The position numbers and the translations under genes were made by a program. The notes beneath the pieces were generated by a model. The model made no database searches. It was not told where the DNA came from and saw only the letters and a list, made by a program, of their open reading frames with translations. From Paracoccaceae bacterium (GTDB lineage Bacteria > Pseudomonadota > Alphaproteobacteria > Rhodobacterales > Rhodobacteraceae), in the NCBI GenBank assembly GCA_017510335.1, contig JAFWNM010000014.1:1-64000 (forward strand): DNA of 64,000 bases, in the 5' to 3' direction. Positions 1 through 64,000 of this stretch are shown in pieces. Numbering within the stretch: position 1 is the stretch's first letter; each line of letters opens with the position of its first letter.

Positions 1-1
1 A

Positions 2-1003
2 CAACTGATCGCGCCCAAATCCGTTGAGAGTGCGAAGCTCGAAGCCATCGCCACCGGCGAGGCACTGACCCGCGACCTGATCAACACCCCCGCATCCCAT
101 ATGGGCCCAGAGGAACTGGAGGCCGCCTTTGTCGGGCTGGGGCACAGGTTCGGTGCCGAAATATCGGTAATTTATGGCGATGAACTGCTGTATCACAACT
201 TCCCGCTTGTGCATGCGGTGGGGCGCGCCTCTGAACGAAGCCCGCGCCTGCTGGACATGCGCTGGGGCACACAAGGCCCGCAACTGACGCTTGTGGGCAA
301 GGGTGTCTGCTTTGACACAGGCGGGCTGAACCTGAAGCCCGGCGCGTCGATGGGGTTGATGAAAAAGGATATGGGCGGCGCAGCCACGGTTATGGGCCTT
401 GCACATATGATCATGTCCCAAGGCTGGCCCGTCCGCTTGCGCGTGATTGTTCCCGCCGTCGAAAACGCCGTTTCAGGCAATGCCATGCGCCCCGGCGATG
501 TGTTGTTGTCGCGCAAGGGCCTAAGCATCGAGGTCAATAACACAGACGCCGAAGGGCGGCTGGTGCTGGCCGATGCCCTGACCCTTGCGGATGAGGACAC
601 GCCCGACATGATTATCTGTATGGCCACGCTGACAGGTGCGGCGCGTGTGGCGGTCGGCCCCGATATTGCGCCGTTTTTCACACGCGACAGCGCCTTGAGT
701 GCGGCTTTGCTGCAGTCGGGCGATGCCGTGCGCGACCCGGTCTGGCCGTTGCCGCTGCATCCGGGGTATGAAGCCAATATCCAGCCCGGAATTGCAGATC
801 TGGACAATGCACCATCGGGCGGCATGGCGGGGGCCATTACGGCTGCATTATTCCTGCACAGGTTTGTCGAAAACACACCCCGTTTTGTGCATTTCGACAT
901 CTATGGCCATCAACCTGTCGCCGCCCCTGCCCGCCCCAAAGGCGGGGTTGGACAAGCAGCCCGCGCCCTGTTCGACGCCCTGCCAGCCGCGCTGAAGCTG
1001 TGA
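2..1003 (+). CDS. M17 leucyl aminopeptidase family protein (5' end missing)
   Basis: Cytosolic metallo-aminopeptidase that removes N-terminal residues from peptides. The reading frame is open from base 2, so the N-terminus lies outside the window and 333 residues are visible. The M17 signature NTDAEGRLVLADAL is intact around base 540, and the metal-site segment VGKGVCFDTGGLNLKP lies near base 295. The visible part corresponds to most of the catalytic C-terminal domain of the roughly 460-500-residue family. The stop overlaps the GTG start of the next gene by 4 bases (GTGA), which implies translational coupling with the NlpC/P60 gene. The exact peptide specificity cannot be read from sequence. 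Confidence 0.9.
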   Translation, partial: QLIAPKSVESAKLEAIATGEALTRDLINTPASHMGPEELEAAFVGLGHRFGAEISVIYGDELLYHNFPLVHAVGRASERSPRLLDMRWGTQGPQLTLVGKGVCFDTGGLNLKPGASMGLMKKDMGGAATVMGLAHMIMSQGWPVRLRVIVPAVENAVSGNAMRPGDVLLSRKGLSIEVNNTDAEGRLVLADALTLADEDTPDMIICMATLTGAARVAVGPDIAPFFTRDSALSAALLQSGDAVRDPVWPLPLHPGYEANIQPGIADLDNAPSGGMAGAITAALFLHRFVENTPRFVHFDIYGHQPVAAPARPKGGVGQAARALFDALPAALKL

Positions 1004-1833
1004 ACGACCCGCGCCTGACACCATTCAGCGGGCGTGTTGCCCTTGATGTCATGCGCCCGCTGCCCGATGGCGCGCAGTTCACCACCGGAACGCCCCTGCG
1101 CGCAGGCGGCGCTGTGGCGGACCTGTTGCGCACGCCGGGCGGCCCGCGCGACAGACAGGTTTTGCGCGGCGCAGGCCTGACAATGATTGACCAGCGCGAC
1201 GGATACAGCTTCGTGCAGCTTCATGCCGACGGGTATTGCGGCTGGCTGCGCGACACAGCGCTTGCGCCCGATCACGCCGTCAGCCACCGGGTGCGCAGCC
1301 GCGCAACGCATCTGTATTCCCGGCCGGACCTGAAAAGCCCGGAAACCGGCGCGCTTTCCATGAATGCGCAGCTTTTGATCACGGATCAGGACGGGGCGTT
1401 CCTGCGCGCATCCTGCGGGGGCTGGGTGCCGGTGCAACATTTGGCCACGCTGGACCACCCTGAATCCGACCCCGTTACCGTGGCGCAAATGCTGCTGGGC
1501 ACGCCATACCTGTGGGGGGGCAATTCGTCGGGTGGTATTGATTGCTCTGGACTGGTGCAGGTGGCCTTCCATGCCTGTGGGCTGCCTTGCCCCGCCGACA
1601 GTGACCTGCAGGCGACTGCCTTTGGCCCCGCGCTGCCAGACGGCACCAGCGCGCAACGCGGGGATTTACTGTTCTGGCGCGGTCATGTGGCGCTTGTCAG
1701 CGACGCCGAAACCGTTCTGCACGCGAATGCGCACACAATGTCGGTGGCCTATGAAGGGCGCTGTGCCGCACTGGACAGGATTGCGCCGGATGCGCCGTTC
1801 GTGGCGCATATCCGCCCGCCCGCAGGCGCATGA
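1000..1833 (+). CDS. NlpC/P60 family cell-wall peptidase with N-terminal SH3-like region
   Basis: Predicted gamma-D-glutamyl-type endopeptidase acting on murein peptides (277 aa). The C-terminal NlpC/P60 domain has the expected triad: Cys182 in GGIDCSGLVQ, His229 in GHVALVSD and His241 downstream. The region before it (about residues 30-150) looks like bacterial SH3 domains, as in dipeptidyl-peptidase VI-like enzymes. No signal peptide is evident, so it may act on recycled muropeptides in the cytoplasm, which would fit its coupling to an aminopeptidase. It starts at a GTG that overlaps the upstream stop. Family assignment is firm; the substrate is inferred. Confidence 0.87.
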   Translation: MNDPRLTPFSGRVALDVMRPLPDGAQFTTGTPLRAGGAVADLLRTPGGPRDRQVLRGAGLTMIDQRDGYSFVQLHADGYCGWLRDTALAPDHAVSHRVRSRATHLYSRPDLKSPETGALSMNAQLLITDQDGAFLRASCGGWVPVQHLATLDHPESDPVTVAQMLLGTPYLWGGNSSGGIDCSGLVQVAFHACGLPCPADSDLQATAFGPALPDGTSAQRGDLLFWRGHVALVSDAETVLHANAHTMSVAYEGRCAALDRIAPDAPFVAHIRPPAGA

Positions 1834-1951
1834 ACAGCGCCGCGCGCGCGGGCCGCCTATAGCTATTTCTTATTCAACGGCACGCGCTTCAAAATTGCGC
1901 CGTGCTGGCGCGCATGGGATCAAGAAACCCTGTTCCATCAAGGAGGTTTCC

Positions 1952-2683
1952 ATGACCGCGCCAAAAACCGCGCTTGTTATTTCTGCCCATGCCGCCGATT
2001 TCGTCTGGCGCTGCGGGGGCGCTATCGCGCTGCATGCAGAAATGGGCTATCAGGTCACTGTGGCGTGCCTGTCATTCGGGGAACGTGGCGAAAGCGCGCG
2101 CCTGTGGAAAGAAGGTAAAACCCTGGACGAGGTGAAGGCCAACCGCCGCGCCGAGGCAGAAGCCGCCGCCGACGTGCTGGGCGTGCATCATCTGGAATGC
2201 TTCGATCTGGGCGATTACCCGCTGCATCTGGAACAAGACGACAAGATGCGTCTGGTTGACCTGATCCGCAAGGTGCAGCCTGCCTTCATGCTTAGCCACA
2301 GCCAGTATGACCCTTATAATACCGACCACATGTATACGACCCAGATCGCGCTGGAAACGCGCATGATCGCGCAAGCCTGGGGCCATAACCCCGGCGAAAA
2401 GGTACTGGGCGCGCCGCAGCTTTACCTGTTTGAACCCCACCAGACCGAACAGATGGGCTGGAAGCCGGATACATTTCTGGACATCACCCCTGTCTGGGAC
2501 AAGAAACGCGCGGCCATGGAACATATGAACGGGCAGGTGCATTTGTGGGACTATTACACCCGCGTTGCCCAACAGCGCGCCAACCATTTCAAGCGCAATT
2601 CGGGCGGCATGTCGGGCGGGCGTGACTGCAAATATGCCGAAGGGTTCCAATCCATCTTTCCGCGCACAGTGGACGAACTTTAA
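1952..2683 (+). CDS. galB: PIG-L family 4-oxalomesaconate hydratase (GalB-like)
   Basis: Predicted zinc-dependent hydratase converting 4-oxalomesaconate to 4-carboxy-4-hydroxy-2-oxoadipate in the gallate / protocatechuate 4,5-cleavage route (243 aa). The fold is PIG-L/LmbE, but the usual N-terminal HPDDE motif reads HAADF. As I recall, the hydratase subgroup (Pseudomonas putida GalB) carries a similar HxADF. Further conserved segments are CLSFGERGES, DIGDYP-like DLGDYPLHL and DPYNTDH. The ATG at 1952 follows a strong AGGAGG (1941-1946); the open frame extends further upstream without support. The galC- and galD-like neighbours make the hydratase role likely, although a deacetylase cannot be excluded from the fold alone. 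Confidence 0.8.
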   Translation: MTAPKTALVISAHAADFVWRCGGAIALHAEMGYQVTVACLSFGERGESARLWKEGKTLDEVKANRRAEAEAAADVLGVHHLECFDLGDYPLHLEQDDKMRLVDLIRKVQPAFMLSHSQYDPYNTDHMYTTQIALETRMIAQAWGHNPGEKVLGAPQLYLFEPHQTEQMGWKPDTFLDITPVWDKKRAAMEHMNGQVHLWDYYTRVAQQRANHFKRNSGGMSGGRDCKYAEGFQSIFPRTVDEL

Positions 2684-2695
2684 GGAACGGACAGC

Positions 2696-3661
2696 ATGAC
2701 GCACCCCACCAATCCAGGCTTCGATATCGCCCATCTGGGCCATGTCGAAATGCTGACTGACAGGTTCGATGACAGCCTTGATTTCTTCACCCGCGTCTAT
2801 GGTCTGAAACTGTCCGGGCAGGATGAAAACAGCGCCTATCTGCGTGCCTGGGACGATTACGAATTCTGCACGCTGAAACTGACGCGCGCCACCACCACGG
2901 GCGTGGGCCATATCGGGTATCGCGCGGCCAGCCCCGACGCGCTGGCGCGGCGCGTGGCCGTGATCGAGGCGTCGGGCTACAAGGTGCATGGCTGGGTTGA
3001 CGGCGATGACAGCCACGGGCGCGCCTTCCGGTTTGAAGACCCGTTTGGCCATGTTTTTGAAATCTATTACGACACCCGCCGCGCCGCACCCGATGACGCC
3101 GACAAACCCGCCCTAAAAAACACCGCCAGCGCATTTACAGGCGCCGCCCCGCGCCGCATTGACCACCTGAACCTTCTGGCCGCCGATGTCACCGAATTCC
3201 GGCGTTTCATGGAAACCTGTCTGGGCAGCCGTGTGACGGAATACATCCAGCTGGACAATGGCCGCATCGGGGGGTGCTGGTTCACCATCAATAACAAAAC
3301 CTATGATCTGGCCTGCACCGAAGAACACGGGGGCGGACATGCGCGCCTGCACCATGTCACCTATGCCACCGACCAGCGCGAGGATATCTTGCGCGCCGCC
3401 GATATTTTCCTGCAAAACGGGGTGCATATCGAAACCGGCCCGCACAAGCACGCCATTCAGGGCACGTTTTTCCTGTATGTCTGGGAACCCGCCGGAAACC
3501 GGGTCGAACTGGCGAATGCAGGCGCACGCCTGATCCTTGCACCCGACTGGGAACCTGTCTGCTGGACCGAAAGCGACCGCAAGAAGGGGCAGGCCTGGGG
3601 GCTGAAAACCATTGAGACCTTCCACACCCATGGCACCCCGCCAGTGCCACAGAAAGGCTGA
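2696..3661 (+). CDS. VOC-family type I extradiol ring-cleavage dioxygenase
   Basis: Predicted Fe(II) extradiol dioxygenase (321 aa) opening a catecholic or gallate-like ring. Two tandem VOC domains are visible: residues 10-130, and a catalytic one from about 152 to 295. The 2-His-1-carboxylate triad appears intact: His157 (RRIDHLNL), His220 (LHHVTYAT) and Glu271 (GNRVELA). Likely acid-base residues His252 and Tyr261 are also present. It starts 12 bases after the galB-like stop and ends 3 bases before the galC-like gene, so it belongs to that operon. Family and chemistry are well supported. The substrate is unknown; the neighbours suggest a ring whose cleavage yields 4-oxalomesaconate or a related compound. 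Confidence 0.83.
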   Translation: MTHPTNPGFDIAHLGHVEMLTDRFDDSLDFFTRVYGLKLSGQDENSAYLRAWDDYEFCTLKLTRATTTGVGHIGYRAASPDALARRVAVIEASGYKVHGWVDGDDSHGRAFRFEDPFGHVFEIYYDTRRAAPDDADKPALKNTASAFTGAAPRRIDHLNLLAADVTEFRRFMETCLGSRVTEYIQLDNGRIGGCWFTINNKTYDLACTEEHGGGHARLHHVTYATDQREDILRAADIFLQNGVHIETGPHKHAIQGTFFLYVWEPAGNRVELANAGARLILAPDWEPVCWTESDRKKGQAWGLKTIETFHTHGTPPVPQKG

Positions 3662-3664
3662 TAT

Positions 3665-4336
3665 ATGTCTGTTGTCGTTCAGAATATTCCGCGCGCGGAC
3701 CGCGCAATCATTGACGCGCTGGGCCGTGCGGGCGCGGCCACTGTGCACGAAGCGCAGGGGCGCACAGGCTGTCTGGCGTCCTATATGCGTCCCATTTGGC
3801 GCGGTGCACGGATTGCGGGATCAGCCGTGACGATCAGCGCACCGCCGGGGGATAACTGGATGCTGCATGTCGCCATAGAGCAATTGCAGGACGGCGACAT
3901 TCTGGTTCTGGCGCCCACCAGCCCCTGCGATACCGGCTATTTCGGGGATCTTCTGGCCACCAGTGCCATGGCGCGCGGGTGTCGCGGGTTGATCATCGAT
4001 GCAGGCGTGCGCGATGTGGCGGATTTGCAGGATATGGGCTTTCCGGTCTGGTCCAAGGCCATTTCTGCCCAAGGCACGGTGAAGGAAACGCTTGGGTCGG
4101 TGAATGTGTCGATTGTCTGCGCAGGACAGGCCATCGCGGCCGGTGACGTGATTATTGCCGATGATGATGGCGTGGTCGTCGTGCCACAGGCGCAGGCGCA
4201 GGATGTGGCTGCAAAGGCCCAGACACGGCTGGACGCGGAAGAGGCCAAACGCACGCGGCTGGCCGCTGGCGAACTGGGGCTGGATATCTACAATATGCGC
4301 GCAAAACTGGCCGAGAAGGGCCTGAAATATATTTAG
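3665..4336 (+). CDS. galC: 4-carboxy-4-hydroxy-2-oxoadipate aldolase / oxaloacetate decarboxylase (LigK/GalC-like, RraA family)
   Basis: Predicted class II aldolase splitting 4-carboxy-4-hydroxy-2-oxoadipate into pyruvate and oxaloacetate (223 aa). It has the RraA-like fold with the GDLLA loop (94-98) and the adjacent Arg116-Asp117 (DAGVRDV) used for substrate and metal binding in HMG/CHA aldolases. It ends with the C-terminal extension found in LigK-type enzymes rather than in short RraA proteins. It lies 3 bases after the dioxygenase gene. A stem-loop follows immediately, before the galD-like gene. The assignment rests on family plus pathway context. Confidence 0.87.
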
Positions 4337-4342
4337 GTGATC

Positions 4343-4361
4343 AGGGGGCGTTCCGCCCCCT
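4343..4361 (+). terminator. GC-rich stem-loop between galC-like and galD-like genes
   Basis: Perfect 8-bp stem (AGGGGGCG / CGCCCCCT) with a 3-base loop, 6 bases after the galC-like stop. No T-run follows, so it may attenuate or stabilise the transcript rather than end it. Confidence 0.5.
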
Positions 4362-4420
4362 CTTTGGCGCTGCCAAATTCACCCCCTGAGAGTATTTTTT
4401 GGCAAGATGAAGGGCCAGTC

Positions 4421-5503
4421 ATGCGTGATTTCGGACAAGCGGGTATTCCTTGCCTTTGGATGCGGGGGGGCACGTCCAAGGGGGCCTATCTGCTGGCCAC
4501 GGACCTGCCGCAGGAGGTTGCCGCGCGCGATGCCGTGTTGCTGGGCCTGATGGGCAGCCCTGACCCGCGCCAAATTGACGGCATGGGCGGGGGCGATCCG
4601 CTGACGTCAAAGGTTGCCATCCTGTCGCCGTCGACGCGCGATGATGCGGATGTGGATTACCTGTTCCTGCAGGTGTTTGTGGACCGTGCATTGGTGTCCG
4701 ATGCGCAGGGCTGCGGCAATATTCTGGCCGGTGTCGGCCCTGCGGCCATTGAACGCGGGTTGGTGCGCGCGCAAAATGGTGAAACGCCCGTACGCATTCA
4801 CATGCGCAATACAGGCGAAGTGGCGCTGGCGCGCGTGCAAACGCCTGAGGGCCAGGTGTCCTACGCAGGTGATACGGCCATTGACGGGGTTCCCGGCCAT
4901 CATGCGGCCCTGCCCTTGTTGTTTGACAACATTGCCGGGTCCATGTGCGGGGCGCTGCTGCCGACGGGAAATGTTGTGGATGTGGTGAAAGATATCGAGG
5001 TGACCTGCATTGACAACGGCATGCCGATCGTGGTGCTGCGCGCCGCTGATTTCGGCATTACCGGGCAGGAAAGCCGCGAGGATCTGGACGCCAATGGTGA
5101 GTTGAAATCGCGGCTGGAGGAGATTCGCCTGGCTATTGGCCCCATGATGAATCTGGGCGATGTGCGCGAAAAATCCGTGCCGAAAATGACGCTGGTTTCC
5201 GAACCTGCGGCGGGCGGGGCCATTGCAACCCGCAGTTTCATCCCGCATCGCTGCCATGCAACGATTGGTGTCTTCGCGGCTGTTTCTGTGGCCACGGCCT
5301 GCACCCTGCCGGGCAGTGTTGCCTATCCTTTGGCGCGCAGGCCCAAAGATGGCCGTTACAGCATAGAACACCCCACAGGTGCCGCAGATGTGTTGGTTGA
5401 AACCGGGACTGACGGCACAGTAACGCGCGCAGGCGTCATGCGCACAACCCGCAAGATTTTTGACGGGCTGGTGTTCCCCGTCCCCGCCCGGTCCCCGGAC
5501 TGA
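4421..5503 (+). CDS. galD: 4-oxalomesaconate tautomerase (GalD-like, PrpF family)
   Basis: Predicted cofactor-free isomerase interconverting keto and enol forms of 4-oxalomesaconate (360 aa). PrpF/DAP-epimerase-like fold. The N-terminal IPCLWMRGGTSKGAYLLATDLP segment is characteristic of the family, and the second half carries GALLPTGNVVD. The ATG at 4421 was chosen because the frame upstream runs through the intergenic stem-loop. With the galB- and galC-like genes it completes the lower part of the 4-oxalomesaconate pathway. PrpF proteins acting on methylaconitate are similar, so the specificity comes from the neighbours. Confidence 0.85.
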   Translation: MRDFGQAGIPCLWMRGGTSKGAYLLATDLPQEVAARDAVLLGLMGSPDPRQIDGMGGGDPLTSKVAILSPSTRDDADVDYLFLQVFVDRALVSDAQGCGNILAGVGPAAIERGLVRAQNGETPVRIHMRNTGEVALARVQTPEGQVSYAGDTAIDGVPGHHAALPLLFDNIAGSMCGALLPTGNVVDVVKDIEVTCIDNGMPIVVLRAADFGITGQESREDLDANGELKSRLEEIRLAIGPMMNLGDVREKSVPKMTLVSEPAAGGAIATRSFIPHRCHATIGVFAAVSVATACTLPGSVAYPLARRPKDGRYSIEHPTGAADVLVETGTDGTVTRAGVMRTTRKIFDGLVFPVPARSPD

Positions 5504-5521
5504 CACCAACCCCGGTTGGCA

Positions 5522-5547
5522 AATGGGGCCTGTTGGCCCCATTTTTT
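5522..5547 (+). terminator. Rho-independent terminator after galD-like gene
   Basis: Perfect stem AATGGGGCC / GGCCCCATT with loop TGTT, followed by a T-run. It lies between convergent genes and its T-run touches the stop codon of the minus-strand amidohydrolase gene. Confidence 0.85.
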
Positions 5548-6427
5548 ATTCCATGAGCTTGAGCAAGCGCGCGGCGTTTTCCTTCAGGATCAGCGGGCGC
5601 ACTTCTTCGCGGATGTTCAGCTCTGCAAAGTCGCTCAGCCAGCGGTCCGGGGTGATGGCGGGCCAGTCGGACCCGAACAGCATTTTGCGTTTCAGCAATG
5701 TGTTGGCATAGTGGATGAAGATCGGCGGGAAGTATTTTGGCGCCCAGCCCGACATGTCGATATAAACATTGGGTTTATGCTGCGCCACAGACAGACCTTC
5801 TTCTGTCCAGGGAAAGGACGGATGCGCCAGAACGATGGATGTATCTGGGAAATCCACTGCGACATCATCGATATGCATGGGGTTTGAGTATTTCAGCCGC
5901 ATGCCCATTCCGCCGCGCATGCCCGACCCGACCCCGGTTTGCCCTGTATGGAACAGCATGATCGCGCCTTCGTCGGCGATGGCTTCATACAAGGGGTAGG
6001 CCATGCGGTCATTGGGAAAGAAGCCCTGCATGGTGGGGTGGAACTTGAACCCCTTGACCCCGAATTCACGCACCAGACGGCGGGCTTCGCGCGCGCCCAG
6101 TTTGCCCTTGGCGGGATCAATCGATGCAAAGGGAATCAGAATGTCGGAATTCGCGGCGCAAAGTTCCGCGATTTCTTCGTTTGTATGGCGGTAAAAGCCG
6201 GTTTCGCGTTCGGCATCGACGCCAAAAATCACGGCGGCAATCTTGCGCGCACGGTAATATTCGGCCGTTTGCGGGACAGTGGGCAGCATGCCGTCAACCC
6301 CGGCGGGGTTCTTGAAATAGGCGGCCATGCCTTGTTGGAATTCATTATAGCCATCGTCGCGGTGGCAGTTGCACGGTTCTTCGGCATGGGTATGAAAGTC
6401 GATTGCGACAATCTCGTCCAGGTTCAT
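5546..6427 (-). CDS. Amidohydrolase family, probable 4-hydroxyphenyl-beta-ketoacyl-CoA hydrolase (CouO-like)
   Basis: Amidohydrolase-2 superfamily enzyme (293 aa) with likely metal ligands His12 and His14 (DFHTH) and further conserved FHPTMQG, FHTGQTG, AHPSFPW and GSDWP segments. From memory it closely resembles proteins annotated as 4-hydroxyphenyl-beta-ketoacyl-CoA hydrolase. Those act in CoA-dependent beta-oxidative hydroxycinnamate degradation, as proposed for CouO of Rhodococcus jostii. It is downstream of the crotonase gene on the same strand (49 bases apart), opposite a feruloyl-CoA synthetase gene. The role is inferred from similarity and context. LigI-type lactonase is a less likely alternative. 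Confidence 0.72.
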   Translation of the reverse strand: MNLDEIVAIDFHTHAEEPCNCHRDDGYNEFQQGMAAYFKNPAGVDGMLPTVPQTAEYYRARKIAAVIFGVDAERETGFYRHTNEEIAELCAANSDILIPFASIDPAKGKLGAREARRLVREFGVKGFKFHPTMQGFFPNDRMAYPLYEAIADEGAIMLFHTGQTGVGSGMRGGMGMRLKYSNPMHIDDVAVDFPDTSIVLAHPSFPWTEEGLSVAQHKPNVYIDMSGWAPKYFPPIFIHYANTLLKRKMLFGSDWPAITPDRWLSDFAELNIREEVRPLILKENAARLLKLME

Positions 6428-6476
6428 GGGATGATCCTTTGGCAGACAATTTGAATACTGGCAGGACGCATATGCG

Positions 6477-7268
6477 TCACTGCGCGTCGGGGGCTTTCAG
6501 GCGCGCCGTGCGCTTTTCCAGAAAGTCGCGCAGGCGCAGTTTTGCTTCGGGGGTTTCCGAGGTCAGCGCCGACACCACCGATTCGGTGAACAAGCCATCT
6601 TCTACCGACATTTCGGCAATGCGCGGCAGGGCGTTCAGCACTGCATAATTCGACAATGGCGCGTTCGATGCGGCCTTGCGCGCAAGGTCCATCGCGGTTT
6701 CCAGTGCGCGCCCTTTGGGCACGACATAGGACACGCCGCCCCATTGTTCCATCTGGGCGGGCGACACTGTGCGCCCTGTCAGCATCATGTCTGTCATGCG
6801 TGCAGCCCCGATCAGGCGGCCCACGCGGACAGACCCGCCCCCGCCCACGAAAATGCCGCGCTGGCCTTCGGGCAGGCCGAAAAACGTGCTTTCGTCAGCC
6901 ACGCGAATATGGGTCGCCGCAGCCAGTTCGAACCCGCCGCCCACCACCGCACCATGCAGCGCGGAAATGAACGGTATTTCACCGCGTTCGAATTCAGTGA
7001 ACACCGCGTGCCAGCGCCGCGACCCCTGGATCGCTTCGAATAGCGGTTTTTCCCTATGCTCGGCCAGGTCCAGACCAGCGCAAAAATGATCGCCCGCGCC
7101 GTGAATAACCGCTGCGCGCGCTTCTGCACGCGCGCGGGTGGCCGCCACATGCAGGGCCTCTACCAGCCGGTCGGAAATGGCGTTGCGCTTCTCGGGCCGG
7201 TTCAGGCCGATGACGGCAATTTCGCCCTGAAGCTCATAGGTTACAAGCGCTTGCGTGGTGCCGTCCAT
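6477..7268 (-). CDS. Crotonase / enoyl-CoA hydratase family, probable hydroxycinnamoyl-CoA hydratase(-lyase)
   Basis: Crotonase-fold enzyme (263 aa) expected to hydrate the side-chain double bond of coumaroyl- or feruloyl-CoA, possibly followed by retro-aldol cleavage. The oxyanion-hole regions (FCAGLDL and HGAVVGGG) are present. Both positions equivalent to the two catalytic glutamates of enoyl-CoA hydratase appear to be Glu (GGGFELA and LPEGQ). The start is the ATG at 7268, preceded by a GGAGGGAAAG ribosome binding site. It is divergent from a MarR gene, with inverted repeats between them. Whether it is a pure hydratase or a hydratase-lyase cannot be decided from sequence. Confidence 0.78.
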   Translation of the reverse strand: MDGTTQALVTYELQGEIAVIGLNRPEKRNAISDRLVEALHVAATRARAEARAAVIHGAGDHFCAGLDLAEHREKPLFEAIQGSRRWHAVFTEFERGEIPFISALHGAVVGGGFELAAATHIRVADESTFFGLPEGQRGIFVGGGGSVRVGRLIGAARMTDMMLTGRTVSPAQMEQWGGVSYVVPKGRALETAMDLARKAASNAPLSNYAVLNALPRIAEMSVEDGLFTESVVSALTSETPEAKLRLRDFLEKRTARLKAPDAQ

Positions 7269-7308
7269 CTTTCCCTCCTGTGTGGTCGGGTTCCATATTG
7301 CAGAAATA

Positions 7309-7340
7309 CGTTACTTAGTAAACAGTATTGTAAGGTAACG
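7309..7340. promoter_or_regulatory. Candidate MarR operator between crotonase and marR genes
   Basis: CGTTAC at 7309-7314 is inverted as GTAACG at 7335-7340; with one bulge the arms extend to CGTTACTTA / TAAGGTAACG. Inside the left arm TTACT-T-AGTAA (7311-7321) is itself a perfect palindrome. The site lies in the divergent promoter region. The link to the MarR protein is inferred. Confidence 0.5.
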
Positions 7341-7410
7341 ATCAACCTGCTAATCATATGACAGGCACCGACGCCCTGCCTGCCCCCTGCCAAACGTGCC
7401 GGATGATGAC

Positions 7411-7893
7411 ATGCGAAATACCTTGAAACAGGACATGCCTGGCGAAGATGCTGCAGATCGCAGCATTGAAACGCTTTTCGGATACAACCTGAAGCGCGCT
7501 TACATGATTTTCCGGGATGATTTTCGCCACGGGGTCGAAGGGGCGGGTATTTCGCCGCGCACCATGACCGTTCTTGGCCTTATTGTTGACTGTCCCCAGA
7601 TCACGCAAAGCGATGTGGCGCGCCAACTTGGGATCGAACGCTCCGGTCTGGTAGCGATCATCGATGATCTGGAACAAGGCGGGTTGGTGCGCCGCGAGGC
7701 CGTGCCCGGTGACAGGCGGTCGCAAGCCCTGTTGCCGACACCGCAAGGGCGTCAGAAGCTTGAAACCACCATGGCGCAGGCACGGGCGCGCGAAAAACAA
7801 CTGCTTTCGGCGTTCAGCCCGCAGGAACAAGCGCAGTTTCTTGACCTGTTGCATCGACTGCGGCGCAGTTGCGAAAACGAAACCCAGTCCTGA
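7411..7893 (+). CDS. MarR family transcriptional regulator
   Basis: Winged-helix regulator (160 aa from the ATG at 7411; an in-frame GTG at 7396 would add five residues). The MarR helix-turn-helix and wing are clear in the segments QSDVARQLGIERSGLVAIIDDLEQ and REAVPGDRRSQALLPTPQG. It is divergent from the crotonase gene and directly upstream of the feruloyl-CoA synthetase gene. In other bacteria MarR proteins such as CouR or FerR respond to hydroxycinnamoyl-CoA, so a similar role is likely here. The ligand is inferred from context. Confidence 0.85.
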   Translation: MRNTLKQDMPGEDAADRSIETLFGYNLKRAYMIFRDDFRHGVEGAGISPRTMTVLGLIVDCPQITQSDVARQLGIERSGLVAIIDDLEQGGLVRREAVPGDRRSQALLPTPQGRQKLETTMAQARAREKQLLSAFSPQEQAQFLDLLHRLRRSCENETQS

Positions 7894-7963
7894 CCCCGCA
7901 CCACACGCCAGCGCCCCCCCTTGCCCCGCCCGCGGCCCAAACACACCCGGAGAACGCACCACA

Positions 7964-9760
7964 ATGACTGTCCAGCCCCCTGCCAAGTCCCGCTTCTGGT
8001 CGCCTGTATTCGAGTATGACCATCGCCCAGATGGCACCATCCTGATGCGCCAGGCCGAACCGTTGCCCGACCATTTGCCACTGGTGGCCGATTATCTGGA
8101 CCACTGGGCCGATGCCACACCGGATGCCACATGGATGGCGCGGCGCGCAGATGGCGGGGACTGGCGGCGTATCAGCTATGCGCAAGCCCGCGACATGGCG
8201 CGCAGCATTGGCGCGGCCCTGCTGGGTTTGGGGCTGGGACCGGACCGGCCCTTGCTGGTGTTGTCTGAAAACAGCCTGGAACATGCGCTGCTGGGGCTTG
8301 CATGCACCTATACCGGCATTCCCTATGCGCCCGTGTCACCGGCCTATTCGCTGGTATCCAAGGATCATGGCAAACTGCGCGACATCGCGGCCTTGCTGCA
8401 ACCGGGCGCGGTATTTGCCGATGACGGCGCGGCGTTCACGCCTGCGCTTCACGCCATTGCCGCAACGGGCCGGACGGTCATTACCCTGCATGGGGGCGGG
8501 GCAGAGGCCGTACCCTTTGACAGTTTGCTGACGGCCGACCCCGCCGCCGCGAATGCCGCACGCGCCGCCCTGACGCCGGACACAGTTGTGAAATACCTGT
8601 TCACATCCGGGTCAACCGGAAGCCCGAAGGCCGTGATCAACACCAACCGCATGATTTGCGCCATGGCCACCATGATGCGCGATTGCTACCGCTTTCTGAC
8701 ATGGGAACCGCCCGTTGTGCTGGACTGGGCACCATGGAACCACACCGCCGCAGGCAACAAGGTCAACTATCTGGTTCTGACCAATGGCGGCAGCTATTAT
8801 ATTGATGATGGCCGCCCTGTTCGCGGCAAATTTGCCGAAACCCTGCGCAACCTCAATGACGTGTCCTGCACATGGTATTTCAACGTGCCCGTGGGCTATG
8901 ACATGCTGATTGATGCGCTGGAACAAGATGATGCCTTGGCGCAGAAATTCTACGCCAAGCTGGGTATGCTGTTTTACGCAGGCGCTGGCATGGCGCAGCA
9001 CACATGGGACCGCCTGTCCGCGCTGGGGCGCAAGGTAACGGGGCGTGATGTGCTGCTGGCCACGGGGCTGGGTGCCACGGAAACCGCGCCCTTCGCGCTG
9101 GCCTGCACCCATGTTCAGGACAAGGCCGGCAATCTGGGGGTGCCATCGCGCGGGTTGACGCTGAAACTGGTGCCATCGGGGGACAAGCTGGAAGCGCGCC
9201 TGAAAGGGCCGACCATCACACCGGGGTATTTTGGCGACCCAGCACGCACCGCCGATGCCTTCGATGACGAAGGGTTCTATTGCCTTGGCGACGCCCTGCG
9301 CCCCGCCGACCCGCAGGACCTGTCCAAAGGGTTCTATTTTGACGGACGTGTTGCGGAAAATTTCAAACTGTCGACCGGAACATGGGTGTCGGTGGGCAGT
9401 GTGCGCGCCGCCCTTGTCGATGCCATGGGCGGGCTGGTGCGCGATGCTGTGGTCGTGGGGGAAAACCAGCCGCAATTGGGGGCGCTTTTGTTGCTGTCGG
9501 ACAAGGCCAAGGCCCTGCCCGAGGATGAGCTGACAGCCCGTTTGCAGGATTGCCTGACCAATGCTGCAAAACGTGCCACTGGGTCCGCCAGCCGCGTACA
9601 GCGCGCCCTGGTCCTGGACACAACCCCCAGTTTCGACAAGGGAGAGGTCACCGAAAAAGGCAGCCTGAACCAGCGCGCCATGCGCGACAGCCATGCCGCG
9701 CGTATTTCGGAACTCTATGCAACAGCGCATGCAGGCAACGGCAAGATCATAACAGCGTGA
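7964..9760 (+). CDS. fcs: Feruloyl-CoA synthetase (AMP-forming)
   Basis: ATP-dependent ligase activating ferulate, p-coumarate or caffeate to the CoA thioester, the entry step of the pathway (598 aa). Adenylate-forming enzyme with the P-loop-like LFTSGSTGSPKAV at about 212-224 and a GLGATETAP motif. The C-terminal FFDGR-like region (FYFDGRVAENFKLSTGTWV) resembles feruloyl-CoA synthases rather than general acyl-CoA ligases. The ATG at 7964 was chosen; the open frame extends back across the end of marR without support. It follows the MarR gene and precedes a second MarR gene and a TRAP transporter. Confidence 0.88.
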   Translation: MTVQPPAKSRFWSPVFEYDHRPDGTILMRQAEPLPDHLPLVADYLDHWADATPDATWMARRADGGDWRRISYAQARDMARSIGAALLGLGLGPDRPLLVLSENSLEHALLGLACTYTGIPYAPVSPAYSLVSKDHGKLRDIAALLQPGAVFADDGAAFTPALHAIAATGRTVITLHGGGAEAVPFDSLLTADPAAANAARAALTPDTVVKYLFTSGSTGSPKAVINTNRMICAMATMMRDCYRFLTWEPPVVLDWAPWNHTAAGNKVNYLVLTNGGSYYIDDGRPVRGKFAETLRNLNDVSCTWYFNVPVGYDMLIDALEQDDALAQKFYAKLGMLFYAGAGMAQHTWDRLSALGRKVTGRDVLLATGLGATETAPFALACTHVQDKAGNLGVPSRGLTLKLVPSGDKLEARLKGPTITPGYFGDPARTADAFDDEGFYCLGDALRPADPQDLSKGFYFDGRVAENFKLSTGTWVSVGSVRAALVDAMGGLVRDAVVVGENQPQLGALLLLSDKAKALPEDELTARLQDCLTNAAKRATGSASRVQRALVLDTTPSFDKGEVTEKGSLNQRAMRDSHAARISELYATAHAGNGKIITA

Positions 9761-9849
9761 CCCTGTGCAACCTGAAAGAACAATCCAAAAGAAACTGTTT
9801 GATTTGGAACTGTTGATCGCATAACATTTATCTTGGGGGAGGAAATGTG

Positions 9850-10386
9850 ATGCTGGGACAAACAGAAGATTCGGCACTGCCCGTGAATTCCCGGCGCGCC
9901 ACGGAAAACCCCGAAGATGGCCTTGATTTTGGAGGGTTGCGCCACAACACCGGGTTCCTGTTGCGCGTTGCCTGGCTTCAGGTGCGCGAAGCCCTGGACC
10001 AAAGCGAACACGCTGTCTGCCTTAGTGCGGCAGAATACACCATTCTTCAGGTCATTGCCCGCACACCCGGCGTGCAACAGGGCCTGCTTGCCCGCGCGCT
10101 GTATATCAAACCGGCGGCCATGACCCGCCTGATACGCGGCTTTGAAGATCGCGGTCTGGTCATGCGCACCATCCCGCCAAAGAACCGGCGCATCGTGAAA
10201 CTGTCAATCCTGCCTGCAGGGTTGGTGGCACTGGACAGCACACGCGCCCTGTATGGGGCAAATGCCCCCCATGAACGCGGCGGGCTGACACCAAAAGAAC
10301 AGCAGGACCTGAACCGCCTGCTTCGGAAATACTGCGGAATTGCCCCGACGGAGGATGCTTGCACCGAAAATCGGCGCCAGACCTGA
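9850..10386 (+). CDS. Second MarR/winged-helix regulator of the locus
   Basis: MarR-type protein (178 aa). The helix-turn-helix is LLARALYIKPAAMTRLIRGF and the wing contains PPKNRRIVKLSILPAG. The ATG at 9850 lies 6 bases behind a GGGGGAGGA ribosome binding site; the GTG just before it is less well placed. The gene sits between the feruloyl-CoA synthetase gene and the TRAP transporter. It may control uptake separately from the first MarR, or bind a different ligand (free acid versus CoA thioester). That division is speculation. Confidence 0.8.
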   Translation: MLGQTEDSALPVNSRRATENPEDGLDFGGLRHNTGFLLRVAWLQVREALDQSEHAVCLSAAEYTILQVIARTPGVQQGLLARALYIKPAAMTRLIRGFEDRGLVMRTIPPKNRRIVKLSILPAGLVALDSTRALYGANAPHERGGLTPKEQQDLNRLLRKYCGIAPTEDACTENRRQT

Positions 10387-10425
10387 CGGACAATAAAGAC
10401 GATCAACACCTGGGAGGAGAAAACC

Positions 10426-11514
10426 ATGAAACTGACCAAAACACTGATGATGGGCGCGGCATTTGCCGTTGCAGCCGCCAGCGGCGCGCAAGCCCAGAAC
10501 CTGCGCGGCGCCGCAGGCGCATCGCAGGCGCACCCGTCGACATATATGTATGAAAAATTCGCCACTTATCTTGAAGAAGAAAGCGGCGGAAGCATGAGCA
10601 TGACCCTGATCGGCCCGGAAGTCGTGTCGCTGACGCAGGTGCCCGACGCGCTGCAATCCGAACTGATCAATATCGGCAACCTGTTGCCGCTGTTCTTTCC
10701 AGCAGATTTCGCGCGCACCAATGTCGCGGCCGACATGGCGCTGATCGGGCGGGTGTCCCATGCCATGGCACTGGCCATGACCGAATTTGTGGTGAATTGT
10801 GACCCCTGCCAGCAGGAATTCAGCAATAAGGGAATGGTGTTTCTGGGCGCCGGTGCGTCGGACCCCTATGTTCTGATCACCACAACCCCAGTGCGCACCG
10901 CAGCGGACCTGCAGGGCCTGCGTCTGCGCTCTGGTGGTGCGCCCTTCTCGCGCTGGGCCGAGAACTTCGGCGCAACCCCGGTCAACATGCCGGTGGGCGA
11001 ACAGTTTGAAGGCATGAACCAGGGCACGATTGACGGGTCCATGGCGTCCATCGTCGACATGCTGTCGTTCCGTCTGGTCGATGTGGCACGCTATACCACC
11101 AGTGTCCCGCTGGGCACCTATCATGTGACCTCGAACTTCACGGTAAACCAATCCACCTGGTCCGACATGAGCGCCGAAGACCGCGCGACATTTGTGCGCG
11201 CCGCCAACCGCGCCAACCCCACCCTGACCGACCGCTGGGGGTTCCAGCTGCCTGAAGCCGCGCGCAACGCAGTCGAAGCCGCAGGAATCGAAATCATCAT
11301 CCCTGATGATGCCCTGCTGGAAGCCTCGAACGCGTTTGCGGCCGCTGACGCCGAAGCGCGCATCAGCGCCGACCCGCTGGCGGCTGATTTCGCGGCAATG
11401 GTCGAAAAATGGACCGCCATCGTCGAAGAACTTGGCGACGACCCCGAAGCACTGGCGGCCCGTGCCATGGATGAAATCTGGGCCAATGTCGATCTGTCCA
11501 GCTACGGGCTTTAA
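10426..11514 (+). CDS. TRAP transporter substrate-binding protein (DctP family)
   Basis: Periplasmic binding protein (362 aa) with a clear signal peptide (MKLTKTLMMGAAFAVAAASGAQA). The DctP fold is supported by LRLRSGGAPFSRWAENFGATPVN, which includes the conserved substrate-carboxylate arginine region, and by GTIDGSMASIVD. It also has an NCDPC cysteine pair. The gene has a good ribosome binding site (GGGAGGAG) and is followed by a hairpin and then dctQM-like genes. Next to fcs it probably binds hydroxycinnamates, as TarP of Rhodopseudomonas palustris does. The ligand is inferred from location. Confidence 0.87.
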   Translation: MKLTKTLMMGAAFAVAAASGAQAQNLRGAAGASQAHPSTYMYEKFATYLEEESGGSMSMTLIGPEVVSLTQVPDALQSELINIGNLLPLFFPADFARTNVAADMALIGRVSHAMALAMTEFVVNCDPCQQEFSNKGMVFLGAGASDPYVLITTTPVRTAADLQGLRLRSGGAPFSRWAENFGATPVNMPVGEQFEGMNQGTIDGSMASIVDMLSFRLVDVARYTTSVPLGTYHVTSNFTVNQSTWSDMSAEDRATFVRAANRANPTLTDRWGFQLPEAARNAVEAAGIEIIIPDDALLEASNAFAAADAEARISADPLAADFAAMVEKWTAIVEELGDDPEALAARAMDEIWANVDLSSYGL

Positions 11515-11533
11515 TGGTCCTGTATAATCCTTT

Positions 11534-11559
11534 CCCTTCGGCCATTTGTGGCCGAAGGG
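11534..11559 (+). terminator. Stem-loop between TRAP binding-protein and membrane-protein genes
   Basis: Perfect 10-bp stem CCCTTCGGCC / GGCCGAAGGG with a 6-base loop and no T-run. It probably protects the dctP-like mRNA end or partly terminates, giving excess binding protein. It also argues against the upstream GTG start for dctQ, which lies within it. Confidence 0.65.
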
Positions 11560-11577
11560 GTTCGCGGGGTGCCTGAT

Positions 11578-12108
11578 ATGATTTTACTGGTCAAACTGGC
11601 CGTCGGCCTGTGCCGGGGCCTGTCGCTTATCGCGGCAGCCGCCGTGGTGCTGATGATGCTGCATGTCAGTCTGGATGTGGTTTTGTTAAATGTGTTCAGT
11701 ATGTCCATGAACACCACGCCCGAAATCGTCGCGCGCTATTACATGGTTGCTGTGGCATTTCTGCCGCTGGGCTGGCTGACGCTGCGCAACCAGATGATCG
11801 CAGTGGAATTGCTGGATTTCGCCATATCCCGCCCGGTGCGGATGGTATCGGACTTCGTGATCTATATAAGCGCCGCCGGCATCTATGCTGTGATGACCTA
11901 CGCGAACTGGCTCAAAGCCATGAGAGAGGCCAGTTCAGGCTCGTTCGTGGAACTGGTGCGTTTTCAAATGCCGGTCTGGCATTCCTATTTCATTGTGCCC
12001 GCAGGGTTTGCCCTTGCCACGCTGGCCTGTGTGCTGATGGCACTGGCCATCGTGTCGGCCACCATTCGTCACACGCTGGACGCGACCACAAAAGGCGATG
12101 AAACATGA
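11578..12108 (+). CDS. TRAP transporter small membrane subunit (DctQ family)
   Basis: Small integral membrane subunit (176 aa) with four predicted helices. The first runs from about residue 8 to 35, and the others lie around GLTLRNQMIAVELL-like WLTLRNQMIAVELLDF, VIYISAAGIYAVM and the C-terminal SYFIVPAGFALATL segment. The ATG at 11578 was chosen because the earlier in-frame GTG is buried in a hairpin. Its stop overlaps the start of dctM (ATGA). DctQ scaffolds the large permease subunit in TRAP systems. Confidence 0.84.
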   Translation: MILLVKLAVGLCRGLSLIAAAAVVLMMLHVSLDVVLLNVFSMSMNTTPEIVARYYMVAVAFLPLGWLTLRNQMIAVELLDFAISRPVRMVSDFVIYISAAGIYAVMTYANWLKAMREASSGSFVELVRFQMPVWHSYFIVPAGFALATLACVLMALAIVSATIRHTLDATTKGDET

Positions 12109-13421
12109 GCGTTGAAATCGGTCTTTGGGGTGTTGCCATCCTGATGGGTCTTCTGGTGCTGCGCCTGCCTGTGGCGCTGGCACTGATCGTGGTGTCCTTT
12201 TGCGGGATCTGGGCCATGATCGGCTGGAATCCTGCCATGGGCATCTTGTCGAACACGCCCTATTCCTTTGCTGCGAAATGGACCATGAGCGCAGTGCCCA
12301 TGTTCCTGCTGATGGGGTTTATCGCCTATCACACGGGGCTGACGGGCGGCCTGTTCGAGGCCGCAAAAGCGCTGCTGGCCAGACTTCCTGGCGGGCTGGC
12401 CATATCGTCGGTTTTTGCCTGTTCGGGTTTTGCGGCCGTGTCGGGGTCATCGCTGGCCTGCGCGGCGGCCATGGGGCGCATCGCCATCCCCGAAATGGTC
12501 AAGGCGGGCTATCGCCCTTCCATCGCATCAGGCTGCATTGCTGCGGGTGGCACCATCGGGGCACTTATTCCGCCCTCCATCCTGATGATCATCTATGGCG
12601 TCATCGCGGAAACCTCGATCATCGAAGTCTTCCTTGGCGGTATCGCAATCGGGCTGCTTACGGCGCTGTCCTATTGCGTTGTCGTGCTGATCATCGCATG
12701 GCTGCGCCCCGACATCATCCCGCGTCAGGCGGCAGTGGGTTCCACGGACCTGTGGCGCGCCCTCGCACAGGTGGCACCCATCCTGGCCCTGATCGGCCTT
12801 ATTTTCGGCGGGCTGTTTTCCGGCCTGTTCACCGCCACCCAGGCGGGCGCCATCGGCGCGCTGGGCACCATAGTCCTTGCAGCGGCCATGGGGCGCCTGA
12901 CGCGCAAGGCTTTCACGGATTCTGTCACCGAAACGGTCATCACCACTGGCTCGCTGCTGATCATCGGCATCGGCGCTACCATGTTCACGCGGTTTCTGGG
13001 CCTGTCGGGTGTGTCGAACCTGATATCTTCCTTCGTGTCCGGGTCCGGCATGTCGCTTATCACTGTGCTTTTGGTGATCATCATCATCTACCTGATCCTG
13101 GGCACATTCATGGAACCGTTTGGGGCCATGCTGGTCACCCTGCCAATATTCCTGCCCCTGATCGATGCGCAGGGCCTCAGCCTGGTGTGGTTCGGGGTTC
13201 TGGTCGTCAAGCTGCTGGAGGTCGGCATGATAACCCCGCCAGTGGGGATGAACGTGTTCGTTATCAAGAACGTGGCCAGCAAATATGTCACCGTCACCGA
13301 AGTGTTCCGCGGTGTGCTGCCCTTCATCCTCGCGGATTTCGTGGTGGTCGCGCTGATCGTGGCCTTCCCGGCACTGGTGCTGTTTTTGCCCGACCTTCTG
13401 TCGACAAATGCCGCACGCTGA
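12105..13421 (+). CDS. TRAP transporter large permease subunit (DctM family)
   Basis: Twelve-helix-type permease (438 aa) of the ion-transporter superfamily that moves the bound acid across the inner membrane with Na+ or H+. Family motifs include GFAAVSGSSLACAAAMGRIAIPEM, GGTIGALIPPSILMIIYG and VITPPVGMN-like MITPPVGMNVFVIKNV. Translation is coupled to dctQ. With the preceding two genes it forms a complete TRAP transporter placed to feed the fcs pathway. A GC-rich hairpin follows. Confidence 0.9.
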   Translation: MSVEIGLWGVAILMGLLVLRLPVALALIVVSFCGIWAMIGWNPAMGILSNTPYSFAAKWTMSAVPMFLLMGFIAYHTGLTGGLFEAAKALLARLPGGLAISSVFACSGFAAVSGSSLACAAAMGRIAIPEMVKAGYRPSIASGCIAAGGTIGALIPPSILMIIYGVIAETSIIEVFLGGIAIGLLTALSYCVVVLIIAWLRPDIIPRQAAVGSTDLWRALAQVAPILALIGLIFGGLFSGLFTATQAGAIGALGTIVLAAAMGRLTRKAFTDSVTETVITTGSLLIIGIGATMFTRFLGLSGVSNLISSFVSGSGMSLITVLLVIIIIYLILGTFMEPFGAMLVTLPIFLPLIDAQGLSLVWFGVLVVKLLEVGMITPPVGMNVFVIKNVASKYVTVTEVFRGVLPFILADFVVVALIVAFPALVLFLPDLLSTNAAR

Positions 13422-13431
13422 CCCATCTGCA

Positions 13432-13464
13432 GCCGTCCCGCGCACCTGACACGCGCGGAACGGC
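13432..13464 (+). terminator. Stem-loop after TRAP operon
   Basis: Arms GCCGTCCCGCGC / GCGCGGAACGGC (one mismatch) with a 9-base loop, 10 bases after the dctM-like stop. No T-run. Probable transcript end. Confidence 0.5.
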
Positions 13465-13588
13465 GGCCACACCACACCGTCACACAAATGGCGGCACAGT
13501 TGCAGCTTTCATTCTGGCCCAAATATCCATGAACACGGGGGGTGGGGGGCGCTCCCCAACCCAATCCATCCTTGCGCAAAGCGTCCAC

Positions 13589-14638
13589 TCACCGCCCGAC
13601 AAATTCGAAACTGAATTGCCGCTGCGCGCCTGCGGGGGGGGCGGGAAACGGGGCCGCGCGGCGGATATGGTCCAGCGCAACCTGGTCCAGCGCACCATGG
13701 CCAGAACTGCGCGCAACACTGATTGATGCCAGCGCCCCGCTTTCGGCTATGCCGAACGCCACCAAAACACGCCCGCGCGCGGGGCTGCGCGCCTGGCGCA
13801 CCCGCTGGATGCGGCGCATCACTTCGCCGGGGTAATTGGACGCCGCCGCATTTCCCGCCTGGGCTGTAGCCGCGCGCGTTGTGGCCGTATATGCCGCCTG
13901 CCCCTGCGTGCCTTGTTGTGATCCGCGCTGTGCGTTCTGCGCTGCGTTCCCGCGCGGGGCGGCAGGGGCCGTTGCGGTTTGCCGTGGCGCGGGCGGGGCC
14001 GGGGTGGTCCGGTCGCGCGGTCGCGCGGGCGGGCGGGGGCTAACCTCGGGGCTGGGCGGGATATGCGCCTGATCCACAGCAACAGCCGGTTTGTGGGGGG
14101 TGGGGTCCACCCAGTCAGGGGGGGCGCTGCGCACCACGTCAGGCGGCAGCGCAGCCAGTTCAGGCGCGACGACCCTTTGCGCGACATGTGGCAAAAGCGC
14201 GTCTTCGGCCACCGGCGCAGTGACCACAGGACGGGCAGCCAGTGGCAGTGCCTGCTGTGGCATCTGCGCAGCGGTCGCTGCCGCTGGGGTGGCCCGGTCA
14301 GGCAGCAAGGGGGCGGGGTTTTGCGCCGTCACAGTTTGCGCCGGACGATCAGGGGCCTGCGGCGCAGGGGGCGCGGGTTGGTGGCTGCCAGCGGCAAACG
14401 CTTCGAAACTTGTGCCCAGCGCCGCCGGTGCCGCTTCGCCCCCGCCCTCAATCAGCACCCCCTCGTCACGCGGTCCCAGCGCGGCCAGCGCCCCCAGATG
14501 CACCGCAATGGACGCGCACAGCGCCAGCGCGATCGTGCGCCCCTTCGGGCGCAGGTCCAGATTGCGCAAATGGCGGGTGGTCACGAAAGGACAGCCGTTC
14601 ACCCGTGGGCAGGCCCGAAACACTGCTGCAGCCGTCAT
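13589..14638 (-). CDS. tonB: TonB energy transducer for haem uptake
   Basis: Inner-membrane anchored protein (349 aa) that transmits energy to the haem receptor. The N-terminal transmembrane segment carries the SxxxH motif (Ser43, His47 in SIAVH) typical of TonB. A long Pro/Ala-rich periplasmic spacer follows, and then a C-terminal TonB domain beginning near YPGEVMRRIQRVRQAR. Its start overlaps the stop of the upstream exbD gene (ATGA). It lies last in the exbB-exbD-exbD-tonB operon, divergent from hmuS. Confidence 0.9.
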   Translation of the reverse strand: MTAAAVFRACPRVNGCPFVTTRHLRNLDLRPKGRTIALALCASIAVHLGALAALGPRDEGVLIEGGGEAAPAALGTSFEAFAAGSHQPAPPAPQAPDRPAQTVTAQNPAPLLPDRATPAAATAAQMPQQALPLAARPVVTAPVAEDALLPHVAQRVVAPELAALPPDVVRSAPPDWVDPTPHKPAVAVDQAHIPPSPEVSPRPPARPRDRTTPAPPAPRQTATAPAAPRGNAAQNAQRGSQQGTQGQAAYTATTRAATAQAGNAAASNYPGEVMRRIQRVRQARSPARGRVLVAFGIAESGALASISVARSSGHGALDQVALDHIRRAAPFPAPPAGAQRQFSFEFVGR

Positions 14639-15024
14639 TTCACCCCTTCCTGCGTGACAAGAACCAGTTTGCCCACGCCCCCCATGCGCAGCGCCTGTGC
14701 AGTCTGGACCAGCTGTGCCGCAGGGGCCGCCCGGTCCGGCAACAGGCGCACCTGCGCGTCATCCGCCAGTTGGGCCACCGCATCCGGCAGGGACACGGCC
14801 TGCCCGTCCAGCCGCAATGTGCCATCTGCCAGCAGCACCAGCGCATCGCTGGGCGGGGCAGTTGCAATATCCGACAGGCTGACAAGGGTAACCTCGGGGT
14901 CGGGGCGCGGGGCCAGGCTGCCCGCGATCAGGAAAAACACCAACATCAGAAACACGATGTTGATCAACGCGATGTTGGGTTCGGGCCGCGCCCGCGGCAC
15001 AAGGGATATTGCGCGCCGCGTCAT
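14635..15024 (-). CDS. ExbD family protein with Asn in place of the key transmembrane Asp
   Basis: Second ExbD paralogue in the operon (129 aa from the ATG at 15024, which overlaps the previous stop as ATGA). It has the usual topology of one N-terminal helix and a periplasmic domain. Where ExbD normally has LIDxxFLLL, this protein reads LINIVFLML: Asn22 (codon AAC) occupies the position of the protonatable Asp (Asp25 in E. coli). It probably pairs with the neighbouring normal ExbD as a non-protonatable partner, or has lost motor function. Confidence 0.85.
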   Translation of the reverse strand: MTRRAISLVPRARPEPNIALINIVFLMLVFFLIAGSLAPRPDPEVTLVSLSDIATAPPSDALVLLADGTLRLDGQAVSLPDAVAQLADDAQVRLLPDRAAPAAQLVQTAQALRMGGVGKLVLVTQEGVK

Positions 15025-15410
15025 GTCCCGCCCCCCCCAAGAACGCCAATGCGCCAACCGTTTCGGCGCTGGATCAGATACAGGATATCCGCCAGACGCT
15101 GCGCATCGACGCCGTCCGCCAGCGCCACCAGCACCAGCCCGCCTTCTTGGTCATCAAGGGCCGCTTGCAGATCATCATCCGTGGCCTGAACGCTGTTCAG
15201 GCGCAGTGCATCGGGGGCCAGTTGCAAAAACAACGGCGGGGTTTGGGGCATATCCGCCGCCCCCCCCATCGCCAGATCAAGCGGTAGTTCGCCCTGCCTT
15301 GCGAAGGTGGAACTGAGCATGAAAAACAGCAGCAACAGGAAAATCACATCAATCAGCGATGTCATGGATAAGCGCTTGCGCCGGACCGCCATATCCAACC
15401 TGTCAGGCAT
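15021..15410 (-). CDS. exbD: ExbD biopolymer transport protein (canonical)
   Basis: TonB-system stator subunit (129 aa) with one transmembrane helix, SLIDVIFLLLLFFMLSS, carrying the conserved Asp21. A periplasmic domain follows. The start overlaps the end of exbB by 8 bases. It works with ExbB to use proton flow to energise TonB. The downstream paralogue lacks the aspartate, so this copy must supply the proton-carrying residue. Confidence 0.9.
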   Translation of the reverse strand: MPDRLDMAVRRKRLSMTSLIDVIFLLLLFFMLSSTFARQGELPLDLAMGGAADMPQTPPLFLQLAPDALRLNSVQATDDDLQAALDDQEGGLVLVALADGVDAQRLADILYLIQRRNGWRIGVLGGGGT

Positions 15411-16113
15411 GATGCGCCACCGTGACGGGGGGGGCGGCGGCGGCGGCCGTCATGTTGCGCGGGCACTCCTGCGACAGGCCCGCACATAACGCCACATCAA
15501 TAATCTGCATCGCCAGTTGGGCTTCGCGCATGACGCGCGATTCAAACCATGTCAGCACCAACGCGGTGGGCATGGCAACGCCCAGCCCCACAGCCGTGGT
15601 CAGCAACGCAACCCAGATTCCCCCCGCCAGCGCGGACGGGTCCACGGCCGCGCCTGCATCTTGCAAGGACTAGAACGCGCTGATCATGCCCAGAACCGTG
15701 CCGAACAACCCCAGCAGTGGCGCAACCTGCGCAATGCTGTCCAGCGCGCGAAACCCTGATTGCAGGCGCGTTGTCGCCGCTTCGGCCAACCCCGTCAACC
15801 GCGCGCGCACTGCATCGCCTTGCACGTCGCGCGCACTGACCACGGTAAGCGCCAGCACGGTCAGCGGGGCCAGATGGTTGCGCCCCTGCGCGGCGCGCGT
15901 GATGGCGGCATGCCCTGCGCCGCGGTCCATCATGTCCAGCGCTGCAACAATATCGGCATGATCGCCGACACCTGCGCGCCGGAATTGCCACAGTTTGACC
16001 AGAACCAGGGCCAGCGCGACCAGTGACATGGCCAACAACACCGCCACAACCGGCCCCCCCAGTGCCAGAAAGTCGGCCACATTGCCCAGTATTTCTGCAA
16101 AAGTGATGGTCAT
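15403..16113 (-). pseudogene. exbB: exbB interrupted by an in-frame amber stop
   Basis: Proton-channel subunit of the TonB motor, normally one continuous protein. The frame runs from the ATG at 16113 through VAPLLGLFGTVLGMISAF and then hits TAG at 15670-15672. It continues in the same frame as SLQDAGAAVDPSALAGGIW and ends at 15403. Without the TAG the product would be 236 residues, a normal ExbB length, and the sequence on both sides is well conserved. Many homologues have Gln at this place, so a single CAG-to-TAG change explains it. It is either a real nonsense mutation, an amber-suppressed gene or a sequence error. Confidence 0.85.
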
Positions 16114-16523
16114 TTCATCACCTCGATCGCGGCTTGGCTATCGACATGCAGCGCGGCGGTGCAGTCCGCGGCGCCCATGGGCGCGCATGCCCCGACAGCG
16201 TTGATCAAAACCCGGCCAATCCGGTCACAGGCAAGGGACGGGAACTGAAAGCTGCGCACCCGCAGCCCGTTTTCAGGCAAGGACTGGAAATCCAGCAGGC
16301 TAAGGCGCAGGACACGGTTTTCAGGGCTTAACAGCACAGTTTCGGCCTGCAAGCTGTCAATGCCCGCACCCATATGGTTTTCCAGCACGAAGAAAAGCTG
16401 GCAATCCTCTTGCAACTGCGTCGCCTGATCCAGCCGGATACGCAACGCGGGATCATCCGCATGGGCAGGCCATGCCAGGCCCAAAGTGACGGCAAGCGCC
16501 GGAATAATATGCACAACGCGCAT
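16110..16523 (-). CDS. Small secreted protein of unknown function, first gene of exbB operon
   Basis: Protein of 137 aa from the ATG at 16523, chosen because AAAGG lies just upstream and a signal peptide (MRVVHIIPALAVTLGLAWPAHA) follows directly. The mature part has four cysteines (EDC, LAC, GAC, ADC) that could form two disulphides. Its stop overlaps the exbB start (ATGA), so it is the leading gene of the TonB motor operon. I do not recognise a domain. Location suggests a periplasmic accessory of haem uptake. Confidence 0.65.
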   Translation of the reverse strand: MRVVHIIPALAVTLGLAWPAHADDPALRIRLDQATQLQEDCQLFFVLENHMGAGIDSLQAETVLLSPENRVLRLSLLDFQSLPENGLRVRSFQFPSLACDRIGRVLINAVGACAPMGAADCTAALHVDSQAAIEVMK

Positions 16524-16723
16524 GTCGCGGCCTTTCATGACAGGTGGTTTTAGGGGGAAGGGCTGGCACAATGGCTGGCTGCGCAGAATTTGCGCTTGAA
16601 CTGCGCCTAACATTATCCTAGTGAAACTGTCAAGAATGAAGCGGCGCTGCCGTTTCGCGCCATCCAGCACACTGCCAGACACGCGCCTGACCCAAAATCA
16701 CACGCGACTGACAGGAGCATTCC

Positions 16724-17764
16724 ATGACACTTGACCTTGTATCCCGCCCCACGCCTGCCGACTTGCGGCAGGCCCGCAAAGACCACCCGAAAACCCGCGC
16801 CCGTGATCTGGCCGAAAGTCTGGGTGTGACCGAAGCCGCCCTTGTGGCCGCCCATGTCGATGGCACCCATGTGGTGCGCATTGCCCCCGCGCTGGACAGG
16901 CTGATGCCCGCAATCCAGCGTCTGGGCGATGTCATGGCGCTGACGCGCAATGCATCTTGTGTGCATGAACGCACCGGAACCTATGAGGATTATCACGCTG
17001 GCGCGCATGCCTCTATGGTGTTGGGCGCGGAAATTGACCTGCGCATGTTTCCACGTCACTGGGTCCATGGTTTTGCCCTGTTGGACGGGCCGCGCCCATC
17101 CGTTCAGGTGTTTGACGCTGCAGGCGACGCGGTGCACAAAGTTTTTCTGACCGACCATTCGGACCGGGCCGCGTTTGACACGCTGGTTTCGGATTTGCGC
17201 CTGCCCGACCAGTCCGACAGTGTGGCACTGACCCCCCGCCCCCCGGTCGAGGCCCCGAAATCCCGCCCCGAAAAGCTGGAGGAGTTGCGCCGCGACTGGG
17301 CCGCGATGACCGACACTCACCAGTTCCTGCGCCTAGCTGCGCGGCTGAAGATGAACCGCCTTGGCGCTTACCGCATTGTCGGTGAACACTGGGCCAAGCC
17401 CCTTGCCCCTGAAGCCATCGTGGACTTGCTGCACGGGGCGGCGGCGCAATCTGTGCCGCTGATGATCTTTGTGGGCAATCAGGGCTGTATCCAGATTCAT
17501 GGTGGCCCCATTGCACAAGTTACCCCGATGGGTCCCTGGATCAATGTCATGGACCCGCGCTTCAACCTGCATTTGCGTACCGACCATGTGGCCGAAATCT
17601 GGCTGGTGTCCAAACCCACCCGCCACGGCATGGCCCATTCCGTTGAAGCATTTGACGCAGATGGCGGGCTGATCACGCAGATCTTCGGCAAGCGCGACCC
17701 GGACACGACCGCGTTTCAGGCGCTGCTGGAAACCCTGCCCCATGCGAAAGGGGGTGCGGCATGA
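16724..17764 (+). CDS. hmuS: HmuS/HemS haem-degrading or haem-trafficking protein
   Basis: Cytoplasmic haem-binding protein (346 aa) built from two related halves, as in HemS/ChuS/HmuS. Typical segments are LGDVMALTRN, DLRMFPRHWVHGFAL, the repeated FVGNQGCIQIHGGP and WINVMDPRFNLHLR. It accepts imported haem and either breaks it down or passes it on. It heads the plus-strand hmuSTUV operon and overlaps hmuT (ATGA), divergent from the exbB operon across a 200-base promoter region in which I found no convincing operator. Confidence 0.92.
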   Translation: MTLDLVSRPTPADLRQARKDHPKTRARDLAESLGVTEAALVAAHVDGTHVVRIAPALDRLMPAIQRLGDVMALTRNASCVHERTGTYEDYHAGAHASMVLGAEIDLRMFPRHWVHGFALLDGPRPSVQVFDAAGDAVHKVFLTDHSDRAAFDTLVSDLRLPDQSDSVALTPRPPVEAPKSRPEKLEELRRDWAAMTDTHQFLRLAARLKMNRLGAYRIVGEHWAKPLAPEAIVDLLHGAAAQSVPLMIFVGNQGCIQIHGGPIAQVTPMGPWINVMDPRFNLHLRTDHVAEIWLVSKPTRHGMAHSVEAFDADGGLITQIFGKRDPDTTAFQALLETLPHAKGGAA

Positions 17765-18603
17765 TCCGCGCTGCGCTGGCAACCCTTATGCTGATCACCC
17801 CCGCCGCCGCACAGGACCGTGTGGTGGTCATTGGTGGGGGCCTTGCGGAAATTGTGTATGCGCTGGGGCAGGACCACCGCCTTGTGGGGCGCGACACAAC
17901 CGCAAGCTTTCCGCCTGCCGTCAATGACCTGCCTGATGTGGGCTATATGCGGGCCTTGTCGCCCGAAGGGCTGTTGCAGCTTGACCCCGACCTGATCCTG
18001 GCGTCTGAAGGGGCCGGACCGTTGGAAACCATCCAGATCATGCAGGCGGCAGACGTGCCCTTTGTCCAGATCACGGAAGCGCCAAGCGTCGATGCAGTGA
18101 TGGAACGTGTCGAAATGGTCGCGCAGCATTTGCACGCACAGGACGCGGGCGCGGCCCTTGTCGCTGATCTGCGCGCAGCCTTTGCGACACTGGCGCACCA
18201 GACCGCGCAGGTTACCGTGCCCCAACGCGCCATGTTCGTTCTGTCCGCGCAAGGGGGGCGCATCAATGCCGCCGGGCGCGACACTGGCGCCAGTGCCATG
18301 ATCGAACTGGCGGGGGCGGTGAACGCGTTTGACGATTTCGCGGGCTACCGGCTGCTGACGGATGAATCCATTGCTGCCGCCGCGCCCGATGTCATCGTTA
18401 TGATGGACCGCGACGGGGACCACGCCCTGAGTGACGCCGAAATTGCCAGCCATCCCGCGCTTGGACTGACGCCTGCGGCACAAAACGGGCAGATCATCCG
18501 CATGAACGGGATTTACCTGTTGGGCTTTGGCCCACGCACGGCACAGGCCGCCCATGACTTGCACAAAGCCATCTACCCATCGCTGGCGCATCAGGGGGGA
18601 TAG
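17761..18603 (+). CDS. hmuT: Haem ABC transporter periplasmic binding protein HmuT
   Basis: Class III periplasmic binding protein (280 aa) with a signal peptide ending near TPAAAQ. It contains VGYMRALSPEGLLQLDPDLILAS, the conserved stretch including the tyrosine that coordinates haem in HmuT-type proteins. It delivers haem from the outer-membrane receptor to HmuUV. Its start overlaps hmuS and its end lies 4 bases before hmuU. Confidence 0.92.
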   Translation: MIRAALATLMLITPAAAQDRVVVIGGGLAEIVYALGQDHRLVGRDTTASFPPAVNDLPDVGYMRALSPEGLLQLDPDLILASEGAGPLETIQIMQAADVPFVQITEAPSVDAVMERVEMVAQHLHAQDAGAALVADLRAAFATLAHQTAQVTVPQRAMFVLSAQGGRINAAGRDTGASAMIELAGAVNAFDDFAGYRLLTDESIAAAAPDVIVMMDRDGDHALSDAEIASHPALGLTPAAQNGQIIRMNGIYLLGFGPRTAQAAHDLHKAIYPSLAHQGG

Positions 18604-18607
18604 GGGC

Positions 18608-19690
18608 ATGGTTGCGCTTTCCTTCCTGTCGCGCGGCCCTGATGCAGCGGTGGCAGGCGACCGCGCGCCGCGCGCCCGCGCAACACTGGCCGCATTGTCG
18701 GTGTTCGTGGCGGGGGTGTCCCTGCTGTCGCTGGGGGTGGGCGCTGCGGGTGTGTCGCTATCTGATGTGGCGTGGAAACTGGCCAGTGGCGAGGCGCTGA
18801 GCCTGCGTGAACGGGTGGTGATATTCGACATCCGCCTGCCACGGCTGTTGACGGGCCTTTTGGTGGGCGCGTCGCTGGCGGTGTCGGGCGCGGTCATGCA
18901 AGGGCTGTTCCGCAACCCGCTGGCCGATCCGGGCATTGTGGGCGTGGGCGCGGGGGCGGGGCTTGGCGCAGTGCTGGCCATTGTGCTGGGCGGAATGCTG
19001 CCCGCTGCGCTGCTGGGCGTGGCAGGCATGCATCTGGTGCCGCTGGCGGCATTTCTGGGGGGCTGGGTGACAACGCTGGTGCTGTATCGGGTGTCCACGC
19101 GGCGCGGGCGCACATCGGTGGCGACCATGCTTCTGGCAGGCATCGCGCTGGGGGCGCTTGCGGGCGCGTTGACGGGCATTCTGGTCTATATCGCAGATGA
19201 CCAGCAATTGCGCGACCTGACCTTCTGGGGGCTGGGGTCGCTGGCGGGGGCAAGCTGGGCCAAACTGGCCGCTGCCGCGCCCATCATGGGCCTGGCACTG
19301 GTTGGCGCGCCTGTTCTGGCGCGCGCGCTGAACGGGCTGGCCCTGGGCGAAGGGGCTGCGGCACATATGGGCATTCCCGTGCAGCGCATGAAGAATATGG
19401 CCATCCTGACCGTTGCCGCCGCCACCGGCGCTGCCGTGGCTGTGTCGGGCGGAATAGGGTTTATCGGCATTGTTGTGCCGCATCTGCTGCGGCTGGCCAT
19501 AGGGCCGGACCATCGCTTCGTGTTGCCTGCGGCGGCACTTCTGGGGGCGGGGCTGTTGCTATTGGCCGACATGATCGCGCGGCTGGTCATCGCACCGGCG
19601 GAACTGCCTATCGGCATTGTCACTGCCGTTCTGGGCGGGCCGGTTTTCCTGTGGATATTGCTGCGCCGTCGCGGCATTGTGGATATGTGA
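18608..19690 (+). CDS. hmuU: Haem ABC transporter permease HmuU (FecCD family)
   Basis: Polytopic inner-membrane permease (360 aa) with about ten helices. FecCD-family marks include RLPRLLTGLLVGASLAVSG, NPLADPGIVGVGAGAG and GGIGFIGIVVPHLLRL. The ATG at 18608 was chosen because it directly follows the hmuT stop with a GGGG-type ribosome binding site; the open frame extends into hmuT. It pairs with the downstream ATPase. Confidence 0.92.
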   Translation: MVALSFLSRGPDAAVAGDRAPRARATLAALSVFVAGVSLLSLGVGAAGVSLSDVAWKLASGEALSLRERVVIFDIRLPRLLTGLLVGASLAVSGAVMQGLFRNPLADPGIVGVGAGAGLGAVLAIVLGGMLPAALLGVAGMHLVPLAAFLGGWVTTLVLYRVSTRRGRTSVATMLLAGIALGALAGALTGILVYIADDQQLRDLTFWGLGSLAGASWAKLAAAAPIMGLALVGAPVLARALNGLALGEGAAAHMGIPVQRMKNMAILTVAAATGAAVAVSGGIGFIGIVVPHLLRLAIGPDHRFVLPAAALLGAGLLLLADMIARLVIAPAELPIGIVTAVLGGPVFLWILLRRRGIVDM

Positions 19691-19696
19691 ACCGCC

Positions 19697-20485
19697 ATGC
19701 TGGAAGCACTGAACATTGATGCAGCCCTTGGCGGCAAACCCGTTTTGCAAAACGCCAGCCTGCGCGCGCAAGCAGGACAACTGACTGTTATTGTCGGGCC
19801 GAACGGGTCGGGCAAAACCACCCTTTTGCGTGCCATCACTGGCGATCTGGCGCATTCGGGAACTGTGCGCCTGAACGCGCAGGATACACGCAAACTGCCT
19901 GCTTGGGCGCTGGCCGAATTGCGGGCGGTGCTGCCACAGGCCAGCCAGCTTGCCTTTCCCTTCACGGTGCATGAAGTCGTGCGTTTCGGGTTGGTGGGGG
20001 CAACGGCCCTGCGCGCAGATGCAGCACAACTGCCGGGCCGCGCCCTGGAACGCGTGGGGCTTGCGGGCTATGGCGGTCGGTATTTTCAGGAACTGTCAGG
20101 CGGGGAACAGGCCCGCGCGCAACTTGCCCGCGTGTTGTTGCAGGTCTGGCAGCCGGTCGTGGACGGCGTGCCGCGCTGGCTGTTTCTGGACGAACCCGTG
20201 GCCGCGCTGGATATCGGCCACCAGTTGCAGGTCATGGCCTTGGCGCGCGAATTCGCCCGCGCAGGCGGCGGGGTGGTGGCGGTTATGCATGATTTGAACC
20301 TGACAGCCATGTTCGCAGACCAGATAACCCTGATGCTGGACGGGCAGGTTCTGGCACAGGGCAGCGTGCATGACGTGCTGACCGATGCGCACCTGTCGCG
20401 CGCCTATGGCTGCGCGCTGCGCGTATCCGCCCTGCCCCGCGCGCAGCAGGTGTTTATTCTGCCACAGGCCACAGAAATTGCCTGA
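19697..20485 (+). CDS. hmuV: Haem ABC transporter ATP-binding protein HmuV
   Basis: ABC ATPase (262 aa) with Walker A GPNGSGKTT (about residues 35-43), signature LSGGEQARAQLAR and Walker B WLFLDEPVAALD. The extended loop before Walker B (QVWQPVVDGVPR) is typical of HmuV. It powers the HmuU permease. It is the last gene before the receptor promoter. Confidence 0.92.
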   Translation: MLEALNIDAALGGKPVLQNASLRAQAGQLTVIVGPNGSGKTTLLRAITGDLAHSGTVRLNAQDTRKLPAWALAELRAVLPQASQLAFPFTVHEVVRFGLVGATALRADAAQLPGRALERVGLAGYGGRYFQELSGGEQARAQLARVLLQVWQPVVDGVPRWLFLDEPVAALDIGHQLQVMALAREFARAGGGVVAVMHDLNLTAMFADQITLMLDGQVLAQGSVHDVLTDAHLSRAYGCALRVSALPRAQQVFILPQATEIA

Positions 20486-20500
20486 CTAATCTTGACTATT

Positions 20501-20517
20501 TTACTAAACATTAGTAA
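20501..20517. promoter_or_regulatory. Palindromic operator candidate upstream of hmuR
   Basis: Perfect 7-3-7 palindrome TTACTAA-ACA-TTAGTAA, 58 bases before the hmuR start. TTGACT at 20492-20497 could be the -35 box, so a protein bound here would block transcription. An iron- or haem-responsive repressor is the obvious candidate, but I cannot match it to a named box. Confidence 0.55.
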
Positions 20518-20574
20518 CGAGGCCGTCAGAACGCCAGCGGTATCGCCAGCCAGAACACCACCAAGGGGATACCG

Positions 20575-22662
20575 ATGGACAAGACAACGGGGCGCTATGG
20601 GCGCCTTTTGACCGCTATTGCCGTTCCGGCATTTATGGGCGTTTCACTACCGGCACAGGCGCAAACCAGTCACGACCAGATTGCCGCGCCGGGGTCATTT
20701 CTGGGGCGTATCGTCCTGGGCTTCGGGCGGGCACGCACTGCAGTTGACACGCCACAGGCTGTCAGCACGCTGGAACAGGACGATATTGACCGCGAACAGG
20801 CCGCAACACCGGGCGATTTGCTGCGCATCGTGCCCGGTGCCACGGTGCAGGGCGGGGACCGCATGACCGGCCAGCGCTACAATATTCGGGGCGTGGGCGG
20901 GGACGCCTCGGACCAGAACCGCATCATCATTACGGTGGACGGTGTCGAAAAATACGGCGAGCTGTATCAGGTGGGCCAGTTTTTTGGCGAACCGGAACTG
21001 TATAAACGCGTCGAAATCCTGCGCGGTCCGGCCTCATCTGCGCTGTATGGGTCGGGGGCATTGGGCGGTGTTGTCGCATTCGAAACCAAGGACGCCGCCG
21101 ATTTCCTGCAAATGGGCGAAACGACAACCCTGCGCGTGAAAGCAGGTGCCAACAGCAACGGCGGGGGCGCGCTTGGGTCTGTCATACTGGCCCAGCGCTT
21201 TGGCGAAAGCTTCGAGATGCTGGCCGCCCTGACCCATCGCCGCGAAGGGGATTACAAATCGGGCGACGGCACGCCGGTAACCGGGTCGGGCATGGCGGGC
21301 ACATCGGGCCTGTTGAAGGGCACCTACCGCTTCGGCGCCAATAACGAACAAACGCTAAGCCTGTCGCTGTCGCGCTGGCGCAGTAACGAGGATGGCGCGA
21401 ATTATTCATCTGTCGCCGATATTCCGGATTTCGGCACAGTGGACCGCAAGGCACAGGATGACACTGCAACACTGGTCTGGACCAATCCGGCAAGTGGCAC
21501 ACCGTGGCTGGACAGCCGTGTGCAGCTGTCCTATTCGCGCACCCTGATCGATCAGGACAATGCCGTTCCCGGCAACCCGTTTTTGGCAAATAACCCGCTG
21601 TTCGAGGATGCGTTCTATCAGTATCGCACGCTGGCCTTGCGCGCTGAAAACCGCTTCACCTTCTCGGGCGAGGGGTGGGAGAATTACCTGACCCTGGGTG
21701 TCACCGCGTCCCAACAAAAGCGCGCGGCGCAACGCGAATCCGGCGCGATTTCCTTTCACCCGGAAGGAACGGATCGGCGCTATGGCATATTCCTGCAAAA
21801 TGAATTCATCTGGGATGACCGGCTAAGCGCGGTGCTGGGCCTGCGCGCTGACCGCATTGCGCTGACCCCGTCAGACCAGGTGGTGAACGGACAGCGGCGC
21901 AGCCATACCGCGCGCGTTGCATCCTTGGCACTGCACTACAAACTGAACGACGACTGGGCGGTGTTCGGGTCGCTGTCCCAGACCGAACGCGCGCCCTCGA
22001 TTGACGAGATGTTCGACGTTGCGAGCGCGGCAGGCAAAACCACGTCACTGGACTTGCGGCCAGAACGCGCACGCACCCTTGAAGCGGGCTTTTCCTATGG
22101 CGGGCGCAATGTTTTTGCCCAGGGCGACAGTCTGGATGTCAAACTGACAGCATTCAGCAACCGCGTTACAGACAAGATCGAACGGCCGGGCAATTCTGTT
22201 CCGGGGCCAACATACGCCAATATTGCCCGCGCCCATATTCGCGGGATCGAACTGGAAGGCGGCTATGACACACAAACCGTGTTCACCAAATTCGCCTATT
22301 CCCGCATTCTGGGCACCGACCAGACCACCGGCGCACGGCTTGATTCTACCCCGCAAGATGAACTGGTGCTGGAACTGGGCGCGCGCGCCTTTGGCCAGAC
22401 GCTGGAATATGGCTGGCGCGGGACATTCGCGCGCGGGGCCAGCCGCGCAAGTGGCGACGCGTTCCCGGGCTATGGCGTAAGCGACCTGTATGCCACATGG
22501 CGCCCTGATCAAGGGGCCATGGCAGGGCTGGAAGTGCAACTGGCCGTCAATAATGTGCTGAACAAGCAATACCGCAACATCCTTGACGGCGGGCTGGCGA
22601 ATAACGAACCCCGCCGCGGGCGCGATCTGCGCGTATCCGTGGGGCGCAATTTCAGCTGGTAA
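20575..22662 (+). CDS. hmuR: TonB-dependent haem/haemoglobin outer-membrane receptor HmuR
   Basis: Outer-membrane beta-barrel receptor (695 aa). A signal peptide ends near LPAQAQ. The plug domain (about 55-165) includes VPGATVQGGDRMTGQRYNIRGVGG-type sequence and VEILRGPASSALYGSGALGG. The barrel ends in the aromatic NFSW. The segment SQTERAPSIDEMFD corresponds to the FRAP-type motif of haem receptors. It takes up haem using TonB energy, so the exbB defect in the neighbouring operon matters for it. A terminator follows. Confidence 0.92.
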   Translation: MDKTTGRYGRLLTAIAVPAFMGVSLPAQAQTSHDQIAAPGSFLGRIVLGFGRARTAVDTPQAVSTLEQDDIDREQAATPGDLLRIVPGATVQGGDRMTGQRYNIRGVGGDASDQNRIIITVDGVEKYGELYQVGQFFGEPELYKRVEILRGPASSALYGSGALGGVVAFETKDAADFLQMGETTTLRVKAGANSNGGGALGSVILAQRFGESFEMLAALTHRREGDYKSGDGTPVTGSGMAGTSGLLKGTYRFGANNEQTLSLSLSRWRSNEDGANYSSVADIPDFGTVDRKAQDDTATLVWTNPASGTPWLDSRVQLSYSRTLIDQDNAVPGNPFLANNPLFEDAFYQYRTLALRAENRFTFSGEGWENYLTLGVTASQQKRAAQRESGAISFHPEGTDRRYGIFLQNEFIWDDRLSAVLGLRADRIALTPSDQVVNGQRRSHTARVASLALHYKLNDDWAVFGSLSQTERAPSIDEMFDVASAAGKTTSLDLRPERARTLEAGFSYGGRNVFAQGDSLDVKLTAFSNRVTDKIERPGNSVPGPTYANIARAHIRGIELEGGYDTQTVFTKFAYSRILGTDQTTGARLDSTPQDELVLELGARAFGQTLEYGWRGTFARGASRASGDAFPGYGVSDLYATWRPDQGAMAGLEVQLAVNNVLNKQYRNILDGGLANNEPRRGRDLRVSVGRNFSW

Positions 22663-22689
22663 CCCCCCCGCGCCCAATCGCATCAGACC

Positions 22690-22721
22690 AACGCCAGCGC
22701 GGTTCCTTGCGCTGGCGTTTT
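22690..22721 (+). terminator. Rho-independent terminator after hmuR
   Basis: Perfect 11-bp stem AACGCCAGCGC / GCGCTGGCGTT, 8-base loop and four T. It lies 28 bases after hmuR and before the convergent ribD-like gene. Confidence 0.85.
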
Positions 22722-22750
22722 GCAGGTCTGGCCCGCGCGCGGCCATGGGG

Positions 22751-23575
22751 TCAGGTGTTCTGCCGTGCGACACCGTGCCAGGGGGCAGAAACGATATTCT
22801 GCGCAGATGCCAGACCACAATCAAACAAGATGTCGGACCCGATATTGAACACCCGCGTATCGGGGCGCGTCGCGTCCGACAACAGCGCCACCGGGTTGGG
22901 CGTATGAAACCCCTGCGGCCCGCCCCCGATCAGCAAGGGCGCGACAGCAATATGCAGGCGTGTCAACAACCCCGCCTGAAAGAAACGCGACACGGTAATG
23001 CCGCCCCCTTCGACCAGAACAGTGTTCAGACCCGCAGCATGCAAGGCGCGCAGGATATGACGGGGCGACATGCTGCCGCCAGCAGCAGCGGGCAGGCGCA
23101 CCACCTCTACCCCCGCGGGACGCGCTGTGTCGACATGCTGCAAGACAATGCGCCGCACGCCATTATCCATGAACACCGGCGCATCATTCGGCAGCCGGCC
23201 GCGCGGGTCAATAACGACGCGTGCGGGGTTATGCCCTTCGCACAGGCGCACTGTCAGGCGCGGGCTGTCATGCAGTGCCGTGCGCACGCCAATGACAACC
23301 GCATCAGCGATGGCACGCAGCCGGTGCAGGTGCTTCAACCCGTCCGGCCCTGAAATATCGCGCGCATCCCCTGCGACCGTCGCCACGCGCCCGTCCAGGG
23401 ATTGCCCGATCTGGCCAATGGTCACCGGCCCCATATCGCGGCGGGCAAGCGGGGCATATATGGCCAGCGCCGCACGTTCCGCAGGTGTCCAGTCGCCGCA
23501 ACAGGGGCACCCCGTGCCATTGCGAATGCCCAGAATGTGCGCCCAGACCCGCGCGCTGACATCGGCCTTGTCCAT
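22751..23575 (-). CDS. RibD C-terminal-like reductase (dihydrofolate-reductase fold)
   Basis: Predicted NADPH-dependent reductase of pyrimidine or pterin intermediates (274 aa). It contains the RibD_C core: TIGQIGQSLDGRVAT, SRLTV-like SPRLTVRL, VLVEGGG and HIAVAPLLIGGG. The N-terminal cytidine-deaminase-like domain of full RibD is absent. Instead the N-terminus carries a GCPCCGDW cysteine cluster. The ATG at 23575 overlaps the methyltransferase stop (ATGA). It is the last gene of a five-gene operon with a RibA-like first gene. It may be a pathway-specific paralogue rather than the riboflavin enzyme. Confidence 0.82.
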   Translation of the reverse strand: MDKADVSARVWAHILGIRNGTGCPCCGDWTPAERAALAIYAPLARRDMGPVTIGQIGQSLDGRVATVAGDARDISGPDGLKHLHRLRAIADAVVIGVRTALHDSPRLTVRLCEGHNPARVVIDPRGRLPNDAPVFMDNGVRRIVLQHVDTARPAGVEVVRLPAAAGGSMSPRHILRALHAAGLNTVLVEGGGITVSRFFQAGLLTRLHIAVAPLLIGGGPQGFHTPNPVALLSDATRPDTRVFNIGSDILFDCGLASAQNIVSAPWHGVARQNT

Positions 23576-24372
23576 CACACCCCCCCGACTGCGCCAAGCT
23601 GCGCGACACGGCCTTTCGGGACGGCCAGAATGTCCTGATGGCCGATCATGCACTGGCCTTGCGTGACCTGCACCTGACGGGCGGCGTGCCATGCCTGCGC
23701 ATCGGTATAACCCGCGCGGGCGGCAGCGGTTGCAATCCCGTCCAGCAATTGCCCCTGCAGGGGCGCATCATCATGGCCCAGAACCCACGGGCTTGGGGCG
23801 CAAAACACATGATACCCTGCCTGCGCAAACACCTGGCGCGCACAGGACCACGCATGGGGGCCAAGGGCAGGACCAAAGCCCTTATCCGTGCACTGGTCCT
23901 TGTTGAACGCAGCCGTCACCGCGCCATCTGCCGCAAGCGGCGGTTGCCATGTCATGACCCCGTCATAGGACAGCGCCGCATAAAACGGCAGGTCATGATG
24001 CGCCAGCACATGCGCCAGATCCCGCAACCAGTTTTCGGAAACAAGGTCCAGCAAAGCCGATGCCGAAACAAGCGTGGCCCCGGACAGGGGAAGATCACGC
24101 AGGTTTGTCAGGTCACGCACATTCGGGCGCGCTTGGGGATGGGCGGCGACAGCATGTGCCAGCAGCGCGGGATCATGATCCACCAACTGCCATTGCGCAT
24201 TTTCTGGCATATGCGGCGACAAGGCGCGCAGGCTTGCGCCTGTCCCCGCGCCCAGATCGACAACAACAGGCGACGGTCCCGCAAGCCGCGCAGCCTGGCC
24301 CAGCAAGCCAGCGTCCCGCGCCGCAAGGTCGGCAGGTTCACGCAACGCCAGCCATTGCGGCGCGAAACCCAT
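23575..24372 (-). CDS. Class I SAM-dependent methyltransferase in pterin-like operon
   Basis: Rossmann-fold methyltransferase (265 aa) with motif I VVDLGAGTGASL, acidic QLVDHDPALLAHA and a post-motif region TLVSASALLDLVSE. It lies 3 bases after the PTPS-like gene and overlaps the RibD-like gene. In this context it may methylate a pyrimidine or pterin intermediate. ToxA has that kind of role in toxoflavin biosynthesis, alongside a GTP cyclohydrolase II and a RibD homologue. The substrate is inferred only. Confidence 0.8.
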   Translation of the reverse strand: MGFAPQWLALREPADLAARDAGLLGQAARLAGPSPVVVDLGAGTGASLRALSPHMPENAQWQLVDHDPALLAHAVAAHPQARPNVRDLTNLRDLPLSGATLVSASALLDLVSENWLRDLAHVLAHHDLPFYAALSYDGVMTWQPPLAADGAVTAAFNKDQCTDKGFGPALGPHAWSCARQVFAQAGYHVFCAPSPWVLGHDDAPLQGQLLDGIATAAARAGYTDAQAWHAARQVQVTQGQCMIGHQDILAVPKGRVAQLGAVGGV

Positions 24373-24375
24373 GGG

Positions 24376-24771
24376 CTACACGTCCCCTTCGAACCATGCG
24401 CGGGCCATATGGCTTTCGTGCAGGGTAATGCGCAACCGCCGCACGCGGCCCGCGTCCTTCAGGGTGCCTGCACCAATATGGCCGCGCATCTGGTCGAAAA
24501 TATGCTTGCACAGAAATTCCGTTGTGGTGAATTTTCCGGCGAATTCGGGAATTTCATCAAGGTTCTTGTAGCGCAGCGGTGCAAGCGTGGCGGCAAGCGC
24601 CTCAACCGCAAGGCCAATATCGACCACCAGACCGTGATCATCCAGATCCTCGGTGAAAAAGGCGGCATCCACTGTGAATGTCGCGCCATGCATGCCTTGC
24701 GCGGGGCCGAATACCGGCGACGGCAGGGAATGGGCGATCATGATATGGTCTTTGACTTCGACGGCGAACAT
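24376..24771 (-). CDS. Divergent 6-pyruvoyl-tetrahydropterin synthase / QueD-like protein
   Basis: PTPS/QueD-family protein (131 aa from the ATG at 24771; an upstream extension would run into the previous gene). The T-fold is recognisable, but key residues differ. His14 and His28 are present, whereas the third zinc ligand of the HGH motif is Ala30 (MHGAT) and the catalytic Cys position is Ala24. The Asp-His pair normally in a DHRYLN-type motif also seems lost (LRYKNLDE). A glutamate is kept in TTEFL and in LHESH. It therefore either performs a different reaction or is a binding protein. Confidence 0.8.
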   Translation of the reverse strand: MFAVEVKDHIMIAHSLPSPVFGPAQGMHGATFTVDAAFFTEDLDDHGLVVDIGLAVEALAATLAPLRYKNLDEIPEFAGKFTTTEFLCKHIFDQMRGHIGAGTLKDAGRVRRLRITLHESHMARAWFEGDV

Positions 24772-24787
24772 GGGCGTCCTTTCTGGT

Positions 24788-25738
24788 TCAGTCATAACGA
24801 ATGCGGTGGCACAGCGTGCCCGGCGCATTCAGGATCAAGGGATACGCGACAGGCAGATCATCGAAGGCGCTTTCGCCTGAAATCAGCGCATCCAGCCGGT
24901 CGTCACACAGCAGCGCCAGCGCCTTTTGCAGGCGGCGGCGAAATGTCCAGCGCGGCAGGCGCGCGGGCGGCAAGGCCCCGACCTGTGAACTGACCAGTTG
25001 CAGCCGCTGGCTGTGAAATGCCCCCCCCAGCGGCAAGGCCACGGACTGCGCGCCGTGCCAGCTGGCTTCCACCACAGTGGCGCCCGGCCCTGCGGCGTCC
25101 AGCGCGTGCGCCAGTCCAGAGGCTGACGCACTGGTGTTAATGACGACATCCTGCCCTTTGGGCATATCTGGCGGGGCGGTGAAATGGCACCCCAGCCCCC
25201 GCGCCAGGTCTGCGCGGGCGGGGTCAATATCGCTTAGCGTCACATCGCAGCCCGGAAAGCGCGCGCATAAGTAGCCCACCAAAGCGCCCAGAACACCCGC
25301 GCCCACAATGCACACCCTGTCACCGGCCGAAAGCCCGCTGTCCCAGACAATATTCAGGGCGGTTTCCATATTTGCCGCCAGCACAGCACGCGCGGGCGGC
25401 AGGGTGTCGGGCAGGGGCACGAACCCGTCCTCTGGCAACCTGAACCATGTCTGATGCGGAAACAGCGCGAACACCGCGCGGCCCGCCTGCGGCCCTTCGG
25501 CTATTTCGGCAACCGTGCAATAGCCGTATTTCACCGGATAGGGGAACGCCCCTTCCTGATGGGGGGCGCGCATGCGCGCCTGCTCGGACACGGGAACCGC
25601 ACCGCGCAAGACCAGACGCTCGGTCCCGCGACTGATGCCGGAATACAGGCTGCGCAGCCGCACCCCCTGCCCTGCCGTGGCGGGGCGTATTTCTGCGCGG
25701 TCAGGGGCGACCACCCATAAGGCGCGCGGGTCGCTCAT
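24788..25738 (-). CDS. Zinc-type alcohol dehydrogenase-like oxidoreductase
   Basis: MDR-superfamily oxidoreductase (316 aa). GroES-like N-terminal part with SLYSGISRGTERLVLRG; nucleotide-binding Rossmann motif CIVGAGVLGALVGYL. The usual zinc-ligand pattern of ADH (GHE and the four-Cys lobe) is not evident, so it may be a zinc-free reductase. Its ATG overlaps the RibA-like stop (ATGA), and the PTPS-like gene follows 16 bases later. It probably modifies a side chain of the operon's product. Confidence 0.8.
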   Translation of the reverse strand: MSDPRALWVVAPDRAEIRPATAGQGVRLRSLYSGISRGTERLVLRGAVPVSEQARMRAPHQEGAFPYPVKYGYCTVAEIAEGPQAGRAVFALFPHQTWFRLPEDGFVPLPDTLPPARAVLAANMETALNIVWDSGLSAGDRVCIVGAGVLGALVGYLCARFPGCDVTLSDIDPARADLARGLGCHFTAPPDMPKGQDVVINTSASASGLAHALDAAGPGATVVEASWHGAQSVALPLGGAFHSQRLQLVSSQVGALPPARLPRWTFRRRLQKALALLCDDRLDALISGESAFDDLPVAYPLILNAPGTLCHRIRYD

Positions 25739-26880
25739 GGCAGGATATGCCCGGATTTCAGCGCTTTTGTCGCCAGATAATGGGCGTTTTGCGGTGTTTG
25801 CCCCACCTGAAGCGGGACACGCTCGACCACATCAACCCCATGGCTTGCAAGGGTGCGCATCTTGGCGGGGTTGTTCGTCAACAGCCGCACCCGCCCGATG
25901 CCCAGTGATGACAGAACCGCCGCGCCCACGCGAAAATCGCGTTCATCATCCTCGAACCCCAGCTGGTGGTTGGCCTGCACCGTATCAAGCCCGCCATCTT
26001 GCAACGCATAGGCGCGCATCTTGTTGGCCAGCCCGATCCCGCGCCCTTCCTGATTAAGGTAGACCAGCATACCGCCCCCCGCCTGCGCCATGGCGGCCAG
26101 CGCAGCATTCAACTGGGGGCCGCAGTCACATTTCAGGCTGCCCAGAACATCGCCTGTGAAGCAGGCAGAATGCAGGCGCGTCAAACCCGGCTGGGCGCGC
26201 GCAACGGTGCCCACTGTAATGGCGTAATGCTCTGCCCCGCCATTGTCGGGGCGAAACACCTGAACCGACCCTGCCGCCGAACAGGCCATGGGCAGGGCCG
26301 CCGAACTGACTGCCGCCAGCCGTTGCGCACTGGCCAGTTCGTCCAGCACATCGCGCGCGGGCAGATAGGCCAGCCCCTGACGCAGCAGATTGTCGCGTGT
26401 GGCGACAGGAACAGGCCATAACAGCATTGCTGGCAAAAGCTGCGCGGCCTTGGCCAGTGCCAGCGCTGCGGCGCTCAGGGGGGCGGGGCAATCCGCCTGC
26501 ATGGTCCCCGCTGGCAGCGCTGCGTTTGCAACATGTGCCCCGCCTGCAATCTGGCGCAGGACGTCCAGTCCTGTTCCTGCGGGAAATGTCAGCGTGCCGG
26601 CGTGCCCTTTGGCCGCCCCCGCATCTGGAAAAACCGCAGAAAACCGCCGTGGCGACAGCACCAGATGCGGCGCACCCAACGCGCCAAGGCGCGCGAATCT
26701 CTCGGGCCGCACAGTTTCGACCGGCGCAAGAACGGCCATCTGGCCGCCGTCCCCTGTGACGACGGCCAAACCAAGCCGCATGTCGCACACCAGCCGCGCG
26801 ACAAGTTCACTGGCATCAAGTTCAAGGCCAGACGCTGTCTTGGCTGAATTTATGGCAATAGGATAAGTCACAGACCCCAC
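25735..26880 (-). CDS. GTP cyclohydrolase II (RibA-like) with long N-terminal region
   Basis: Opens the GTP imidazole ring to give 2,5-diamino-6-ribosylamino-pyrimidinone phosphate and formate (381 aa). The C-terminal half has the zinc site CFTGDVLGSLKCDCG (Cys-x10-Cys-x-Cys), the catalytic YLNQEGRGIGLANK and LTNNPAKM. The first 200 residues are not GCH2 and resemble the degenerate N-terminal part of alphaproteobacterial long RibA proteins. The start is a GTG at 26880; a later start is possible. It heads the five-gene operon. A second, housekeeping RibA elsewhere would be expected if this operon is specialised. Confidence 0.85.
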   Translation of the reverse strand: MGSVTYPIAINSAKTASGLELDASELVARLVCDMRLGLAVVTGDGGQMAVLAPVETVRPERFARLGALGAPHLVLSPRRFSAVFPDAGAAKGHAGTLTFPAGTGLDVLRQIAGGAHVANAALPAGTMQADCPAPLSAAALALAKAAQLLPAMLLWPVPVATRDNLLRQGLAYLPARDVLDELASAQRLAAVSSAALPMACSAAGSVQVFRPDNGGAEHYAITVGTVARAQPGLTRLHSACFTGDVLGSLKCDCGPQLNAALAAMAQAGGGMLVYLNQEGRGIGLANKMRAYALQDGGLDTVQANHQLGFEDDERDFRVGAAVLSSLGIGRVRLLTNNPAKMRTLASHGVDVVERVPLQVGQTPQNAHYLATKALKSGHILP

Positions 26881-27083
26881 CAGTTAAAAAAAGGTAAAAA
26901 CACAGGTGATAACGTGGACGTAGGGCGTTGCGGCGAAAGACAAGTGCGCGCCGCGCCTGACTGCGCAATTTGCGCGGCTGTTGGCGCGCGGGTGTCGGCA
27001 TGTTTGCGCATTTTTTCGCAACCCGCATGGACACCGGCCAAAGGGCGCTATCTGAACCCGAAAGCGATGTGAAAGGTGTAACA
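26881..27083. promoter_or_regulatory. Divergent promoter region of ribA-like and fkbM genes
   Basis: 203 bases between divergent genes. There is an A/T-rich stretch at 26883-26905, directly upstream of the ribA-like start. I see no FMN riboswitch fold and no clear operator. Confidence 0.4.
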
Positions 27084-27818
27084 ATGTCATTGCGCAGCAT
27101 GTTGGGCGTGTGCCGGTCTGTATTGATCTATTTCAACCCGCTGCTGATGCGCCGGACCAGACAGCTTTATAACAATATCTTGAACAGCGGTGATCTGGTC
27201 TTTGACGTGGGGGCGCATGTGGGAACGCGGGCGCGCGTCATGCGCGGCTGTGGCGCAAGGGTCATTGCATTCGAGCCGCAACCCGCCTTCGCGCAGTTTC
27301 TGCGCCGCACCCTGCCACGCGACATTGTGCTTGTGGAAGCCGCACTCGGGCCAGCAGAAGCGCGGGCAGAAATGTCGGTGTCGCTGCGTCACCCCACAGT
27401 GTCGTCCCTGCGCGCAACCCTGCCCGATGAGGCCCGCGCCATGCCGGGGTTTGAACATGTCCGCTGGGATGCCCGCGCAGAGGTGGCGATGACATCCTTG
27501 GACCGGATGATCGCGCAGCATGGCCTGCCGCGCTATATCAAGATCGACGTGGAAGGGTTCGAAACACAGGTTCTGTCCGGCCTGTCCCAACCTGTCGCGT
27601 TGATTTCGGTGGAGTATCTGCCCGGCCTGCCGGATGTCAGCCAACAGGCAATCCGCATGATCGCGGATCTGGGGCACTATGAATTCAACGTCGTTCGCGG
27701 GGAAAATGCCGCCTTCGAATGGAAGGAATGGCGCGACAGGGACGCGATGGCGGCATGGCTGGCCGCGCTGCCCCCTGACGCAGGGTCCGGCGATATCTAT
27801 GCGGCGCTGAAAGTCTGA
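27084..27818 (+). CDS. FkbM family methyltransferase
   Basis: SAM-dependent methyltransferase (244 aa from the ATG at 27084, which has AAGGTG 7 bases upstream; an in-frame ATG at 27001 would add 28 residues). Motif I is LVFDVGAHVGTRARVM, and the FkbM marks YIKIDVEGFETQVLSGL and ISVEY are present. FkbM enzymes O-methylate sugars or polyketides. It stands alone on the plus strand between the pterin-like operon and the envelope operon, so its product could serve either. Confidence 0.85.
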   Translation: MSLRSMLGVCRSVLIYFNPLLMRRTRQLYNNILNSGDLVFDVGAHVGTRARVMRGCGARVIAFEPQPAFAQFLRRTLPRDIVLVEAALGPAEARAEMSVSLRHPTVSSLRATLPDEARAMPGFEHVRWDARAEVAMTSLDRMIAQHGLPRYIKIDVEGFETQVLSGLSQPVALISVEYLPGLPDVSQQAIRMIADLGHYEFNVVRGENAAFEWKEWRDRDAMAAWLAALPPDAGSGDIYAALKV

Positions 27819-27834
27819 CGCGCGGCCCGACCAC

Positions 27835-28677
27835 TCACCCGTTGGGGGGCGCCCTGCGAAGAACCGCCGCAAAGGGATCGAACAGCGGCGCACAGGCCGC
27901 AAGGACAGTGCCCGTGGCTTCGGGCGTTTCCGCCGGGTTCAGCGCTTCGACCTGCACCGCCGCTTCGTGCATCAGCACCAGCCCTGCGGCAATGTCCCAT
28001 GGCTGCAGCCGCCGTTCCCAGAACCCGTCCAGCCGCCCGCAGGCCACATAGGCCAGGTCAAGCGCCGCCGCCCCCATCCGGCGCACCCCCGCGCAAAGCG
28101 GCATCAAACGCGCGATATCAGCGGCGTGGGCGTCAATATGCGCCATCTGTCCGAAGGGTATGCCCGTTCCAAACAGCGCATCTTGCAGGCGCGGCGTCTG
28201 TGCCGCGTGCATCGGGACACCATTCAAAAACGCCCCTGCCCCGCGCACCGCATAGAAGGTTTCGCGCCGTAGCGGATCATGGACAACCCCCAGCACCCGC
28301 ACCCCGTCCACCTGCAGTGCGACCGAAATTGCCCAATGTCCGATCCCGCGCAGGAAATTTGTCGTGCCATCCAGCGGGTCAACGATCCAGACGCGCGCGG
28401 CATCTTGCGCAGGGGGGCGGGGGGAATGCGTCTCCTCGCCCAGCCAGTGGTCACCGGGGCGGCACAGGGTATCGCGCAACATCTGTTCGGTCTGGCGGTC
28501 TGCTGCGCTGACAAAATCGCCTGCGCGCTTTTCTGCCACATCCAGCCTGTCGCGGTCCGACCAGAATTCCAGCAACCCGTCCCCGGCGCGCGTGACCGCC
28601 GAAAGGACCGGCGCAAGTTCATGGCCATGCGCGGCGTCTTGCACCTGCGGGGGAACGAAGGGCGGCGTCTGCGTCAT
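27835..28677 (-). CDS. Inositol monophosphatase family protein
   Basis: Mg-dependent phosphatase (280 aa). The metal site is WLGEETH and WIVDPLDGTTNFLRGIGHW; the second motif is LQPWDIAAGLVLMHEA. It removes phosphate from inositol phosphate, sugar phosphate or PAP-like substrates. It is the last gene of a four-gene minus-strand operon, overlapping its predecessor (ATGA). Since a CDP-alcohol phosphotransferase heads that operon, it may prepare or recycle a polyol headgroup. Confidence 0.87.
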   Translation of the reverse strand: MTQTPPFVPPQVQDAAHGHELAPVLSAVTRAGDGLLEFWSDRDRLDVAEKRAGDFVSAADRQTEQMLRDTLCRPGDHWLGEETHSPRPPAQDAARVWIVDPLDGTTNFLRGIGHWAISVALQVDGVRVLGVVHDPLRRETFYAVRGAGAFLNGVPMHAAQTPRLQDALFGTGIPFGQMAHIDAHAADIARLMPLCAGVRRMGAAALDLAYVACGRLDGFWERRLQPWDIAAGLVLMHEAAVQVEALNPAETPEATGTVLAACAPLFDPFAAVLRRAPPNG

Positions 28678-29603
28678 TGTCTGTCACCTTCAACACTTGA
28701 TCGGGCCATGGCCGGTTGCTGCCGGCGCGCCATGCCCAGTTGCAGTGCCCATGGAATAACAGCCAGAAGCGCGGCGCCAAGGGCGGCCAGTCCAAAACTG
28801 ATACTGGCCGCAACAGCTTGCGACCCGGCAACCCCGACCAACGGCCAGAGCATCAGCGCGGCCCCTTCGCGCAGGCCCCACCCGTTGACCGAAACCGGCA
28901 CCAGCATGGCCAGCAATGTCAGCGGAATGACAAACAGCGCAGCGCCAAGGCCAAGCCCGACGCCCACGGCCTGCGCAGCGGCCCATACCCCGCCCAGATT
29001 ACAGCACAAGATCACACCCGTATAGGCCAGCTGGCGCGGCAGGACAGCGGGCGCGCACCACGCGGCCCGGACAGCATCGCGCACGGCACACGGCAACCAG
29101 CGCGCCCCCAACCAGCGCCCCCCGCCCCAGACCAGCGCAACAAGAAGGGCAACCAGCGGGGCAATGACCAACGCGCCCGCACCATGATAAACGACAGCCC
29201 ACCACCCCACACCAATACCCGCCGCCAGCGCAAGCGCCACCTGTCCCGCCAACCGTTCAATCACCACCGACCCGACAGCCAGCCGCCAGCCGCCATGCGC
29301 GCGCATGCGCGCCACGCGCCCCACATCGCCCAGCACCCCGCCGGGCAACAGCGTATTGCCCAGCACGGAAAGGGAATATTCGCATATCGCCCACAAGGTC
29401 GGCAGACGCACCCCAAGGGCCTGCGCCGTCAGCTGCCAGCGCAGCGCCGATACGACAATCTGACCGGCCAGCGCCGCCACGGCCAACGCCATCCAGCGCA
29501 TATCCACAGCGCGCAAATGCGGCCCAAGCGATGCTGGGTCCACCAGCCAGACCACCACCCCCAGCCCGGCCAGCGACGCCAGCAGGCGCAACGCCCACCT
29601 CAT
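28674..29603 (-). CDS. Lysylphosphatidylglycerol synthase TM-region / UPF0104 family membrane protein
   Basis: Polytopic inner-membrane protein (309 aa) with about eight hydrophobic helices. The family mark is EYSLSVLGNTLLPGGVLGDVGRVARM. Members lacking the aminoacyltransferase domain are thought to be flippase-like partners of lipid or glycan synthesis. It overlaps the sulfatase-like gene upstream and the IMPase-like gene downstream (both ATGA). It may move a lipid-linked precursor for the neighbouring transferase; that is inference. Confidence 0.8.
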   Translation of the reverse strand: MRWALRLLASLAGLGVVVWLVDPASLGPHLRAVDMRWMALAVAALAGQIVVSALRWQLTAQALGVRLPTLWAICEYSLSVLGNTLLPGGVLGDVGRVARMRAHGGWRLAVGSVVIERLAGQVALALAAGIGVGWWAVVYHGAGALVIAPLVALLVALVWGGGRWLGARWLPCAVRDAVRAAWCAPAVLPRQLAYTGVILCCNLGGVWAAAQAVGVGLGLGAALFVIPLTLLAMLVPVSVNGWGLREGAALMLWPLVGVAGSQAVAASISFGLAALGAALLAVIPWALQLGMARRQQPAMARSSVEGDRQ

Positions 29604-31225
29604 GGCGCGGCGCCCCCGCTGCCAAGGCGCGACAACAGAACATCGCGCATGGCATCCATCCGTATGGACGCGGTCGCGGGGGACGGGATCATGCCTTCGG
29701 CCCAGTCCAGTCCGGCAAACTGGTCAACCAGATCGGCGGGGCCGATGACATGCACAGGCACGTCAAACCCCTCGACCCCGGAAACGAAGCGGGCAGGTTC
29801 ATGGTCGCCCAGCATCACAACCAGCGGCGGGGTATCAGCATGGCGCGCAACCCAGTCCCCCATAGTTTGCAAGCTGTAATCCACAGCCAGACGGAACTGG
29901 TCGCGCACGCGGTCATGGTCGCGCCACACCACATCTGGCGGATCACCCGAAAGCGCCCATTGGTCAAAAATGGTGCCAGTGCCGATATCATCCCAATCCA
30001 CCAGTTCGGCAACCGGCACCCATGGTGCATGCGACGACACCAACGCCACCTGCACCACCAACGGCGTGCGGTCAGGCTGGTCACGTTCCAACCTGTCCAG
30101 CGCGTGCAAGGTAAACTGGTCGGGCATGGTAACCCAGTTGAAGGGCTGCCCCTCATAACCCAGATCGGCAGCGTTATAGATCGCGTCAAACCCGAAATAC
30201 TCGCCTTCCGGCCATGGAAATACATGCGCGGGTTTTATCGCAACAGTGCGCCGGCCAGCCTGTTGGGCATAGTGGAACAAGGTCTGGCGGGGGCTGGCAA
30301 TCAGCGCACGGTAGCGCGCCTGCGTGTCAAGCCACAGGCCGGATGCGACACTGCCATGTGTCAGCCAGCTTTGGCCGCCCACCATCGGGGCGCGCGCCCA
30401 GCCCGACCGCATGGCAAGGCCGCGCGCGGCCAGGTCCTGCTCGATACGGCGCAAGGTGGTCGTATGCGTCGGGTTATACAGCGGATTGTCGAAACTGGAC
30501 CGCCCATAGCTTTCGACATAGACAATCACCAGATCGCGCTGGCCCAACCTGTCGAAATGCGAGGGGGTGTCGCGCATGCTGTCTTGTTGGGCCGCCAGCC
30601 TGAAACGGGCCAGATCGGCGCGTGTGGTTCGGATTTGCTCCACCCGTTCCAGACCCACGCGCGCCGTGAACGCCGCCCCCGGAATTGCCGCCCCCAGCGC
30701 TGGCGGCAAGGACCATGCCCGCCGCGCCTGCCCTATTTCGGCCACCGCCAGCGCAAGCGCGGGCACAAACAGCACAGCAGCGGTTGCGCGCGGCAGCGTG
30801 GCAAGGTCCAGCCGCGAGAAAACCCCTGTCGCCCACCACAATGCGCCGCCCAGCAACACCACCAGAACGCCCCCGCCCACAACCGCAAGCACCGCAGCCA
30901 ACAACCCGATACTGCCCCGCGTCAGGTCCCATGCCGCAGGCAGAAGGTTATAATCGGCAACCAGATTGAACCCGCGATTGAACGCTATGAAGGTGCCGAA
31001 ATCCGCCAGTTTCAGTATTGCAATCGCCACCAGCGCCACGACAAGCCCCACCCGCAGCGCCCCACCCGCGCGCCCGCCCCCAAGCACAAGAAGCGCTGCC
31101 AGAATGACCGGCAATTCCAGCGGGAAAACGCCCAAGGCCCCCCAACTTAAGGCGGCGGGGTGGTTGGGCTGGATCAGCACCAGATACAGCACACCTGTTG
31201 CCAGTCCAAGGCGCAGGAAAATCAC
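29600..31225 (-). CDS. Membrane-anchored sulfatase/phosphoglycerol-transferase-like protein
   Basis: 541 aa from a GTG at 31225 that overlaps the previous stop (GTGA). The open frame extends about 170 residues further upstream, but that part is a shadow of the CDP-alcohol gene. About four N-terminal helices are followed by a periplasmic alkaline-phosphatase-fold domain: VIVYVESYGRSSFDN, the probable nucleophile Ser in GGQSWLTHGS and metal motif MLGDHEP. This layout matches LtaS/OpgB-type enzymes. With OpgG/H genes nearby, addition of phosphoglycerol or a similar group to periplasmic glucans is plausible. Confidence 0.8.
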   Translation of the reverse strand: MIFLRLGLATGVLYLVLIQPNHPAALSWGALGVFPLELPVILAALLVLGGGRAGGALRVGLVVALVAIAILKLADFGTFIAFNRGFNLVADYNLLPAAWDLTRGSIGLLAAVLAVVGGGVLVVLLGGALWWATGVFSRLDLATLPRATAAVLFVPALALAVAEIGQARRAWSLPPALGAAIPGAAFTARVGLERVEQIRTTRADLARFRLAAQQDSMRDTPSHFDRLGQRDLVIVYVESYGRSSFDNPLYNPTHTTTLRRIEQDLAARGLAMRSGWARAPMVGGQSWLTHGSVASGLWLDTQARYRALIASPRQTLFHYAQQAGRRTVAIKPAHVFPWPEGEYFGFDAIYNAADLGYEGQPFNWVTMPDQFTLHALDRLERDQPDRTPLVVQVALVSSHAPWVPVAELVDWDDIGTGTIFDQWALSGDPPDVVWRDHDRVRDQFRLAVDYSLQTMGDWVARHADTPPLVVMLGDHEPARFVSGVEGFDVPVHVIGPADLVDQFAGLDWAEGMIPSPATASIRMDAMRDVLLSRLGSGGAAP

Positions 31226-31995
31226 GCGACCTGCCCCCGTCTGGCCCACAGCGCCCGGATATCCACAGCAAAGGACATCACAACCACCGCAAGCACCACT
31301 GCCCCCACCAGCCCTGAAACCGGCGGGGTCAGAACCGGGGCCAGCAACACCACCTGTGCCCCCATCTGCGTGCCCGCAACCACACGGCGGCGTGTGGACG
31401 GGGGCAGCGATGCGCGCAGCGCGGGCCAGACATGGGCAGCCCCCAAAAACGCAGGGCGCAGCAGGCCCAGCGCCAGAAACCACACCCCCACCTTGCCCGC
31501 CGCCACAGCAAGCGCTGCGGTGACAAGGGCGAACGCCACGTCGGTTTCCACATCCAGCCGTGCCCCGAAACGCGATGTCAGGCCCGCGCGCCGCGCTGCC
31601 CAACCATCCACACCGTCCAGCGCAAGAACAATGGCCGCAAGCCCCGCCAGCAGCCAGCCCCCGCCCTGCGCGACCGCTTGCGGCACGGCCAGCAGCCCCG
31701 CCATCGCGGCGATGCACGCCCCGCGCCACAAGGTGACAACATTCGCCACGCCCAGCCTGTCATGGGGAAAATACACCGGCTTCAGCCCCGCCAGCACCAG
31801 AACAGCCCCGGCCAGCCAGAACGCAGCCGCAAGCGCGGCACATGCCAAAGCGGCGCGCGGCCCCATACCGGCGGCCTGCCCCAACCCATAGGCGCCGCCG
31901 GTGGCAATAGCCCCGGCACAGGCAATCGCGCAGACCACCTGAAGGCGGACACGCGCGAAGGGACGGGCGGGTTTTGAAAAGGACAGGTCAACCAT
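31222..31995 (-). CDS. CDP-alcohol phosphatidyltransferase family protein
   Basis: Integral membrane enzyme (257 aa) with the complete motif DGx2ARx8Gx3Dx3D at residues 130-152, ending Asp148 and Asp152. It joins an alcohol (glycerol phosphate, inositol phosphate and so on) to a CDP-activated lipid or alcohol. It is the first gene of the four-gene operon and translationally coupled to the sulfatase-like gene. The alcohol is unknown; the IMPase-like gene in the operon hints at a polyol. Confidence 0.87.
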   Translation of the reverse strand: MVDLSFSKPARPFARVRLQVVCAIACAGAIATGGAYGLGQAAGMGPRAALACAALAAAFWLAGAVLVLAGLKPVYFPHDRLGVANVVTLWRGACIAAMAGLLAVPQAVAQGGGWLLAGLAAIVLALDGVDGWAARRAGLTSRFGARLDVETDVAFALVTAALAVAAGKVGVWFLALGLLRPAFLGAAHVWPALRASLPPSTRRRVVAGTQMGAQVVLLAPVLTPPVSGLVGAVVLAVVVMSFAVDIRALWARRGQVA

Positions 31996-32137
31996 TGGTG
32001 GCGATCTAGCGTTGCCTGTATCAAGTCAATGCCTGTTCCCGAAAACCCCACCCCCCTTGACACACTTGCGCTTGCCTTTTTCTGGATTGACCTATCGTTA
32101 GGGCGTAAACCTATGCGCACATCGGAAAGATGTTTTG

Positions 32138-32701
32138 ATGACCCAACCCCCGACGCACCCGTTACGCCATGCCGCGCTGACCCGCGCTTTGCACTGGATC
32201 GTGGCAGTTATGGTCATCGCCATGCTGCCTGTCGGTGTTGTCATGCTGTCGGACGGGCTTGCACGTCCGACACAGGACTTGTTGTTTATCCTGCACAAGA
32301 ATGGGGGCGTTGCGATCTTGTTGCTGGTCATACTGCGGCTGGCATGGCGTGCGCGCACCCCTGCGCCGCCCATGCCTGCGGGCATGTCACCGCTTCAGGC
32401 CGGGGCCGCCCGCGCGGCGCATTGGGCGCTTTATGCGCTTTTGCTGGTGATGGCGATCAGCGGGTATGTGCGCGTGCGGGCGGGCGGTTTTCCCATTGAG
32501 ATGCTGGATGCGCTGGGCCTGCCAACATTTGTCCCCCGTTCGGAATCGCTGGCAGAAATCGCTAAGGCCATTCACGCAAATGCCCGTTTTGCGCTGGCGG
32601 GGCTGATCTTGTTGCATGTCGGCGCAGCCATGATGCACCTTGTTCGCCGTGACGGGGTGTTCGGGCGCATCTGGCCACCTTTGGGCAAAAGCGGGCAATG
32701 A
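32138..32701 (+). CDS. Cytochrome b561
   Basis: Small dihaem membrane cytochrome (187 aa) with four helices. Likely haem histidines are in ALHWIVAVMV, LHKNGGVAIL, AAHWALYALL and ILLHVGAAMMHL. The ATG at 32138 was preferred to the TTG one codon earlier. It moves electrons from quinol to periplasmic acceptors or relieves superoxide. The stop overlaps the opgH-like start (ATGA), which is an odd partner for glucan synthesis. Confidence 0.88.
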   Translation: MTQPPTHPLRHAALTRALHWIVAVMVIAMLPVGVVMLSDGLARPTQDLLFILHKNGGVAILLLVILRLAWRARTPAPPMPAGMSPLQAGAARAAHWALYALLLVMAISGYVRVRAGGFPIEMLDALGLPTFVPRSESLAEIAKAIHANARFALAGLILLHVGAAMMHLVRRDGVFGRIWPPLGKSGQ

Positions 32702-35160
32702 CGCTGACACGCGCACGCCATCTGCATATGTTGGGCAGCCTTGCTCTGGCGGGCGGGTTAAGCGCGCTTTTGTGGCACGGGCTGGATATAGCGGCCACCC
32801 ATCCCGTATTGGCGGGCGCCGCGCTGGCGTTGTTTGGCGTCAATGCCCTGTGGCTGTCGGCAGCGGCGGTGACGGCCCTTACGGGGTTTTGGGTGCTGCG
32901 CCGCACCCCCCCCGTGGCGGCCGCAACGATTGCCCCCCAACCGCCCCGCCCGCAATGTGCCATTTTATGGCTGGTGTGCGGGGAACCACCCGAACCTATG
33001 GCCCGGCGCATTGCGGCCATGATCGCGGGGCTGGAGCAAACCGGGCAAGCGCAGTCCTGCACAGTTTTCGTGCTCTCGGATACAGGGGGCGCACAGGCAC
33101 TGGAACGCGAAAAGGCCGCGCTTGAACCATTCGGCAACCGTATCATCTGGCGCAATCGCAGCACGCCTGCAGGACGCAAACCCGGCAATCTGCAGGACTG
33201 GCTTGAGGCCCATGGGGACGGGTTTGATACCATGCTGGTTCTGGATGCGGATAGCGGTTTCAGTGCCGGGCGGCTGGCGCATATGCGCGCCGCAATGGCA
33301 GCAGACCCGCAACTTGGCCTTGTTCAGGCGGCCATCAACCTGCGTCCGGGTCATAGCCGTATTGCGGCCATGCAGCGGCTGTCCGCGCGCCTGTGCGGGC
33401 CGGTTTTTGCGCATGGTCTGGCGCATTTAAGTGGCGATGCGGGCAATTACTGGGGCCATAATGCGCTGGTGCGGGTTGCCGCCTTCGCCAAGGTCGCGCA
33501 ACTGGCCCCGCTGTCGGGGCGCCCCCCCTTTGGTGGTCCGGTGCTCAGCCATGATTTCGTGGAAGCTGCCCTGATGCGCGCCGCCGGATGGCGCGTGTGC
33601 ATTTCGCCTGACGCGCGCGGCAGTTTCGAAGACGCGCCCGAAAGCGTGTCCAGCCACCTGCGCCGCGACCGGCGCTGGGCGCAGGGCAATTTGCAGCACA
33701 TGCGCCTGATCGGCCGGCGCGGCCTGCACCCTGCCAGCCGCCTGCATTTTCTGGCGGGTATTCATTCCTACCTGTCCGCCCCGGTCTGGCTGGCACTGGT
33801 TTTGCTGATGGGGTCGGGGGCAGTGCATGCCAGCCCGCAGGCTGTCTGGTCATTGCTGGGCGCGGTATTGGTGCTGCTGGTGCCAAAATTCACGGGCGTT
33901 GCGGCGCAGCGCAGGGCCTTGGGCCAGGCCGGGCGCAGGCGGGTTCTGTTGCGGGCCTTGATGGCGGAACTGTGGTTGACCACGCTGTTTGCCCCCATCG
34001 GCATGTTGCGGCGCAGCGGCTTTTTGCTGGCGCTGCTGGCAGGCCGCGATGCGGGGTGGAAGCCTTCCGGGCAGGTGGGCGGAACCGCACGGTTTACCGG
34101 GCGCGGGGAACAGATATCCGCGCTGGCCATTCTGGCCGGTGTCATTACCCCGCAAGTCATGATCGGCACACCCGCAACCGCCCTGCTGTCGGCCGCCATG
34201 GTCATGCCGGTGGTTGGGCCATTGCTGGCCGCGCCGTGGCTGATACGCTGGCTGGACGCCCCTGCGAAAGATGATCCCGTCGCCCGCTACTATGACGCCA
34301 GCACAGCGCGTTTTCTGGCTGTTGGCGGGACTGGTGCGGCGCTGGCCATCCATCGCCCGCTTTGGGCAGACGGCACCACGTCCACACAAGCCGCCGCAGC
34401 CCACGCAAATGACCTGATTGCCAGGGCCGCACTGGCAGCACTTGGGCGCGCGCCGCAACATGTCTGTGATCTGGGGTGCGGGGTGGGCGGCAGCCTGTTC
34501 CATCTGGCGCGGTTGTGGCCTGACACCCTGCTGACAGGCATCACGCTAAGCGCGCAGCAGGTCCGGCTGGGGCGCATGCATGCGCGTGCCCTGGGGCTGG
34601 AACAGCAATGCCGCTTCGTGCAGTCGGATTTCACGCTGCCCACAAACCTGCCCCGCGCGGACCTTGTGCTGGCAATCGAAAGCCATGTCCATATCGACAG
34701 CGCGGCGCGTTTTCTGGAAGCGGCGCGGTCACATCTGGCACCGGGGGGCGTGCTGGTTGTGGTGGATGACATGCTGGCGCGCCCCGATGACCACCTGTCG
34801 CCACGCGAACGCGCCCTTGTGCGCACCTTCCGAAAGGGGTGGCGTCTGGGCCATGTGACCGCGCAAAGCGCCTTCATCGCGCAGGCGCAGGCGCTGGGAT
34901 ACACTTCACTGGCCGCGCATGACCTGAACGCATTGCTGCGCCTGAACCGCATGCGCGACCACGCCTTGCGGTATGCGGGGCCGGTCGCGGACTGGCTGGG
35001 CCTGTCGCGTTTTGCGCTATTTGCAAATATGGTGGGCGGCAACGCCCTGACGCAAGCCTACCGTGCAGGTATCATGACCTACAGCATGGTGGTTTTGCGC
35101 GCGCCTGACACTGCCAAAACCAACGAAGGGCGCGTGACACAAAGGATGGATGCCGCATGA
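32698..35160 (+). CDS. OpgH-like glucan glucosyltransferase fused to a SAM methyltransferase
   Basis: 820-residue fusion. Two N-terminal helices are followed by a GT2 domain with the processive-synthase residues: DAD at 183-185, Asp286 in SHDFVEA and RRDRRW at 322-327. Further membrane helices run to about residue 520. This part matches OpgH/MdoH, which makes the backbone of osmoregulated periplasmic glucans from UDP-glucose. From about residue 525 a class I methyltransferase follows, with motif I VCDLGCGVGG (589-598) and a cyclopropane/tocopherol-methyltransferase-like lay-out. There is no stop between the parts. OpgG follows with an ATGA overlap. The methyl acceptor is unknown. Confidence 0.85.
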   Translation: MTLTRARHLHMLGSLALAGGLSALLWHGLDIAATHPVLAGAALALFGVNALWLSAAAVTALTGFWVLRRTPPVAAATIAPQPPRPQCAILWLVCGEPPEPMARRIAAMIAGLEQTGQAQSCTVFVLSDTGGAQALEREKAALEPFGNRIIWRNRSTPAGRKPGNLQDWLEAHGDGFDTMLVLDADSGFSAGRLAHMRAAMAADPQLGLVQAAINLRPGHSRIAAMQRLSARLCGPVFAHGLAHLSGDAGNYWGHNALVRVAAFAKVAQLAPLSGRPPFGGPVLSHDFVEAALMRAAGWRVCISPDARGSFEDAPESVSSHLRRDRRWAQGNLQHMRLIGRRGLHPASRLHFLAGIHSYLSAPVWLALVLLMGSGAVHASPQAVWSLLGAVLVLLVPKFTGVAAQRRALGQAGRRRVLLRALMAELWLTTLFAPIGMLRRSGFLLALLAGRDAGWKPSGQVGGTARFTGRGEQISALAILAGVITPQVMIGTPATALLSAAMVMPVVGPLLAAPWLIRWLDAPAKDDPVARYYDASTARFLAVGGTGAALAIHRPLWADGTTSTQAAAAHANDLIARAALAALGRAPQHVCDLGCGVGGSLFHLARLWPDTLLTGITLSAQQVRLGRMHARALGLEQQCRFVQSDFTLPTNLPRADLVLAIESHVHIDSAARFLEAARSHLAPGGVLVVVDDMLARPDDHLSPRERALVRTFRKGWRLGHVTAQSAFIAQAQALGYTSLAAHDLNALLRLNRMRDHALRYAGPVADWLGLSRFALFANMVGGNALTQAYRAGIMTYSMVVLRAPDTAKTNEGRVTQRMDAA

Positions 35161-36716
35161 ACAGACGTGATTTCCTGAACGGGGTTTGCGCGGCTGCGCT
35201 GGCCCCTGCACTGGTCTTAACCGCCGCACGGGCAGAAACACCGCCGCCCCTGCCCGACCCGCAGGCCATGATTGACGCAGCCCGCCATCTGGCACAATCG
35301 CCCTATGCGCCGCGCCCGCAAATTCTGAACGCGCCCTTCGCGGCGTTAAGTTATGACAGCTATCGTGGTATTCGCCCCCGCCCGGGGTATGCTGGCGATC
35401 TGGCACTTGGGCCGCATTTCGTGGCAGATCTGCTGCCGCCGGGCTGGTTGTTCCGCGACCCCGTCAGCATTGACCTGCCTGACCATGATACAGCGTTTTC
35501 CGCGCAGTTGTTCGACTATGACCCGCGCTATTTCACGCCGCCCCCGCAGGCAGGCGTCTTGCCGGATATGGGGTTTTCAGGGCTGCGGCTGCGCCATCAG
35601 CTAAACCGCGCGGGCATCTGGGACGAAGTGCTTGTGCTGCAGGGGGCCAGTTATTTCCGCGCGCTGGCCAGGGGCACGGTCTATGGCCTGTCGGCGCGCG
35701 CGCTGGCCCTTGGCACTGGCGGCCCCACACCGGAAGAATTTCCTGTCACGCGCCATATCACTGTGTTTGACAGCGGGACCAGCGTGCAGTTTGGCTGCCT
35801 TGTTGACAGCCCGCGATGTGCGGCGGCCTTGATTGCGACACTGACGCCGGGTGACACCACGACCATGGACTGCACATTGCATCTGTTTGCCCGCACCCGC
35901 ATCGAGGATGCGGGCATTGCGCCCCTGACATCAATGTTCCAGCACAACGACCTTGGCCCCGCCACAATAGATGATTTCCGCCCTGCGGTGCATGACAGCG
36001 ACGTTCTGGTGATGGACAATGGCGCGGGCGAACGGCTGTGGCGCCCGCTTGCCAACCCCGCACAGGTGCAGGTTTCCGCGTTCGAGGATACCACCCCCCG
36101 CGGGTTCGGAGTGATGCAGATGCCCGTTGAATTCACGCATTTCCGCGATCAGGAAGGGGCCTATCACCGTCGCCCGTCAGTATGGGTTACCCCCCGTGGC
36201 AACTGGGGGGCGGGGGCGGTCATGCTGCTGGAAATTCCGACACCGAATGAATTTGCCGATAACATCGTTGCCTTCTGGCGCCCCCGGACCGCGCTGGAAC
36301 CCGGCGAACACCGCTTTGCCTACAGGCTGGACTGGTGCCCGCCCGGCCCTAGCGCATTGCCCGCGCAGGATCATCCGCTGCTGCCCCTGCGCAGCGCCTC
36401 AGGGATTGAACCAAACGCAGGCGAAGGGCGGCTTTTTGTCCTGGACTTCAAGCCCGCCCCCGGGACGGGGAATACTGCGGATTACACGCAAGCGCAGCTT
36501 GATTTCGGAACGGACCCCGCAGCAACATACATTACGGGCGCGGCCTTCTACCCCTTGCGCGAAGAAAGCGGGGCATGGCGGGCCAGTTTTGTCTTTACGC
36601 CGCCCGCCGACATGACGGTTGCGGAACTGCGGTTGCGCCTGCGCCTGCCATCGGGCGCGCTGCTGGCCCCGGTGTGGTTGCACCGCTGGACGCGCAGCCA
36701 TGGGGGCGGCGTATGA
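35157..36716 (+). CDS. opgG: Periplasmic glucan biosynthesis protein OpgG/OpgD family
   Basis: Exported protein (519 aa) needed with OpgH for periplasmic glucan formation. The N-terminus NRRDFLNG plus a hydrophobic stretch and Ala-Arg-Ala is a Tat-type signal, as in OpgD. The MdoG domain starts at about residue 35; conserved parts include ALSYDSYRGIRPRP and LGTGGPTPEEFPVTRHI. Overlaps with opgH (ATGA) and with the next glycosyltransferase (ATGA) place it mid-operon. Confidence 0.92.
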   Translation: MNRRDFLNGVCAAALAPALVLTAARAETPPPLPDPQAMIDAARHLAQSPYAPRPQILNAPFAALSYDSYRGIRPRPGYAGDLALGPHFVADLLPPGWLFRDPVSIDLPDHDTAFSAQLFDYDPRYFTPPPQAGVLPDMGFSGLRLRHQLNRAGIWDEVLVLQGASYFRALARGTVYGLSARALALGTGGPTPEEFPVTRHITVFDSGTSVQFGCLVDSPRCAAALIATLTPGDTTTMDCTLHLFARTRIEDAGIAPLTSMFQHNDLGPATIDDFRPAVHDSDVLVMDNGAGERLWRPLANPAQVQVSAFEDTTPRGFGVMQMPVEFTHFRDQEGAYHRRPSVWVTPRGNWGAGAVMLLEIPTPNEFADNIVAFWRPRTALEPGEHRFAYRLDWCPPGPSALPAQDHPLLPLRSASGIEPNAGEGRLFVLDFKPAPGTGNTADYTQAQLDFGTDPAATYITGAAFYPLREESGAWRASFVFTPPADMTVAELRLRLRLPSGALLAPVWLHRWTRSHGGGV

Positions 36717-37783
36717 GCGCCCACCAACCCCATCCTGAAATTGCCTTCGCGCTGCCCGGTGACATTCACGCACGCAGTGGCGGCACACAGTATGACCGCC
36801 GCGTGATTGAAACCCTGCGCGCACTGGGCCAGCCGGTGCGCCATTTGGCGCTACCCGCCAGCTGGCCTGCGCCTGACACCACTGATACTGCGGCTACATT
36901 GGCGCAGTTGCGCGGATTGCCGCAAGATATGCCCGTTATCATTGACGGGCTGGCCTTCGGGGCGATGCAAACCCGTGACGTGGCGGCATTGGACCGGCGC
37001 GTGATTGTCATGTTGCACCATCCGCTTGGGCTGGAAACGGGGCTTGCCGAAGCGCGCGCGGCGGAATTGATCACCCGCGAGGCAGCGAATCTGCGCCATG
37101 CTGCGCATGTCATTGTGCCGTCAGGGCATATCAAGACCATTCTGGGCCAGCAATTCGGCGTTGAGGGCACGCGCGTTACCGTAGCCCCGCCCGGTTTTGA
37201 CCGCACAGCCCCCGCCCTGCCCCGCCCGCGCAAGGATGACCCGCCGCTTATTCTGACGGTTGGCCTGATTTGCGAACGCAAGGGGCATGACGTGGTGCTG
37301 CGCGCACTTGGCAAGATCGCGGAACTTGACTGGTGTTCGGTCATCGTGGGGGCGGTGCAGGATGCCGCGTTGCTGTCGCGGCTGAAGGGGGTGCGCGATG
37401 ATCTGGGCCTGCGCCATCGCGTGCATTTCCCCGGCGAGATGTCCCCACAGGCGCTGTCGGATTATTACAGCCGCGCGCATGTGTTTGCACTGGCCACGCG
37501 GTATGAAGGGTATGGCATGGTTCTGAGCGAGGCGCAGCTTCACGGCCTGCCCATTGTTACCTGTGCCACAGGTGCGGTTCCCGAAACCCTGCGCGGTGCG
37601 GGGTTGCTGGTCCAGCCTGATGATGTGGATGCCTTCGCGCAGGCATTGCGCAGGTTGCTGACGGACGCGGCCACGCATGACATATTATCGCGCGAAAGCC
37701 AGATGGCAGGGGCAACATTGCCGCACTGGCGCGACACAGCGCATATTTTTCAGCAGGTCATAGGCAACCACGCTGCACAATGA
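36713..37783 (+). CDS. Glycosyltransferase family 4 (group 1)
   Basis: GT-B fold transferase (356 aa) with the nucleotide-sugar site LTVGLICERKGHDVVLRAL and the EGYGMVLSEAQLHGLP motif (E-x7-E), followed by CATGAVPETLRGAGLLV. It is cytosolic or membrane-associated. Its ATG overlaps the opgG stop. It could add side residues to the glucan or make a lipid-linked sugar for the region's other enzymes. The donor sugar is unknown. Confidence 0.85.
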   Translation: MSAHQPHPEIAFALPGDIHARSGGTQYDRRVIETLRALGQPVRHLALPASWPAPDTTDTAATLAQLRGLPQDMPVIIDGLAFGAMQTRDVAALDRRVIVMLHHPLGLETGLAEARAAELITREAANLRHAAHVIVPSGHIKTILGQQFGVEGTRVTVAPPGFDRTAPALPRPRKDDPPLILTVGLICERKGHDVVLRALGKIAELDWCSVIVGAVQDAALLSRLKGVRDDLGLRHRVHFPGEMSPQALSDYYSRAHVFALATRYEGYGMVLSEAQLHGLPIVTCATGAVPETLRGAGLLVQPDDVDAFAQALRRLLTDAATHDILSRESQMAGATLPHWRDTAHIFQQVIGNHAAQ

Positions 37784-37814
37784 CCTGACAATGATGGTGC
37801 ATACCCGCGCGGCA

Positions 37815-39344
37815 TCACACGCGTGGGTCGTGCCATGCCTTGATCCCGTCAGGCCCGTTCTGGACCACCCCGGCCAACCCCGCCATCGGGCTTTGCGCTG
37901 GGATAACGCTGATGTCATGACCGCGCGCAGTAAGATCAGCACGGACCGACGCGCCAACATCACCTTCCAGCTTCAGGCTGTCGCGGCTGTCGGAAAAGGT
38001 GCGCCCCAACAGGAAGCGCGGACCGGCCAGCGCCTGTGCGGGGGATTGGCCAAAATCGATCATCCGGGTTAACAACATGGCAAGGGTCTGGGGCTGCCCG
38101 TCTGCCCCTTGCGTGCCATAAACAAGTTTCGGCACCCCCATATGAAGGGCAATACCCGGATTAAGGGTGTAGAAGGGCAGTTTTCCCGGCGCAAATGCGT
38201 TGACATGCGCAGGGTCATGGCTGAACGCTGCGCCGCGATTTTGCCAGATGATGCCCGTATCCCCGGCGACAACACCACTGCCCCAGTCGAAATATATGCT
38301 TTGCAACACGCTGGCCGCAGTGCCCGCCGCATCGATCGCGCCCAGAAATACAGTATCGCCATGTTGCCAGACATGCGGCCATGGCATGGCCTTTTGTGGC
38401 GAAATATCGCTGGCCAGCGCCGTCAGCGTATCGGCGGCAAGACCGTGTGCGACATCGACCGCGTGAAACGCCGGGTCCGCGATGCGGTGGCGCTGCAAAA
38501 AGGCCCGCTTCACGGCCTCAACACAATAGTGGATGTGACAGGCCCCCCCCGCCTGAAGGCTGCCCATATCCAGCGCGGACAGCTGGCCCATAATCTGCAG
38601 GGTGGTCAGCCCCTGCGTGGGCGGCGGTGGCGCAAGAAGTGTCAGCCCGCGATAAGGCAGCGACAGGGGCTGTGCATCATGGCAGGTTGTGCGCGCCATG
38701 TCCGCGCGCGATATGACGGCCCCTGCAGCGCGCAACCCATCGACAATGCGGTGCGACAGCGCCCCGTGATAGAACGCTTGCGCACCATCTTGCGCGATTT
38801 CACGCAATGTCTGCGCAAGAGCAGGCTGGCGAAGGGCGGCGCCCGCGCGAAGCGGTGCGCCCCCCTGCAGGAAAATGGGGGCGAAACCGTGCCATGTCGG
38901 CAGCTCTGCCGCCCTGAAACGCGCCCAGAATTCCTGTGACGGGGTGACGGCAAATCCTGTTTCGGCATGAGAGATGGCAGGGGCCAGCAAATCTTGCCAT
39001 TTGGCGCGCCCGTCCAGGTGTGCGCGCGCAAACCCAAACGCATGGTCCCACCCTGCCACAACAGCCGCACTTGTCAGAATGGAATCTGGCCCGCGCAGTG
39101 GGATGGGGCGCGATGGCAGCGGACGGTCCAGCCCCTGACCAATAGCCAGAAAGCTGCGCGCGCCCACCTTGGGACTGGCAACAAGCCACACCGCATCCCC
39201 CCCCAGACCGCAGAAATGTGGCATAACCACAGCCAGAACCGCACCCGCGGCAATCAGCGCTTCTGGTGCTGTGCCGCCAGCACGCAACACCTGCATGCCT
39301 GCCTCGGTGGCTAACGGGTGCGGGGTTGTGACCGCGCCTGTCAT
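37815..39344 (-). CDS. Gamma-glutamyltransferase family protein, apparently cytoplasmic
   Basis: Ntn-hydrolase of the GGT family (509 aa). The autoprocessing and catalytic Thr331 lies in HGDTVFLG, and FCGLGGDAVWLV and GSGVVAGDTGI-type segments fit the fold. There is no signal peptide, unlike classical periplasmic GGT, so it probably cleaves imported gamma-glutamyl compounds inside the cell. It overlaps the TetR gene (ATGA) and is divergent from a Gsi/Dpp-like importer. Glutathione breakdown is one possibility; a different amide substrate is another. Confidence 0.85.
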   Translation of the reverse strand: MTGAVTTPHPLATEAGMQVLRAGGTAPEALIAAGAVLAVVMPHFCGLGGDAVWLVASPKVGARSFLAIGQGLDRPLPSRPIPLRGPDSILTSAAVVAGWDHAFGFARAHLDGRAKWQDLLAPAISHAETGFAVTPSQEFWARFRAAELPTWHGFAPIFLQGGAPLRAGAALRQPALAQTLREIAQDGAQAFYHGALSHRIVDGLRAAGAVISRADMARTTCHDAQPLSLPYRGLTLLAPPPPTQGLTTLQIMGQLSALDMGSLQAGGACHIHYCVEAVKRAFLQRHRIADPAFHAVDVAHGLAADTLTALASDISPQKAMPWPHVWQHGDTVFLGAIDAAGTAASVLQSIYFDWGSGVVAGDTGIIWQNRGAAFSHDPAHVNAFAPGKLPFYTLNPGIALHMGVPKLVYGTQGADGQPQTLAMLLTRMIDFGQSPAQALAGPRFLLGRTFSDSRDSLKLEGDVGASVRADLTARGHDISVIPAQSPMAGLAGVVQNGPDGIKAWHDPRV

Positions 39345-40003
39345 GCCACCCCCTGCGGACCCTGCGCCCCCCCAAGCGAGGCCAGGACGATGCGCACGAC
39401 TTCTTCGCGCCGCGGGACCAGAAAATCAGCGCACGCCAGATCCCGCCCCATGACAACTTGCATCGTATGACGGTTGGCAATGTGGATAGTGCATAACCCA
39501 AGGATGGACAGATACAGCGCCCCCGCATCTGGCCTGTGCTGAAAACTGCCATCGCGCAGCCCGTCGTCCAGCACTGTGTTCATGCGCCCGAAAAGACTGG
39601 CCGCGCGGTCGTTCACACTGCCCACTTCGCGCACATGCTGACCATCGGCCATATTCTCAACGCGCATCAGGCCCTGAAATTCAGGATAATTCAGCATATA
39701 ATCAAAGGTGAAGCGCACCAGTTCCGCAATCGCGTCGCGCGGTGGCGCGTTCCAGAATGCCGCCTGTGCCTCGGCGTCGCGCAAATGCCCGTAAGCGCGC
39801 GCGATACAGGCCCGATACAAGCCCAGCTTGTTGCCAAAGTAGTGATACACCATGCGCACATTGCAATTGGCCGCCCCCACAATGGCTGAAATGCTGGCGC
39901 CTTGAAACCCGTGGCGCACGAATTCCGCCGTGCCCGCAATCAACAGCCGTTCCTGAACACCGGGGGCCGAATCAGCTTCCCTGTCTAATGTTGTGCTTTC
40001 CAA
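39341..40003 (-). CDS. TetR family regulator
   Basis: Repressor-type protein (220 aa). HTH: GASISAIVGAANCNVRMVYHYFGNK, with the usual TetR spacing and a C-terminal ligand domain. The start is a TTG at 40003, the only well-placed start. It is first in an operon with the GGT-like gene and divergent from the ABC importer. An 18-bp palindrome in the promoter region is the likely operator for both directions. Confidence 0.83.
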   Translation of the reverse strand: MESTTLDREADSAPGVQERLLIAGTAEFVRHGFQGASISAIVGAANCNVRMVYHYFGNKLGLYRACIARAYGHLRDAEAQAAFWNAPPRDAIAELVRFTFDYMLNYPEFQGLMRVENMADGQHVREVGSVNDRAASLFGRMNTVLDDGLRDGSFQHRPDAGALYLSILGLCTIHIANRHTMQVVMGRDLACADFLVPRREEVVRIVLASLGGAQGPQGVA

Positions 40004-40115
40004 CGCTTCCGTCCCAGTTTTGCGCAGAAGTAAGGCGCTTTGTCTAATTCATGGTCAATGCGGCGGCGCAGTGCTGCATCGTCTTGATGAATTGGTTTTA
40101 TCGCTTCCCATAAGG

Positions 40116-40133
40116 TAAGTAAACGTTCACTTA
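40116..40133. promoter_or_regulatory. Probable TetR operator between tetR and importer operon
   Basis: TAAGTAAACGTTCACTTA is a near-perfect 18-bp palindrome with one mismatched pair. A second, 7-bp inverted repeat (CTTATTC 40130-40136 / GAATAAG 40169-40175) overlaps it towards the importer gene. Confidence 0.65.
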
Positions 40134-40210
40134 TTCAGAGACCGTGCAAAAACCAACGAACGGTTACCGAATAAGCAAACGCCTTGTCTGAACGACTGGC
40201 CCCAAACGGG

Positions 40211-41725
40211 ATGACCAAGATGAGAATATCAGCTTTATCCAGCTTGAGCGTGGCCGCCCTTGCCGCGGCGGCCGTATCCGCAGCGGCACAGGATTACACC
40301 GATGCGCGTGTCGCCATTGCGACCACCGAAACCATTTCCGGCTACAACCCCTATGCCGATCCGGTTGTTCTGATGGGAAGTGTCTGGTGCCAGGTGTATG
40401 GCTGCGTGACGCGCTATGATTTTGATGCAGGCGAATTTGTCCCCTATCTGGCCGAAACAGTCCGCGCGATTGACGACCTGACATGGGAAGTGACCCTGCC
40501 TGCGGGGCTGACACGCCATAACGGGGAACCTGTGCTGGCCGCAGATATCGTGCATTCGATTGATTACATGGCCAACAATCCGGGGTCCGGCAAGTCGTTC
40601 CTTGTCAGCGACTGGTCAAGTGTGGAAGCGATTGACGACCTGACAGTGCATATTACCACCCGAACCCCTGACGCCACCGTGCCCGACAACCTGGCCGGCG
40701 TGCAGGTCACATCCAAGGCGCTGTTTGAAGAACTTGGCGATGACATGTTCCGTCAGGCCCCCTATGGCGCTGGCCCCTACAAGATGGTCGAGGTCAGCAT
40801 CGGGCAGCACATGATCATCGAACGCGATGACAGCCACCCGATGACAGCCCCCAACAACCCCGCGCAAATCATGTATCGCCTGATGCCTGAACCCGAACAG
40901 CGCGTGACCGCCCTTGCCAATGGCGAAGTGCAAATTGCCCAAGGTGTGCCCCCGCAACTGATGCAGCGTGTGCGCGACCTGCCCAATGCCGATATTGCCA
41001 CAACCAATTCGGTCGAAATGATGTTTCTGGCCATGTCGCCCAATACCCACCCCTGGGATGTGCTGGAAGCGCGCCAAGCCGTGGCACATGCTATAAACCG
41101 CGAAGCCATCGTGCGGGCCATTTTGCAAGATCAGGCGACCATATTGCACGGCCCGGTCAGCGAAGGGCAGATCGGCTTTGACCCGGAATTCACAACACCT
41201 TTCGATTATGACCCCGCAAAAGCGCGCGCCTTGTTGCAATCTGTGGATCTGGAAGGGGTAGAAGTCACCCTGTCCACCCCTGTGGGCCGTTACACCGCTG
41301 ACCGCCAGATTGCCGAAGCCATGGTGCCCATGCTGGAAGAAGCGGGCTTCACTGTCACGCTGGACACACCGGAATGGGCAACCCTTTGGGCCAATGTGCA
41401 GCAAGGCAACGTGCCGTTCTATTACATGGGTCGCGGGTCCATGATCGACCCATCGCGCGCGCTGCACCAGTATTTCGCCACGGGCGGGTCACCGCGCATC
41501 GGCTTTTCAGACCCGGAACTTGACGAGCTGCTGGGCGCTGAACGGTCGGAATTCGACGCGAGCGAACGCGCGCTGAAGATGCAGGCCGCCATCCGCAGGC
41601 TGGTGGACCAGGCGCCCGCCGCCTTTATGTGGCAACACCAGATGGGCTGGGGCGTGTCCAAGGACATTTCCTTCCAGCCACGCCCTGCTGACCGCGCCGA
41701 CGGTTGGGAAATTTTCGTGAACTGA
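40211..41725 (+). CDS. ABC transporter substrate-binding protein, SBP_bac_5 (peptide/glutathione type)
   Basis: Periplasmic binding protein (504 aa from the ATG at 40211; 40220 is also possible) with a signal peptide ending AAAVSAAAQD. DppA/GsiB-type fold: LTWEVTLPAGLTRHNGEPV, APYGAGPYKMVEV and ARQAVAHAINREAI. It precedes two permeases, two RidA genes and a fused ATPase. A strong hairpin separates it from the first permease. The ligand is a peptide or peptide-like compound, perhaps gamma-glutamyl, given the divergent GGT-like gene. Confidence 0.88.
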   Translation: MTKMRISALSSLSVAALAAAAVSAAAQDYTDARVAIATTETISGYNPYADPVVLMGSVWCQVYGCVTRYDFDAGEFVPYLAETVRAIDDLTWEVTLPAGLTRHNGEPVLAADIVHSIDYMANNPGSGKSFLVSDWSSVEAIDDLTVHITTRTPDATVPDNLAGVQVTSKALFEELGDDMFRQAPYGAGPYKMVEVSIGQHMIIERDDSHPMTAPNNPAQIMYRLMPEPEQRVTALANGEVQIAQGVPPQLMQRVRDLPNADIATTNSVEMMFLAMSPNTHPWDVLEARQAVAHAINREAIVRAILQDQATILHGPVSEGQIGFDPEFTTPFDYDPAKARALLQSVDLEGVEVTLSTPVGRYTADRQIAEAMVPMLEEAGFTVTLDTPEWATLWANVQQGNVPFYYMGRGSMIDPSRALHQYFATGGSPRIGFSDPELDELLGAERSEFDASERALKMQAAIRRLVDQAPAAFMWQHQMGWGVSKDISFQPRPADRADGWEIFVN

Positions 41726-41736
41726 TCATGAAACCA

Positions 41737-41761
41737 CAGGCCCGAACCTGTTTCGGGCCTG
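41737..41761 (+). terminator. Stem-loop between binding-protein and permease genes
   Basis: Perfect 10-bp stem CAGGCCCGAA / TTCGGGCCTG with a 5-base loop and no T-run, 12 bases after the binding-protein stop. Likely a partial terminator or mRNA-stabilising hairpin. Confidence 0.65.
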
Positions 41762-41780
41762 ATGTCAAAAGGAACGCGCC

Positions 41781-42785
41781 ATGCTTCTGTATTTCGTCAA
41801 ACGCCTTGCGGGCGCGGTGCCGGTGCTGATTGTTGTATCGGGCATCATCTTCGCGCTGATGCAGCTTGCGCCCGGCGATGCGGTCACCATGCTGATCTCG
41901 GACGAGGCATCGGAGCTCGACAAGGCCCGCATCCGCGAAGCCTGGGGGCTGGACCGCCCACCCTTCATCCAGTTCCTGAACTTTTTGGGAAATGCGCTGA
42001 CAGGCGATTTTGGCATGTCGTTCCGCTATAAGATGCCGGTGATCGAAATTGTCATGGAACGCCTGCCCGCAACCATTGAGCTGGCCGTCGCCGCCACGTT
42101 GATTGCCGTGATGGTTGGCGTGCCGCTGGGTGTTCTGGCGGCCGCCCGTCCGGGCACGGCATGGGACGCAATCGCGTCGGCCTTCAGTTTTGCAGGCATA
42201 TCGATGCCGAATTTCTGGCTGGGAATCCTGCTGATTTTGCTGTTCGCGGGGTATTTCAACATATTGCCGTCAGGCGGGCGCGAACCCTGGGGCTTGGGCG
42301 TTGAGAATGTGACAGGGTTTCTGATCCTCGATTCCATTCTGGCGGGGCGCTGGGATGCACTGGGCGCTGCCCTGAAACACCTGGCGCTACCTGCCATCGT
42401 TCTGGGCACGAACATGACAGGTATTATCACCCAGATGACCCGCGCGCAGGTGCTGGATGCCTTGCGCGAGGATTTTGTCATGACGGCACGTTCCAAGGGG
42501 CTAAGTGAAAGCCGCGTTTTGTGGCGTCATGCGTTTCGCAATGCCATGGTGGGGGTTGTCACCATCATCGGGCTGGAATTCGGCACGCTGCTTTCGGGCG
42601 CGATGATTGTTGAAACCGTCTTTGCCTGGCCCGGTATCGGCAGCTTGCTGATTACGGGCATTTCCTCGCGGGATTTTCCGCTGATCATCGGGTTGGTGCT
42701 GGTCTATACGGGCATGTTCATCGTGATGAACCTGTTGATAGACCTGTTCTATACCCTGATCGACCCGCGCATCCGGATGAATTGA
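41781..42785 (+). CDS. ABC transporter permease (DppB/GsiC type)
   Basis: Inner-membrane permease (334 aa) with six helices. The N-terminal segment MLLYFVKRLAGAVPVLIVVSGIIFAL and the EAA-loop region ARSKGLSESRVLWRHAFRNA are typical of peptide importers. It forms the pore with the following gene. The start ATG at 41781 has AAAGGAACG upstream. Confidence 0.92.
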   Translation: MLLYFVKRLAGAVPVLIVVSGIIFALMQLAPGDAVTMLISDEASELDKARIREAWGLDRPPFIQFLNFLGNALTGDFGMSFRYKMPVIEIVMERLPATIELAVAATLIAVMVGVPLGVLAAARPGTAWDAIASAFSFAGISMPNFWLGILLILLFAGYFNILPSGGREPWGLGVENVTGFLILDSILAGRWDALGAALKHLALPAIVLGTNMTGIITQMTRAQVLDALREDFVMTARSKGLSESRVLWRHAFRNAMVGVVTIIGLEFGTLLSGAMIVETVFAWPGIGSLLITGISSRDFPLIIGLVLVYTGMFIVMNLLIDLFYTLIDPRIRMN

Positions 42786-42786
42786 T

Positions 42787-43674
42787 ATGGATAACGCTTC
42801 CCAAACCACCATGTCCCTGCGCGACCGCTGGCATAGCTTGCGCACGGATTATCGCCATCTGACCGGGTTCAAGGGTATTTACGGGATCACCACAATTCTG
42901 TTGCTGGTGGTGTTCGGTCTGTTTGCCGAACTGATTGCCCCGCATGCCCCCAACCGACAGGACCTGATGCTGGCCCTGACGCCGCCCGACTGGCGCGGCC
43001 CGCATGTGCTGGGCACCGACCATGTGGGCCGCGACATCCTGAGCCGCATCATCCATGGCGCACGCGTGTCGCTGATCATTGCGAGTGCGGTTGCGCTGTT
43101 TGCCAGTGTGGCGGGGGTGTTTCTGGGGATTGTGTCGGGGTATTTTCGCGGGCGCGTTGACAGCGCCATCCAGAAAGTGGCGGAAATTTTCTGGTCCTTT
43201 CCGCCCCTGATGCTGGCAATCGCCATTGTGGCCTTTATCGGGCAGGGGCTGACCATTGTGATTGTCGCGCTGACCGCGCAGCGCTGGATTCCCTATTGCC
43301 GTGTGACCCGCGCCGAAAGCATGGCCTTGCGTGAACGCGAATTCATTCTGGCCGCGCAATCGCTGGGGGCGGGGCATTGGTTCATCCTGCGCCAGCATAT
43401 CCTGCCCAATGTCATGCTGTCGGTCATCGTCATGACCAGTTTTGCCATGGCAAACGCCATCATCTCGGAATCATCGCTAAGTTTTCTGGGCCTTGGGGTG
43501 CCACCCAGCATTCCCACCTGGGGCGGCATGTTGTCAGATGCGCGTTCCTACATTTCCAGCGCGTGGTGGATGGCGCTTTTCCCCGGGCTGGCCATTTTCC
43601 TGACTGTGCTGGGGCTTAATCTGCTGGGGGACGCGTTGCGCAACCAGTTCGATCCGAAACTGAAATCTCACTAA
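42787..43674 (+). CDS. ABC transporter permease (DppC/GsiD type)
   Basis: Second permease (295 aa). LGTDHVGRDILSRIIHGARVSL and AQSLGAGHWFILRQHILPNV (EAA loop) are diagnostic of DppC proteins. It starts 1 base after the previous stop. It completes the membrane part of the importer. Confidence 0.92.
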   Translation: MDNASQTTMSLRDRWHSLRTDYRHLTGFKGIYGITTILLLVVFGLFAELIAPHAPNRQDLMLALTPPDWRGPHVLGTDHVGRDILSRIIHGARVSLIIASAVALFASVAGVFLGIVSGYFRGRVDSAIQKVAEIFWSFPPLMLAIAIVAFIGQGLTIVIVALTAQRWIPYCRVTRAESMALREREFILAAQSLGAGHWFILRQHILPNVMLSVIVMTSFAMANAIISESSLSFLGLGVPPSIPTWGGMLSDARSYISSAWWMALFPGLAIFLTVLGLNLLGDALRNQFDPKLKSH

Positions 43675-43690
43675 ACCAAAGGACACTTTC

Positions 43691-44056
43691 ATGATCACAC
43701 GCAGCCACACCGAAACCATGGACGGCGCACATCGCGCATTGCTTTGTCAAAGCGGCAACTGGGTCCATATGACAGGCATCCAGCCGCGCAACCTGGATGG
43801 TGACGTCAAAGCGCAGGCGCAAGACGCCATCGCCCAACTGGACGAGCTGCTGCAAGAAGCGGGGCTGACGCAGGCAGAGCTGTTTACTGTCACCATCTGG
43901 CTGAAGGACATGCGCTATTTTTCCGGCCTGAATTCCGTCTGGAACCAATGGGTCGACCCCGCCAACCCGCCCGCGCGCACCTGTGTGTCTGGTGAACTTT
44001 ACCGCCCCGACCTGCTGCTGGAAATCGTGGCCGTCGCCTACCGCAGCGGGGTGTAA
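43691..44056 (+). CDS. RidA family protein (first copy)
   Basis: Small trimeric-type protein (121 aa) of the YjgF/YER057c/UK114 family. RidA enzymes hydrolyse reactive enamines and imines such as 2-aminoacrylate. Conserved elements include the AIAQLDELLQEAG and LFTVTIWLKDMRYF segments. The C-terminal GELYRPDLLLEIVAVA has Tyr where canonical RidA has an arginine (usually VARLP), so its chemistry may differ from classical RidA. It lies within the importer operon, next to a second copy. Confidence 0.87.
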   Translation: MITRSHTETMDGAHRALLCQSGNWVHMTGIQPRNLDGDVKAQAQDAIAQLDELLQEAGLTQAELFTVTIWLKDMRYFSGLNSVWNQWVDPANPPARTCVSGELYRPDLLLEIVAVAYRSGV

Positions 44057-44058
44057 GC

Positions 44059-44430
44059 ATGGGCATTCACAAAACTGGCCGTATCGACAGTTGGGGGCCG
44101 AAAATCTTTCTTGGGTCTGCGGCGGGCGAAATTGCGTCCGTCTGCCTGACCGCACCAGACAAGGCGTCCGATTTTGCAACCCAGACCCGCGACATTCTGG
44201 GGGTGATCGACGATTTGCTGGGCCAAATGGGCAGCGGACATGACCAGCTTGTGCAGGTTCAGGTCTGGCTGGCGGATATGGCGGACTGGCCCGCCTTCGT
44301 ACCAGTGTGGAATGATTGGGTGGACGTCAACGCCCCGCCCGGCCTGTCGGTTGTGGAAATGCAGGCGTCGCGCCGCGATGCGCTGCTGGAAATCCGCGCA
44401 TGGGCCATGCGCGCCCCAGATCCGGCCTGA
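44059..44430 (+). CDS. RidA family protein (second copy)
   Basis: Second RidA-like protein (123 aa), 2 bases after the first. It shares the pattern LGVIDDLLGQMGSGHDQLVQVQVWLADMADW, but its C-terminus (SVVEMQASRRDALLEIRAWA) differs clearly. The two may form a mixed trimer or act on different imines produced from the imported compound. A hexamer-repeat tract follows before the ATPase gene. Confidence 0.86.
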   Translation: MGIHKTGRIDSWGPKIFLGSAAGEIASVCLTAPDKASDFATQTRDILGVIDDLLGQMGSGHDQLVQVQVWLADMADWPAFVPVWNDWVDVNAPPGLSVVEMQASRRDALLEIRAWAMRAPDPA

Positions 44431-44471
44431 CCCCTGCCCCTGCCCCTGCCCATGCCCATGCCCATGCCCTG
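44431..44471 (+). repeat. Hexanucleotide tandem repeat (CCCCTG)3 (CCCATG)3
   Basis: Three CCCCTG units, three CCCATG units and a partial seventh fill the gap between ridA2 and the ATPase gene. The repeat begins directly after the ridA2 stop codon. It could change length by slippage and so alter the spacing between the genes. Confidence 0.8.
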
Positions 44472-44483
44472 AAAGGTGCTGCC

Positions 44484-46271
44484 ATGCCTGCTGCAACCCC
44501 GCTTCTGACACTTGAAAACCTGCATGTCCATTTCGGCAATGCGGATGCACCCGCTGTCAAGGATGTGTCGCTGACCCTGAATGAGGGCGAGGTTCTGGCG
44601 CTGGTGGGCGAGTCTGGTTCGGGAAAATCGGTGACGGTCAAATCCATCACCCGCCTGATCGACCATCAGGGCGGACATATCAGCGCGGGCCGCATCCTGT
44701 TGCACCAACCACAAGGTGCGGCCCCGCTTGACCTTGCGCAACTGTCGCAAGCGCGCATGCGGGCCTTGCGCGGCGCGCGCATTGCGATGATCTTTCAGGA
44801 CCCCATGACATCGCTGAACCCGGTCATGACCATCGGCGCGCAACTGCTGGAAGCGATCTACCAACACCAACCCGACAAGGCCCACACCGCCCGCGCCACG
44901 GCAATTGCCATGCTGGAAAAAGTGCGCCTGACCGACCCCGCAGGGCGTATGCGCCAGTATCCGCATGAATTGTCCGGCGGCATGCGCCAGCGTGTCATGA
45001 TCGCCATGGCACTGGTCTGTCGCCCGCGTATTTTGATTGCCGATGAACCGACCACCGCGCTGGATGTGACGGTTCAGGCCGAAATTCTGGGCCTGATCCG
45101 CAGCTTGCAGCAGGAAACCGGCATGTCAGTGTTGTTTATCACGCATGATATGGGGGTGGTGGCGGAAATTGCCGACCGTGTGGCGGTCATGCTGAACGGG
45201 CGTATTGTCGAACAAGGCCCCGTGCTGGATGTGTTTGATGCACCAACGCATGACTACACGCGCAAATTGTTGGACTCTGCGCCCAAATTCCGGGACGGGC
45301 AAACCGGGGACACGGCGCTGGCACCGCATCAGGCAGATACCGCGCCCATACTGTCCGTGCGCCACCTGAGCACGCAATTCCCTGTCCGCTCGGCATTTTT
45401 GCGCAGGCATGTCGCCAATCTGCACGCGGTCGAAGATGTCACCTTTGATCTGCACCCACGCGAGACAGTGGCGATTATCGGCGAAAGCGGGTGCGGCAAG
45501 TCCACCCTTGCGAAATCCTTGCTGCGGCTGGTGCCCAGCAAGGAAGGGCGGGCATTTCTGGACGGGCAGGACCTGTTCACCCTGACGGGCGAAGAATTGC
45601 GCCATGCACGGCGCAATATCCAGATGATTTTTCAAGACCCCTATGCCGCGCTGGACCCACGCATGTCGGTGCGCCAGATCCTGACCGAACCGTTACGCAT
45701 TCGCGGGCTTGGCCAGACGGCACAGGGCAAGGACGCCGCGCTTCAGGAACTTGTCGCCAAGGTCGGTCTGCCGAAGGGCACGCTGGACCGCTATCCGCAC
45801 CAGTTTTCCGGTGGCCAGCGCCAGCGTATATGCATTGCCCGCGCGCTGGTGCTGCGCCCGAAAGTGCTGATCGCGGACGAACCGGTTTCCGCGCTGGATG
45901 TGGCCATTCAGGGCCAGATTCTGGACCTGCTGGAAGGGTTGAAAGACTCCGAAGGTCTGGCGTTGTTGTTCATATCGCATGATATGGCGGTGGTGGAACG
46001 GGTCGCAGACCGCATTCTGGTCATGTATCGCGGCAATATTGTCGAACAGGGGCCAGCGCGCAGCGTGCTGGCAAATCCTGCCCACCCCTATACCAAACGC
46101 CTGTTGGAAGCGGTGCCTGTCGCGCATCCGCGCCAAAGGTTCATCCGCAATGCGGCATCAGAGGTAACAGCCGCGCCGATCTATCCTTTGGGGATGGAAC
46201 GGCCATTGGCGCAATGGCAGGATCTGGGATCGGGGCATAAACTGCGGCTGGACGCGGGGCTGGTGTCCTGA
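44484..46271 (+). CDS. Fused dual ATP-binding protein of peptide/glutathione importer (GsiA/DppDF type)
   Basis: 595-residue protein with two complete ABC domains: Walker A GESGSGKS and GESGCGKS, signatures LSGGMRQRV and FSGGQRQRI, and Walker B ILIADEPTTALD and LIADEPVSALD. The second half has the oligopeptide-type C-terminal region. The ATG at 44484 has GAAAGG upstream; the frame further upstream is a shadow of ridA2. As in E. coli GsiA, one polypeptide supplies both ATPases, so the operon encodes a full importer. Confidence 0.92.
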   Translation: MPAATPLLTLENLHVHFGNADAPAVKDVSLTLNEGEVLALVGESGSGKSVTVKSITRLIDHQGGHISAGRILLHQPQGAAPLDLAQLSQARMRALRGARIAMIFQDPMTSLNPVMTIGAQLLEAIYQHQPDKAHTARATAIAMLEKVRLTDPAGRMRQYPHELSGGMRQRVMIAMALVCRPRILIADEPTTALDVTVQAEILGLIRSLQQETGMSVLFITHDMGVVAEIADRVAVMLNGRIVEQGPVLDVFDAPTHDYTRKLLDSAPKFRDGQTGDTALAPHQADTAPILSVRHLSTQFPVRSAFLRRHVANLHAVEDVTFDLHPRETVAIIGESGCGKSTLAKSLLRLVPSKEGRAFLDGQDLFTLTGEELRHARRNIQMIFQDPYAALDPRMSVRQILTEPLRIRGLGQTAQGKDAALQELVAKVGLPKGTLDRYPHQFSGGQRQRICIARALVLRPKVLIADEPVSALDVAIQGQILDLLEGLKDSEGLALLFISHDMAVVERVADRILVMYRGNIVEQGPARSVLANPAHPYTKRLLEAVPVAHPRQRFIRNAASEVTAAPIYPLGMERPLAQWQDLGSGHKLRLDAGLVS

Positions 46272-46290
46272 TCTGCAACGGTGGCGGGAA

Positions 46291-46315
46291 GCTGGCCGCG
46301 CAAGGCGCGACCAGC
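46291..46315. terminator. Stem-loop between convergent ATPase and pheT genes
   Basis: GCTGGCCGCGC and GCGCGACCAGC pair around AAG with a small internal mismatch. It may serve both strands. No T-run. Confidence 0.45.
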
Positions 46316-46322
46316 CCGCAGT

Positions 46323-48743
46323 TTATGCGCGCAATGTGCCGCCAGTGGCCTTTTGCACCTTCTCGACAATCTTGCGGCTGACCTGTTCAATCTCATCCTC
46401 GGTCAGGGTCTTGTCGCTGGGTTGCATGCGGACGGTAATCGCAAGGGATTTCAGGCCCGCGCCCAGTTGCGCATCGGCTTTTGGCCCGGTGAATTCGTCA
46501 AACACCTGCACACCGGCAATCAGCGCCTTGTCTGCGCCCAGGGCGGCATTGACGACATTCAACGCTTCCACATCTGCGCCGACCACAAAGGCGAAGTCAC
46601 GGTCCACCGGCTGCAGGGCACTGATGTTCAGCGCCAGACGCGATGTTTTGCGCGCCTTGGGCAAGGGCGGGTTTTCCACCAGAACAGTGAACCCCACTGC
46701 CGGCCCCTTGATGTCAAACGCCTTCAGCACACGGGGGTGCAATTCGCCAAACACCGCCAGCGGCAGTTTCGGCCCAAGCGAGATGACACCCGCACGCCCG
46801 GGGTGGAACCAGTCAGGCAAATTGCGGTGTATCTGGAATTTGGCCGGCGCCCCGATGGCGGACAGGACTGCTTCTGCATCCGCTTTCGCATCATACAGGT
46901 CCACAGCGCGGCGGGTGCCGAACGGGTCACGCGGCGCTGTCGCGCCCACCAGAATGCCTGCGGCCTGAATATGCTGTTCACCCGGTTCGCCGCCTGAAAA
47001 GGCAGGCCCCACTTCGAACAAGGCCAGATCCTGCGCCCCGCACGCCTGATTGCGGCTGGCGGCCTGCAACAGCCCCGGCAGCAGGTCAGGGCGCATATGG
47101 GTCATTTCAGACGAAATCGGGTTTTCCAGCCGCACATCATCCGCGCCACCGCCAAACAGGGCAGCCGCTGCCCCGTCAATGAAACTATAGGTCACGCATT
47201 CATTATAGCCCAACCCCGCCAGCATGCGCCGCGCGGCGCGTTCGCGCGTTTGCAAGGGCGTCAGAATGGGGCGCGGCACACCGGATTGCATGCGCGGCAA
47301 GGGCTTGCCCTGCAGCTTGGTCAGGGATGCAATGCGGGCAATTTCCTCGACCAGATCGGCCTCGCCCTGAATATCAGGGCGCCAGCTTGGAACGAAAGCC
47401 TGATCCCCCTCCAGCCGGAACCCCAGCGCCGTCAGGGTTGCGCGCTGGACATCTTCGGGAATGTCCATGCCAACCAGTGACCCCACGCGCGCCGCATCAA
47501 AACGGTAAGCGCGTGTCGTGTCGGGCACAGCCCCGTCAAGGGCAACATCGGACGGGGTGCCACCGCACAGGTCCAGCACCATTTTCGTGGCGAGTTCCAG
47601 CCCGTCCAGCGTGAAGGCGGGGTCAACCCCGCGTTCAAACCTGTAGCGCGCATCCGAATTGATCTTCAGCGCCCGACCAGTTGCCGCAATGGTGATGGGC
47701 GTCCAATAGGCCGATTCCACAAACACATTCACTGTGTCGTCGGTGCAGCCGGAATGTTCGCCCCCCATGATGCCAGCAATGCTTTCAACGCCATTATCAT
47801 CCGATATCAGCATATGGCCTGCGGCGGGCCTGTAGGTTTTTTCATCCAGCGCCAGAATTTCCTCATCCCCGTTGGCGGGGTGAATGCGCAGTCCGCCCTG
47901 CACCTTGTCGGCATCAAACACATGCAATGGGCGGTTCAGGTCGAAGGTGAAGAAATTGGTAATATCCACAAGCGCGGAAATGGGGCGCAGGCCAATCGCG
48001 CGCAGGCGTTTTTGCAACCACGCAGGCGACGGGCCATTGCGGACCCCGCGAATGACGCGCCCTGCAAAAAGCGGGCAGCCCTTTTCCTTCAGCTCTGGTG
48101 CGATGGCCACGCTGACGGGGCTGGGAAACTGCCCTGCCACGGGTTCCACCACAAGCGGCTTCAACCGGCCCAGACCGCGCGCGGCCAGATCGCGCGCAAT
48201 GCCGCGCACGCCCAGCGCATCTGGGCGGTTGGGGGTGATTGCAATGTCGATCACCGGGTCATTCAGGCCCGCATAATCAATAAACCGCTGCCCAAGGGGC
48301 GCATCATCGGGCAGGTCGATAATGCCGTCATGCGCGTCAGACAGCATCAATTCGCGTTCCGAACACAGCATGCCATTGCTGGCCTGCCCGCGAATGACAC
48401 CGGGTTTCAGGTCCACGCCCGTGCCGGGAACATGGGTGCCAACGGGCGCGAACACACCGCGCATGCCGGTGCGGGCATTGGGCGCACCGCAAACAACCTG
48501 CACTTCTTGCGATGGGCCATCAGGCCCGTCCGGCCATGTTTCCACACGGCACAGACGCAGCCGGTCCGCATCGGGGTGCTGGACGGCTTCGATCACGCGC
48601 GCGATGCGAAAGGCACCAAGGCTGGCGGCGGGGTCTGACACCTCTTCGACTTCCAGCCCCAGATCGGTCAGCGCATCCGTGATCTGGTCCAGCGTGGCGT
48701 CAGTTTCCAGATGGTCGGCCAGCCAAGACAACGTGAATTTCAT
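46323..48743 (-). CDS. pheT: Phenylalanine-tRNA ligase beta subunit
   Basis: Full-length PheT (806 aa). An N-terminal EMAP/tRNA-binding domain (CGAPNARTGMRGVFAPVGT) is followed by B3/B4 editing, B5 and a catalytic-like core. The C-terminus is a FDX-anticodon-binding domain (FAFVVGADVEALNVVNAALGADKALIAGV). It charges tRNA-Phe together with PheS, which is not in the window. The start ATG at 48743 follows a GGGAAAACTC stretch. Confidence 0.97.
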   Translation of the reverse strand: MKFTLSWLADHLETDATLDQITDALTDLGLEVEEVSDPAASLGAFRIARVIEAVQHPDADRLRLCRVETWPDGPDGPSQEVQVVCGAPNARTGMRGVFAPVGTHVPGTGVDLKPGVIRGQASNGMLCSERELMLSDAHDGIIDLPDDAPLGQRFIDYAGLNDPVIDIAITPNRPDALGVRGIARDLAARGLGRLKPLVVEPVAGQFPSPVSVAIAPELKEKGCPLFAGRVIRGVRNGPSPAWLQKRLRAIGLRPISALVDITNFFTFDLNRPLHVFDADKVQGGLRIHPANGDEEILALDEKTYRPAAGHMLISDDNGVESIAGIMGGEHSGCTDDTVNVFVESAYWTPITIAATGRALKINSDARYRFERGVDPAFTLDGLELATKMVLDLCGGTPSDVALDGAVPDTTRAYRFDAARVGSLVGMDIPEDVQRATLTALGFRLEGDQAFVPSWRPDIQGEADLVEEIARIASLTKLQGKPLPRMQSGVPRPILTPLQTRERAARRMLAGLGYNECVTYSFIDGAAAALFGGGADDVRLENPISSEMTHMRPDLLPGLLQAASRNQACGAQDLALFEVGPAFSGGEPGEQHIQAAGILVGATAPRDPFGTRRAVDLYDAKADAEAVLSAIGAPAKFQIHRNLPDWFHPGRAGVISLGPKLPLAVFGELHPRVLKAFDIKGPAVGFTVLVENPPLPKARKTSRLALNISALQPVDRDFAFVVGADVEALNVVNAALGADKALIAGVQVFDEFTGPKADAQLGAGLKSLAITVRMQPSDKTLTEDEIEQVSRKIVEKVQKATGGTLRA

Positions 48744-48799
48744 GAGTTTTCCCCAATTTTATGTCCCACGCGGGCAAAGTCGCGCCTTCAGCTTTTAAA

Positions 48800-48846
48800 G
48801 CATGTTGCTCAAAAGTGGGAACCGGTTTTGAGCTTCTCGAACATGC
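48800..48846. repeat. 47-bp palindromic intergenic repeat, copy 1
   Basis: Begins GCATGTTGCTC and ends CGAACATGC, with AAGTGGGAACCGGTTTTGAG at its centre; the ends are inverted. A near-identical 47-bp copy lies at 59487-59533. Similar units are widespread in alphaproteobacterial intergenic regions. A further GCATG/CATGC pair lies just beyond it (48865-48885). Confidence 0.8.
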
Positions 48847-48881
48847 GAAAACAACATCTTAGCGCATGAACACGGCATGCT

Positions 48882-49664
48882 CTAGCGGTCACGCGGGTCG
48901 GTGCTGTCGTCATCTTCATCTTCATCCGCGTCATCAGGCAGGTTGAAGAAACTGTCGGCATTACTGTAATCGGCGGGACGCGCGGTTTCGTCATCATCAT
49001 CCGATTTCAGATCGCTGATGGTGAAATTTTCCAGACCGGCAATGCCTGCAGGCATTTTGGGTTCGGGGTCCATATCAAGCGACTGTTCGGTGGACACCAG
49101 TTTGCGCCGCTCATCATCGGACATGATGCCCCCTTCGGCTGCGCGTTTGGCGGCGGATTTCTGAACTTCCTTGTCCAGTTCCGTCTGACGGCACAGACCA
49201 AGCGCGACCGGGTCAATCGGTTGCAGGTTGTTGATGTTCCAATGCGTGCGTTCGCGGATGGCCTGAATGGTGCTGTTGGTCGTCCCCACAAGGCGGCGGA
49301 TCTGGGCGTCGGCCAGTTCGGGATGGAACTTCACCAACCACAGAATGGACGCCGGACGGTCCTGCCGTTTGGACAGCGGGGTATATCGCGGCCCGCGGCG
49401 CTTTTCCTCGCCTTCGGCAGCGGGGTTGTATTTCAGCTTCAGCTTGTAGCGCGGGTCATTTTCGCCACGGTCAATCTCGATCTGGTCAAGCTGGTTGTTC
49501 GCAATAGGGTCAAACCCTTTCACGCCACCGGCCACGTCACCATCGGCAATTCCCTGCACTTCCAGTTCATGCAGACCGCAGAAATCTGCTATCTGCCTGA
49601 AGCTCAGGGTCGTATTGTCCACAAGCCAGACAGCGGTTGCCTTGGGCATCAGCGGTTTCGACAT
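48882..49664 (-). CDS. trcR: Cell cycle transcriptional regulator TrcR (DUF1013)
   Basis: 260-residue alphaproteobacterial protein. The N-terminal helix-turn-helix-like region (AVWLVDNTTLSFRQIADFCG and LEVQGIADGD) and the central ADAQIRRLVGTTNSTIQAIRE are characteristic of DUF1013. TrcR of Caulobacter binds RNA polymerase near cell-cycle promoters. The C-terminal tail is very acidic (DADEDEDDDS). The ATG at 49664 was chosen, 8 bases from AGGAG. Confidence 0.9.
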   Translation of the reverse strand: MSKPLMPKATAVWLVDNTTLSFRQIADFCGLHELEVQGIADGDVAGGVKGFDPIANNQLDQIEIDRGENDPRYKLKLKYNPAAEGEEKRRGPRYTPLSKRQDRPASILWLVKFHPELADAQIRRLVGTTNSTIQAIRERTHWNINNLQPIDPVALGLCRQTELDKEVQKSAAKRAAEGGIMSDDERRKLVSTEQSLDMDPEPKMPAGIAGLENFTISDLKSDDDDETARPADYSNADSFFNLPDDADEDEDDDSTDPRDR

Positions 49665-49809
49665 GACATGCACTCCTGTCATTTGGCGCATCAGTCATGC
49701 GCACATAAATCCTTCCCGCCGGAGAATCGGCTGCAGGGCGAACCTGCTTGTCCTCGATTTCGGGGAATAGGCGGGTTATAGCGTTACTTGGCTGTAAGGG
49801 AAAGTGAAA

Positions 49810-50460
49810 ATGCGGGCAGTTTTTGGGGTTGTTTTCTTGGGGCTGGTGCTGGCCATCTACGCCACATTCAATCGCGTGCCCGCACACGAGGACACCGGCG
49901 GCTATTACATTCTGGCAATAAGCTGGACACCAAGCTGGTGCGCACATGAAGGCGACGCCCGCGATGATGACCGCTGCGCCCAAGGCGCGGGCGCGGGGTG
50001 GCTGGTTCACGGGTTGTGGCCCCAGAACCGTGACGGCACATGGCCGGAATTCTGCGACACCCCCCATCCGGCGCCCAGCCGCGCGCAAACCGCGCGCATG
50101 GTCGACATCATGGGGTCATCTGGGCTGGCATGGCATCAATGGCGCAAGCATGGCACCTGCAGCGGCCTGCGCGCAGATGCGTATTTCGACGCCACACGCC
50201 GGGCGTTCACTGCGTTGCATATGCCACCTGCGGCCAGCACGCGGCAGGACCAGCAGTTGCCCCCTGCCGCCCTGATCGCTGCGCTGCAACAGGCCAACCC
50301 GTCAGTGCAAGATGACATGGCCTTCATGACCTGCCATTCAGGCAATGTGCAGGAATTGCGCGTTTGCCTTGACCATGATCTGAAGCCCGGCCAATGCGAC
50401 CCGCGCACGCTGCAACGCGCGTGCCGCGCGCCAACTGTGACCATGCCCGCCATGCGATAG
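49810..50460 (+). CDS. Ribonuclease T2 family protein
   Basis: Exported endoribonuclease (216 aa) with an N-terminal hydrophobic signal or anchor. CAS I reads WLVHGLWPQ (His67) and CAS II HQWRKHGTC (His109, His114). The acidic residue usually between them (HEW) is Gln110, which may lower activity. Six or more cysteines suit a periplasmic disulphide-bonded enzyme. The ATG at 49810 follows AAGGGA. Confidence 0.9.
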   Translation: MRAVFGVVFLGLVLAIYATFNRVPAHEDTGGYYILAISWTPSWCAHEGDARDDDRCAQGAGAGWLVHGLWPQNRDGTWPEFCDTPHPAPSRAQTARMVDIMGSSGLAWHQWRKHGTCSGLRADAYFDATRRAFTALHMPPAASTRQDQQLPPAALIAALQQANPSVQDDMAFMTCHSGNVQELRVCLDHDLKPGQCDPRTLQRACRAPTVTMPAMR

Positions 50461-50559
50461 GCCGTTTCGAACCATCCAGACCGACCTTGCAGGGGCATGA
50501 CCCGCCATTGCGGCACCCGTGGCAACCTGCAACCCGCCCAAACACACTCTGGCAGCGCG

Positions 50560-52758
50560 TCAGGTCGTGCCAACAACCCGCGACAGGGCGCGCACAAGAT
50601 CTTCACGCTTCAGCGGTTTGGTCAGGCAATCATCAAAACCAGCCGCGCGATACGCCGCAACCTGATGCGACATTGCGTTCGCCGTGAACGCAAGCGCGGG
50701 GGTGCGCGCCAGCCCCTTCAACCGTTCTTCGGTGCGGATCGCGTTCAGCAGGGTAACCCCGTCCATACCAGGCATGGAGATGTCAAGAACCAGAACATCA
50801 AACTTGCCTTTCTTGAATATTTCCAGTGCGGAAAGCCCGTCATCCGCCATGGTGGCCTGTGCGCCGACCTGCCCCAGCATTATTCCAAGGATCATCTGGT
50901 TGGTGCGATTGTCATCGGCAACCAGAATTGACAATCGCGGCAAGGAAACCGGTTCCGCCCCCCCTTCGTCAAAGGCAGGCTCATATTGCGGAACCTGATC
51001 ATCCGTTGTGGAAACCCGCAGCGGCAGTTCTACCGTGATCGTGGTGCCCTGCCCCTCAACGCTTTCAAGGTCGATTGTCCCTTCCATCATTTCGACAAGG
51101 CGTTTGACAATGGACATTCCCAGGCCCGTGCCCCCGAACCGGCGCGAAATCGAACTGTCCGCCTGCGAAAACGGGGCGAAGACCCGCTGCAACTGGGATG
51201 GTGTCATGCCTATGCCGCTGTCCTCGACGCGGATGCGTATTTTCCCGTCATCCAGCGCGGCCAGCCATACATTGACATACCCTTGCTGGGTAAACTTCAC
51301 GGCATTGCTGATCAGGTTGTGCAAAATCTGCGTCAGGCGCTGCGGGTCGCCAAGGCGGCGCGCATTGGTGGGGTCATCGATCCTGACACTGAAGGACAGG
51401 CCTTTTTCTGCAGCGCGCAGGGTATGCACTTCCTCGGTGCGGCGGGCCAGATCGGACAACAGGAAGGGCACGGATTCCAGTTCCAGCGCATCCGCTTCGA
51501 TCTTGCTCATATCCAGAAGATCATTGATGATTCCCATCAGCAATGTGCCGGAATTGCGCAGGACATTGATCATTTGCAGGCTGGTCTTGTCCTTGATGGT
51601 ATCTGACAAGATATCTGCGATTCCCAGAATTCCGTTCAGGGGCGTGCGGATTTCATGGCTCATTTTCGCAAGGAAGTTCGACTTTGCCACGTTTGCGCGG
51701 CGCGCCTCATCCAGCGCAGCCTCGCGCGCCTGTTCTGCGGTGACAAGGGCCGTCACGTCAGTGACCGCATAGACGACACGCGCGGCCTGTCCTTCTGCGG
51801 TTGCGATGGGGGCCGCGTTGAAGGACGCATAGCGCAAACCATCTTCGCAATTCAGCGCGACGCGGTGGTTCTGGACCATGCGCCCCGTTTTTTGCACAAT
51901 CACGAAGGGTTCGTCTTCTTCGCGGATGGGCGCGCCGTTCAGGTCTGTCATGTCCCATTTCGCGCTGTTATACATCTCGCCCAGCATGAAATCGCGCGAC
52001 GCGCCAAGAACCGTTTCCGCAGCGTTGTTGGCGTAGATGATGCGCCCTTCGCTGGACAGAACAACAAAACCTGCCGCGCTGGTGCTGACAATCCCCTGAA
52101 GAAAGGCACGCTCGCGCGCCAGTTCTTCCTGGGCGGCGCGCACCGCAAGGGCCGAATCACGGCGCAACAACACTGATGTCACCACATCAGCAAAGGAGCG
52201 CAGCAGGTAAATCTCGCTCGGGGAAAAGAACCCGACATGCGACACGCTGTCAAAGCCCACGACACCGAACAATTCCCCATCCGGCACCATGGGCACCAAC
52301 AGCATGGACCGGATACCCTGCGCTTCCAGAAACAAGCGCGCATCAGAGGTTTCCGGATAAGCACGCACATCAGGAATATTCGCCGCCTCGCCCCGGTCCA
52401 GCAAGTCCCGAACAGTCTGGAATTCGTCCATGGATATGCCCTGAAGGGCGTCTTTCATCGGGTCAACGCCCGGGGCGCACCATTCATGCGTGTTATCGGC
52501 AGTGTCCCCATGGCGCACGAACACATAGGCACGGTCGCGGCCCGTGAAAGCCCCGATCTTGGCCAGCGCATCATCAATTGCCTGGTCGATTTCATCGATA
52601 TTGGTGCCCAGCAGGCGGTTGATCAGTTCAACCACCAGTCCCTGAATATCGGTCAACCGTGCTTCATTCCCATAGAGTTCGATCTCTTCAGCCATTTGGT
52701 CCTGTTTCGCGCCGAGCCCAGGCCAGAGTGCCTGTTCTACGTTAACAAATTCTTTCAT
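50560..52758 (-). CDS. Hybrid sensor histidine kinase (GAF-PAS-HisKA-HATPase-REC)
   Basis: Cytosolic-looking signalling protein (732 aa). An N-terminal GAF domain (about 30-190) is followed by a PAS domain (about 220-340), HisKA with His368 in MSHEIRTPLNG, HATPase with DSGIGM and GGTGLGMSIV, and a receiver domain with Asp659 in VLDISMPGMDG. No transmembrane segment is seen. The ATG at 52758 was preferred; an ATG at 52857 would add 33 residues of unclear nature. It is divergent from carB, and its partner is not nearby. The signal is unknown. Confidence 0.88.
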   Translation of the reverse strand: MKEFVNVEQALWPGLGAKQDQMAEEIELYGNEARLTDIQGLVVELINRLLGTNIDEIDQAIDDALAKIGAFTGRDRAYVFVRHGDTADNTHEWCAPGVDPMKDALQGISMDEFQTVRDLLDRGEAANIPDVRAYPETSDARLFLEAQGIRSMLLVPMVPDGELFGVVGFDSVSHVGFFSPSEIYLLRSFADVVTSVLLRRDSALAVRAAQEELARERAFLQGIVSTSAAGFVVLSSEGRIIYANNAAETVLGASRDFMLGEMYNSAKWDMTDLNGAPIREEDEPFVIVQKTGRMVQNHRVALNCEDGLRYASFNAAPIATAEGQAARVVYAVTDVTALVTAEQAREAALDEARRANVAKSNFLAKMSHEIRTPLNGILGIADILSDTIKDKTSLQMINVLRNSGTLLMGIINDLLDMSKIEADALELESVPFLLSDLARRTEEVHTLRAAEKGLSFSVRIDDPTNARRLGDPQRLTQILHNLISNAVKFTQQGYVNVWLAALDDGKIRIRVEDSGIGMTPSQLQRVFAPFSQADSSISRRFGGTGLGMSIVKRLVEMMEGTIDLESVEGQGTTITVELPLRVSTTDDQVPQYEPAFDEGGAEPVSLPRLSILVADDNRTNQMILGIMLGQVGAQATMADDGLSALEIFKKGKFDVLVLDISMPGMDGVTLLNAIRTEERLKGLARTPALAFTANAMSHQVAAYRAAGFDDCLTKPLKREDLVRALSRVVGTT

Positions 52759-52880
52759 AAATATACCAATACAATGCCGTAAAGTTATTCGCGTTCCCTG
52801 CGTAGCACACTTGCTTTTTGAATTAAATGAAACTGGACACACAAGCGACAAGAACATGGGCAGAGGTGCATAAACAGGGG

Positions 52881-52908
52881 TTGCGCCGCCGCTTGCCTTG
52901 GATATAAC
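52881..52908 (+). promoter_or_regulatory. Candidate carB promoter
   Basis: TTGCGC (52881-52886), a 16-base spacer and TATAAC (52903-52908), about 70 bases before carB. Only a weak -35 match. Confidence 0.35.
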
Positions 52909-52919
52909 GCCCGCAATTT

Positions 52920-52943
52920 ACACAGTGCAATACTGCGCTGTGT
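52920..52943 (+). promoter_or_regulatory. Hairpin in carB leader
   Basis: ACACAG-T-GC / GC-G-CTGTGT folds into an 8-bp stem with one mismatch and a 6-base loop, just after the candidate promoter. It may be an operator or an RNA leader element. Confidence 0.35.
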
Positions 52944-52975
52944 TACTTGCTGCGCACGCCATTCAGGGGTCCCAC

Positions 52976-55900
52976 ATGCCAAAAAGAACCGATATCCAAT
53001 CCATCATGATCATCGGTGCGGGGCCTATCGTGATCGGACAGGCCTGCGAATTCGACTATTCCGGCGCACAAGCGTGCAAGGCCCTGCGTGAAGAAGGGTA
53101 TCGGGTGATTCTGGTCAACTCCAACCCGGCCACCATCATGACAGACCCCGGCCTTGCCGATGCGACCTATATTGAACCCATCACGCCCGAAATTGTTGCC
53201 AAGATCATCGAAAAGGAACGCCCCGACGCGCTACTGCCCACCATGGGCGGCCAGACTGGGCTGAACACCTCTCTGGCACTGGCGGATATGGGCATTCTGG
53301 ACAAATTCGGCGTTGAAATGATCGGCGCGAAACGCGAAGCCATCGAAATGGCCGAAGACCGCAAGCTGTTTCGTGAAGCCATGGACCGGCTGGGCATTGA
53401 AAACCCGCGCGCGACCATTGTTGCCGCCCCCAAACTGCCGAACGGCAAATACGACATCAATGCAGGCGTGGCCGAAGCGATGGCCGCCATCGAATATGTC
53501 GGCCTGCCCGCGATCATCCGCCCTGCGTTTACGCTTGGGGGCACGGGGGGCGGTGTTGCCTATAACCGCGATGATTATGAACGCATCTGCCGGTCGGGCC
53601 TTGACGCGTCGCCCATGGCGCAAATTCTGGTCGATGAATCCCTGCTGGGCTGGAAGGAATTTGAAATGGAAGTTGTCCGCGACAAGGCGGACAATGCCAT
53701 CATTGTGTGTTCCATCGAAAACGTGGACCCGATGGGCGTGCACACGGGTGATTCCATCACTGTGGCCCCTGCGCTGACACTGACCGACAAGGAATACCAG
53801 ATCATGCGCAACGGCTCTATCGCCGTGCTGCGCGAAATCGGGGTGGAAACCGGCGGGTCCAACGTGCAATGGGCGATCAACCCCGCTGACGGGCGCATGG
53901 TGGTGATCGAAATGAACCCGCGCGTATCGCGGTCTTCGGCGCTGGCGTCCAAGGCCACTGGTTTTCCAATTGCGAAAATCGCCGCCAAACTGGCGGTGGG
54001 CTACACGCTGGACGAATTGGACAATGACATCACCAAGGTCACACCGGCCAGTTTCGAGCCAACGATTGATTATGTCGTCACCAAAATACCGCGCTTCGCT
54101 TTCGAGAAATTCCCCGGATCAAAGCCCGAACTGACCACTGCCATGAAGTCGGTGGGCGAAGCGATGGCGATTGGCCGCACCTTCCACGAATCCATGCAAA
54201 AAGCGCTGGCCAGCATGGAAACCGGCCTGACCGGATTTGACGAAATCGCCATTCCCGGCGCGCCCGACAAGGCCGCAGTCATCAAGGCCATTTCTGCGCA
54301 GACCCCCGACCGCATCCGCCTGATTGCCCAGGCCATGCGCGAAGGGTTGTCAGATGATGAAATTCAGGTCGCCACATCGTTTGACCCGTGGTTTTTGGCC
54401 CGTATCCGCGAAATCATCGATACCGAAGCGCAGATCCGCAGCAAGGGCCTGCCGGTTACCGCCGATGGCCTGCGCGAACTGAAAATGCTGGGCTTCACGG
54501 ATGCCCGCCTTGCCACGCTGACTGGCCGCGACGAAGATCAGGTGCGCCGCGCGCGCCGCAACCTTGGGGTAAAGGCAGTCTTCAAGCGCATCGACACTTG
54601 CGCCGCCGAATTCGAGGCGCAGACCCCCTACATGTATTCGACCTATGAAACCCCCGTCATGGGCGATGTGGAATGCGAAGCGCGCCCGTCTGATCGCAAG
54701 AAGGTGGTCATTCTGGGCGGTGGTCCCAACCGGATTGGCCAAGGGATCGAATTTGACTATTGCTGTTGTCACGCCTGTTTCGCGCTGACCGATGTTGGCT
54801 ATGAAACCATTATGATCAACTGCAACCCCGAAACGGTTTCAACCGATTATGACACATCGGACCGGCTGTATTTTGAACCGCTGACACTGGAACATGTGCT
54901 GGAAATCCTGCGGGTGGAACAGGAAAACGGCACGTTGCACGGTGTGATCGTCCAGTTCGGCGGGCAAACCCCGCTGAAACTGGCCAATGCCCTGCAAGAA
55001 GAAGGCATTCCCATCCTTGGCACCAGCCCCGACGCCATTGACCTGGCAGAGGATCGCGAGCGTTTTCAGGCGCTGTTGAACAAACTGGGGCTGAAACAGC
55101 CGGTCAACGGTATTGCATCCAGTCGCGATCAGGCCTTCGCGATCGCGCAAAAAGTGGGCTACCCGCTGGTGATCCGCCCGTCCTATGTGCTGGGCGGGCG
55201 CGCGATGGAAATCGTGCGCGATGATGCGCATCTGGAACGCTATATCCGCGATGCGGTGCAGGTGTCGGGCAAGAACCCCGTGCTTCTGGACAGCTACCTT
55301 ATTGGCGCGGTCGAAGTTGACGTGGACGCGCTGTGCGACGGTCAGGCCGTGCATGTCGCGGGCATCATGCAGCATATCGAAGAAGCTGGCGTGCATTCGG
55401 GTGACAGTGCCTGTTCCTTGCCGCCCTATTCCTTGTCCCAGGACATCATCACCGAATTGCACAAACAGACCGAAGCCCTGGCGCGCGGCCTGAATGTCGT
55501 TGGTCTGATGAATGTGCAATTCGCCATCAAGGATGATGTGATCTATGTGCTGGAAGTGAACCCGCGCGCCAGCCGCACTGTGCCTTTCGTCGCCAAATCC
55601 ACCGACAGCGCGATTGCATCGATTGCTGCGCGCCTGATGGCCGGGGAACCGCTGTCAAACTTCCCGCTGCGCGCGCCGTTGGATGGCGATGTCAAACCCA
55701 CGGAACCGCTGCCCATGGGCGACCCCCTGACACTGGCTGACCCGCAAACCCCGTGGTTCTCGGTCAAGGAAGCCGTGCTGCCCTTTGCACGTTTTCCCGG
55801 CGTCGACACGCTGCTTGGCCCCGAAATGCGCTCCACCGGCGAGGTGATGGGCTGGGCGCGCAACTTCGCGCGCGCCTTCTACAAGGCGCAGCTTGGCGCA

Positions 55901-56308
55901 GGTGTCACATTGCCCGAAAGCGGCAAGGTTTTTGTGTCCATCAAGGATTATGACAAAGGCCCGATGATGCTGGAAACTGCCCAGTCGCTGATTGAACTGG
56001 GCATCCAGATCGTTGCCACGCGTGGAACAGCCGACTGGCTGCAGCAACAGGGCGTGGCCTGTGACATCGTGAACAAGGTATATGAAGGCCGGCCCAATAT
56101 TGTTGACCTTCTCAAAAGCGGCGAGATTGTCATGCTGCTGAACACCACCGAAGGCGCGCAAGCAGTCGAGGACAGCCGCGAAATTCGGTCTGTCGCGCTG
56201 TATAACAAAATCCCGTATTTCACCACAGCGGCCGGAAGCCACGCCGCCGTTCTGGCCATAAAGGCCCGCGAAGAAGGTGAAATCGGCGTGCGTGCCTTGC
56301 AACACTGA
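52976..56308 (+). CDS. carB: Carbamoyl-phosphate synthase large subunit
   Basis: Full-length CarB (1110 aa) making carbamoyl phosphate for pyrimidines and arginine. It consists of two homologous ATP-grasp halves (first about 1-550, second from 555), each with [19 protein letters not shown]- or [19 protein letters not shown]-type N-terminal sequences. A C-terminal MGS-like regulatory domain follows. The ATG at 52976 matches the normal N-terminus MPKRTDI; the upstream frame is the promoter region. CarA is not adjacent. Confidence 0.97.
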
Positions 56309-56316
56309 CACCAACA

Positions 56317-56351
56317 GGCCCTGCGTGCAGGCAAATACCGCGCGCAGGGCC
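56317..56351 (+). terminator. Stem-loop after carB
   Basis: 9-bp stem GGCCCTGCG / CGCAGGGCC with a 17-base loop, 8 bases after carB. No T-run. Confidence 0.45.
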
Positions 56352-56667
56352 GGAACGCGGCAGGGCGGCAGCGCTTCGGCCCGATGCGCACCACGCCACA
56401 TGACAGCGGCAATGCGCAATCACAAGACCGCGACGTGACACCCGACATTTTGCGTGTGCCCCCACGCCCCGAAATACAGGGGGCTATCGGGTGCGCACGT
56501 CCCCCTTGATATGGCCTATACAGCCCTGTGCCGGCATGAATTCCTGCGACATGTCGACCAATTCCATAAAAATACCAAACAATTGAGTTGGTTTAACCCA
56601 ATTCTGGACACATTTTAGGTATGAGTCTGGATGGTGTTGGAAGTGCGTATCAGCAGGCGGAAATGTA
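56352..56667. other. Intergenic region upstream of wecG/tagA-like gene
   Basis: 316 bases without a convincing gene. It is GC-rich at first, then A/T-richer from 56565. An inverted repeat AATTG...CAATT surrounding GGTTTAACC lies at 56581-56603 and could be a regulator site for the polysaccharide genes. The rest shows nothing I can name. Confidence 0.4.
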
Positions 56668-57561
56668 ATGGGTAAAATCAGCGTTGGTATGGATACGTTC
56701 AAAATGAGTGACCTGAGTTCGAGTAAGTCGGGACAACGCCCAAATTGCGCCGCCGACTGGACCACGTCGCCACTGCATGGGCAGGCGCGTGACATACAGG
56801 ACATGACTTTTGACGTTGCAGGCCACAAGGTAAGTGTGACTTCTGCATCGCGTGCCGAACTGTTCGACCTGTTTCGTGACATGCTGGCCAAGCGGTTAGG
56901 ATTTGCAGTTGCGACGTTGAATCTTGACCATCTGGTGAAGCTGTATGAAGACCCGGAATTCCGCACGGCCTACAGCGCGCATGACATCGTATTGGCGGAT
57001 GGCAACCCCATTGTGTGGCTGTCACGCCTTGCCGGACGCCCTGTCGCCCATATGCCCGGGTCAGACCTGATTGAACCTGTCTGCGCAATTGCGGCGGAAC
57101 TGGGGGTGCCCATCGCTTTCATCGGGTCGACACAGGATGTGCTGGACAAAGCTGCAATCCGGTTGCAGGCGCGTCTACCCGAACTTAAAATCGTCGCCAG
57201 GATTGCCCCGCCCATGGGGTTTGATCCGGACAGTCCGCAAGCCAAAGATGTGTTGAAACAGGCCCAAGCCGCAGGGGCACAATTGTGCCTGCTGGCCTTG
57301 GGGGCGCCCAAACAGGAACGCTTTGCCATCTATGGCCGCACGACTGTGCCGGATATGGGCTTCATCTCCATCGGGGCCGGTCTGGACTTTCTGGCAAGGG
57401 CGCAAATGCGCGCGCCCCGCATTCTGCGCATGGTCGCGCTGGAATGGCTGTGGCGCATGCTTGGAAACCCGCGGCGGCTGGCATGGCGATATGTCAAATG
57501 CGCCCTGATCTTGCCCCGCCATGCAGTGCAAGCGGCAAAATCCCGCACCCCGCGTCGCTGA
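56668..57561 (+). CDS. WecG/TagA/CpsF family glycosyltransferase
   Basis: GT26-type transferase (297 aa) that adds a sugar, typically N-acetylmannosaminuronate or similar, to a lipid-linked precursor. Marks include ATLNLDHLVKLYEDP, VLADGNPIVWLSRL, HMPGSDLIEP and LLALGAPKQERF. The first 50 residues are an unusual polar extension. It starts a short polysaccharide set with an SGNH hydrolase and a GT2 gene. Confidence 0.88.
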   Translation: MGKISVGMDTFKMSDLSSSKSGQRPNCAADWTTSPLHGQARDIQDMTFDVAGHKVSVTSASRAELFDLFRDMLAKRLGFAVATLNLDHLVKLYEDPEFRTAYSAHDIVLADGNPIVWLSRLAGRPVAHMPGSDLIEPVCAIAAELGVPIAFIGSTQDVLDKAAIRLQARLPELKIVARIAPPMGFDPDSPQAKDVLKQAQAAGAQLCLLALGAPKQERFAIYGRTTVPDMGFISIGAGLDFLARAQMRAPRILRMVALEWLWRMLGNPRRLAWRYVKCALILPRHAVQAAKSRTPRR

Positions 57562-57572
57562 CACCCCCCCCC

Positions 57573-57593
57573 CTTGGCAGATGACTTGCCAAG
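57573..57593 (+). terminator. Stem-loop after wecG/tagA-like gene
   Basis: CTTGGCA / TGCCAAG with a 7-base loop, preceded by a run of ten C (57564-57573). Weak as a terminator. Confidence 0.3.
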
Positions 57594-57656
57594 CCCTGCC
57601 CAAGCGGACATCATTCCACCCACGTCAATGGTTCACTTGGAAAGCATACCACCGCC

Positions 57657-58655
57657 ATGATCCCGATTCACAGGCACAGGGCCCTTCTGGTTCTCGCGTT
57701 CATTGCGGCGCTGGGAATCGCAGTGTGGCGCGCCTTGGGCGAACCGCGCCCGCTTTCGGCGCAGGACCGCGCAGCGCTTTATAAAACCGCTTTGCCCCAA
57801 CCGCATGCCAGCCTGACAGTTTACCACCTTGGCCATAGCCTGGTGGGCCATGACATCCCGGCCTTCATTGCGCAGCTGGCCGCGGCTGCGGGTTTTCCGG
57901 GCCATCGCTACAACAGCCAGCTTGGCTGGGGCAGCAGCCTGCGCGACCATTGGGATTCTGCGCATCCGATCAACGGATTTGAAGACATGAACGCCACCGA
58001 CACCTGGCGCGACCCGTTCGAGGCACTGGAGTCAGGCAGCTATGACAGTTTCATCATGACCGAAATGGTGGAACTGAACGATGCCATCAAATGGCACGCC
58101 TCTGCGCGGCATGCCGCCCTTTGGGCTGCAAGGGCACGCCAGAACTCCCCTGATATTCGACTTTACATGTATGAAACATGGCCCCACCTGACACCGCGTG
58201 ATGCGTGGTTGCACCGGCTGGACACTGACCCTGAAACCCTGTGGGAAGGCACCATTCTGGCGCAAGCCATGGCGTATCCTGAAACCGGCCGCATTCATGT
58301 CATTCCGGTGGGGCGGGTCATTGCCGCATTGACGCGCGCCGTCATGGGCACAGGCGGGCTGGCGGGCATGGCCGACCATACCGACCTGTTCGCGCGCACC
58401 CCTGCCGGTGATCTGGACACAATTCATTTGAACGATCTGGGGAAATATCTGGCTGCGCTGACCCATTTTTCGGTCTTGTATCACGCTGATCCGCGCGGCC
58501 TACCCCATGAGTTGCGCCGCGCGGATGGCACGGCTGCGCAAGCGCCTTCCGCTGAACTGGCCGCGTTGATGCAAGACATCGTCTGGTCAGTTGTGCGGTC
58601 CCTGCCCGAAACGGGGTTGGACATGCGCGACAACGACGGGGATGCACAGCCTTGA
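57657..58655 (+). CDS. SGNH/GDSL-like hydrolase, secreted or membrane-anchored
   Basis: 332 aa with an N-terminal hydrophobic anchor (about residues 7-25). The probable nucleophile block reads YHLGHSLVGHD (GHSL instead of GDSL). A Gly-Asn-type region LGWGSSLRDHWD and the C-terminal Asp-x-x-His pair DTIHLND follow. SGNH enzymes in polysaccharide clusters often remove or transfer acyl groups. Its stop overlaps the start of the GT2 gene (TTGA). Function is inferred from motif and place. Confidence 0.65.
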   Translation: MIPIHRHRALLVLAFIAALGIAVWRALGEPRPLSAQDRAALYKTALPQPHASLTVYHLGHSLVGHDIPAFIAQLAAAAGFPGHRYNSQLGWGSSLRDHWDSAHPINGFEDMNATDTWRDPFEALESGSYDSFIMTEMVELNDAIKWHASARHAALWAARARQNSPDIRLYMYETWPHLTPRDAWLHRLDTDPETLWEGTILAQAMAYPETGRIHVIPVGRVIAALTRAVMGTGGLAGMADHTDLFARTPAGDLDTIHLNDLGKYLAALTHFSVLYHADPRGLPHELRRADGTAAQAPSAELAALMQDIVWSVVRSLPETGLDMRDNDGDAQP

Positions 58656-59485
58656 CGCCGGTTGTGTCAGTCATCATTCCTGCCAGCAACGAAGGCCAGT
58701 ATATCGGGGCCTGCCTTCGGGCTGTTCTGACATCCAGCCCGCTGCCGCGGCACACGCTGGAAGTGCTGGTTGTCGCCAATGGTTGCACCGATGACACGGT
58801 CGCTGTGGCATCGCGGTTCACCACACTGGCCGAACCGCGCGGCTGGCAGTTGCGTGTTCTGGACCTGCCCACCGGCAGCAAGATCAACGCGTTGAACACG
58901 GGGGACCAGCACGCGACAGGACGCGTTCGCATCTATCTGGACGCCGATGTGATTGTCAGCCCTGACTTGCTGGCAGACCTGACCCTGGCATTATCGTCAG
59001 AGGCAGCGCGCTATGCCACCGGCACAGCGCGCATTCCAGCCCCTGCCAGTTGGGTGACGGCACAATATGCCCGCTTCTGGCAGGGCCTGCCATTTGCCAG
59101 GTCCCATGCGGCAGGGTTCGGGCTGTTTGCTGTCAACGCGGCGGGACGTGCGCGCTGGGGGCAGTTCCCCGACATCATATCAGATGATACCTTCGTCAGG
59201 CTGCAATTCGCACCGCAGGAAAGAACGCAGGTGCGCGCACCCTATGACTGGCCCATGGCCGAAGGGCTGGCGCGGCTGGTCCGTGTGCGCCGCAGGCAGG
59301 ATCAGGGCAACGCCCAGCTTGCCGCACTATTCCCCGACCTGCTGCAGAATGAAGACAAGGCACGCCCCGATATCATGCCCTTGCTGAAAGCGGACCCTGT
59401 GGGGTTTGGCGTGTATGCGACCGTTTCAGGTCTTGTTCGGCTGACCCGCTGGCGCAACAGTGCCGGCTGGGCGCGCGGCCGCTAG
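58652..59485 (+). CDS. Glycosyltransferase family 2
   Basis: GT-A transferase (277 aa) starting at a TTG that overlaps the previous stop. It contains VSVIIPASNEGQYIGACLRA, VLVVANGCTDDTVAVA, the metal motif YLDADV and ISDDTFVRLQF. It probably extends an exopolysaccharide or lipid-linked glycan. It closes the three-gene set. Confidence 0.87.
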   Translation: MTPVVSVIIPASNEGQYIGACLRAVLTSSPLPRHTLEVLVVANGCTDDTVAVASRFTTLAEPRGWQLRVLDLPTGSKINALNTGDQHATGRVRIYLDADVIVSPDLLADLTLALSSEAARYATGTARIPAPASWVTAQYARFWQGLPFARSHAAGFGLFAVNAAGRARWGQFPDIISDDTFVRLQFAPQERTQVRAPYDWPMAEGLARLVRVRRRQDQGNAQLAALFPDLLQNEDKARPDIMPLLKADPVGFGVYATVSGLVRLTRWRNSAGWARGR

Positions 59486-59486
59486 G

Positions 59487-59533
59487 GCATGTTGCGCAAC
59501 AGCGGGAACCGGACTTGCGCTTCCCGAACATGC
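59487..59533. repeat. 47-bp palindromic intergenic repeat, copy 2
   Basis: GCATGTTGCGCAACAGCGGG... to CGAACATGC, overlapping the end of the GT2 gene context. It matches copy 1 at 48800-48846 in length and in most positions. Confidence 0.8.
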
Positions 59534-59546
59534 GACTTTAGTAAGC

Positions 59547-59588
59547 TGGAGAATGTCGCATAAATGTGTAGGAACGCGACATTCTCCA
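59547..59588. repeat. Perfect 13-bp inverted repeat
   Basis: TGGAGAATGTCGC (59547-59559) and GCGACATTCTCCA (59576-59588) enclose a 16-base loop. It may be a transcript-end hairpin or a mobile-repeat end. Confidence 0.7.
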
Positions 59589-59841
59589 AAGACCGGCAGA
59601 AACCGCAAGGCAGCTGAATTCATGGCCTGAAGGGGACGTTGAAGGAATGCTCCAGTGCGGAGCAAAGCCCGCAGGCCGCCGCACTATCAGCGGGCCGTCC
59701 CGCGGCCTGCCGAGTGCGCGGGACCCCGCGCGGAATCAAGGCGCGCTGACGCGCCGCCGCGCAGCGCCCGACCGCCCCGTTCAGGCCAAAAACCATCATC
59801 TGCCCAAGACTGGCCCACCCTGCTGCAGCCACATATTTCCC
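59589..59841. other. Intergenic region between GT2 gene and thiX-like gene
   Basis: 253 bases. It contains GC-rich imperfect inverted repeats around 59670-59720 (CCCGCAGGCCGCC near CGGCCTGCCGAG), but I see no coding pattern or known RNA. It separates convergent transcription units. Confidence 0.4.
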
Positions 59842-60585
59842 CTACGGGCGGGCCAGTCTTTGCGTCACGGCCTCAAACACGAAAAACAGCGTCAGACTAA
59901 GCGCGGCCAAAACCAGAAGGGCTGCAAACATCAGGTCTGTCTGGCCGCGCCCGTTCGCCATCAGCATCAGATACCCCAGCCCCCGCGACGACCCGACCCA
60001 TTCGCCGATAATCACGGCAAACGGCGCATACACCACCGCAAGGCGCAAACCGGACGCCAGCGAAGGCAAGGCATGGGGCACCTGCACCCAGATCAGGCGG
60101 CGAATGGGTGTGGCCCGCATTAGCTGCGCCATATCCGCCAAGGGGGCGGGCAACCGCATCAAGCCATCGAAAAACGCCGATGCAACGGGAAAATAGATCA
60201 CCAGCATAACGATTACAATCTTGGAGGGAGCACCATAGCCCAGCCACAAGGTGATCACCGGCGCCAATGCGAAAACCGGCACCGCCTGCGCAAATATCAG
60301 CATCGGGCGCACCAGCAGGCGCGCACTGGGCGACAGCGCAAGATTAAGCGCAGTTGCCACCCCCAGCGTGATGCCTGCAGCCAGCCCTGTCACCAGATTG
60401 AAAAGTGTAAACCGCGCATTCTGCGCCAGCATCGGCGCGTTGGCCCACAAGCTTTCGGCCACGCGCATGGGGCCGGGCAAAATGAAGGGCGGCACCCCGC
60501 TGGCCCAGACCACAATGTGCCACAGCCCCAGACCGAACCCCAATGCCAGCACCCCGCGCAACAATGCGCCCACGCGCCCGCTCAT
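59842..60585 (-). CDS. thiX: ABC transporter permease, thiamine-precursor type (ThiX-like)
   Basis: Inner-membrane permease (247 aa) of the nitrate/sulfonate/taurine-like class with six helices. The EAA loop lies around MRATPIRRLIWVQVPHALPSL. It overlaps the ATPase gene (ATGA). With ThiY and ThiZ it should import a pyrimidine such as formyl-aminopyrimidine. It is the last gene of the operon. Confidence 0.85.
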   Translation of the reverse strand: MSGRVGALLRGVLALGFGLGLWHIVVWASGVPPFILPGPMRVAESLWANAPMLAQNARFTLFNLVTGLAAGITLGVATALNLALSPSARLLVRPMLIFAQAVPVFALAPVITLWLGYGAPSKIVIVMLVIYFPVASAFFDGLMRLPAPLADMAQLMRATPIRRLIWVQVPHALPSLASGLRLAVVYAPFAVIIGEWVGSSRGLGYLMLMANGRGQTDLMFAALLVLAALSLTLFFVFEAVTQRLARP

Positions 60586-61313
60586 GCCGGGTGCATCCCG
60601 TGCAACCGCGCCAGAAGCTGCGCCTGCATCGCCAGCGTTGCGGGGGCGCTGTAACTGCGGGGGGCGTGTGTGTCCGGCAAATCCAGCGCGTCCGCCCCGT
60701 CAGGGGACAGCAACCACGCCCGGTCCGCCAGACGCACGGCTTCCAGCGGGTCATGGGTAATCAGCACGACTGTGCGCCCCGTCAACATGCGCGCGGCCAG
60801 GTCCTGCATGGCCAGCCGTGTCGCGGCGTCCAGCGCGGAAAACGGTTCATCCAGCACCACGACGGGGCAATCCTCGATCAATGTGCGGGCCAGTGCCACG
60901 CGCTGGCGCTGACCGCCCGACAAAGTGGCAGGGCGGCGATGTGCCAGTGCGTCCAGCCCCAGTTCCGCCAGCAGCGCGCGCGCGCGCGCGCCGTCAGGCA
61001 CCTGCCCGCGCAACCGCGCCCCAATGGTGACATTGTGCAGCACACTGGCCCAAGGCAGAAGCTGCCCGTCCTGCGCCATCATGGCAACACGCCCCTGTAA
61101 TGGCGCCCCGTCACTGGCCACACACGCGCCGTGCAGGCCAAACGGCCCGGGCAACCCCGCGACCAGCCGCCCCAATGTGGATTTGCCAACCCCGGACGGC
61201 CCCAGCAGGCACGACCAGCCGCCCGCCGGCAGATCAAGGTCAAGGTTGCGCATCAGTGGCGCATCGCCCAACCACAGATCGCCCTGCAGATGCACGCCCG
61301 GCGCAGCACTCAT
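60582..61313 (-). CDS. thiZ: ABC transporter ATP-binding protein (ThiZ-like)
   Basis: ATPase (243 aa from the ATG at 61313; the longer open frame covers the end of tenA). It has Walker A LGPSGVGKSTL, signature LSGGQRQRVALAR and Walker B VVVLDEPFSALD. It energises the ThiX-like permease. It overlaps tenA upstream and thiX downstream. Confidence 0.88.
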   Translation of the reverse strand: MSAAPGVHLQGDLWLGDAPLMRNLDLDLPAGGWSCLLGPSGVGKSTLGRLVAGLPGPFGLHGACVASDGAPLQGRVAMMAQDGQLLPWASVLHNVTIGARLRGQVPDGARARALLAELGLDALAHRRPATLSGGQRQRVALARTLIEDCPVVVLDEPFSALDAATRLAMQDLAARMLTGRTVVLITHDPLEAVRLADRAWLLSPDGADALDLPDTHAPRSYSAPATLAMQAQLLARLHGMHPA

Positions 61314-61984
61314 GGCCCCGCAAGCCCCATGTCCCAAAACCCCACTTCCAGCCGTGTGGCCGTTGCAAAGCGCTGCGACAGGCGGACAAAACGCGGCAGC
61401 TTGTGCCACTGCGCCCCAAGGCGGTGGGCAAGCGCATCATCAATCAGCGCGCCGACATCACGGCACACCCCCTGATAATCCGCCCCGCCATAGGTTTCGA
61501 TCCAGTCCGCATATGGCCCGCCACTGCCCGCCAGACGCGCACCGATTTCGCCATAACCCAGCACACAGGGTGCCAAGGCGGCCATCAGGTCCAGAAAATC
61601 ACCGGAATACCCTGCTTCCAGCACATAACGGGTATAGGCCAGATTTTCGGGCGCTTCGATCGTGGCTTCCAATGCGGCAGCGTCGATCCCTTCGCGCGCG
61701 CAAATATCCAGATGCAAGGGCATTTCATGATGCACCAGCGCATGAACCGTCGCAGACGCCGCGCGCATTTCAGACACCCTGTCGGCCTTGACGGCCGCCA
61801 AGGCCCAGGCACGGGCAAAATGGGTCAGGAACACATAATCCTGTCGCAGATAGTGCATGAAATTCGCATGCGGCAACGTGCCCTGACGCAACCCTTCGAC
61901 AAAGCCGTGACGGGTATAGGCCCGCCAGTGCGGCGCATGATCGCGCCACAGGCCAAAGGCACGGCCATAGTCAGGCGCGGTCAT
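61310..61984 (-). CDS. tenA: TenA family aminopyrimidine aminohydrolase
   Basis: Thiamine-salvage enzyme (224 aa) that hydrolyses 4-amino-5-aminomethyl-2-methylpyrimidine to HMP. The active-site stretch APCVLGYGEIG with its Cys and Tyr is present, and the FVEGLRQGTLPHANFMHYLRQDY N-terminal segment is typical. It is placed between the binding protein and ATPase genes of the importer, so import and processing are coupled. Confidence 0.92.
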   Translation of the reverse strand: MTAPDYGRAFGLWRDHAPHWRAYTRHGFVEGLRQGTLPHANFMHYLRQDYVFLTHFARAWALAAVKADRVSEMRAASATVHALVHHEMPLHLDICAREGIDAAALEATIEAPENLAYTRYVLEAGYSGDFLDLMAALAPCVLGYGEIGARLAGSGGPYADWIETYGGADYQGVCRDVGALIDDALAHRLGAQWHKLPRFVRLSQRFATATRLEVGFWDMGLAGP

Positions 61985-62931
61985 TGCGCGCCCCCGGCCG
62001 TCACATCAATTGCCATATCACTGACAGACAACCCGCCCGCTGTTGCGCCGCGCTGCGCAAGGAACGCTTCAAACCGGGCATAGCGGCCTGCGTCAAGGGC
62101 AGCGGGGCGGGTGGCAAAACGCGGCCATGTGTCGCCCCATGCGCGGGTGTTCAGTTCAGTCTGCAATTCAGCTGCCGTGGCCGAGAATATTTCCCATGCC
62201 TGATCGGGGTTGTTCAGAATGAACCCCGTTGCGCGTTCGGTGGCGTCCAGAAAGCGCGCGATGACCTGCGCATCCATGCGGTCGGGATTGGCGACATAGA
62301 TCAATTCGTCATAGGCGGGCACGCCTTCGGCTTCGGGGTAGAAGCAGCGCCCCTCGGTGCCTTCGATCTGAAGCTGGTTCAATTCGAAGTTGCGAAACGC
62401 GCCAATGACGCCATCTACCTGCCCCGACATCAGCGCGGGCGAAATGGACCAGCCGATGTTGATCTGCTCCACATCGCCGGGTTCCATGCCGTTATGGGCC
62501 AGCATTGCGTCCAGCATCACTTCCTGCACGCCCGCCACCGCGAACCCCACCTTGCCGCCCTTCAGGTCTGCCATGTCCTGCACCGGCCCGTCCGCAAGAA
62601 CCACAAGGCAGGTCAGCGGTGTGGAAATCAGCGTGCCCACGCGGCGCAAGGGCAAATCGTTATGCCGGCTAAGGTGCAATTGCGGCTGGTAGGACACGGC
62701 CATGTCCACACGACCCGCCGCCACCATGCGCGGCGGGTCGTTGGGGTCGGACGGGGTGACGGTTTCCACCTGCAGGTTCGCGTCCGTAAAATAGCCCAGT
62801 TCCTGCGCAAGGATAATGGGCGCATGGTCGGGGTTCACAAACCAGTCCAGCATCACGCTCAGGCGGTCCTGCGCGGCGGCAGGCAGGGCGGTGGTGGCCA
62901 TAAGTGCCAGCGCGGCAAACGGGTATTTCAT
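61981..62931 (-). CDS. thiY: ABC transporter substrate-binding protein for thiamine precursor (ThiY/NMT1-like)
   Basis: Periplasmic binding protein (316 aa from the ATG at 62931, which has AAAGG upstream) with a signal peptide ending LPAAAQ. NMT1/THI5-like: LDWFVNPDHAPIILAQELGYF and LVVLADGPVQDMADLKGGKVGF. It binds a pyrimidine breakdown product of thiamine. It follows thiF by 19 bases. Confidence 0.9.
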   Translation of the reverse strand: MKYPFAALALMATTALPAAAQDRLSVMLDWFVNPDHAPIILAQELGYFTDANLQVETVTPSDPNDPPRMVAAGRVDMAVSYQPQLHLSRHNDLPLRRVGTLISTPLTCLVVLADGPVQDMADLKGGKVGFAVAGVQEVMLDAMLAHNGMEPGDVEQINIGWSISPALMSGQVDGVIGAFRNFELNQLQIEGTEGRCFYPEAEGVPAYDELIYVANPDRMDAQVIARFLDATERATGFILNNPDQAWEIFSATAAELQTELNTRAWGDTWPRFATRPAALDAGRYARFEAFLAQRGATAGGLSVSDMAIDVTAGGAQ

Positions 62932-62950
62932 GATGTATCCTTTCATGATG

Positions 62951-63904
62951 TCAGTCGGTCAGGGCCAGAAGCGCGATTTGCCCCGGCCAGCGGGCCTGCA
63001 GCGCCTGCCCTGCGTTATGCGCACGCAACCCCGTGGCGCAGGCCAGCACCACACGGCAACCCGCAGGCGGGGTCAGGGCGGTAATATTCTCGGGCAGGAT
63101 ATGGCGCGCAGCGGGGCTGAAGGGGGGCGCTTCCGCGCGCAGGTCAACCAGCAGGTCATTCGCACGGGTCTGGCTGCGCGCAATGAAGGGCAGCGGCGCA
63201 TCGGGTTCGGGCGCGCGGTCAAACCGGAAGCCCCCCATGCGCCAGCGCGCCACATCAAGGCTGACAAGCTGGCCCAACGGGGCGGGCGTCAGGCCCAGCA
63301 GCACCGACAGCGCCATTTGCGCCTGTAATGCGCCAATCGCGCCCACAACCGGCCCCATGACCCCCGCTGTGGCGCAGGTTGCCCCACGCTGCGGCAGATC
63401 GGGGAAAATGGCGCGCAGACTGGGTGCGCCACCACAGCACCCCGCCACATAGCCCGACAGCGCCAGCACGCTTGCCGTGATCAGCGGTTTGCCCGTGTCG
63501 CGGCATATGTCTGACAATGTCAGGCTGGCGGCAAATGTGTCTGCGCAATCCAGCACCAGATCGGCACCTGCCACCCACTCGGGCGCAGTCGCAGGGTCCA
63601 GCCACGCGACATGCGGGGTAATCACCACATCGGGGTTCAGCGCCGATATGGCAGCGGCGGCGGCGCGCGCTTTGGGTTGGCCCAACTGGTCCATGCGGTA
63701 GATGGGCTGGCGGTGCAGGTTGCCAATCTCGACGCTGTCACCATCCACCAACGTGATATGCCCCACGCCTGCCCCCGCAAGGTATTGCAGCGCAGGCACA
63801 CCCAGCCCCCCTGCCCCCACGACCAGCACATGCGACCGCGCCAGCCGCGCCTGTCCGTCAGCGCCAATTTCCGGCAGCACCATCTGGCGGGTATAGCGGG
63901 TCAT
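62951..63904 (-). CDS. thiF: ThiF/MoeB/HesA adenylyltransferase with C-terminal rhodanese-like domain
   Basis: E1-like enzyme (317 aa) activating a sulfur-carrier protein for thiazole formation. The nucleotide site is VVGAGGLGVPALQYLAGAGVG, followed by DGDSVEIGNLHRQ and the catalytic Cys region GATCATAGVMGP. From about residue 240 a short rhodanese-like domain contains VVLACATGLRAHNAG, whose Cys could carry persulfide. ATGA overlap with thiE. Confidence 0.87.
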   Translation of the reverse strand: MTRYTRQMVLPEIGADGQARLARSHVLVVGAGGLGVPALQYLAGAGVGHITLVDGDSVEIGNLHRQPIYRMDQLGQPKARAAAAAISALNPDVVITPHVAWLDPATAPEWVAGADLVLDCADTFAASLTLSDICRDTGKPLITASVLALSGYVAGCCGGAPSLRAIFPDLPQRGATCATAGVMGPVVGAIGALQAQMALSVLLGLTPAPLGQLVSLDVARWRMGGFRFDRAPEPDAPLPFIARSQTRANDLLVDLRAEAPPFSPAARHILPENITALTPPAGCRVVLACATGLRAHNAGQALQARWPGQIALLALTD

Positions 63905-64000
63905 GCGCAGACCGCCAGCCAGTCGCGCAGGCGCGCTTCGGGGTCGGGGTTCAGGGTAATGTCGGTGACAGCCGCGATGGTATCGGCCCCCGCCGCGAAT
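63901..64000 (-). CDS. thiE: Thiamine-phosphate synthase, C-terminal fragment (continues beyond window)
   Basis: Only the last 32 codons are visible; translated from the minus strand they end FAAGADTIAAVTDITLNPDP...WLAVCA. The AGADxIAAVTDIT pattern followed by DPEAR fits the phosphate-binding end of ThiE. Its stop overlaps the thiF start. Confidence 0.6.
   Translation of the reverse strand, partial: FAAGADTIAAVTDITLNPDPEARLRDWLAVCA

Follow-up and report, generated by a model that had tools for sequence, protein, structure and literature searches.

The window analysed here is a 64,000-nucleotide stretch of a Paracoccaceae genome. Between positions 22751 and 26880 its minus strand carries five genes, encoding a GTP cyclohydrolase II (GCHII, RibA), a BchC-like dehydrogenase, a PTPS-like protein, a SAM methyltransferase and a RibD-reductase-domain protein (RibD-C) (Table 1). 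As read from the sequence, the junctions are -4, +16, +3 and -1 bases: RibA and the dehydrogenase share an ATGA overlap of 4, a 16-base gap (assuming a PTPS start at 24771) separates dehydrogenase and PTPS, 3 bases lie between PTPS and methyltransferase, and methyltransferase and RibD-C overlap by 1 base. An earlier note on this DNA had named these families and junctions of at most 16 bases, which our searches bear out, with the dehydrogenase and methyltransferase matching below Pfam cut-offs. Its treatment of the five genes as a unit proved too narrow. They are one operon of a probable 14-gene locus that reaches 37783, and the families of the nine further genes recur beside the five-gene core in relatives. 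A GT4 glycosyltransferase is a core gene in those relatives (93/111 loci), and RibA is an optional member (41/111 fetched loci). A promoter scan returned 8 sites where 3.1 were expected; those at 32704 and 27613-27640 lie near gene starts or within genes, and none was used as evidence.

Table 1. Genes of the locus, with supporting matches and numbers of mapped loci carrying each family
Gene product	Position	Strand	Match and occurrence
RibD C-terminal (reductase) domain protein without deaminase domain	22751..23575	-	PF01872 118.1 bits; 75/111 loci
SAM methyltransferase, own family	23575..24372	-	Methyltransf_25 26.2 bits, under cut-off of 27; alignments; 104/111 loci
PTPS/QueD-like T-fold protein, SCO6650 type	24376..24771	-	PDB 3d7j 132.9 bits
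MDR (BchC-like) dehydrogenase without Cys zinc ligands	24788..25738	-	ADH_zinc_N 25.5 bits, under cut-off of 31.8; 102/111 loci
GTP cyclohydrolase II (RibA), Tyr in 'KMRAY'	25735..26880	-	PF00925 195.8 bits
FkbM family methyltransferase	27084..27818	+	TIGR01444 81.3 bits, above cut-off; 43/111 loci
Inositol monophosphatase family protein, candidate ribityl-phosphate phosphatase	27835..28677	-	PF00459 180.5 bits; 25/111 loci
LPG-synthase-TM membrane protein	28674..29603	-	PF03706 106.4 bits; 35/111 loci
Sulfatase-fold membrane protein	29600..31225	-	PF00884 33.6 bits; 37/111 loci
CDP-alcohol phosphatidyltransferase	31222..31995	-	PF01066 54.7 bits; 45/111 loci, 11/20 phylum-drawn
Cytochrome b561 family protein	32135..32701	+	PF01292 86 bits; 45/111 loci
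OpgH/MdoH-like glycosyltransferase fused to SAM methyltransferase domain	32698..35160	+	domain matches; MdoH-type in 43/111 loci
OpgG/MdoG periplasmic glucan protein	35157..36716	+	PF04349 431.9 bits; 4/111 loci, 6/20 phylum-drawn
GT4 glycosyltransferase	36713..37783	+	30-49% identical to 13 cluster GT4 proteins; 93/111 loci, 19/20 phylum-drawn

The PTPS-like protein and its neighbours

The earlier label of PTPS/QueD-like holds for the fold (PF01242, 74.4 bits), but the protein is no normal PTPS or QueD and groups with SCO6650 of Streptomyces coelicolor (PDB 3d7j), which it matches over residues 15-147; QueD chains score about 20 bits. At the columns that we take to be the third zinc His and the catalytic Cys of PTPS, the 111 proteins carry Ala (111/111) and Ala or Gly (110 and 1), respectively, and the sequences not picked by motif have Ala at both (31/31). 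Glu138 is retained in 109/111, the remaining 2 being gaps. Could this nevertheless be the QueD of queuosine synthesis, set among unrelated neighbours? It is the only PTPS-family match in its own genome and has a QueD match in NCBIfam (30.7 bits, below the 89.25 cut-off), but it is far closer to SCO6650, and QueC was not found in this genome (0/1) while the control detected QueC in 12/14 genomes, 11 of them above cut-off. The missing QueC therefore indicates that the locus does not serve queuosine, a role that we regard as extremely improbable.

For the dehydrogenase, the best NCBIfam match is bchC (31.4 bits, far below cut-off), and zinc-ligand Cys residues are not conserved: among 101 proteins the sole Cys-majority column is residue 310, near the C-terminus. 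Judging from sequence, the window GT4 is the counterpart of the GT4 that comes after PTPS in most relatives. An 8-row alignment of the sulfatase-fold protein has invariant E261, S309, D497 and H498; a PDB profile search with this alignment gave no match at E 0.001.

Recurrence of the gene set

Genes were mapped in the loci from tblastn matches of more than 200 bases with E values no higher than 1e-6. PTPS motifs led to 590 contig loci, of which the 80 best are included, and a phylum-wide draw gave 27 hits, of which 20 neighbourhoods were fetched and 6 hits and the window's own genome left out. The set of dehydrogenase, PTPS, GT4 and methyltransferase is complete in 83/111 fetched and 17/20 phylum-drawn loci, and with RibD-C added in 60/111 and 15/20. 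Co-occurrence in other Rhodobacterales, raised earlier, is indeed seen inside that order and also outside it, but the exact five genes of the operon stand together in just 36/111 and 8/20 loci, and 9/111, window included, keep the order seen in the window. Where at least 7.5 kb was available on both sides, the first mapped cluster gene met upstream of PTPS, on its strand, is the dehydrogenase in 74/80 loci, and the two adjoin on the same strand in 20/20 phylum-drawn neighbourhoods, a linkage that places the grouping beyond chance. The locus is conserved and probably moves horizontally.

Among other recurring neighbours, an ABC transporter ATPase formed the largest group, with 32 loci, and was treated as background by judgement; LysR-like and OpgC-like proteins were among the smaller groups (9-10 loci), several of which resembled wrong-frame ORFs. 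Viral contigs gave 21 pattern matches, of which none is a relative. In the open-licence literature we found no paper on this gene set, although absence from it is no proof that none exists, and although one protein of the SCO6650 family, SCO6650 itself, has a solved structure, we found no described pathway for it there.

A reductase and a cyclohydrolase apart from the riboflavin genes

Riboflavin genes lie elsewhere in the same genome, with RibBA and RibH on contig C1, RibA on C34 (54% identical to the window RibA over 367 aa), RibD on C9 together with another copy of RibH, and RibE on C7. Therefore, as the earlier note had claimed, this is not the riboflavin locus; the check set in advance for that claim concerned separate ribA and ribD genes, which are those on C34 and C9. 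Neither this check nor the one on conservation of the five genes overturned the earlier reading. A second, flavin-secreting riboflavin branch would use the GCHII and the RibD reductase domain, and S. meliloti reportedly has separate flavin routes (PMC9478397). Such a branch is nonetheless very unlikely, as the 14 locus genes include no deaminase, RibB, RibH or RibE domain and the PTPS-like protein, GT4 and methyltransferase would be left without explanation.

RibD-C, whose fold we take to be DHFR-like, has no deaminase domain match in Pfam. Its nearest PDB matches are archaeal reductases whose names refer to the undeaminated substrate (6p8c, 88.6 bits; 2azn, 83.0), against at most 62.6 bits for bifunctional RibD chains. 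A stand-alone protein closest to these enzymes, it resembles an archaeal-type reductase of 2,5-diamino-6-ribosylamino-4(3H)-pyrimidinone 5'-phosphate (DARPP), although its NCBIfam rib_reduct_arch score of 95.2 bits is below the 186.45 cut-off. Cluster-type RibD-C (246 bits or more; other RibD 140 or less) occurs in 18/23 PTPS-positive and 0/20 PTPS-negative family genomes (Fisher p 1e-7, relatedness ignored), and a second strong GCHII copy in 5/23 and 0/20; for both counts the 20 negatives are those listed, not a random draw. RibD-C is distant from PTPS in G101 and on separate contigs in G083 and G122, where for G122 a contig break may hide linkage. It was not found in five PTPS-positive genomes (G008, G017, G162, G194 and G259) and is absent from 36/111 fetched stretches, suggesting that reduction may be non-obligatory or the drafts incomplete.

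These distributions bear on a quite unlikely alternative, a locus for an envelope glycan or lipid. On that view the PTPS-like protein would serve as a binder or scaffold, sugars would be the substrates of the dehydrogenase, methyltransferase and GT4, and RibA and RibD-C would be loosely tied. Indeed, CDP-alcohol phosphatidyltransferase, sulfatase-fold, LPG-TM, FkbM, OpgH and OpgG genes surround the core, and the PTPS-like protein is substituted at expected zinc and catalytic positions. However, RibD-C tracks PTPS among genomes even when non-adjacent, and adjoins it in 18/20 phylum-drawn loci.

A creatininase-family gene lies at most 214 bases from RibA in 7/7 loci carrying both; in S. meliloti a member of this family is reported to deformylate a formyl intermediate to DARPP (PMC9478397). 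Among 51 RibA loci, 2 pair Met-type RibA with creatininase, 5 pair the Tyr type with it, and 44 have the Tyr type without it. The idea of creatininase as complement of a Met-type GCHII was clean in both Streptomyces and undone by the five Tyr-type loci, and the pairing is kept solely as a one-way trend. Creatininase genes on three other Streptomyces plasmids sit outside any such cluster.

A predicted route from GTP

The locus may well divert GTP into a specialised, sugar-decorated, methylated pterin-like metabolite, apart from vitamin B2 synthesis; this is our leading reading, at about even odds. Families, linkage and co-occurrence were observed as above; the catalytic steps and product are predictions, and we infer the early steps from homology and co-occurrence. 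GCHII, from the locus or a housekeeping copy, would convert GTP to DARPP, and the deaminase-free RibD-C would reduce ribose to ribityl without deamination, in archaeal fashion, retaining the 2-amino-4-oxo ring. This route to ribityl-DARPP is suggested by the archaeal diamino-substrate reductases nearest RibD-C, by the confinement of cluster-type RibD-C to PTPS-positive genomes among those compared, by second GCHII copies in those genomes alone, and by the creatininase-family genes near RibA. The genomes and stretches without RibD-C and the presence of RibA in 41/111 loci count against it. A phosphatase, here the IMPase, may then strip the phosphate. An A. aeolicus IMP-family phosphatase was active on a related ribityl phosphate in vitro, and this enzyme, active in the screen, reportedly fails to support riboflavin formation with the remaining pathway (PMC12051542). 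The PTPS-like T-fold protein might hold the ring via its conserved Glu and, with the dehydrogenase, shape the side chain or close the pterin ring; the methyltransferase would add a methyl and GT4 a sugar. Of the earlier proposal of a GTP-derived product, a 2-amino-4-oxo-pyrimidine or pterin remains the best guess, and the toxoflavin-like azapteridine part is weak.

The pterin might instead come from the GTP cyclohydrolase I branch, with FolE supplying dihydroneopterin triphosphate, the PTPS-like protein binding it, RibD-C reducing a dihydropterin and RibA serving another need. The PTPS fold with its conserved Glu, the lack of RibA in 70/111 fetched stretches and the precedent of cyanopterin, a known pterin glycoside with a methylated sugar (PMC3546692), are consistent with this, but second strong GCHII copies are confined to PTPS-positive genomes and RibD-C is nearest DARPP reductases; we consider this branch unlikely, if a real contender.

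Returning to the GCHII route, the product might in many lineages be joined to the envelope or exported by one of two modules, an OpgH-like one or a CDP-alcohol phosphatidyltransferase with sulfatase-fold and LPG-TM proteins, although these genes could serve a separate role. More tentatively, and rather improbably, hundreds of species in at least two phyla might make glycoconjugates of a new class, anchored in the membrane or exported, in which either of these modules couples an undeaminated 8-ribityl-pterin or ribityl-diaminopyrimidine head to lipid or glycan. With the comparative set, the orphan SCO6650 fold gains partner genes and numerous culturable hosts, Methylosinus trichosporium OB3b among them, and DARPP or its ribityl form becomes its likely substrate. 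If the route is right, an archaeal-style reduction step works outside riboflavin synthesis; the cluster is common to many bacteria, potentially with a widespread metabolite behind it.

Comparison with known systems

SCO6650, of the same family as the window protein, is said to lack PTPS activity, and SCO6655 reportedly yields a formyl intermediate. In an S. fungicidicus relative (L060) the order is dehydrogenase, PTPS, GT4, methyltransferase, LPG-TM, creatininase and RibA, an order that would agree with how far apart SCO6650 and SCO6655 are numbered. SCO6655 is listed as a GTP cyclohydrolase II (PMC2853524), and three Streptomyces isogenes have changed GCHII activities (PMC3509567). The window RibA differs in carrying Tyr at the position of the Streptomyces Met, and the window locus yielded no mapped creatininase gene.

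The first steps of archaeal riboflavin synthesis likewise start from GTP and use the stand-alone reductase nearest the window RibD-C; the window locus, however, lacks a deaminase or later riboflavin genes and has different partners. A resemblance to toxoflavin synthesis was also proposed earlier. The methyltransferase profile does reach the 'ToxA protein' chain 8rdl, presumably a toxoflavin enzyme, but at no better than E 0.0098; many generic methyltransferases rank ahead of it, the best at 3.9e-06, and the likeness to ToxA appears just generic. The pseudoiodinine (psd) and toxoflavin (tox) operons are described as grouping GCHII, a RibD-related protein and a methyltransferase, as here, with a deaminase-bearing RibD, WD40 and SUMF1-type partners (PMC9911603). 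None of the 14 genes has a deaminase, WD40 or SUMF1-type domain in Pfam, RibD-C is nearest archaeal reductases, and the window adds a PTPS-like protein, a dehydrogenase and GT4. The resemblance is thus weak, and a toxoflavin- or pseudoiodinine-like azapteridine pathway highly improbable. Cyanopterin is a sugar-bearing pterin with one sugar methylated (PMC3546692), whose pathway is entered through GTP cyclohydrolase I, unlike the GCHII entry proposed here.

A five-gene operon within a larger locus

The five-gene operon proposed in an earlier note is real: its genes all lie on the minus strand and are closely joined. From GCHII to RibD-C, the first junction is an ATGA overlap, gaps of 16 and then 3 bases come next, and the last two genes share 1 base. 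The PTPS and RibD-C starts were picked from junction and alignment, and longer ORFs are possible. Although the dehydrogenase and methyltransferase score below Pfam cut-offs, each aligns well across relatives. The extent of the unit had, however, been drawn too narrowly, as more genes follow up to 37783, and the families of the second operon, the FkbM gene and the plus-strand run also recur near PTPS in relatives. The transport and TonB-dependent receptor genes directly adjoin the five-gene operon.

Features of the locus and its flanks in the window
Feature	Position	Strand	Remark
Substrate-binding protein, permease, ATPase, TonB-dependent receptor	17761-22662		presumably haem uptake, by resemblance
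RibD C-terminal-domain protein (RibD-C)	23575-22751	-	operon gene
SAM methyltransferase	24372-23575	-	operon gene
PTPS-family protein (PTPS)	24771-24376	-	operon gene
MDR dehydrogenase	25738-24788	-	operon gene
GTP cyclohydrolase II (GCHII, RibA)	26880-25735	-	operon gene
FkbM methyltransferase	27084-27818		beyond the five-gene operon
CDP-alcohol phosphatidyltransferase (CDP-AP), sulfatase-fold membrane protein, LPG-synthase-TM protein (LPG-TM), inositol monophosphatase family protein (IMPase)	31995-27835	-	second operon
Cytochrome b561, OpgH-like glycosyltransferase, OpgG, glycosyltransferase (GT4)	32135-37783	+	plus-strand run
SAM methyltransferase domain fused to OpgH-like glycosyltransferase	32698-35160	+	within the run
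Gamma-glutamyltransferase-like gene, TetR-like gene, ABC transporter	37815-46271		after the locus; transporter presumably oligopeptide-type, by resemblance

Recurrence of the gene set

We compared 111 loci, namely the window, 22 family genomes (23 of 295 in the family draw were PTPS-positive), 8 plasmids and 80 genome contigs located via PTPS motifs. In this set, whose contig part is the best 80 of at least 590 confirmed, methyltransferase (104), dehydrogenase (102) and GT4 (93) predominated, followed by RibD-C (75), CDP-AP and cytochrome b (45 each), OpgH type and FkbM (43 each), RibA (41), sulfatase fold (37), LPG-TM (35), IMPase (25), OpgG (4) and creatininase (3); OpgG, being so rare, is the least certain member of the unit. 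Many loci were cut by contig ends, and a count on the 80 loci of this set with 7.5 kb on both sides gave dehydrogenase 77, methyltransferase 77, GT4 70, RibD-C 56 and RibA 33.

Because the contig loci were motif-found and the best of a larger number, we turned to a motif-independent PTPS profile search of 398 Pseudomonadota genomes, of which 27 were positive, counting the window's own. Twenty fetched neighbourhoods held dehydrogenase (20), GT4 (19), methyltransferase (18), RibD-C (18), CDP-AP (11), RibA (10), LPG-TM (10), OpgH (9), OpgG (6), creatininase (5) and FkbM (5). The co-occurrence of the original five genes holds in part (36/111 loci, with the window's order in 9, and 8/20), whereas a four-gene core of dehydrogenase, PTPS, GT4 and methyltransferase is commoner (83/111 and 17/20), the 111 again including the best 80 contigs.

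The gene set is also found in plasmid records of rhizobia, Methylosinus, Thiodictyon, Streptomyces and Microbacterium, which suggests that it moves between distant bacteria. In three further Streptomyces plasmids (L147, L148, L149) an SCO6650-type relative of PTPS is present but the cluster is not, and all three share nearby BTAD-regulator, sigma-factor, cupin and MBL-fold genes. A contig filed under an actinobacterial Aquiluna MAG (L080) holds a Rhodobacteraceae-like cluster with a 72% identical PTPS, and is either misbinned or a recent transfer.

Neither riboflavin nor queuosine synthesis

The earlier note had set the operon apart from riboflavin synthesis. Indeed, a riboflavin locus was rejected, as the riboflavin genes sit elsewhere in the same genome: RibBA and RibH on contig C1, RibA on C34, RibD and RibH on C9, and RibE on C7. 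The two lumazine synthase (RibH) copies lie at C1:112818-113216 and C9:75325-75738. A queuosine role was likewise rejected, as QueC was not found in this genome, with the control search positive in 12 of 14 genomes; the locus PTPS is the genome's sole PTPS-family match.

Residue loss in the PTPS-like protein

The window PTPS has one close solved relative, SCO6650 (3d7j, 132.9 bits), with QueD chains at about 20 bits. At what we take to be the third zinc His position, all 111 sequences have Ala; at the presumed catalytic Cys position, 110 have Ala and one Gly; and Glu138, to which we also assume a role, is present in 109, with gaps in two. The 31 sequences not selected by motif have Ala at both positions, with Glu in 29 and gaps in two. 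Judging from these residues, catalysis has likely been lost and recognition of the 2-amino-4-oxo ring kept.

RibD-C, RibA and creatininase

A profile of the cluster RibD-C separated the cluster type (at least 246 bits) from other RibD (at most 140 bits). It found the cluster type in 18 of 23 PTPS-positive genomes, not in the other five, and in 0 of 20 PTPS-negative genomes (Fisher p 1e-7, relatedness ignored). In one genome (G101), roughly 360 kb separate RibD-C from PTPS, and in two (G083, G122) the genes are on different contigs; G122 is a fragmented draft, where they may still be neighbours. The best solved relatives of the window RibD-C are archaeal DARPP (2,5-diamino-6-ribosylamino-4(3H)-pyrimidinone 5'-phosphate) reductases, though its score misses the curated threshold set for the archaeal NCBIfam model.

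A second strong GCHII copy (at least 169 bits) occurs in five PTPS-positive genomes (G000, G063, G074, G150, G286) and in 0 of 20 negative ones. Therefore, we regard RibA as a supply gene that is optional, in keeping with an intermediate that riboflavin synthesis also uses. In both Streptomyces clusters (L060, L150) RibA has Met in place of Tyr and a creatininase-family gene adjoins; PMC9478397 describes BrbF of S. meliloti, of this family, as converting a formyl intermediate to DARPP. Creatininase was rejected as a strict complement of Met-type RibA because, among 51 RibA loci, five proteobacterial ones combine Tyr and creatininase, with 44 having Tyr without it.

A proposed pathway and two possible envelope modules

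The gene families, their linkage, their co-occurrence and the residue loss are directly supported, and a pathway may be proposed alongside them. GTP would be converted to DARPP via GCHII, RibD-C would then reduce it without deamination, and IMPase would take the phosphate off. PMC12051542 reports an A. aeolicus IMP-family enzyme active in a screen on a related ribityl phosphate, and states that with the remaining pathway it did not yield riboflavin. The PTPS-like protein and dehydrogenase could perform ring or side-chain work, followed by putative methylation and glycosylation via GT4, and the product might finally be anchored or exported.

Across the 80 loci with 7.5 kb on both sides, CDP-AP occurred alone in 33, OpgH alone in 26, both in 5 and neither in 16, such that the two modules tend to exclude each other; the sulfatase-fold gene appeared solely with CDP-AP (31/31). 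This pattern suggests two alternative envelope modules. Lineage by itself could also be the source of the split, and the window carries both modules.

Comparison with known systems

The starting steps of the chemistry in the earlier note are plausible, but its extent was too narrow, and we judge its comparison with toxoflavin biosynthesis to be weak. This is a widespread, uncharacterised cluster that holds a known orphan structure, SCO6650.
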